From a virus: a stretch of 25,306 bases of DNA. How positions within the stretch are numbered: position 1 is the first letter of the stretch; each line of letters opens with the position of its first letter. Positions 1 through 25,306 of the stretch are shown in pieces. The notes under the pieces were generated by a model. It saw only the letters and a list, made by a program, of their open reading frames with translations. It had not been told where the DNA came from and searched no databases. A program made the position numbers and the translations under genes. The stretch lies in the IMG/VR virus record IMGVR_UViG_3300032220_002049, positions 1 through 25,306 of that record. One strand, written 5' to 3'.

Positions 1-1
1 A

Positions 2-55
2 TTAGAGAGAGATTTCGATTTAACATCTAAGACTAATAATCAAAGACAAGAATAA
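2..55 (+). CDS. C-terminal end of an unidentified gene (5' partial)
   Basis: Only one forward frame is open at the left edge. It reads about 17 codons ending ..TSKTNNQRQE and stops at TAA (53-55). The other two forward frames are closed within the first 30 bases. The visible part is polar and charged and has no recognisable domain, so no function can be given. The same frame continues after the TAA for 19 more codons of Ala/Gly/Pro-rich sequence (see the next entry), which raises the question whether the protein really ends here. Confidence 0.45.
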   Translation, partial: LERDFDLTSKTNNQRQE

Positions 56-115
56 TACCCTCCTGCACCAAGGGCTGGCGCAGCCGGTCCTGCTGGTGGT
101 GGCGGCGCAGCATAG
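56..115 (+). other. In-frame Ala/Gly/Pro-rich extension after a TAA stop
   Basis: Directly after the TAA at 53-55 and in the same frame, the sequence reads YPPAPRAGAAGPAGGGGAA and ends at TAG (113-115). It is strikingly GC-rich (about 65-112) in an AT-rich genome. Its low-complexity composition looks like a protein tail rather than intergenic DNA. It could be a readthrough extension, the remnant of a longer C-terminus cut by a nonsense change, or a sequencing artefact. Many other genes in the window end in TAA, so genome-wide reassignment of TAA is unlikely. No ribosome binding site is seen for separate translation. Confidence 0.3.
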
Positions 116-122
116 ATTTGAT

Positions 123-407
123 ATGAAGGAATTCGAAGAGAGAATAAAGACCGGTATTTGGTTGGATTTACCAAAATCTTCTTTAACGGCTTGTCGAAAA
201 ATGTTATTTGAAAACGGCGTATCTTTACAAGAATTATTTTGTCAAGTTATTGTTATGGTTGAAAATAAAGATCCAATTATTAAGACAATATTGGAGGCAG
301 CTAAAACAAACAAATTTGCTAATACTAAAAGAGAATATGTGTTTACGAATGCTAAATCAATATATGCTGCCTTGGAAAGAAAAAATACACTAAAAAATAG
401 AGAGTGA
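123..407 (+). CDS. Small hypothetical protein, possibly ribbon-helix-helix
   Basis: This 94-residue protein has no recognised family. I chose the ATG at 123. A GTG at 96 would also be in frame but lies inside the GC-rich tail of the preceding frame. Neither start has a clear Shine-Dalgarno sequence. Residues about 10-45 run as a short strand (IWLDLPKSS), a helix with a basic face (LTACRKMLFENG) and a second helix (SLQELFCQVIVMV). This order resembles the strand-helix-helix of Arc/CopG-type DNA-binding proteins, but the match is only by eye. The remainder is a basic helical tail. It ends just before the next gene's ATG (410), so the two are probably co-transcribed. A DNA-binding role is a guess. 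Confidence 0.55.
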   Translation: MKEFEERIKTGIWLDLPKSSLTACRKMLFENGVSLQELFCQVIVMVENKDPIIKTILEAAKTNKFANTKREYVFTNAKSIYAALERKNTLKNRE

Positions 408-409
408 TT

Positions 410-790
410 ATGGCTGAAAATAAAGAGAGAAAAACAAAAAAATCTGTTATTGAAAAAACAACAGAAGCACAGCCAAATTTAATCTGTAATGATCCAGAAG
501 AATTGCCGAAGAGGCTAAAGGAGTTTGAAACAAAAGTTATTTTGGAGCAGATGAAAATAACTGAAAAAAGCATTTCTTTAATATACAAGGAAATACTTTC
601 TGATCGTGCAGCTATGAAAGAAATAAAACAAATACTTTCTTATATTCTTCTTACGCAGGAAGAAATAATGAATGTTCTAAATGGTCATATAGAACAACAG
701 TCCGAAGAAGACATTGAGAAAAAAATGGCTTCTGATGCTGAAGAATATGCTGAAGAAGAGATGAAAGATGGTAATAAAAAATGGAACTGA
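410..790 (+). CDS. Hypothetical charged helical protein
   Basis: This 126-residue protein has no recognised family. The ATG at 410 is preceded by AGAGAG at suitable spacing. An in-frame GTG at 404 is less likely because it overlaps that element. The N-terminal 20 residues are very Lys/Glu-rich. A predicted long helix follows (about 35-95, with heptad-like Leu/Ile spacing), and the C-terminus is strongly acidic with runs of Glu before a short basic end (DGNKKWN). No membrane segment or signal peptide is visible. It overlaps the next gene by 10 bases, so it belongs to the same transcription unit as the membrane/lysis genes, but nothing in the sequence ties it to lysis directly. Confidence 0.6.
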   Translation: MAENKERKTKKSVIEKTTEAQPNLICNDPEELPKRLKEFETKVILEQMKITEKSISLIYKEILSDRAAMKEIKQILSYILLTQEEIMNVLNGHIEQQSEEDIEKKMASDAEEYAEEEMKDGNKKWN

Positions 791-1215
791 TATCTTTGAA
801 AAATAAATTATTTTTTTTAAAAATCTATAGTTTTATAAAGACAAACTGGCTATCTTTTATATTAGGAATTGGTATTATTTACGCTGCAATGATTGCAAAG
901 AACAAAGAAGAAAATATAAGTCTATTGATCTCTGAACGTGAAAGAGTTAATAAAGAGCATCAAAAAACATTAGAAAACATCCAGAGCCAAGTTGAAAATG
1001 AAATAAAAAAACGTCAAGAGATTGAAAATAAATATAATGACCTAATGCTAAAGATTAAAAATGAATACGATCAAGGAGTTGTTGAAATTGCTGAAACTAA
1101 GAAAAAAGAGATTAAATCATTAATCGAAAGAAATAATGAAAATCCAGCGGCAATGGCAAATTCTATAAACCAATTATTCGGAATACAGGTCATTGAAATG
1201 AAAGAAATAACATGA
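781..1215 (+). CDS. Inner-membrane coiled-coil protein, i-spanin-like
   Basis: This 144-residue protein has one strong membrane segment near the N-terminus (about 22-39, core WLSFILGIGIIYAAMIA) after a short basic cytoplasmic end. A long, highly charged coiled coil follows (about 40-125) and would face the periplasm. The topology and length are those of phage inner-membrane spanin subunits (Rz class), which pair with an outer-membrane lipoprotein to fuse the two membranes in the last step of lysis. The next gene overlaps it by four bases (ATGA) and encodes a lipoprotein, the usual Rz/Rz1 arrangement. Spanins share little sequence, so the call rests on topology and neighbours. A structural membrane protein is the alternative. 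Confidence 0.6.
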   Translation: MELISLKNKLFFLKIYSFIKTNWLSFILGIGIIYAAMIAKNKEENISLLISERERVNKEHQKTLENIQSQVENEIKKRQEIENKYNDLMLKIKNEYDQGVVEIAETKKKEIKSLIERNNENPAAMANSINQLFGIQVIEMKEIT

Positions 1216-1790
1216 AAAAATTATTTTTAGCATTTTTTCTATTAGCGTGCGCCCCTAAAAATACAAATACTTTAAGAACTTTCTCTGCACAAAATGATCC
1301 TGCACCAACAAGTATAGATCTTAGTGTGTATTCCACCCCACCATTACCAGAACTATCGAATCAGATCAATATAAGAACCATGCCTACTGATTCTACAGCT
1401 TCGGCACGTCAAGCACTTATTAGACAAGGCGTAAGATACGAATCTCCGTTCGATGGTGTTTGTTTTAATAACGAAGCAGAAGCTGTAATAGAAGCATCTT
1501 TTTCAGAACAAGTACGTTCTCAGCGAAATGAAAACCGTAGGGCTTTGGCAGAAACAAATGCACGAGCGCTAAGAGATTTAAGCACTATGCAGTCAGATGC
1601 AAATTTATTACGATCACTCTATCAGGCCAGATTAAATGATCGTGATCAAGAACTAAGCAGTGCTAATAGAATTATAAATTCACTAGAAAGAGCTAGCTCA
1701 ACAAATGTTTGGTATAATATAGCATGGGCTTCTCTTGGCGGTTTAATTGGTATTGCTACAAGTGGGATATATTTATTAGTAACACACTAA
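1212..1790 (+). CDS. Lipoprotein with C-terminal membrane segment, spanin-like
   Basis: This 192-residue protein begins with a classical lipoprotein signal (MKKLFLAFFLLAC), with the lipidated cysteine at 13 followed by Ala, which favours outer-membrane sorting. The middle (about 20-160) is a Pro/Ser-rich linker, then long polar helices rich in Arg, Glu and Gln. Residues about 166-190 (WYNIAWASLGGLIGIATSG and on) form a hydrophobic segment at the very C-terminus. A lipid anchor at one end and a membrane helix at the other is the defining layout of unimolecular spanins (T1 gp11 type), which link outer and inner membranes. It overlaps the upstream coiled-coil membrane gene by four bases and has no strong Shine-Dalgarno of its own, suggesting coupled translation. 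Function is inferred from architecture only. Confidence 0.65.
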   Translation: MKKLFLAFFLLACAPKNTNTLRTFSAQNDPAPTSIDLSVYSTPPLPELSNQINIRTMPTDSTASARQALIRQGVRYESPFDGVCFNNEAEAVIEASFSEQVRSQRNENRRALAETNARALRDLSTMQSDANLLRSLYQARLNDRDQELSSANRIINSLERASSTNVWYNIAWASLGGLIGIATSGIYLLVTH

Positions 1791-1800
1791 GGAATATATT

Positions 1801-2043
1801 ATGGCATTTTTATTTAAAAACAGCGAAGGTAAGCAAAGTGTAAGTTTCACTATGGTTTATTCTTCTTTCTTCGTAGCCTTGGCATGGTTTGCATTGTCCA
1901 TCGTCAATACACCCCATATTAAATCTTTTGATGTAACTACGGCATCCGGCTTCCTATCACCTTTATTAGCTCTATACTTCGGACGAAAATGGTCCGAATC
2001 CAAGAGTACGTCAACTGATTCAACATCCTCAACAACGCCATAA
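1801..2043 (+). CDS. Small two-helix membrane protein, holin-like
   Basis: This 80-residue protein is preceded by AAGGA at a good distance. It shows two hydrophobic stretches, about 16-35 (FTMVYSSFFVALAWFALSIV) and about 45-62 (TTASGFLSPLLALYFG), the second ending in a basic RKW cluster, then a Ser/Thr-rich polar tail. Size, two predicted membrane helices and position just after the spanin-like pair fit a class II holin or pinholin, which would permeabilise the inner membrane and time lysis. Holins have no sequence signature, so this is inference from topology and context; a small virion membrane protein or lysis regulator remains possible. Confidence 0.5.
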   Translation: MAFLFKNSEGKQSVSFTMVYSSFFVALAWFALSIVNTPHIKSFDVTTASGFLSPLLALYFGRKWSESKSTSTDSTSSTTP

Positions 2044-2110
2044 CACAATAATCTAAACCTCTAAAAAATCAAAAAACACTTGTTTTAAAGCATTTTGTAA
2101 TATTCATAAC

Positions 2111-2118
2111 TATTTATA
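2111..2118 (+). promoter_or_regulatory. TATTTATA motif, candidate phage promoter element
   Basis: The octamer TATTTATA lies 38 bases upstream of the ATG at 2156 in a short AT-rich gap. The same octamer occurs in two other gene-start regions (11042-11049 and 11968-11975), and near matches lie at 9022-9029 and 18461-18468. It is the reverse complement of the T4-type late promoter box TATAAATA. In an AT-rich genome some occurrences are expected by chance, so this is only a candidate. Confidence 0.25.
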
Positions 2119-2155
2119 TGTTAGGATAAAATAAATTATCCGAATGGAGATTTTT

Positions 2156-2455
2156 ATGCTAACCGGAAAAGAATATCTAGAAAGCATCAACAATGCTATT
2201 AGTGAGGATATAGAAACCGAGATGCAACGGTTAGAATATTTCATTAAATCAAATTATCGTGCAAAAAACAACAGGTACCCATTTCAGTTCTTAGTAAGAT
2301 GCTGCCGACTGGAAGTTATCGATGCTTTATCAGAATATCTAGAAAGCAATGGGTGGACTGTTGAAAAAACGAAAGATTTTTTATATATAACACCAGCCAG
2401 AAAAACTTCTACGGAAAATTTTTTTACAGAATTGACTCCAAAAAATAAACCATAA
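2156..2455 (+). CDS. Hypothetical small protein
   Basis: This 99-residue protein has no recognised family. The start is the ATG at 2156, because GGAG sits about six bases upstream; an upstream in-frame ATG at 2144 would swallow that site. The protein reads as two long amphipathic helices (about 5-35 and 42-65) followed by a hydrophobic strand-like segment (WTVEKTKDFLYITPA) and a polar tail. Two adjacent cysteines occur at about 49-50. It has no membrane segment. It sits between the holin-like gene and the pilin-like gene in one orientation with short gaps, so co-transcription with both is likely, but its role cannot be told from sequence. Confidence 0.6.
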   Translation: MLTGKEYLESINNAISEDIETEMQRLEYFIKSNYRAKNNRYPFQFLVRCCRLEVIDALSEYLESNGWTVEKTKDFLYITPARKTSTENFFTELTPKNKP

Positions 2456-2474
2456 TTAATCATTGGAGAATATA

Positions 2475-2648
2475 ATGAAAAATATAAAAAAGCTTCACAG
2501 AGATGTAGGTGGATTGTCTACAGTGGAATATGTAATTTTGTTAATTTTGGTTTGCGTAGCTGGCATATCTGCATGGAGAACGTTTGGAAATAACGTCGTT
2601 AGCAAAGTCACTTCGGGAAGCAACCAAATCCAAGGTCTTGGGTCTTGA
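2475..2648 (+). CDS. Flp-like type IVb pilin precursor
   Basis: This 57-residue protein has the features of a type IVb (Flp) prepilin: a short basic leader (MKNIKKLHRDVGG), a Gly at the -1 position, Glu at +5 of the mature chain (LSTVEY), and a hydrophobic helix running on from the cleavage site (VILLILVCVAGISAW). Mature Flp pilins are about this small. The ATG at 2475 is preceded by TTGGAG at the right distance; an upstream TTG at 2463 would include that ribosome site and is rejected. In bacteria such proteins are cleaved by a prepilin peptidase and assembled by the Tad machinery or a related system. No peptidase or Tad gene is visible here, so host enzymes would be required. It lies in the lysis region between unknown genes. 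A small membrane protein with a chance pilin motif is the alternative. Confidence 0.7.
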   Translation: MKNIKKLHRDVGGLSTVEYVILLILVCVAGISAWRTFGNNVVSKVTSGSNQIQGLGS

Positions 2649-2765
2649 GCTTTTATTGCATGAGCAGAAACTTTTGAGATCAATTCTTATTAATATAATT
2701 AAATTTAACAACCACCATAATTATACATAACCTCATTATAACAAAGAAAGGTTAGGGGTATAAAA

Positions 2766-3233
2766 ATGGCAGTTTCAACAACAATCGACACAACAATAGG
2801 GGTCGTTTCAACAGTGGTAGATTCAGCAGCCACCGTTGCTATTAATGGTGCAATAGCAGTAAACCAGAACGCAAGCAATACTGGATTCTCACCATATTCA
2901 CTAACAGCAAGAAACAAATCGGATAGCGCAACACTCACTCTTTTAGATGCTGGTCTTGTGACTGTTTCAAAAGGTTCAGCTGCCACAATCGTGATGCCGC
3001 TGGCCTCTGCGGTTCCAGGAGCTATGTTTGTCGTTCGCACAACTACTGCTGCCGGTCACATTCTAACTGGCTCACAAGAAACCAACGGAACACGTGTTTT
3101 CTCTAACGGAACAAGCAACGGATCACGTGCAACATTGGCAGCTGTCATTGGTAGTTCTGTTTCTATTCTTTCTGACGGTAAAAACTTCCTAGTGCTAGGT
3201 AACAGTGGTTCAGTAACCATTGATGGCACCTGA
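2766..3233 (+). CDS. Small virion-type surface protein
   Basis: This 155-residue protein is rich in Thr, Ser, Ala, Val and Gly, with almost no charged residues and regular beta-strand-like spacing, typical of phage decoration, head-fibre or fibre-tip proteins. There is no signal peptide: the N-terminus (MAVSTTIDTTIG) is polar. The C-terminal part (GSSVSILSDGKNFLVLG) resembles the end of phage fibre proteins in which a strand pair closes a beta domain, and its style matches the fibre proteins at 16502-23726. Translation is supported by AGGGG about 10 bases before the ATG. A perfect TATAAT occurs at 2694-2699 in the upstream gap, with only a poor -35 (TTGAGA, 14-base spacer). It is probably a virion component; the exact position is unknown. 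Confidence 0.6.
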   Translation: MAVSTTIDTTIGVVSTVVDSAATVAINGAIAVNQNASNTGFSPYSLTARNKSDSATLTLLDAGLVTVSKGSAATIVMPLASAVPGAMFVVRTTTAAGHILTGSQETNGTRVFSNGTSNGSRATLAAVIGSSVSILSDGKNFLVLGNSGSVTIDGT

Positions 3234-3297
3234 TAGAAAATTTTAATTAAATTAATTTTACTCTTGATAGTTATGAAAAACCCACCAGGAGGATTTC

Positions 3298-4113
3298 ATG
3301 CCCATTATTCTCAACGAGCAAAAGCTCACCATCCCAAACGTCAAAACCATTTCTTGGCTAGATCCCGAAGCGCAAGCTCTTGGACTGAAAGAAGTCTCAC
3401 ATAAAAGCAAACGCAACACATGGATTCGTGGTATTGTTTGCCATACGATTCATGGCAAGCTTGGTAAACTACTTCCCGGTCTAGGCCCAGATACAAGCAT
3501 TGATATCGCCAATGCACGATATCAAATCAACACAACAAAGCAGGTATCGTGGGATTACACCTGTGATTTAAATGGCGATTGGTTAATCCAAAACGATCCA
3601 ACCAAGTTCTATACTTGGCAAGCAACAAGTGTAAACGGTTATACTTGCGGTTTTGAGTTGGTTCAACAAGACAATGGTGATCTCTATGAAGGGCAGATTG
3701 CCAAAGCTGTAGAGTTTATTGACTTCCTAACAGCCAAGCTTGGTATTCAACGTCAAATTCCTTGGGATATGAAAAACAACTGTCCTTACAAAAAGACTGT
3801 TAATCGTATTGCTGGATCTAATAATGCCAAAGATGTTGTGGGAGTTATGGGGCACTATCATCAAACGACAAATCGTGGGCAAGGAGATCCAGGGCCTTAT
3901 TTACAACAAGCTCTAAGAAAAGCTGGCTATTTGCCGTTTGACTATGATAATGATGATGACAAGATTTTTTGGAAAGATAAACAAAAAAATATTCTTGGAT
4001 TTAATGATGCCCAAGCGGATGGCATACCAGGACCAGCAACAGTTCGAGCATTACTAAGCAAAGGCTATAAACATGGAATGCTAGTGTCTAGGCCAATGGA
4101 TAATTTACTTTGA
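3298..4113 (+). CDS. Endolysin, N-acetylmuramoyl-L-alanine amidase with binding domain
   Basis: This 271-residue protein combines an Amidase_2 (T7 lysozyme-type) zinc domain with a C-terminal peptidoglycan-binding-like domain. Expected zinc ligands are visible: His49 (GIVCHTIHG), His186 (GHYHQTT) and Asp197 (GDPGP), with the family's supporting pattern in between (SWDYTCDLNGDWLIQ, WQA, CGFEL with Glu120). Residues about 201-271 carry the PG_binding_1-like signature (KQKNILGF.., DGIPGPATVRALL). It would cut the amide bond between N-acetylmuramate and L-alanine in the periplasm. No signal peptide is seen, so release through a holin is expected; the holin-like gene at 1801 fits. A strong AGGAGG precedes the start. 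Its last nine bases overlap the end of the opposing homing endonuclease gene, and its last 87 codons are repeated in diverged form at 4963-5223. Confidence 0.9.
   Translation: MPIILNEQKLTIPNVKTISWLDPEAQALGLKEVSHKSKRNTWIRGIVCHTIHGKLGKLLPGLGPDTSIDIANARYQINTTKQVSWDYTCDLNGDWLIQNDPTKFYTWQATSVNGYTCGFELVQQDNGDLYEGQIAKAVEFIDFLTAKLGIQRQIPWDMKNNCPYKKTVNRIAGSNNAKDVVGVMGHYHQTTNRGQGDPGPYLQQALRKAGYLPFDYDNDDDKIFWKDKQKNILGFNDAQADGIPGPATVRALLSKGYKHGMLVSRPMDNLL
3853..4113 (+). repeat. Endolysin 3'-end repeat, copy A (inside the intact gene)
   Basis: This 261-base segment encodes residues 186-271 plus stop of the amidase. It is paired with 4963-5223, also 261 bases, with no insertions or deletions. By hand count the two translations share 59 of 86 residues. 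The nucleotide sequences diverge at many codon positions but include a perfect 38-base match (3966-4003 with 5076-5113). The repeat starts at the second zinc-binding histidine, a highly conserved position. Confidence 0.85.
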
Positions 4114-4923
4114 CTCTAAAGATAATTTCTCTATAAAACTCCAACCTTTAAAAGTTTTCAATCTTCCATTTATTAAACGAAAGAAACCAGAACGATCTGA
4201 GTTTGTTTCTCTTGCTAAGTGTGCAATGTTTCTTGTCTCAACAATTTCACCGTTTGGATTTCTGAAGCGGTACAACATTATCTTTGACTCACGATTTTCT
4301 TTTTTTGCTTTTTGGATTTCGGCAGACTTCCATCCTTTATGTTCGATATAAGATCCCTTGGCCATTTTTCTCATTACTTCATAGCCAAGATCATTCTCTT
4401 GACAAAATGTCTTTAAATTTTCAACATTATGGAGTTGTCCAGTTGGATCAATATATTTTCTTGTTTTTTTGTTATGTCCAACCATGTGAGGGTTATTTTT
4501 TTTAGTTTGAGAAAATATATTAGCTGCTCTTATTTTTCTTTCGGGATCATTATCCCAACTTCTCTTTACGGCGGCGGCATGGTTTAATTTGTCATGTGAC
4601 TTTCTTTTTGGAATAAAATCATGGTTGTAACACAATTGTTTATTGTTTTTATAATGAGCCAAATAATTTGCTTCGTGGATATCTAAAGCGTCAATTTCGC
4701 ATATATGAATCACTTCAAATAAAAATACCTTAATTCCATACTTATTTACAGCGTTTTGCAGTTTATGATTTCCATGTTTATTACGTTGTAGTTCGCTTTT
4801 GTGGAAATTTGCTCTTTTGTAAAAGCATGTTGTTTGCCCAATATAAATTTTTCCATCAAGGAGGTTTGTTATTTTGTATATACCGCTCTTCATTCGATCT
4901 TTTTTTTCTATTTTGATTTGCAT
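4105..4923 (-). CDS. GIY-YIG homing endonuclease (free-standing)
   Basis: This 272-residue protein starts at 4923, with GAGGTG a few bases upstream on the minus strand. The N-terminal domain has the GIY-YIG nuclease motifs: SGIYKITN, KIYIGQT, an Arg and His after it (FYKRANFHK), the Glu of HEANYLAHY and the Asn of CYNHD. After a basic linker come two copies of a DNA-recognition module ending in KGW: one at about 150-205 (TFCQENDLGYEVMRKMAKG..HKGW), the second at about 220-266 (LARETNSDRSGFFRLINGR..FKGW). These resemble the helix-turn-helix repeats (NUMOD1/IENR1-like) of phage homing enzymes. It runs opposite to the amidase gene and lies exactly between two versions of the amidase 3' end, which suggests that the amidase zinc-site region is its insertion target. 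Confidence 0.88.
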   Translation of the reverse strand: MQIKIEKKDRMKSGIYKITNLLDGKIYIGQTTCFYKRANFHKSELQRNKHGNHKLQNAVNKYGIKVFLFEVIHICEIDALDIHEANYLAHYKNNKQLCYNHDFIPKRKSHDKLNHAAAVKRSWDNDPERKIRAANIFSQTKKNNPHMVGHNKKTRKYIDPTGQLHNVENLKTFCQENDLGYEVMRKMAKGSYIEHKGWKSAEIQKAKKENRESKIMLYRFRNPNGEIVETRNIAHLARETNSDRSGFFRLINGRLKTFKGWSFIEKLSLESK

Positions 4924-4962
4924 TTTGCACCTCTATTATAAGTATGATGTCAATGACTTTCT

Positions 4963-5223
4963 CATTACATGCAAACCACCTCTAGGGGTTATGGTGATCC
5001 CGGTCCATATATTCAACAAGCCCTTAAGGATGCTGGCTATTTAACGTTTAACTTTGATAACAATGATGATAAAGCTTTTTGGAAAGATAAACAAAAAAAT
5101 ATTCTTGGATTTAGCGATTCCGAAGCTGATGGTGTCCCTGGACCAAAAACAGTCGAATCTCTAAAGACAAAAGGCTATAAGCACGGTATTTTTATAAAAA
5201 GACCAATAGATGATCTAATATAG
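4963..5223 (+). pseudogene. Detached second copy of the endolysin C-terminus
   Basis: This stretch is homologous over its full length to the last 87 codons of the amidase gene, starting at the codon for the second zinc His (CAT at 4963) and ending at TAG. An ATG at 4969 replaces the second His of HYH and would give an 84-residue protein consisting of the GDPGPY segment plus the peptidoglycan-binding-like domain. No Shine-Dalgarno sequence precedes it, and a TGA lies three codons before the homology begins. I read it as the original 3' end of the amidase gene, cut off by the homing-gene insertion. However, the frame is fully open and most substitutions are conservative, so a stand-alone wall-binding polypeptide cannot be excluded. 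Confidence 0.75.
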
Positions 5224-5239
5224 TATTTAGGAGATTTAT

Positions 5240-5476
5240 ATGAAAATTTGGGCAAGTGTCGAAAAGAGCTATCACAAACGTAAGGATGGTTATTATCAAG
5301 AGTTAATAACCCATTATGTTCATTTCCAAGATCCATCTGGAAACACTCAGACTAAATTAGACAGAACAGAATTTGGTAAAGTATTTGTTGAAAACAATAC
5401 TCACAATAGCTTTGATGGCATGGTAATTATTAAAGAAAACGGTGCAGATAAGCGTCTACTGGTTGTAGAAAAATAA
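5240..5476 (+). CDS. Hypothetical small protein
   Basis: This 78-residue protein has no recognised family. AGGAG precedes the ATG at a good distance, so translation is well supported. The sequence is polar with alternating strand-like segments (MKIWASVEK, ELITHYVHFQD, GMVIIKEN, KRLLVVEK), suggesting a small beta-rich fold. There is no membrane segment. It lies 16 bases after the detached amidase 3' end and before a rho-independent terminator, so before the homing-gene insertion it was probably the last gene of the lysis operon. Confidence 0.6.
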   Translation: MKIWASVEKSYHKRKDGYYQELITHYVHFQDPSGNTQTKLDRTEFGKVFVENNTHNSFDGMVIIKENGADKRLLVVEK

Positions 5477-5480
5477 TGAT

Positions 5481-5514
5481 ATCAGCCAAGGATTAATTTT
5501 TTGGCTGATTTTTC
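5481..5514 (+). terminator. Rho-independent terminator
   Basis: ATCAGCCAA (5481-5489) pairs with TTGGCTGAT (5501-5509) in a nine-base-pair stem with an 11-base loop, followed by a T-rich run. The T tract lies only on the plus-strand side, so it should stop plus-strand transcription from the lysis/5240 operon. The hairpin overlaps the 3' end of the opposing gene (5482-5799). Confidence 0.75.
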
Positions 5515-5799
5515 TTCTGTTGTTACGATTTTACTATCTTCAATTTTATCTTTACATTCGCTAATTACTTTAACGATTTTTAGCATACTATCACGATTTT
5601 CTAGTTCTAAAGCTAAGAGATAAATGACGTAAAGTTTCATTCTTTGCGATACGCCAAATTCGTTAATTGTTTTAACGATCCCTCTACAGGTTAAGCGTTT
5701 TTCTTTTGAGAGTTTTGTTTCAATATAATTTGGAACAACATAAGCCTCTCCTTCTTTGGTCTCTGATTCATCTGTTAACATGCTATCAATTTCGCTCAT
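5482..5799 (-). CDS. Hypothetical protein
   Basis: This 105-residue protein has no recognised family. The ATG at 5799 has GGAGG just upstream and overlaps the stop of the preceding minus-strand gene in an ATGA junction, so the two are translationally coupled. The N-terminus is acidic (MSEIDSMLTDESETKEGE). Residues about 30-95 look helical, with one hydrophobic stretch (MKLYVIYLLALEL) too polar on both sides to be a clear membrane helix. The C-terminus is Lys-rich. Its last codons form part of the terminator hairpin of the opposite strand. Confidence 0.6.
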   Translation of the reverse strand: MSEIDSMLTDESETKEGEAYVVPNYIETKLSKEKRLTCRGIVKTINEFGVSQRMKLYVIYLLALELENRDSMLKIVKVISECKDKIEDSKIVTTEEKSAKKLILG

Positions 5800-6254
5800 A
5801 TATCCTCCGTTGAAAAGCTATCAATTTTCCACAATGTTTTTCCGATTAAAAGTAAATATTTACCAAATCTTTCGCCATTTTCCTCTTCTTTATGAAGTAT
5901 CACTGGCTTGCCCCATTGTTCATTTTCATATAGAAATTTAATTTCTTGCCATGTTGGTAGATCGATTGTATACTTGCTTAAAATATCGTTAAGCTTTTCT
6001 GGCAATGTTGTTTTGATCTCTTCGGCGTCTGGCAATGTTGGTGCGGATTCACGTTTAAGTTTTTCTGATTTACCAATCTCTATTATTTTATGAATACCGC
6101 CGCAATTATTACATTTTGCATAGGATGGCTTAAATGATTCATCATCATTTATCACACTAAAAACTATGAATTTATGGAACACTGTTGGCTCAATAAGTTC
6201 AAATTGTTTCAAAATGCAGTTGCATTCAATAAGATGTTTAATGCAGGTAGGCAT
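5796..6254 (-). CDS. Hypothetical protein with four-cysteine zinc-binding motif
   Basis: This 152-residue protein has Cys11 and Cys13 (ECNC) near the N-terminus and Cys48/Cys51 followed by His55 (KCNNCGGIH), which together would form one zinc ribbon; Cys4 is an extra nearby cysteine. Between them is a hydrophobic strand pair (FHKFIVFSVIND). The C-terminal half contains LPTWQEIKFLYENEQWGKP and a strand-rich end. I recall similar small proteins from T4-like marine phages, where they have no assigned function, but I cannot verify this. Only a weak ribosome site (GGTGAT) precedes the start. It is coupled to the downstream gene by a four-base overlap. A structural zinc site is likely; a nucleic-acid role is only possible. 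Confidence 0.65.
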   Translation of the reverse strand: MPTCIKHLIECNCILKQFELIEPTVFHKFIVFSVINDDESFKPSYAKCNNCGGIHKIIEIGKSEKLKRESAPTLPDAEEIKTTLPEKLNDILSKYTIDLPTWQEIKFLYENEQWGKPVILHKEEENGERFGKYLLLIGKTLWKIDSFSTEDI

Positions 6255-6308
6255 GAGATATCACCGTTGATAAAAGAAAAACAATAGATAAAAAACCAAA
6301 AAAGGTTC

Positions 6309-6707
6309 TTAGAGTGAAAAAGAAACTGGTTTTCTTTTTTTTGATGTTGTGGCGGTTGTTGCTGGTGCCGTTTGAACTGATGGCTGTGCCGCTTGAACTG
6401 TAGTAGTCACTGGAACCTTTCCGCCAACGGCTTTTGGGCTTACTGTAGGGCTTGAATCACCAGTGTAGCCATCGAGTTCTTTTTTGATATTTGAATGAAA
6501 AGTATCAATTTGAGTCATTTCCAATTCAGTAATAACGACTTGCATCGTTTTAAGTAGATGAGTTAGAACATCTAAATCAATTGGAAGATTGTTTCTACGA
6601 ACATATACTTGTAGTTTATCAAAGGCTCCTTCTGAAATTCCTTGAACCAGTCGATGTACTTCACGTTCAATTTTTGTATCTAGCTGAACTCTGTTTTGAT
6701 CACTCAT
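6309..6707 (-). CDS. Hypothetical protein with helical head and Pro/Thr/Ala tail
   Basis: This 132-residue protein has no recognised family. AGAGG lies upstream of the ATG at 6707. Residues about 8-78 form a helical domain (VHRLVQGISEGAFDKLQVYV, LDVLTHLLKTMQVVITELEM). Residues about 84-122 are a flexible linker rich in Pro, Thr, Ala and Val, and the protein ends with a short basic and hydrophobic tip (SKKRKPVSFSL). A folded head, disordered linker and conserved-looking tip suggests a protein that docks a partner through its C-terminus, but the partner is unknown. It stands alone in its frame with gaps of about 55 bases on both sides. Confidence 0.6.
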   Translation of the reverse strand: MSDQNRVQLDTKIEREVHRLVQGISEGAFDKLQVYVRRNNLPIDLDVLTHLLKTMQVVITELEMTQIDTFHSNIKKELDGYTGDSSPTVSPKAVGGKVPVTTTVQAAQPSVQTAPATTATTSKKRKPVSFSL

Positions 6708-6762
6708 TATATTACCTCTATTGAATTTATTATTTTAGAAAAATAATAAATGTATTGTATTT

Positions 6763-7245
6763 TCAGCCTTTGCTATGTTTATTTGCTATACCGCTAGCCA
6801 CAAAGCTCCAAGGTTTTATATAACACTCAAAGCCAGAAGCCGTAACATATCCCTTTAGCTGATCAGAAAACATTGACGTAAGCTCTCCAGCCTCTGGAGG
6901 TGATGCGTCTACATGTATCAATGGAATTAATCCTGTAGTTTCCTGAATTTGATTACTGAGTTCAATAGCAATACTAGTTTCGTGAAACATTCTTGCCTTG
7001 ACCCTGTTAGGATAGTTGCCTTTAAACTCCTTCTTATGCTGTTCTGTGGTCGTGTAATAGTAAAAACCACCTCTCCCCGGTTTATACAAACAGGCGACCG
7101 CAATGAAGCGATAAACGTGTTTGTGAAGGTGTGAATCTACACCCACGATAAGTTGTTTTTCTTTATCCGTTAAAGACTCAGAAATCCATTTATATAGTTC
7201 GCCTTCTTCAACCGCATTGCCATCGGCATCTTTCCAAATTCTCAT
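6763..7245 (-). CDS. RNase H-like protein, YkuK/DUF458 family
   Basis: This 160-residue protein matches the layout of the DUF458 (YkuK) RNase H-like family: first strand with the acidic residue Asp37 (IVGVDSHLHKHVYRFIAVAC), a glycine-rich turn (KPGRGGFYYY), Glu89 on a helix (RMFHETSIAIELS), Asp113 on a later strand (LIHVDASPPEAG), and the C-terminal KPWSFVASGIANKHSKG. The family usually has an Asp where this protein has Asn155 (..ANKHS), which might alter metal binding. The fold suggests metal-dependent cleavage of nucleic acid, but the natural substrate of the family is not established. Homologues are known in bacteria and phages. The length is that of the complete domain. The start is the ATG at 7245, with a weak AAAGG upstream. 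Confidence 0.8.
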   Translation of the reverse strand: MRIWKDADGNAVEEGELYKWISESLTDKEKQLIVGVDSHLHKHVYRFIAVACLYKPGRGGFYYYTTTEQHKKEFKGNYPNRVKARMFHETSIAIELSNQIQETTGLIPLIHVDASPPEAGELTSMFSDQLKGYVTASGFECYIKPWSFVASGIANKHSKG

Positions 7246-7352
7246 TTTTAGCCTTTAAGGTTATATTAGATTGGTTTTTGTCAAATGACAATTTTTACGA
7301 ATAGCAAGTTTAAATTTTACAAAGTGCTTGAGATAATTGACTCAGGATTATA

Positions 7353-8243
7353 TTATTTTTTATATTTTCTTTGACAGGCTTTACAATGCGCTCTTTTACC
7401 ATCCTTAGTTCCTGTTTTTTTATTAAAAAGAGATAACGATTTCTCTTCTTTGCACTGTGAACATTGTTTGGTGTTAGAATCTAAGGCTACTTCAAGCATA
7501 GGATCATCTACTCGTTTCCAACCTTTGTGAGTTTTTCTTTCACCAGACAAAAGAAATCTTAAACCAGCCACTGATAAACCATGAGTTTTTGCGAAATCTG
7601 TCAATCCTATAATTTTTTCATATATTTTGCCGATTGGAGATATTAATCTTACCTCATATATTGCTTTGCGTTTGTCGATCCATTGCCTTGGCATTTTTTT
7701 ACCATAGTGCCAATGCTTTATACCGATTCTGCCTTCGCTTATTTTTTTCTTGGTTTGATCAGAATGTTTTTTGCCTTTTAAACCGTAATTTGGATTATTT
7801 TTTGCATTTTCAATTATTTTTGCCTTGTGCTCATCCGATAATATTTTTCCTAAATTTGATTGACTTATTTTAAAACGTGTTTCTTCACTCTTAGAATAAT
7901 TACCGCCACACTCTAAGTCCATGTTATACAGATTAAATCCATTAGTTGCGTAAAAATGTAACCAATAAAGTTCTCTTTTGTTTCTATCCTGCTGTGTTGA
8001 ATTCGGTAAAATCTCCAAAATCCTAAACTCCAGAAAATCATCGTGGCCAAGTTCTTTTTTACATTTATTGTAATCGGCTAACAAGAATCTATTACCGTGC
8101 CTGCCTCGGATAAGTGAATTCTTATGCCCAGCCCATCTGCTTTTCGGCTTAACGGTTTGGCCAATGTAACTTCTTTGAGAATGTAGGTTTTTTATCTCAT
8201 AAATTGAAGGTATTTTTGATGAGTTTTCATATAAAAAAATCAT
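7353..8243 (-). CDS. GIY-YIG homing endonuclease with C-terminal zinc finger
   Basis: This 296-residue protein has an N-terminal GIY-YIG domain: SIYEIKN (Ser in place of the first Gly), SYIGQT, Arg/His (SRWAGHK), GRHGNRFLLADYNKC, Glu of RELYWLHFY and Asn of FNLYNMD. The middle carries NUMOD3-type repeats (GKILSDEHKAK, GKKHSDQTKKKISE) and one KGW-ending DNA-recognition module (LTDFAKTHGLSVAGLRFLLSG..HKGW). The last 40 residues form a CxxC..CxxC finger (CSQCKEEKSLSLF..HCKAC), a unit usually seen in phage HNH proteins and present at the start of the 14725-15669 gene here. It lies 24 bases after the YkgJ-like gene, has no ribosome site, and probably depends on readthrough transcription. The Ser for Gly change may or may not affect cutting. 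Confidence 0.85.
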   Translation of the reverse strand: MIFLYENSSKIPSIYEIKNLHSQRSYIGQTVKPKSRWAGHKNSLIRGRHGNRFLLADYNKCKKELGHDDFLEFRILEILPNSTQQDRNKRELYWLHFYATNGFNLYNMDLECGGNYSKSEETRFKISQSNLGKILSDEHKAKIIENAKNNPNYGLKGKKHSDQTKKKISEGRIGIKHWHYGKKMPRQWIDKRKAIYEVRLISPIGKIYEKIIGLTDFAKTHGLSVAGLRFLLSGERKTHKGWKRVDDPMLEVALDSNTKQCSQCKEEKSLSLFNKKTGTKDGKRAHCKACQRKYKK

Positions 8244-8266
8244 AATTGTTTTTTTAATATTTTTAA

Positions 8267-8965
8267 TTATCTAAGTTTCTGCCAAGTGTTTGGTTTTTGT
8301 TTTGTTTCTACTAAGAAATTTGTTGTAATATAATTGCATAGATATTTTCTACACATGGGTGGCCTTTGGGCATAGATGCTGCATTTATAAGTTAAAGGGT
8401 TCATAAATTTACATGCGTATCTGGGGCCTAGCACTTGGAATCTAAGAATTGGATAAGCATCTTCTTGCTGAAAGATATTGTTGTTGCCTGTTTCTTTGAA
8501 CAATGTTTCTCCTATAATTTTACCTTCTTCGTAGTCTATTACTATATCTTGGCGAGAAAAATTTATACCTTTTTTTCTAAACCATTTTACGATATCTTCT
8601 ACCCAGTGTTCGCCTTTTTCTTTATCGATTGGCCCAAGAACGTGTTCTAGATCATATGGATCTAATTGACAGCAACCACCTTTAACTCCTTCGTGTCCGC
8701 AACAATTACCAAGACATGTTTCTAATGCGACCTCATCTGTAAATTTTCTTCGTTCTGATAATGGTTTTGGTGGCCATTCTTCTGGTTTATTTAAATTTAA
8801 AATAGGTAAATAATATCTGTCGTTTGGGGTTTTTTCAACGTGCTCATTTTTTTCATCAGTATTTTTTATTTTCTTATTAGATGAGCTGTTACTGGAATGA
8901 TTTGTTGTTTTGTCTAGGGCAATTAATTCTTCGATGCTAATTGTTTTATTTTGTTTTATATCCAT
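8267..8965 (-). CDS. YkgJ-like cysteine-cluster (zinc/iron-chelating) protein
   Basis: This 232-residue protein belongs by pattern to the YkgJ/CxxCxxCC family. The first cluster has Cys84, Cys88, Cys89, Cys98 and Cys99 (ETCLGNCC, GGCCQLDPYDLEHVLG). The second has Cys185, Cys195, Cys205 and Cys210 with the signature C.IYAQRPPMCRKYLC. The family is thought to bind metal ions, and its biochemical role is unknown. An additional N-terminal segment of about 75 residues is low-complexity (Ser/Asn/Lys-rich) and then Pro-rich, and looks disordered. The gene is read leftwards from a divergent intergenic region (8966-9051), with the next homing gene just downstream. The metal-binding assignment is quite safe; function is not known. 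Confidence 0.75.
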   Translation of the reverse strand: MDIKQNKTISIEELIALDKTTNHSSNSSSNKKIKNTDEKNEHVEKTPNDRYYLPILNLNKPEEWPPKPLSERRKFTDEVALETCLGNCCGHEGVKGGCCQLDPYDLEHVLGPIDKEKGEHWVEDIVKWFRKKGINFSRQDIVIDYEEGKIIGETLFKETGNNNIFQQEDAYPILRFQVLGPRYACKFMNPLTYKCSIYAQRPPMCRKYLCNYITTNFLVETKQKPNTWQKLR

Positions 8966-9051
8966 ATCACAGTAGTATACGATAATTTTTAGAAATTTAA
9001 ATTCTTTTACTGATAGATTGCTATTTATGGATCAAACGGAGCAACGTATAT

Positions 9052-9648
9052 ATGAGCAATTTACAGGAGTTATATAAAAAATTTCAAGGAAATCGTCTTT
9101 TAGAAGCAAGAACAACACTACTAGAAAAAGGTGTTTATCCATTTGAAATATTTTTAAAAGAGCACGCAGAGACAATTCACGCTAGTGAACAAATTGTTAA
9201 ATTAGAGGAAGTAGCTAGTCTTTACAAAAATCATGTACCAACTTTATACATGTTTGTAAAACAAAGCACAGATGTTTTACTGGAATCTAACATCCAGGCC
9301 CAGTCAGTTAAATCTTCCATGACAAATTACGCATTCATTTGTGAATCTATTGGAACTTGCGTAAAACAAGCTGCTGTTATGTTTAAAGAAAAACATGATA
9401 ATCAAAAAACAATTCATAGCATTTATGGTAAAAACGCTGTAGATCTTTTGGAATTTTGCTTTAAAAAATCTAAAGCCTATAAATTGCTCGAAGGTAATGC
9501 AGATCCTGTAATAAGAAATCTTTCACGTGAGCTTTCTGGATTGAGTATTGAAAATCTAAATAACCTTTGCGAGTCCGTTCCTGCAATGAAACTTTACGTT
9601 TCAAATTCAACCCATAAAGAGCTAGCTATTTCTTTGCTAGTAAGCTGA
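9052..9648 (+). CDS. Hypothetical helical protein
   Basis: This 198-residue protein has no recognised family. It appears all-helical: repeated 20-25 residue amphipathic stretches with Leu/Ile/Val spacing, no signal peptide, no membrane segment, and scattered cysteines. ATG at 9052 follows a TATTTATG-containing leader (9022-9029) with only a weak GGAG-like site (ACGGAGCAACG) 5-10 bases upstream. It converges with the GroEL-like gene, and their 3' ends overlap by 12 bases. It is divergent from the YkgJ-like gene. A structural or assembly role is possible given the adjacent chaperonin-like gene, but this is speculation. Confidence 0.6.
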   Translation: MSNLQELYKKFQGNRLLEARTTLLEKGVYPFEIFLKEHAETIHASEQIVKLEEVASLYKNHVPTLYMFVKQSTDVLLESNIQAQSVKSSMTNYAFICESIGTCVKQAAVMFKEKHDNQKTIHSIYGKNAVDLLEFCFKKSKAYKLLEGNADPVIRNLSRELSGLSIENLNNLCESVPAMKLYVSNSTHKELAISLLVS

Positions 9649-11016
9649 TTCATCCTCTAAGATCGCACCAGATGCAGTAAAGTATGATGCTGCCATATTG
9701 GCAGCGAAGTTACTTGCAAGATACAATGATATGCTTGATATATTAATCGATGCACTTCCATGGGTCATGGACTGATGTGTTTTTTTCCATTCTGGATTTA
9801 ATTTATTGATATTTATTTTTTCTGGTTGGCAAAAACCATAAGTGTATATTGATCTACATGCTCTTATCGCATTATCAATTTTTCCTTTAAATTTATTTGC
9901 GTCTTTTTTTGCTATGCTTATTTTCACTATGTGAGCAAGTAAATTCTGAATTCTTTTCGTTGTCAAATCAGATAAATCACTTATTGAAGTATTTTCTTCT
10001 TGAGATTTACGACGAACTTGTAGATATTGTAAATGACCTAAAACATTTGATCTTGTTTTATTATTATGGATAGTGATAACATCATTAGTTAAGGATATTT
10101 TTTCCACTGTCGGTAGCGAATCATAATTTACAAATGTAAGCATTTCGCCTTTCAGAGAGCTAACGATATCACATCCACTAACAACTGCCATGTCGTTCAG
10201 TAGGTTTAGCGCCTCTAAGGATTGCTCAAGCCTTACTGGCATTATATCAAAATTTCCCCTTGTATTATTTGAATGTAAAGTTGCAATAATCTCTTCTGAG
10301 AATCCTTGTGCAATAATAAGTAAAGGAATTTTTGTTTCGAATGATTTCGATAAAATTTTATCTAGTTCCGATACTTTATCGACAAGCCCATCTACTAATA
10401 AAATTTTTAAATTTGAACGTGTCCACGTGCCAAAAGAAGGCATAAATCCTTTAAATGGATTTATTTTAAAATTATATCCAAATTGCAAATCAATTATTGT
10501 ATTCGGTAATTCATGCTCTTCGACTACTATATTTCCTTCAATACCCGCTAGATTAGTTGCCTCTTTAACAATACTTGATATTATTTTATCTTGAGTTATT
10601 GAATCGATTAGGTTTTCAATTTCTAAAGCGGAAGCAGGCTTGCATACCTTTAATATCTCCAGAAGATACTTCTGCCCTTCTATTTGGTTATCTTCCACCA
10701 ATCCAGAATATGTTATATTTTCTTTTTTTGAATATTCTTTAGCAAAACTCAAGAAAGCTTTTAAGAAATAAAAACTAGATCCTTGACATTTGATTTCCAG
10801 CTGAAAACAAGTATTAAGTAATTCATTAAATAAAATTTTCTCAGCTTTGTCTTTTCCTGTCATGAGGCTAGCAATGAGCTGGTACGAATTTTTCTGTAAA
10901 TAATTATTCTCGCTACTTATGGCTAATTGGACTTTATCTAGGTTCTGCTCAAGATTTTCCAAGCTTTTGATAAATTTTTTTTCTACGCTATTTTTATCGA
11001 TAAAATCGTTATACAT
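9637..11016 (-). CDS. Divergent GroEL-like protein, probable pseudo-chaperonin
   Basis: This 459-residue protein (GroEL is about 548) shows clear similarity to group I chaperonins. Residues about 143-185 match the intermediate-domain region (KEATNLAGIEGNIVVEE, LQFGYNFKINPF). Residues 204-300 match the apical domain (KILLVDG..VSELDKIL, KIPLLIIAQGFSEEIIATL, NNTRGNFDIMPVR, LNDMAVVSGCDIVSS). Residues about 354-395 match the helix pair containing GroEL Asp398 (KIDNAIRACRS), and the last 35 match the C-terminal equatorial helix. By eye alignment, the ATP loop GDGTTT is replaced by CQGSSF (about 77-82), GroEL Asp398 corresponds to Asn382, and the GGG motif after it is missing. ATP hydrolysis therefore looks lost. 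It may modify host GroEL rings or act as an ATP-independent folding scaffold for a virion protein. Phage chaperonins are known (Pseudomonas phage EL); this one is more reduced. Confidence 0.82.
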   Translation of the reverse strand: MYNDFIDKNSVEKKFIKSLENLEQNLDKVQLAISSENNYLQKNSYQLIASLMTGKDKAEKILFNELLNTCFQLEIKCQGSSFYFLKAFLSFAKEYSKKENITYSGLVEDNQIEGQKYLLEILKVCKPASALEIENLIDSITQDKIISSIVKEATNLAGIEGNIVVEEHELPNTIIDLQFGYNFKINPFKGFMPSFGTWTRSNLKILLVDGLVDKVSELDKILSKSFETKIPLLIIAQGFSEEIIATLHSNNTRGNFDIMPVRLEQSLEALNLLNDMAVVSGCDIVSSLKGEMLTFVNYDSLPTVEKISLTNDVITIHNNKTRSNVLGHLQYLQVRRKSQEENTSISDLSDLTTKRIQNLLAHIVKISIAKKDANKFKGKIDNAIRACRSIYTYGFCQPEKININKLNPEWKKTHQSMTHGSASINISSISLYLASNFAANMAASYFTASGAILEDESAY

Positions 11017-11041
11017 TTTATGAAACCCTTTTGTTTTTATA

Positions 11042-11049
11042 TATTTATA
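11042..11049. promoter_or_regulatory. TATAAATA/TATTTATA box in divergent region
   Basis: Between the divergent GroEL-like gene (start 11016, minus) and the coiled-coil gene (start 11066, plus) lies an octamer that reads TATAAATA on the minus strand, identical to the T4 late promoter box, about 25 bases before the GroEL-like start. On the plus strand it reads TATTTATA, the element seen before other plus-strand genes. Either reading is possible. Confidence 0.3.
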
Positions 11050-11065
11050 TCAGTGAGGTGAAGTA

Positions 11066-11521
11066 ATGGCTAATAGTAGTGATAGGGAATTATTAGAAAT
11101 AATAGCAAAAAAGCTAGCTGACTCTAAAGCTTTAAATGGCGGGTTTGATAAACTTTGCCTTATGATTGAGCACATCCAGGAAAAACAAAATGAATCTGGT
11201 GTTAAATTAGATAAAGTATCAGAAGCTCTTTATGATCCTGATAATGGTTTGTTTTCTAGGGTCAGGGATATCGAGCAAAAGATTGATGGCAATATGAATG
11301 AAATTGAAAAAAAAATTGAAATTGTGCCAGATGTAAAAACTGATATCCATGATTTAAAAAAATTCCAAAAAACAATCCAAGAGATTTGCGGTAATCAATT
11401 AAATGAACTATCAGAGTTAGTAAAATTACGCAAAAATCTATCAACAATATACTGGGGATTTGCCGCTACAATTATCCTCGGAATAGGAAAATTGCTTTTT
11501 GACCTATCAAAACACCAATAA
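11066..11521 (+). CDS. Coiled-coil protein with C-terminal membrane segment
   Basis: This 151-residue protein begins at an ATG preceded by GAGGTG. Residues about 5-120 are predominantly heptad-like coiled coil (KLDKVSEALYDPDNGLFSRV, IEQKIDGNMNEIEKKIEIV, LNELSELVKLRKN), and residues about 127-145 (STIYWGFAATIILGIGKLL) form a single membrane helix followed by a short polar end. An N-terminal coiled coil with a C-terminal anchor is common in phage accessory membrane proteins (haemolysin XhlA-like and related); the motif LYDPDNGLFSRVR reminds me of such proteins. It may take part in lysis or in membrane-associated entry. It stands 78 bases before the Hc1-like gene in the same direction. Confidence 0.6.
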   Translation: MANSSDRELLEIIAKKLADSKALNGGFDKLCLMIEHIQEKQNESGVKLDKVSEALYDPDNGLFSRVRDIEQKIDGNMNEIEKKIEIVPDVKTDIHDLKKFQKTIQEICGNQLNELSELVKLRKNLSTIYWGFAATIILGIGKLLFDLSKHQ

Positions 11522-11599
11522 TAGCCATAAACCATTATACATACATTACTTTGTCTTTATTATATAAATTAAACCACTTAGGAATAAGGAGTAATAGAA

Positions 11600-11893
11600 A
11601 TGAGTGATACAAGAATGGTATTAGATGTTTGGTCAGAATTTAAATTGGTAGTTGAATCCCTTGAAGGCGATGTGCATAAGAATGCAACAAAAGGCAATCT
11701 TTCAGCCGGTGTTCGTGTTCGTAAAACTGTCCGTAAACTCCGTGCTCTTGGCGCAGAACTAATCAAGGCAACACTCGAAGCCCGTGAAGAAGTAAAAGCA
11801 GCTACCCAAGCAGCCCCAGCCAAAGAACCAGTAGTTAAACCATCTGTCTCGGCAGAAAAAACGGCAAAAAAGAAGAGCAAAGCAAAAGGCTGA
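11600..11893 (+). CDS. Histone H1/Hc1-like nucleoid protein
   Basis: This 97-residue protein resembles the Hc1 (histone H1-like) family of bacteria. A helical core at about 9-60 shows the family pattern: F..L...V..LEGDVHK...KGN..AG.RVRKTVRKLRALGAE. A low-complexity tail rich in Ala, Pro and Lys ends in TAKKKSKAKG. The tail would bind DNA non-specifically, as in eukaryotic H1. Hc1 in chlamydiae condenses the chromosome. In a phage it could compact phage DNA, shield it, or act on the host nucleoid. A good AAGGAG precedes the ATG, and a strong terminator follows within 31 bases, so it is probably well expressed and monocistronic or the end of its unit. Confidence 0.75.
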   Translation: MSDTRMVLDVWSEFKLVVESLEGDVHKNATKGNLSAGVRVRKTVRKLRALGAELIKATLEAREEVKAATQAAPAKEPVVKPSVSAEKTAKKKSKAKG

Positions 11894-11923
11894 GTTTTTT
11901 ATAAAAGATAAAATTTTCTTAAC

Positions 11924-11956
11924 ACAAAGGGCAGCAAAACTGCCCTTTGTTATTTT
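11924..11956 (+). terminator. Strong rho-independent terminator
   Basis: ACAAAGGGCAG (11924-11934) pairs perfectly with CTGCCCTTTGT (11940-11950) around a CAAAA loop, followed by TATTTT. This ends the Hc1-like transcription unit and separates it from phoH. Confidence 0.88.
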
Positions 11957-11967
11957 ACGAATATAGT

Positions 11968-11975
11968 TATTTATA
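11968..11975 (+). promoter_or_regulatory. TATTTATA motif upstream of phoH
   Basis: The octamer lies in ATAGTTATTTATAAC between the terminator and the phoH start (12006). Because a strong terminator precedes it, phoH needs its own promoter, and this motif is the most visible candidate. Spacing to the ATG is about 30 bases. There is no convincing sigma70 pair in this gap. Confidence 0.35.
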
Positions 11976-12005
11976 ACCCGTACAAAGGGACAAAAAAAGG
12001 TTTCA

Positions 12006-13403
12006 ATGAAAAAAACATATATTCTGGACACAAACGTATTACTCTCAGATGGTAATTCTTTGTTTGGTTTTGAAGAGCATGACTTGGTACTTCCACTTAT
12101 CGTACTGGAAGAACTTGATCGTCACAAAGATCGCCAAGATGAAGTGGGACGCAATGCTCGTGAAGTAGTGCGTAAATTAGCAGATCTAACAAAAATAGAA
12201 AAGGATTTTAAAGCCGGTATTCCTCTAGGAAAAAAACTTGGAATATTACGCATTCTTTCAATTGAAGATATCTGGACCAATGGAACACCTCTCGAAAAAT
12301 TGCCAGTTGAAATGCAAGAAAAGAAGAGCGGCGACAATACCATCGCTCAATTCTGCGTAAATTATGCAGCAAAATTTAAAGACCAAGTAATTGCACTTGT
12401 CACTCGTGATACTATATTACGACTAAAAGCACAGGCGCTAGGTGTTATTTGTGAAGATTATCGTAAATTCAATGTAGCAACAAGCGCAAGCACTCTTTAT
12501 TCCGGTGTCGCAACCATTGAAAGAGATGATGTGGTTGTAGCTGATTTTTACTCAAAAGAAGAATTCTTCCTACCACAAGAAGTTGAATCTGGATTGGTGC
12601 CTAATCAATTCGTTATCATGAAAAATGGCCAGCAGTCAGCCGTTGGCCGATTTAATGGAAAAGGTGAACCACTTAGCAAAATACAAAAACATCCCAGTAA
12701 ACTTATTCCAAGGAACAAAGAACAAGAATTTGCAACAGACCTTTTGTTCGATCCAGACATTAAATTAATCACACTTAGCGGAAAAGCCGGTACAGGAAAA
12801 ACATTGACCAGTATTAATGCTGGCCTAGAACAAATACTAAACCAAAAACGCTATAACTCTCTTGTGATTTGTAGACCCGTGATGCCTGTAGGTAAGGATG
12901 TTGGTTTTCTTCCTGGTACGCTAGACGAAAAACTAGAGCCATGGCTCGCTCCAATCAAGGATAATCTTAGATTTCTGCTTGGAACTAATAAACCACCTAC
13001 TGCCGCTGTCGGTGGGCGTAAAGGAAAAATGGAAGAAAAGGGCGGCAAAAATAAATTCGATGAACAAATTCTTCAAAGCTATTTTGAAGATGGCATCATT
13101 GAAGTGCAGGCACTAACATTTATTCGTGGTAGATCTATTGCAAATGCCTTTATCATTATCGATGAAGCACAAAACACTTCATTGCATGAAATAAAAACTA
13201 TCCTCACTCGTGTTGGCGAAAATACCAAAATTGTATTATGCGGGGATGTCGAGCAGATAGATAATACATACATCGATTCCGTTAGCAATGGTCTTTCAAT
13301 CGTAATAGAAAGATTCAAAAATGAAAAAATTGCCGCCCACGTAACGTTTACTAAAGGTGAACGGAGTTTACTAGCTACCCTCGCTTCTGAGATACTTCAG
13401 TGA
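12006..13403 (+). CDS. phoH: PhoH-family ATPase with N-terminal PIN domain
   Basis: This 465-residue protein is a PIN-PhoH (PhoH2-type) protein. The PIN nuclease-like domain (about 1-160) shows the acidic motifs YILDTNVLL (Asp8), IVLEELDRHK, the SGDNTIAQ segment and TRDTILRLKA. The PhoH ATPase domain (about 230-465) has Walker A GKAGTGKT (259-266), the family block CRPVMPVGKDVGFLPGTLDEK, Walker B FIIIDEAQN (382-390) and the arginine/sensor region VLCGDVEQID. PhoH2 proteins have been described as RNA helicase/RNase enzymes; in phages phoH is common and its role is not settled. A variable Lys/Gly-rich insert is seen at about 325-345. AAAGG precedes the ATG. It follows a strong terminator, so it starts a new transcription unit with the homing gene downstream. 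Confidence 0.92.
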   Translation: MKKTYILDTNVLLSDGNSLFGFEEHDLVLPLIVLEELDRHKDRQDEVGRNAREVVRKLADLTKIEKDFKAGIPLGKKLGILRILSIEDIWTNGTPLEKLPVEMQEKKSGDNTIAQFCVNYAAKFKDQVIALVTRDTILRLKAQALGVICEDYRKFNVATSASTLYSGVATIERDDVVVADFYSKEEFFLPQEVESGLVPNQFVIMKNGQQSAVGRFNGKGEPLSKIQKHPSKLIPRNKEQEFATDLLFDPDIKLITLSGKAGTGKTLTSINAGLEQILNQKRYNSLVICRPVMPVGKDVGFLPGTLDEKLEPWLAPIKDNLRFLLGTNKPPTAAVGGRKGKMEEKGGKNKFDEQILQSYFEDGIIEVQALTFIRGRSIANAFIIIDEAQNTSLHEIKTILTRVGENTKIVLCGDVEQIDNTYIDSVSNGLSIVIERFKNEKIAAHVTFTKGERSLLATLASEILQ

Positions 13404-13409
13404 AAGTTG

Positions 13410-13436
13410 CCTCTCTAGTATATACTATTAGAGAGG
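13410..13436 (+). promoter_or_regulatory. Hairpin that masks the ribosome site of the next gene
   Basis: CCTCTCTA(GTA) at 13410-13420 pairs with (TAT)TAGAGAGG at 13426-13436: 11 pairs including one G-T, with a five-base loop. The 3' arm contains the Shine-Dalgarno AGAGG of the homing endonuclease starting at 13446. There is no T-run after it, so it is not a terminator. It begins only six bases after the phoH stop, so any transcript reading through from phoH would carry the ribosome site in the closed form. Confidence 0.7.
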
Positions 13437-13445
13437 TGACGATTT

Positions 13446-14720
13446 ATGAAGTTTAAACATGAAGGCAATTTACTTAAGTCTGGTATCTACAAGATAACAA
13501 ATACAATAAATCAGCGCATATATATCGGTTCTACTAAACTTTTTAAAATAAGGCATAGTCAACACACTTATGCTCTTCGTAAACAAAGACACGGCAACAA
13601 GTTTCTTCAAGCCGACTTTAATAAATGTGGTGAAGACGCTTTTATATTTGAGCTTATTGAAATAACAGATGGAAAAACGAAAGAAGAGCGGCTTTTAATA
13701 GAGGAAAAATATCTTGAAAAATATTATGATTCTTGCAATACATGCTACAATTTTGTTACGAAAGCAACTTCATCAGAAGGTCATAGTTTTAAAAACCTAG
13801 AAGAAACAAAAAGAAAAATGTCAGAGTCGCAAAAACTCCGTTTTCAAAATAATCCAGAATTACGTAAGCAGCAATCTGAAAAATCAAAAATAAACTGGCA
13901 GCATCAAGAATATATTGAAAAAATGAGACCAGTTATCAAAAAATTTGCTGGTTGGAATAGGGGTATAAAGATGCCAGAAATTTCTGGCGAAAAACATCCT
14001 AATTATGGAAAGCATCACAGCGAAGAATCTAAAAACAAAATGAAAGAATCTTTAAAGGGTCGTATGCCTTGGAACAAGGGAGTTTATGGATATACCTCTG
14101 TTCCTTGTTCTGAAGAAAAGAAAGAGAAATTAAGAAAAGCTAACATTGGAAAAATTATTTCTGATGAAGCGAAAGAAAAAATATCTAGAAACCGCAAAGG
14201 TAAAAATGCCGGAAAGAATAGTGCTTCCGCAAAAGTTTATGAAGGGTTCCAGTTATTATCCCCTAATGGGACCATTTATACAAAAATTGAATGTTTAACC
14301 GATTTTGCAGATGAGCATGGATTGAATATGAAATGTCTATGGAAGCTTTTAAAAGGCTTAACACCAAGCACAAGGGGCTGGACATTGGCAAATACAATAA
14401 AAAAGCAACGTGACCCGGCAACTTTTCGCAAGGGAGAGAACCATCCCATGTATGGCAAGCACCACACAGAGGAAGCAAAAAATAATATAAGGCTTGCTAA
14501 AATAGGTAAAATGGAAGGCATGGAACATCCGAATGCAAAAGTTTATCGAGGTTTACGCCTTTTGAGTCCAGATGGGGCTATGATTACCGAGATAGATTGT
14601 TTAGCAGATTTTTGTCGTGAAAATGATTTGAAACCAACGAGCCTTTGTGCAGTTTTGAATGGTAGGCGGAAATCCACAAATGGCTGGAAATTAGTAAACG
14701 ATAATATCATAGCTTCTTAA
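13446..14720 (+). CDS. GIY-YIG homing endonuclease with two recognition modules
   Basis: This 424-residue protein starts with the GIY-YIG domain: SGIYKITN, RIYIGSTKLFKIRHSQH, RHGNKFLQADFNKCGED, Glu of LIEEKYLEKYY and Asn of CYNFV. A long basic linker follows, with several NUMOD3-like repeats (HPNYGKHHSEESKNKMKES, GKIISDEAKEKISRN, HPMYGKHHTEEAKNNI). Two KGW/RGW-type DNA-recognition modules come at about 270-318 (LTDFADEHGLNMKCLWKLLKG..RGW) and about 365-418 (LADFCRENDLKPTSLCAVLNG..NGW). Their sequence similarity suggests an internal duplication of the NUMOD3-plus-module unit. It is placed right after phoH, its probable target neighbourhood. Its ribosome site is held in a hairpin (13410-13436), a control also used by the T4 I-TevI gene. 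Confidence 0.9.
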   Translation: MKFKHEGNLLKSGIYKITNTINQRIYIGSTKLFKIRHSQHTYALRKQRHGNKFLQADFNKCGEDAFIFELIEITDGKTKEERLLIEEKYLEKYYDSCNTCYNFVTKATSSEGHSFKNLEETKRKMSESQKLRFQNNPELRKQQSEKSKINWQHQEYIEKMRPVIKKFAGWNRGIKMPEISGEKHPNYGKHHSEESKNKMKESLKGRMPWNKGVYGYTSVPCSEEKKEKLRKANIGKIISDEAKEKISRNRKGKNAGKNSASAKVYEGFQLLSPNGTIYTKIECLTDFADEHGLNMKCLWKLLKGLTPSTRGWTLANTIKKQRDPATFRKGENHPMYGKHHTEEAKNNIRLAKIGKMEGMEHPNAKVYRGLRLLSPDGAMITEIDCLADFCRENDLKPTSLCAVLNGRRKSTNGWKLVNDNIIAS

Positions 14721-14724
14721 AAGG

Positions 14725-15669
14725 TCACTTTATCAAAAATTTAACTAGCGCCTCAAACTCTTCAATTGACCCATTGCTCTTTAATGAATTGGCACGATAA
14801 GAGCAAAACATTAAATTATCTAGTTCATATCCTTTGTTATTATCAATGCGATCAATTGACAGAGAGTTGTTATTTCTTTTACTGCCTACAGTTATATCAA
14901 TTCCTAAAATTGGACATTTCAAAGGGATTCGATTACATAATATATCTTTTTCTGATTTAGATAAGGAATAATTTATACCTCTTGTTTTAGCGCTATGTTT
15001 GGCAAGATTAAGCAATCTTCTAGCCTTTTGTTTGTATAATTTATCGGTTGAGTGTTGAATTGGCTGAGTATTTGTTGTCTTTAAAAAAGACAATATTTTT
15101 TTAAATTCTTCTATGGTTCCATCTTTTTTTAAAGAGTTGGCTCTGTAGGATATTACCATAACGTTGTTTTTCACATAACCTTTAGAATTATCGATTCTAT
15201 CCAGCGAAGGGGATAGCCATCTATTTTTTCCTGTTAGGTCATATGGTGTTAACAACACTGGACAGCTTGATGTTAGGATAATATCTGATAGTTCTATATT
15301 AAAATCTCTTGAATGTTTTCTAGCTCTATTTTTTGCTTTGAGAAATAGCAAGTATTCTCTATTTTTGATATAGTATTCTTTTTTATATTTCGTAGTTTTT
15401 GCGGGATTTTCTTTATATCTTTTACGCTGATTATTTCTTATTGCTTCACGATTTTTAATTGCGTAATTTTTGTTATATTCTTTATAATATTTTTTATTTA
15501 TTTTTCTGTTTGTTGCGGCATTTGTTTTTTCTGCCGCAGAATTTTGCTTATAACGTTCTTTTCTTTTTGCTGAGAAACATTCTTTGCACCAAGAAGAAAA
15601 TCTATTTTTAGATTCATAGAAATAAAAACAAATTTCTGGCTTATCATTTGAGCAACTGTTACATTTCAT
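14725..15669 (-). CDS. Tandem HNH-like endonuclease with N-terminal zinc finger
   Basis: This 314-residue protein starts with a CxxC..CxxC finger (MKCNSCSNDK, WCKECF), continues with a very basic Lys/Asn/Tyr-rich region (about 30-110), and then has two homologous nuclease-like units. Unit one (about 106-197) has a Cys (SSCPVLL), SLDRIDNSKGY with Asp157/Asp160, then NNVMVISYRANSLKKDGTIE. Unit two (about 216-314) has Cys (LKCPILG), SIDRIDNNKGY with Asp273/Asp276, then DNLMFCSYRANSLKSNGSIE. The DRID..GY...N pattern is that of HNH enzymes common in phages. Two units in one chain could let a monomer cut both strands. It converges with the GIY-YIG gene with only four bases between their ends, so two selfish nuclease genes sit back to back. 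Confidence 0.75.
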   Translation of the reverse strand: MKCNSCSNDKPEICFYFYESKNRFSSWCKECFSAKRKERYKQNSAAEKTNAATNRKINKKYYKEYNKNYAIKNREAIRNNQRKRYKENPAKTTKYKKEYYIKNREYLLFLKAKNRARKHSRDFNIELSDIILTSSCPVLLTPYDLTGKNRWLSPSLDRIDNSKGYVKNNVMVISYRANSLKKDGTIEEFKKILSFLKTTNTQPIQHSTDKLYKQKARRLLNLAKHSAKTRGINYSLSKSEKDILCNRIPLKCPILGIDITVGSKRNNNSLSIDRIDNNKGYELDNLMFCSYRANSLKSNGSIEEFEALVKFLIK

Positions 15670-15765
15670 GATTGTGGTATAATTTAAAATAGCATTGTTC
15701 CATATTATGTAATATTTTAAAAATAAACACTATTATATTTGCCGCATATTTAAGCTACATGGATT

Positions 15766-16482
15766 ATGGCAGGATTTAACCCAAATAGAAAAAAGAAGAC
15801 TTATTCTTTTAACCGCTCTCAAGCGTCACAAATTGTATCTGCCAGTGTAAATGGCAAGATAGAGTATTTTGATGCGACGTTGGTTGCGGTTGATAGTCCG
15901 TTTTATATTCTGGACATTCCGAATAGCCAAGGCATACCTCCACCACCTCCACCACCTCCACCACTACCACCCGGCCAATATGACGAGGATGTAATTGATT
16001 TCACTTGGGAAGATACAAAAAGCGTGCCTCTTAATATTACTTTTTCTTCAGAGCCAATTGTTACATTGGAAGTTTTACCAGCTGGTGGATATGAGAACAT
16101 TGTTGCATTTTTAGGAAACGTATCGCAAGGAAATATAGTAGTCAATTTATCTGCTCCGCACAGTGGTAAAATTGTTTATAGAGCCATTTACTCATCAGTA
16201 TATCCAACTGCGGTCAGTAGAAGTGTTGTCAGTACTTCTTATTTTTACACTGCTTCTGCCGGTTATAATGATTTAATTAATCAAGACGAAATTCTGGCTA
16301 ATTATTCTCTATTGACAGCTAGCACTGCTCCAACGAATATATTTTTTACTACGAGAGACATAAATAACAATGGGGATGCCGATGTTGCAATTGTGGGAAC
16401 TGGCTCGTTTGGATTAACGAGTACAGCAGTAAGCTTTTCTGCACCAATTACAAATCGAGTATATTATTTAGCAGTCAAGTGA
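15766..16482 (+). CDS. Virion protein with polyproline hinge
   Basis: This 238-residue protein has a basic N-terminal segment (MAGFNPNRKKKTYSFNR), a small beta domain, a run of nine prolines plus LPP (58-69), and then a larger beta-rich domain (about 75-238) low in charge and rich in Ser, Thr and Val. The start lacks a good ribosome site. It opens the cluster of fibre genes running to 23726. The most likely role is a fibre-attachment or adhesin subunit in which the stiff polyproline arm separates anchor and tip. A baseplate or neck accessory protein is the alternative. No enzymatic motif is seen. Confidence 0.6.
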   Translation: MAGFNPNRKKKTYSFNRSQASQIVSASVNGKIEYFDATLVAVDSPFYILDIPNSQGIPPPPPPPPPLPPGQYDEDVIDFTWEDTKSVPLNITFSSEPIVTLEVLPAGGYENIVAFLGNVSQGNIVVNLSAPHSGKIVYRAIYSSVYPTAVSRSVVSTSYFYTASAGYNDLINQDEILANYSLLTASTAPTNIFFTTRDINNNGDADVAIVGTGSFGLTSTAVSFSAPITNRVYYLAVK

Positions 16483-16501
16483 TTGAAACCGGAGAATATA
16501 A

Positions 16502-18430
16502 ATGACATATGATTTTAGAGCACAGCAGGTAAGATTAAATCGGATCATCTCCTCCGGTTCCATTCCAATTTTAATTTATGCATCATCCAGTGCAACAGAT
16601 TTGCAAGGTGGAAAAACATTCCCAGATCCTGGTTCAGATGTATTTTTGTTTATTTCTGGCAGTTCTGCCGCAAAAACTGTTTTTGGTGGTGATGTCGTTA
16701 TTTCAGGAAGCTTAACCTCTTCTATTGTTTCGGCATCGCAAATAACAGGATCATTACAAAACATTACAACTGGTGTTCCATATCTTGTCGGCGGAACAAA
16801 CATAACTCTTGCTACAAGCAGCATTGGACAAATAACAATCACATCAACAGCTGGTTCAAGTGGTGGTGACGTTAGCGCTTCTTATGTTGTTTTATCGGCA
16901 ACCAGTTCTCTGGCCAATGAGCGCATTTTAACTGCTGGTAATGGTATACGCTTGACGGATGGTGGGGCAGGTAGCTCAATAACCATATCTGAAGTAATAT
17001 GGACTGAGCAAACAAGTATATTTGCATCAACGACTTCTTCAATAGGCATAAAAACGTCAATAGATCATACCGGCGTTGATTTATTCATATCAGGTAGTGA
17101 TACCACAGGCAACGGAGCCAATCTTGTTCTATATAACGATTTAAGTGGTTTTGGATTACCAAGACTAACCCTGAGCAGTTCCAGTGGCTCTCTTGGAGGC
17201 TTGGTAGGATATGATGATGATGTTAATGGTTTAGTCGATGGCATTAATATTGATGTCCCAAACGGCAGAAATTTTGGTGTTCGTATTGGTGGCAATACAA
17301 CGGCAGCAACAATAGATTCAGCAGGTAATTTAAACGTTCGTAGTGGGAGTACCAGCACAGGCTACTTCGATGTTTTCAATAGAATAGTAGGTATTGGTGT
17401 TACTCCACCTAGTTTAGCGGGAACATATACAGATGCAACTAGACTGGTTATCAAAGACACTGATAATACCGGTAATAAATATCAGCTATTTTTATCTAAT
17501 GAATACCCAGGCACAGATTTAAATTCTGGTATAGCTTTTGCTTTTGGCCCATCAAACATTTCTGGTGCCATCTATGCCAAGTCTGATACAACAGGTGATG
17601 ATCGCAAGGGGTTAAATGCTCTCATACCCGCTGGTAACAGCTTTAGCTGGCGTACTGCGGGCGCTCATTTAGGCGAAATGACAGATAGTGGCAACCTGAT
17701 TATATCAGGCTCTGTTAAGGCGTATGCGGGCTTCACGGGATCTTTGAGTGGGACCATTGGTGGATTGCCGTTTATTGTTGGCGGTCCAAACATCACGGCG
17801 AGCTATAACAATCTTGGGCAGTGGGCGATTACTGGTTCTGGCGGTGGTGGTGGTGGCTCAACCGTACCCGGTGGTCTTGACCAACAGGTCCAGTTTAATA
17901 GCGGTAGCACTTTTAGCGGCTCATCTAACTTAACATATAACTATACCACAAACACCCTCACTCTAACAGGATCATTAACTGCTTCTACAGTTGTTGCCGG
18001 TGGAGTAAACATAACACCAATAACAGCTAGTTTGGTTATTGGTGGAGATAACACAAATCGTGCCAGTGGATCTATCTCTGGATTGTTTGAATCAGGCTCA
18101 TTAATGACAGCTGGAACTATTGGTAAGTTCGATGTTGAAGTCCTTGCAATGGATTTTAATTTAGAAACTGGTGCAAGTTGGAAATATACGGCAACAGCAC
18201 TGTGGCCTAGTTCTGGGAACTTTAGTTTTCTTGCCGCAACAGAACTTGCTGCCGAATATGGCCCAACTGCTGGCAGTTACAATCCAGCGGCAGAATGGGA
18301 TGTAAACTTTAATAGCCTTGGGGAGATAGAGCTTACGGGATCTTCTCCTGCATTACCAACGGGCGGTACTAGTTTCTATGTTCAAGTAACCAAAAAAATG
18401 ATTGCAACTTATGGAACTATAATAGCATAG
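16502..18430 (+). CDS. Modular tail fibre protein A
   Basis: This 642-residue Ser/Gly/Thr/Ile-rich protein consists of beta-type repeats. The N-terminal anchor (about 1-75: YDFRAQQVRLNRIISSG..DVFLFISGS..VFGGDVVISG) is shared with the protein at 23004-23726. Residues about 85-120 (GVPYLVGGTNITLATS) and about 417-500 (GLPFIVGGPNITASYN, then GSGGGGGGSTVPGG, then VQFNSGSTFSGSSNLTYN) are copies of a module also found in the 18504 and 20038 genes. The C-terminal 110 residues (GSLMTAGTIGKFDVEVLA..EWDVNFNSLGEIELTGS..KKMIATYGT) match the C-terminus of the 18504 product. GGAG precedes the start. A trimeric fibre or baseplate-associated adhesin that binds the host surface is the likely role. Confidence 0.75.
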   Translation: MTYDFRAQQVRLNRIISSGSIPILIYASSSATDLQGGKTFPDPGSDVFLFISGSSAAKTVFGGDVVISGSLTSSIVSASQITGSLQNITTGVPYLVGGTNITLATSSIGQITITSTAGSSGGDVSASYVVLSATSSLANERILTAGNGIRLTDGGAGSSITISEVIWTEQTSIFASTTSSIGIKTSIDHTGVDLFISGSDTTGNGANLVLYNDLSGFGLPRLTLSSSSGSLGGLVGYDDDVNGLVDGINIDVPNGRNFGVRIGGNTTAATIDSAGNLNVRSGSTSTGYFDVFNRIVGIGVTPPSLAGTYTDATRLVIKDTDNTGNKYQLFLSNEYPGTDLNSGIAFAFGPSNISGAIYAKSDTTGDDRKGLNALIPAGNSFSWRTAGAHLGEMTDSGNLIISGSVKAYAGFTGSLSGTIGGLPFIVGGPNITASYNNLGQWAITGSGGGGGGSTVPGGLDQQVQFNSGSTFSGSSNLTYNYTTNTLTLTGSLTASTVVAGGVNITPITASLVIGGDNTNRASGSISGLFESGSLMTAGTIGKFDVEVLAMDFNLETGASWKYTATALWPSSGNFSFLAATELAAEYGPTAGSYNPAAEWDVNFNSLGEIELTGSSPALPTGGTSFYVQVTKKMIATYGTIIA

Positions 18431-18503
18431 ATTAATGTTGCATTAATATTTTATTATACATATTTATTATCAATCCAGGGATGGGTTAGGAGTAGATTAA
18501 GTC

Positions 18504-19925
18504 ATGACAATAAAACGCAAAACGCAACTGAACCTTAGTGGTTCGCACCGCAATGTAGATGCCGACATTGTTTGGGTTGGCAGTAATCTGTATGTTACAG
18601 GTTCTTCGGAATTCACTGGATCAGTTAACGTCGATGATGTGTTATCTGCTTCTGGCAACCTTTCCACCGCAGGAGCTTTGTTTGTTCAAGGAGCAACCCA
18701 GCTAACTGGTGCAGTTAACCTTGCAAGCACATTATCTGCTTCTGGTCAAATTTCCACAGCAGGAGCTTTGTTTGTTCAAGGAGCAACCCAGCTAACTGGT
18801 GCAGTTAACGTCCAAGGTGATATATCTTCTTCTCAGAACATTACTGCGGCTGGTGTTGTCTCTGGTAGCACAGGTAGATTTACTTATCTTTCTGGTGCCT
18901 TAAGTGCATCTTCAACAGGTTTACCGTTTATCGTTGCTGGCTCCAACATTACAGCAAACTGGAGCGATACAAACCTAAACTGGGAGATTACAGGTTCCGG
19001 CGGCGGTGGTTCTGTTGCTGGTAGCGATACCCAAGTTCAGTTTAATCAGAATGGTGCGTTTGCTGCTTCCTCTAGCATTACCCACACAAGCGGAACTCTT
19101 GGTGTTCATGCTATATCCGGCTCCCTAGCATCTTCTGGAACAGTATTCGGAGATATTGCATACGATGGTAATATTCTAAAAATCACCAGTAATGTTTTGG
19201 TTACTCAAAGCGTGATGATTTTCGACGGAGTAGATTCCGCATTGGATTTTGGAGGAGTGACTCTGGCAAATGGTGCTGTTCTGAACATGTTCAGCGGTAG
19301 CTTGAGTCAAGATCCGTCGTTTAAAATAGAACCATCCGGCACACCTGATCAAGTTCAACTAAGGAATGTAGGTAAAGCTGATTTTGTATCAGGGGCAGTG
19401 AACCTTACTTTTGGCTCGACACTCAATGTTCACTCTGCCAGCCAGTCGGGAACCGGGTTTGCTGTTATTCCTGATACAACTGCCGGAACAGTAAGACTTG
19501 ATATCAACGGTAGATTGTTCTCAAATGGAACAAATATTTCTGCCCTCACTGGCTCTTTAAGAACAGGCGGTGCATATGGGGAACCTGATTCCAACATAAT
19601 GAGCGGTTCTCTTCTTACCGCTGGAATGGTAAATGGATCTGTTGGTAAATTTAGAGTTGAGGTTATTGGCGCTGCTATCAACGGGGATCAATTTATCTCA
19701 GCGGATCTAATAGTTGCCGCCTCACAAAGCGCAGCTGGTGTCTATGGTACTTTCGGTGTCACCGAAGTAACTCTTGATGCAATCGGCACTAATGCACTAG
19801 GTTGGGATGTCAACATCAACACAAATGGCGACATTGCCGTGACAAGTTCTATTGTCGGAGTCGATTGGTATGCTCAAGTAAGCAAGAAGATGATTCTTTC
19901 TGGCTCGGGTATCGTTATTTACTAA
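18504..19925 (+). CDS. Modular tail fibre protein B
   Basis: This 473-residue fibre protein starts with MTIKRKTQLNLSGSHRNVDA, then has two near-identical 30-residue repeats (LSASGNLSTAGALFVQGATQ and LSASGQISTAGALFVQGATQ, each followed by LTGAVN), encoded by a 90-base tandem DNA repeat. The GLPFIVAGSNITANW - GSGGGGSVAGS - TQVQFNQNGAF module follows (about 138-195). The C-terminal part (about 365-473: GSLLTAGMVNGSVGKFRVEV..GWDVNINTNGDIAVTSS..KKMILSGSG) is paralogous to that of the 16502 product. AGGAG lies about 11 bases before the ATG. The shaft-plus-tip architecture with exchangeable modules is typical for receptor-binding fibres. Confidence 0.75.
   Translation: MTIKRKTQLNLSGSHRNVDADIVWVGSNLYVTGSSEFTGSVNVDDVLSASGNLSTAGALFVQGATQLTGAVNLASTLSASGQISTAGALFVQGATQLTGAVNVQGDISSSQNITAAGVVSGSTGRFTYLSGALSASSTGLPFIVAGSNITANWSDTNLNWEITGSGGGGSVAGSDTQVQFNQNGAFAASSSITHTSGTLGVHAISGSLASSGTVFGDIAYDGNILKITSNVLVTQSVMIFDGVDSALDFGGVTLANGAVLNMFSGSLSQDPSFKIEPSGTPDQVQLRNVGKADFVSGAVNLTFGSTLNVHSASQSGTGFAVIPDTTAGTVRLDINGRLFSNGTNISALTGSLRTGGAYGEPDSNIMSGSLLTAGMVNGSVGKFRVEVIGAAINGDQFISADLIVAASQSAAGVYGTFGVTEVTLDAIGTNALGWDVNINTNGDIAVTSSIVGVDWYAQVSKKMILSGSGIVIY
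18641..18820 (+). repeat. 90-base in-frame tandem repeat in fibre gene B
   Basis: Two consecutive 90-base units (18641-18730 and 18731-18820) encode 30-residue repeats. They include an exact 51-base match (18669-18719 with 18759-18809). A third, degenerate unit (SSSQNITAAG) follows. A protein-level relative appears in the 20038 gene (LSSSGNISTAGNLLVQGTTR). Near identity at the DNA level implies recent duplication or ongoing copy-number change of shaft length. Confidence 0.85.
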
Positions 19926-19995
19926 TCTATCCTAAAATGTTTGCCGTGGGAAAACTGCTGCGGCAAACAAATTATAAACTTACAATTATTTTTTT

Positions 19996-20008
19996 TCTTG
20001 ATAGTTAT
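19996..20008 (+). promoter_or_regulatory. TCTTGATAGTTAT motif shared with the endolysin leader
   Basis: The same 13 bases occur at 3262-3274, 24 bases upstream of the endolysin ATG, and here about 30 bases upstream of the large fibre gene. Both are short gaps before late-type genes, so a phage late promoter element is possible. Two occurrences are not enough to prove it. Confidence 0.25.
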
Positions 20009-20037
20009 ATTCAATTATAGCCTCTAGGGGGACTCCT

Positions 20038-22479
20038 ATGTCATTAGAACGTAAACCATTATATCTTACACTGGACAGCATAAAACAGTTTGAGTTACCA
20101 AACACGGCGAGTGCTGTAGGTATTGACCTCAATACAGGCAAACAAATATATTATAACACAAGCTCTCTTGGTTGGGTCACACAAGAAACCTACTCTGGAA
20201 GCAATGCCATCTTTGGAGATATTACCGGCTCAAATCTACGCCTAACTGGAGCCCCCGGTGTTATAGCCAATAATATTGGTCCGTTATTGATTAGTAGTTC
20301 TCTTGGCATCACAACAAGCGGTTCTATTGTTTTTTCCGGCTCTCGTTCTTCTCTAGGTACAGAAGAAGTTTCTGTTCTTGTAAATGGCGATATATTCGTT
20401 TCTGGAGGCATTGGCACAAACGATTACGTCCAGCTAAAACCTGTAAACCTGCTTCGTATTCCAACAAACACAACAGCTTCTTACATTTATACCTCCGGTA
20501 GCACCAATGATTTATACTTTACGCAGTACAGTGGCTCATTCACCAACACAACACGTTTGCGTTGGCTTGAAGGCTTAATGTCAACGGGTCTTCTCAATGG
20601 CGGAATCATTACGACAACCAATGGAACAACCACTTTTAATGTGTCTGCTGGAGAAGGTCTTGTTTTATCTTTTAATGCTTCCACAACAAATGAACCATAT
20701 CCAACAATTACAAAAGTAACATGGCCTTTGTCTAGTAGTATACCATTGTATTACAGCGGTTCAGCACAAATCACATATGTTGGCATTGATATGAATGGTC
20801 AAGTAGTTCAAAACATAACGCCATTTGCTCAAACAGATTATCAGAACTACATTTCGCTTGGTCGTGTATTACATCAATCCAACGCTGTAACAAATGGAAC
20901 TATTTCTTCACCGTTCGTTGCTTATGGTCAAAGTACATGGAATGCAGATTTCAACCGTGCATTCGGTCCTCTAAAAATTTCTGGACATGTTGTTGCGCCT
21001 TCTGGTTCTGGAACAACGCTAGCTATTACAAAAAGTGCTGGTGACTCATTAGTAGAAGGTAGAAACTATACTACCGATCCAAATAGCCCAAACCTTGTTC
21101 TTGGCTCTGTAGAAGGCGCTCAACTAACTTCTAAAGTATTTCGTATATACAGCGGCACTTCTGGAATCCCAACGATTCTGAACAATGCTGGTGCTGGATT
21201 TACAGGCATTGAGCCCGGGAAATATAATCCCGGTAACTTGGGAGTCACAGGGTCTGTTGGTTCCGGTAAGTTCACCATTCAAAGAGTTTACTGGTTTCCA
21301 AACTCTGTAAACAAAGCTTTTTTTGTTTATTATGGAACAACAGAGTATGCAACAATAGCTGACGCACAATCCAATATTCCAACTGACTTATTCGTTGAAG
21401 CAAACAACACAGCCGGTGCCGCTATTTTTGTTGCGTATTTGATTGTTGCTTATAATTGCACAAATTTAAATGATTCAACACAGGCACGGATTCTTCAAGC
21501 CGGATTGTTCCGCAACAATGGGACGGGTGGTGGTGGTGGTGGTTCTGTAAATCCCGGTGGGGTTGATACAAACATTCAGTATAATAATGCGAGTTCATTC
21601 GGAGGTAGCAATAATCTAACCTTCAACAGCACCACAAATACACTAACAACAACAAACATACAAGTTTCTGGGATTGTTGGGGCAAGTGGAAGTGTAACTC
21701 TTGGGGATGCTTCAAGTGATATTATTACCGTAACAGGTCAACTAACAGCATCAAATGGCATAGCTGTGACAGGTGGCACTTTATCCTCTTCTGGAAATAT
21801 ATCAACTGCTGGAAATCTTCTTGTGCAAGGAACTACTAGACTTACAGGTTCTGTATATATCGGAGGGGCTGTTGGTCAAGCTTCAGTAAACACAAGTGAT
21901 ACAACACAGCCAATTTTGTATCTTTCTGGCACAGATACAAGAGGTGGTGCTGGGTATTTCAACTTCCTCAAAACATCAAACAACTACAGTTCTGCAACCA
22001 ACAGAGATAAGTATTTCCGGCTTACTAGCACAGGTGATATTCAAGTTGTTAACAGTGCTTATTCATCTACCCTTCTAGAGCTTAGTGATGTAGGTAACTT
22101 AAAGATAGCCGCTGGAAGTTCTTATTTTGGTCCTGTTAAGGAATCTTTCGCCGCTAAATCTAGCGCAACTGGCACAGTTACACATGATTGCGTGACAAGC
22201 AGTATATTCTATCACACAAGTCCGAGTGCCAACTGGACGGCAAACTTCACCAACTTGAACTTGTCGGCATCTTATGCAACAAGCGTAACAATGGTTATTT
22301 CTCAAGGCGTAACAGCATATCTGCCAACAGCCGTCCAGATAGAAGGATCAGGCCAAACTTTAAACTGGCAAGGCAACACAACACCATCAGGAACAGCCAG
22401 CAGAAACAATGTTGTTACATTCAGTATTTTGAACAACGGTGGAACATATATTGTGTTGGGTCAGCTGGTATCTTTCTGA
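20038..22479 (+). CDS. Large tail fibre / adhesin protein C
   Basis: At 813 residues this is the largest protein in the window. The N-terminus (MSLERKPLYLTLDSIKQFEL) may be the attachment segment. Residues about 75-130 are SGS-type repeats. Residues about 170-490 form a more complex region with aromatic residues (LRWLEGLMSTGLLNGGIITT, FNVSAGEGLVLSF, TYVGIDMNGQVVQ), a style seen in phage upper-baseplate or adhesin proteins. A GGGGGGSVNPGG linker and VNPGGVDTNIQYNNASSFGG module follow (about 497-530), then an SSSGNISTAGNLLVQGTTR repeat, and a C-terminal domain (about 700-813: TGTVTHDCVTSSIFYHTS..YLPTAVQIEGSGQTLNWQG..) that resembles the tips of marine T4-like phage fibres as I recall them. AGGGGG precedes the ATG. 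A host-recognition role is likely. Confidence 0.75.
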   Translation: MSLERKPLYLTLDSIKQFELPNTASAVGIDLNTGKQIYYNTSSLGWVTQETYSGSNAIFGDITGSNLRLTGAPGVIANNIGPLLISSSLGITTSGSIVFSGSRSSLGTEEVSVLVNGDIFVSGGIGTNDYVQLKPVNLLRIPTNTTASYIYTSGSTNDLYFTQYSGSFTNTTRLRWLEGLMSTGLLNGGIITTTNGTTTFNVSAGEGLVLSFNASTTNEPYPTITKVTWPLSSSIPLYYSGSAQITYVGIDMNGQVVQNITPFAQTDYQNYISLGRVLHQSNAVTNGTISSPFVAYGQSTWNADFNRAFGPLKISGHVVAPSGSGTTLAITKSAGDSLVEGRNYTTDPNSPNLVLGSVEGAQLTSKVFRIYSGTSGIPTILNNAGAGFTGIEPGKYNPGNLGVTGSVGSGKFTIQRVYWFPNSVNKAFFVYYGTTEYATIADAQSNIPTDLFVEANNTAGAAIFVAYLIVAYNCTNLNDSTQARILQAGLFRNNGTGGGGGGSVNPGGVDTNIQYNNASSFGGSNNLTFNSTTNTLTTTNIQVSGIVGASGSVTLGDASSDIITVTGQLTASNGIAVTGGTLSSSGNISTAGNLLVQGTTRLTGSVYIGGAVGQASVNTSDTTQPILYLSGTDTRGGAGYFNFLKTSNNYSSATNRDKYFRLTSTGDIQVVNSAYSSTLLELSDVGNLKIAAGSSYFGPVKESFAAKSSATGTVTHDCVTSSIFYHTSPSANWTANFTNLNLSASYATSVTMVISQGVTAYLPTAVQIEGSGQTLNWQGNTTPSGTASRNNVVTFSILNNGGTYIVLGQLVSF

Positions 22480-22496
22480 TAAAGGAAAAGACATAG

Positions 22497-22973
22497 ATGT
22501 TTAGTTCATTTAGCGGTGCAAATCAAGCTGGTAGAAAAAAGGTATATCTATTCAGATATTATCGGTTTCGTACCACAGCTATACGCTCATCATCTCCAGA
22601 TAATCTTGTGCAATTGTCTGAACTTGTTTTCCTTTTAGGTGGGACAAGGGTTAGCTATACGGGTGCCACGGCAAGTAATCCCGGTGGCAACAATCCAGTG
22701 GGGGAAGAACCATCAAAAGCAATAGACAATAACACAGCAACAAAATGGTTGGATTCAAACAGGCTTCCTTTGGTTGTTGATTTTGCTGCACCAAGACAAA
22801 CGGATGCCTTTCAGTTTTATACCGCAAACGATTCTACCAACAGAGATCCAGTTCAGTGGGTGGTAGAAGGTAGTGATGATAACTCCACATGGAAAGCATT
22901 ACATACACAATCTACGAATGCAACCGTTCCAACCGCACGTTTTACAGCAACCGAAATATTCTATTTCGCTTAA
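22497..22973 (+). CDS. Stand-alone discoidin (F5/8 type C)-like adhesin
   Basis: This 158-residue protein has the look of a galactose-binding/discoidin domain: YYRFRTTAIR near the start, LVQLSELVFLLGG, then PSKAIDNNTATKWLDSN, LPLVVDFAAPRQTDAFQFYT and DPVQWVVEGSDDNSTWKALH. This order (RF.. / AIDNN..TKW / VDF / W.VEGSDD...W..L) is characteristic of the fold, which binds carbohydrates or lipids at loops. The N-terminal 15 residues (MFSSFSGANQAGRKK) may attach it to another virion protein. It lies between two fibre genes in the same orientation with 20-30 base gaps and an AAGGA ribosome site. A small receptor-binding tip or decoration for surface glycans is the likely role. Confidence 0.75.
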   Translation: MFSSFSGANQAGRKKVYLFRYYRFRTTAIRSSSPDNLVQLSELVFLLGGTRVSYTGATASNPGGNNPVGEEPSKAIDNNTATKWLDSNRLPLVVDFAAPRQTDAFQFYTANDSTNRDPVQWVVEGSDDNSTWKALHTQSTNATVPTARFTATEIFYFA

Positions 22974-23003
22974 TAGGAATACTTACCACACATAGGATAA
23001 CAT

Positions 23004-23726
23004 ATGCCAAACTCAATAGACTTTCGTGCAGATCAGATTCAAACAAAACAAATTATTGTTACTGGCAGTGGTGCTGGTACAACCAAGCTGCTGATCTATG
23101 GAATAGAAGCCCAAGGATCTCCAGCAAACGAAGGTCTTATTAACACCACATATTTCCCACAAAGTGGCATTGGTGGGGATGTGTTCCTTTATGTGTCTGG
23201 GGCAGTGGGAGCCAGGGATACGGGTCAAAGAGCCGTCTCTGTATTTGGTGGTGATCTTGTCGTGTCTGGGGGGTTTTACAATGATATTTTCATAGCAAAA
23301 AATACGGGGGAACTTGTGCTGTCTGGTGGTATCAGACATGCTGCAAAATTTTTTGCATCCACAACAGTTACACCGGGCACAACAGACACTGTTACTATGA
23401 CCAGAAACGATTATTTGGTCATTATGAATACACAAGCTGCATCTGGGCACATATATCTGCCAGAAATAAAAGATACAAACAAAGATATAGGCTTAACTGT
23501 GAGAATTAGACAGAATGATGGCAATACTTCTGCAAGAACTGTAACTATCCATGTAAATGGATCAAATGCAGGATATACGATTAATGGCTTTGACGCTGCC
23601 GCAGCAACATTGACGCTTGGTGGTAGTCCTTCTGGAACGAACACAAACAGATCAGTGACCTTAACATTTATGGGAAACATATCTTCTGCAAACCGTTGGT
23701 TTGTTGTTGAAACAAGCACCTGTTAA
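23004..23726 (+). CDS. Small fibre protein D sharing the anchor of fibre A
   Basis: In this 240-residue protein, residues 1-95 (IDFRADQIQTKQIIVTGSG, KLLIYG, GDVFLYVSGA, VFGGDLVVSGG) match the N-terminal anchor of the 16502 product, so both probably attach to the same virion site. The rest (about 105-240: FFASTTVTPGTTDTVTM, DYLVIMNTQAASGHIYLPEI, GLTVRIRQND, TVTIHVNGSNAGYTINGFD, FMGNISSANRWFVVET) is a beta-rich tip of a kind frequent at the end of phage fibres, without relation to the tip of fibre A. This suggests tip exchange on a common anchor. AGGA lies close upstream of the ATG. It is the last structural gene before the replication gene. Confidence 0.7.
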   Translation: MPNSIDFRADQIQTKQIIVTGSGAGTTKLLIYGIEAQGSPANEGLINTTYFPQSGIGGDVFLYVSGAVGARDTGQRAVSVFGGDLVVSGGFYNDIFIAKNTGELVLSGGIRHAAKFFASTTVTPGTTDTVTMTRNDYLVIMNTQAASGHIYLPEIKDTNKDIGLTVRIRQNDGNTSARTVTIHVNGSNAGYTINGFDAAAATLTLGGSPSGTNTNRSVTLTFMGNISSANRWFVVETSTC

Positions 23727-23770
23727 TCAATCTCTTGAAAAACAAAACCTCATGAGTTACCCTATAACAC

Positions 23771-24976
23771 ATGAGCATCTCTTCCCCCGCAGAGCAGTCC
23801 CTTAGCCTTATCTCCAAAACCGTCTTCGATAATCAACTATATATTCTTCCACTATATTCTATCAGAGAGGGCGGAGCATGTTCCTGTGGCAAGGCTGATT
23901 GTGGAGCACCCGGCAAGCATCCATTGTTTCGTTACAACTGGAAAATCATTGCAACAAATGATCAAGAAAAAATAAAAAACTGGTTCCAGGCTTACAATAA
24001 AATGAATTTTGGATTAGCCACTGGTCGTTATTCAAAAATCACAGAAAAATATCTTATTGTGATTGATGTTGATGCACCGGAACATGAAGTTTTAAATCAT
24101 TTGCCCGAAACATTTTGTTATCGTACTGGTTCTGGTGGATGGCATCTTTGGTACTGGTCAAAATATCCTATTAAGAATTCCGTATCTTTATTTGCTGATA
24201 AAGTGGATGTACGTGGTACTGATGGCTATGTCGTTATTCCGCCAAGCAAACACAAAAAAGGAAGTTATGCTAGCATTAAAAATGTACCGATAGCAGATTT
24301 ACCAGAATCAGTGATGAAGCTTTTATTGAATAAACAGAAAAAGCCTAAAGAAAAATCGGATATAAAAACAAAAGTAAAAACTACAACTGTCTTAACATCA
24401 TCATGGAATAATGAGCCTATTAGAGATTTAAGGGATAAATTTAGTTTGGGTATAAAAGTGCCAGAAGGTGTTCGTAATGTTGTTATGCATCGGCTTCTTT
24501 CATCTGATCGTGCAAGGGGTGCTTTAAAGAATGAATTAGAAATAAACGCACAAAATTACCTTCAATATTTTGATAATCCGGCAACATTAGCATCGGAGTT
24601 AGAAATAATTGTTGAATCTGTGTTAAAATATCCGGCTTATAATAATAGCCATGAGAAGGTAAATGAACTTTATGTATCATGGTTGAAGAAAAATACCAAG
24701 AGCAATGTACCAAATGATTTACTAGATAAACTAGATCAGATAGACAACGAATTTTTCTCTAATTTAAAACCGTGTGATTCAAAATCTGGATATTGTACGT
24801 TAGAGAATTTGATGTCTTCCCGAATAACTTATATGAGTTTAAGAGGTTTTACTAAAATTTCTGTGTACAAGACTCAATTATTTGCAAAAAAGTTATTAGA
24901 TCTAGGATTTACTAAGCGTAGAACGGCAAAGGGTAACTTCTGGAATATTACTCTTGACAATGCTATATCTTCATGA
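23771..24976 (+). CDS. Primase-polymerase (prim-pol) domain protein
   Basis: This 401-residue protein has an N-terminal (about 15-185) domain matching the bifunctional DNA primase/polymerase family (AEP superfamily, PF09250-like): zinc-type CSCGKADCGAPGKHP (37-51), WFQAYNKMNFGLATG, the acidic pair in LIVIDVDAPE (Asp99/Asp101), GSGGWHLWY (His125), VDVRGTDGYVVIPPSKH (Asp146, His161). These correspond to the catalytic metal and nucleotide-binding positions of the family. The middle (about 225-310) is helical, like the PriCT region (GVRNVVMHRLLSSDRARGAL). The C-terminus (about 335-397) looks like a winged helix (VYKTQLFAKKLLDLGFTKRR..GNFWNITL). No helicase domain is fused, so a separate helicase is expected elsewhere. 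It would make primers for phage DNA replication. The ribosome site is weak. It lies directly after the fibre cluster. Confidence 0.88.
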   Translation: MSISSPAEQSLSLISKTVFDNQLYILPLYSIREGGACSCGKADCGAPGKHPLFRYNWKIIATNDQEKIKNWFQAYNKMNFGLATGRYSKITEKYLIVIDVDAPEHEVLNHLPETFCYRTGSGGWHLWYWSKYPIKNSVSLFADKVDVRGTDGYVVIPPSKHKKGSYASIKNVPIADLPESVMKLLLNKQKKPKEKSDIKTKVKTTTVLTSSWNNEPIRDLRDKFSLGIKVPEGVRNVVMHRLLSSDRARGALKNELEINAQNYLQYFDNPATLASELEIIVESVLKYPAYNNSHEKVNELYVSWLKKNTKSNVPNDLLDKLDQIDNEFFSNLKPCDSKSGYCTLENLMSSRITYMSLRGFTKISVYKTQLFAKKLLDLGFTKRRTAKGNFWNITLDNAISS

Positions 24977-24982
24977 TATATT
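24954..24982 (+). promoter_or_regulatory. Near-consensus sigma70 promoter
   Basis: TTGACA (24954-24959) and TATATT (24977-24982) are separated by exactly 17 bases: a perfect -35 and a five-of-six -10. Transcription would start near 24989 and read the cyclotransferase-like gene at 25013. The promoter overlaps the last codons of the prim-pol gene, and it is the best host-type promoter visible in the window, which suggests early expression by unmodified host polymerase. Confidence 0.7.
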
Positions 24983-25012
24983 CTATTGTTCTTTGAAAAG
25001 AGGTTAAAAACT

Positions 25013-25306
25013 ATGAAACGCAAGCTAATGTTTGCCTATGGTAGTAATATGTTAACTCAACAGGCATTTAAACGTATGCCACATGCAAAAAAGCATGGTA
25101 CTGCACAATTGATTGATTACGCTTTTAATTTTGCTGGCAATGGTGTAGCAAGTGTATATGAAAAAGTAGGTAGCAAAGTTCCAGGCGTTTTATATTCTAT
25201 TACCGAAAAAGATTTTTTAAAAATGGATTCTTATGAAGGATTTCCATATGTCTATAATTGTTATAAATTACCCATTGAACATAATGGTATCATTAAAGAA
25301 GCGTGG
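25013..25306 (+). CDS. Gamma-glutamylcyclotransferase-like protein (3' partial)
   Basis: The first 98 codons are present; the gene runs off the window. The start ATG follows AGAGG. The sequence shows the hallmark of the GGCT/AIG2-like fold: the N-terminal strand-loop FAYGSNML with the substrate-loop YGSN, followed by RMPHAKKHGTAQLIDYAFNF, VPGVLYSITEKDFLKMDSYE (with the usual acidic residue in the DSYEG position expected to act in catalysis) and GFPYVYNCYKL. Members form 5-oxoproline from gamma-glutamyl amines or cleave glutathione. Phage copies are frequent and their function is not settled. A strong sigma70-type promoter lies just upstream. Confidence 0.82.
   Translation, partial: MKRKLMFAYGSNMLTQQAFKRMPHAKKHGTAQLIDYAFNFAGNGVASVYEKVGSKVPGVLYSITEKDFLKMDSYEGFPYVYNCYKLPIEHNGIIKEAW

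Follow-up and report, generated by a model that had tools for sequence, protein, structure and literature searches.

A GroEL-derived phage protein family without the ATP-site residues and its coiled-coil gene neighbour

Phage chaperonins of the GroEL type are familiar as ATP-driven machines, which raises the question of whether a phage can keep such a protein after its ATP site has gone and, if so, what the protein would be kept for. The question is posed by a minus-strand gene in a 25,306-nucleotide stretch of DNA (hereafter the window), a 25-kb fragment of a virus genome of phage type. A sequence-only reading of the window had described the gene product as a GroEL-like protein, about 90 residues short, that appeared to have lost ATP binding and hydrolysis. 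The following features of the gene are used throughout.

9637..11016, minus strand: pseudo-chaperonin gene (product P0001, 459 aa), GroEL-derived, without the ATP site
10780..10788, minus strand: codons 77-79, CQG, the first half of the CQGSSF that replaces GDGTTT
9871..9873, minus strand: codon 382, Asn in place of GroEL Asp398
9934..10479, minus strand: apical domain, residues ~180-361, the best conserved domain of the family
9640..9837, minus strand: C-terminal equatorial remnant, residues 394-459

A GroEL-derived gene and its ATP site

We began with the relationship of P0001 to GroEL. The phage family phrog_5725 ("chaperonin groEL") matched the protein at E 1.6e-22, the NCBIfam GroEL family at E 2.5e-21, and GroEL structures in the PDB at a best E of 1.9e-14; these values are far beyond chance, and chance similarity was rejected accordingly. 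The similarity to these families and structures mainly spans the intermediate and apical domains. Pfam Cpn60_TCP1 (PF00118) gave no match at E<1, and the scores against the NCBIfam GroEL models were 75 bits versus a cut-off of 352 and, for TIGR02348, 60 versus 582. All significant NCBIfam matches of P0001, L120, and L139 were of GroEL type, with none to CCT or thermosome. As an independent test of the fold, an AlphaFold model was built from six orthologues alone, without any canonical GroEL; its pLDDT was a modest 66, and it matched Hsp60/GroEL over its full length (E 6e-20). Adding 32 canonical viral GroELs gave a model of pLDDT 82.5 in which 450 residues align to GroEL residues 1 to 524 (Z 28.7, 4.1 A rmsd), a result that leans on GroEL sequences by construction. 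The three-domain equatorial-intermediate-apical fold is present in the predicted models of P0001 from the first residue to the last. Ten matches in the BFVD viral fold library were significant. They are unnamed or annotated as GroEL/Hsp60 or thermosome/TCP-1, and every GroEL entry among them is longer than P0001. Thus, the profile matches and the whole-length fold match both bear out the GroEL likeness noticed at the outset, as does the comparison of 459 aa with the 548 aa of E. coli GroEL for the shortfall of about 90 residues.

The gene is also maintained by selection. Two near copies in IMG/VR (L001 and L002) differ from the window gene by 5-6 synonymous and 1-2 amino-acid-changing codons, where about 76% amino-acid changes would be expected under neutrality, and among orthologues at 58-63% identity (L010 and L104-L107) dN/dS was ~0.1 to 0.2 wherever dS could be estimated. 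In those same orthologous contigs, the gene order over about 12 genes is that of the window. The pseudo-chaperonin gene is therefore under purifying selection and is a core gene of the window's phage group; a pseudogene or frameshift was rejected, since the frames are open throughout and dN/dS is ~0.1.

Alignment to GroEL confirmed the three ATP-site changes that had been proposed from the letters of the window. GDGTTT (GroEL 86-91) is replaced by CQGSSF, with an alignment register uncertain by 1-2 residues and the helix after the phosphate loop starting at Ser80; Asp398 aligns to Asn382; and the GGG of GroEL 414-416 is gone. Thr30, Gly32, and Pro33 of E. coli GroEL are likewise all replaced and the 34-52 stem-loop is shortened. 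The alignment further places a deletion at GroEL ~430-495, which removes the inter-ring residues E434, E461, S463, and V464 (R452 aligns to a small residue) together with the nucleotide-base pocket residues N479, A480, A481, I493, and D495. The lost length falls mainly in the C-terminal equatorial half (64 residues versus ~117 in GroEL) and in part of the stem-loop, while the last helix and the C-terminal strand are retained. The second catalytic aspartate, Asp52, is Asn in P0001 and Asp in three of the six closest sequences (the window copy included); because it varies among orthologues, the claim of catalytic loss does not rest upon it. The sequence-only reading had looked to a structure model and to homologues for possible counter-examples. 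The model has the GroEL fold without the base-pocket segment, and the homologues never have Asp at position 398. A pocket kept intact with other residues is likewise unsupported, since the segment that would form it is deleted in the predicted model alignment. P0001 is very unlikely to be a GroEL-type ATPase, catalytic loss in the pseudo-chaperonin is very likely, and the pseudo-chaperonins in general are predicted to have no ATPase activity.

A family of reduced chaperonins and its conserved apical domain

Searching with the orthologues only recovered near relatives only, but a profile search of other large phage contigs went further. On a 309-kb phage contig that carries an intact GroEL it gave a second match, a 416-aa protein with Val at position 398, whose gene adjoins a homologue of the window ORF at 11066-11521. 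The family now comprises about 31 distinct phage pseudo-chaperonins of 375-498 aa, the exception being a 567-aa open frame (L145). Across these homologues position 398 is N, V, I, L, M, Y, R, E, or S and never Asp, position 87 is never Asp, and the GGG that follows position 398 is absent; in 79 control viral GroELs the ATP site is intact as far as each sequence extends over it. Of the C-terminal equatorial part, 27-80 residues remain in the pseudo-chaperonins versus 115-120 in most GroELs, and the short members, with 27-43 residues there, have neither the C-terminal helix nor the ring strand. P0001 has each of the family traits: it is GroEL-derived, falls within 375-498 aa, has no Asp87 or Asp398, has a shortened C-terminal equatorial part, and is encoded beside a coiled-coil gene. 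No close relatives were found in bacterial and archaeal genomes, and a short member had no match in named phages by tblastn. The PhoH relatives L090-L103 (42-45%) were rejected as tracers of the family, as PhoH is all that they have in common with the window. A match in the public record "Acinetobacter phage MD-2021a" was set aside as host chromosome, given its glpD, pckG, and groS neighbours, and was kept only as a GroEL sequence; this record (L005, CAKLQH020000021.1) carries ordinary host groS, groL, glpD, and pckG and seems to be mislabelled or contaminated.

In a tree of the intermediate and apical domains, all of the pseudo-chaperonins lie on one side of a single branch (SH-aLRT 100), and the canonical GroELs, including those adjacent to a coiled-coil gene and those from the same phages, lie apart from them. 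The tree favours a single origin, though with limited strength because long branches meet at the separating branch; the branch to the pseudo-chaperonins is itself very long, which limits inference of their exact origin. A recent duplication of the same phage's own GroEL is unsupported, since those GroELs group with other GroELs.

Intact GroEL and a pseudo-chaperonin occur together in five contigs of 119-309 kb (G003, G004, G008, G022, and G023), so the pseudo-chaperonin is an extra, specialised protein in these phages. In G004, genes for the portal, head protease, and T4-type Gp23 capsid protein are found no more than about 13 kb from the intact GroEL, and the pseudo-chaperonin lies in a tail-fibre/PhoH/amidase block. 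GroEL was not found in five other pseudo-chaperonin-carrying contigs of 129-200 kb, which may be incomplete. Searches for co-chaperonins gave no Cpn10 (GroES) match in 7 plus 11 possibly incomplete phage contigs, phage GroES being potentially very divergent, and no T4 gp31 match in 5 phage contigs that are likewise possibly incomplete.

The apical domain has itself changed at the client/GroES site. In P0001, F204 is Lys, L234 is Asp, and V263 is His; Tyr203 has become Phe, and the residues at L237 and L259 are still hydrophobic. Every long member has Asp in place of Leu234, where the short members have His or Asn, and Val263 is mostly Lys or His across the pseudo-chaperonins. Mean identity within the apical domain was 56% for the long pseudo-chaperonins (other parts 31-43%) and 42% for the short ones (other parts 17-36%), while the canonical GroELs had 44% in the apical domain, 51% in the N-terminal equatorial part, 50-62% in the intermediate parts, and 41% in the C-terminal equatorial part. 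Conservation has thus moved from the equatorial to the apical domain in the pseudo-chaperonins. Such a pattern would be expected if a specific apical contact, rather than the ATPase, is the function retained; alternatively, it could be due to self-assembly or to drift of the remaining parts.

Several known systems resemble this family in part. The chaperonins of phages EL, OBP, and AR9 have been described as ATP-dependent (PMC9598537), and that of EL keeps the catalytic aspartate as Asp412 (PMC7185714). The pseudo-chaperonins share with these and other group I GroEL/Hsp60 proteins a three-domain fold and clear intermediate and apical sequence homology, but unlike those of EL, OBP, and AR9 they are without Asp398, GDGTTT, the base pocket, and the inter-ring surface and are mostly 375-498 aa long. 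Chlamydial GroEL2 and GroEL3 have reduced ATPase activity. As divergent GroEL paralogues beside an intact GroEL, they form a bacterial precedent; they differ in belonging to a cellular genome and in being represented by models of 506-533 positions, and P0001 matches the corresponding NCBIfam "variant chaperonin" exceptions weakly (40.5 and 31.2 bits versus a cut-off of 600). The vertebrate proteins BBS6/MKKS and BBS12 are chaperonin-derived, have an altered ATP hydrolysis motif, and do not form CCT-like rings (PMC5534436), so that their likeness is one of functional analogy; they are eukaryotic and related to CCT (group II), with no phage link and no partner gene encoding a coiled coil with a membrane helix. 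Minichaperones made from the GroEL apical domain bind non-native proteins without a ring (PMC4973282), but these are engineered fragments, whereas the pseudo-chaperonin is a natural protein, still on a reduced base and with its groove residues altered. The literature searched, largely open-access, yielded no report of an ATPase-dead phage chaperonin family.

The coiled-coil neighbour and the surrounding block

The genes around the pseudo-chaperonin gene are as follows.

11066..11521, plus strand: coiled-coil partner gene, 151 aa; motifs ALNGGFD and YDPDxGLFSR; membrane helix predicted at the C-terminus
9052..9648, plus strand: 198-aa protein with no assigned family, convergent with the pseudo-chaperonin gene and overlapping its 3' end
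12006..13403, plus strand: PIN-PhoH protein, belonging to the conserved block that surrounds the pair
4105-4923 (minus), 7353-8243 (minus), 13446-14720 (plus), and 14725-15669 (minus): GIY-YIG-type/HNH-like ORFs

In the window, the partner gene is divergent from the pseudo-chaperonin gene, with 49 bp between them. Members of the partner family have an N-terminal ALNGGFD motif, a DPxxGLFSR motif, and, in nearly all cases, a hydrophobic C-terminal segment of membrane-helix type, as predicted from hydropathy alone; the L153 open frame shows none. Some members resemble phage membrane coiled-coil proteins of the XhlA/haemolysin type in their C-terminal half, with matches to the phage "hemolysin" families phrog_1193 (E 5.7e-6) and phrog_937, but those families have neither the ALNGGFD N-terminal half nor a link to a chaperonin gene. 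The NGGF within the partner's motif may resemble the mobile loop of GroES. The window copy had no convincing family match, and tblastn against named phages found no match to the partner.

To examine the pairing from the partner's side, the partner was used as bait with no chaperonin required, which gave 35 loci. A pseudo-chaperonin directly adjoins the partner at 29 of these, and a canonical GroEL stands beside it at three more (L151, L158, and L159). The remaining three (L148-L150) have no pseudo-chaperonin in the flank, and both of the records searched among them hold one elsewhere. Several of the 35 contigs nearly duplicate each other, and in most of these phages PhoH, hyp97, hyp105, and hyp152 are inherited as a block with the pair; the adjacency is therefore weaker evidence than 32 of 35 suggests. 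Three arrangements were observed, namely a divergent pair, a coiled-coil gene followed by a pseudo-chaperonin on the same strand, and a GroEL followed by a coiled-coil gene. In the last of these (L151, L158, and L159), the ALNGGFD coiled-coil gene comes immediately downstream of an intact GroEL, on contigs that otherwise share almost nothing with the window, their one other common gene being weakly similar and RNaseH-like. The three arrangements and the canonical-GroEL pair provide the stronger and more independent support for the partner link, and phage GroEL in general may have the ALNGGFD coiled-coil protein as an overlooked partner.

The block lies between tail-fibre-like genes and an amidase in window-type phages, and the near orthologous contigs have the 198-aa gene at the same place. 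Positions 15766-23726 (plus strand) of the window hold a run of large, SGS-rich, tail-fibre-like proteins, and 22497-22973 encodes an F5/8 type C (discoidin) protein. Three GIY-YIG-type ORFs and an HNH-like ORF with two similar halves sit between core genes (the GIY-YIG assignment is a Pfam match for the first ORF and a similarity for the others); they look like recent mobile insertions, as orthologous contigs have none or have them elsewhere. Two of the orthologous contigs hold further genes of note. On L104, the protein encoded at 20135-20989 (minus strand) matches Fe/Mn superoxide dismutase, with E 1e-14 for the C-terminal domain and a weak, below-cut-off match for the N-terminal one, and a related ORF lies at 12838-13770 (minus strand) of L010; this could be a second degenerate enzyme, some of its metal ligands possibly having been lost as judged by eye. 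L010 also carries, at 14045-14713 (plus strand) and cut by the end of the stretch, an adenylosuccinate synthetase of PurA/PurZ type (E 4e-79), which, if it is the PurZ form, would suggest that the genome contains modified adenine.

Possible roles of the protein

The reading that we prefer, at about even odds of being right, gives the pseudo-chaperonin a role in binding or assembly that needs no ATP and relies on the apical domain; the coiled-coil partner would either work with the protein or bring it to the membrane. A lineage of large tailed phages would have captured a GroEL subunit long ago and made it a non-ATPase, giving up the phosphate loop and Asp398, the catalytic residue, together with the nucleotide-base pocket and the inter-ring surface, and keeping the apical, gripping domain on a reduced intermediate and equatorial base. 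The apical groove, polar at fixed positions, would recognise one specific protein, or a small set, of phage or host origin, and the partner, by its C-terminal membrane helix, would place the pseudo-chaperonin at the membrane, or both would act together. The link between the two genes is a genomic one. Binding by the apical domain, contact with the partner, location at the membrane, and the identity of the client are predictions.

The suggestion that the protein might enter GroEL rings can be put more broadly, as a regulatory or adaptor subunit of mixed rings with phage or host GroEL that alters client range or cycle and has the coiled-coil protein as a shared cofactor. Five contigs have both chaperonins, three contigs place the coiled-coil family beside an intact GroEL (so that it may be a general chaperonin cofactor), the long members retain the elements that make intra-ring contacts (the N-terminal strand, the last helix, and the C-terminal strand), and hetero-oligomeric chloroplast Cpn60 is a precedent (PMC5904260). 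We nevertheless consider such a subunit rather unlikely, given the deletion of E434, E461, S463, and V464, the small residue at R452, and the shortened 34-52 stem-loop; the short members have lost the C-terminal helix and strand as well. The intact GroEL genes, moreover, lie far away and cluster with other GroELs outside the pseudo-chaperonin clade, and the contigs of 129-200 kb, though possibly incomplete, carry a pseudo-chaperonin and no detected GroEL. Three facts thus make plain co-assembly into GroEL-type rings less likely and favour binding by the apical domain together with a membrane-anchored partner: several of these phages have an intact GroEL of their own, the ring contacts are lost (the inter-ring ones generally and the C-terminal ring strand in the short branch), and the pairing with the partner gene is conserved.

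Two further roles would leave the partner aside. A chaperone or scaffold dedicated to virion parts (tail fibres, say, or the head as it assembles at the membrane) would make the coiled-coil gene merely a neighbour in an old block; this agrees with the position of the window-type block between tail-fibre-like genes and the amidase and with the co-inheritance of PhoH, hyp97, hyp105, and hyp152, but is quite unlikely when the coiled-coil gene stays adjacent to a chaperonin as orientation and neighbours change, even beside a canonical GroEL. Degenerate host proteins commonly serve phages as decoys. By that habit, one might propose an anti-host factor, either a counter-defence sponge or a decoy or inhibitor that ties up GroEL of the host, GroES, or the clients of GroEL, and loss of the ATPase with retention of the apical domain would fit a trap. 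Such a factor is distinctly improbable, as the positions of F204, L234, and V263 are polar in window-type members, which argues against mimicry of general client binding, and, unlike arms-race genes, the pseudo-chaperonin has long stayed in synteny with core genes of the phage and its apical domain gives no hint of rapid diversification.

Returning to the preferred reading in its widest form, namely an old and widespread two-part phage system in which an ATPase-stripped chaperonin and a tail-anchored coiled-coil protein act at the membrane, sometimes alongside an ATP-driven GroEL, we regard it as plausible at somewhat less than an even chance. If true, it would be a natural chaperonin-derived phage machine that runs without ATP. 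A conserved ATP-free family in which the gripping domain persists would reveal which part of a chaperonin is useful by itself, and its intermediates, from about 500 down to 375 residues, form a natural series of chaperonin reduction. Phages that have both an intact GroEL and the reduced form allow the two roles to be compared, and the coiled-coil protein is a testable candidate for a chaperonin partner in a group without detected GroES.
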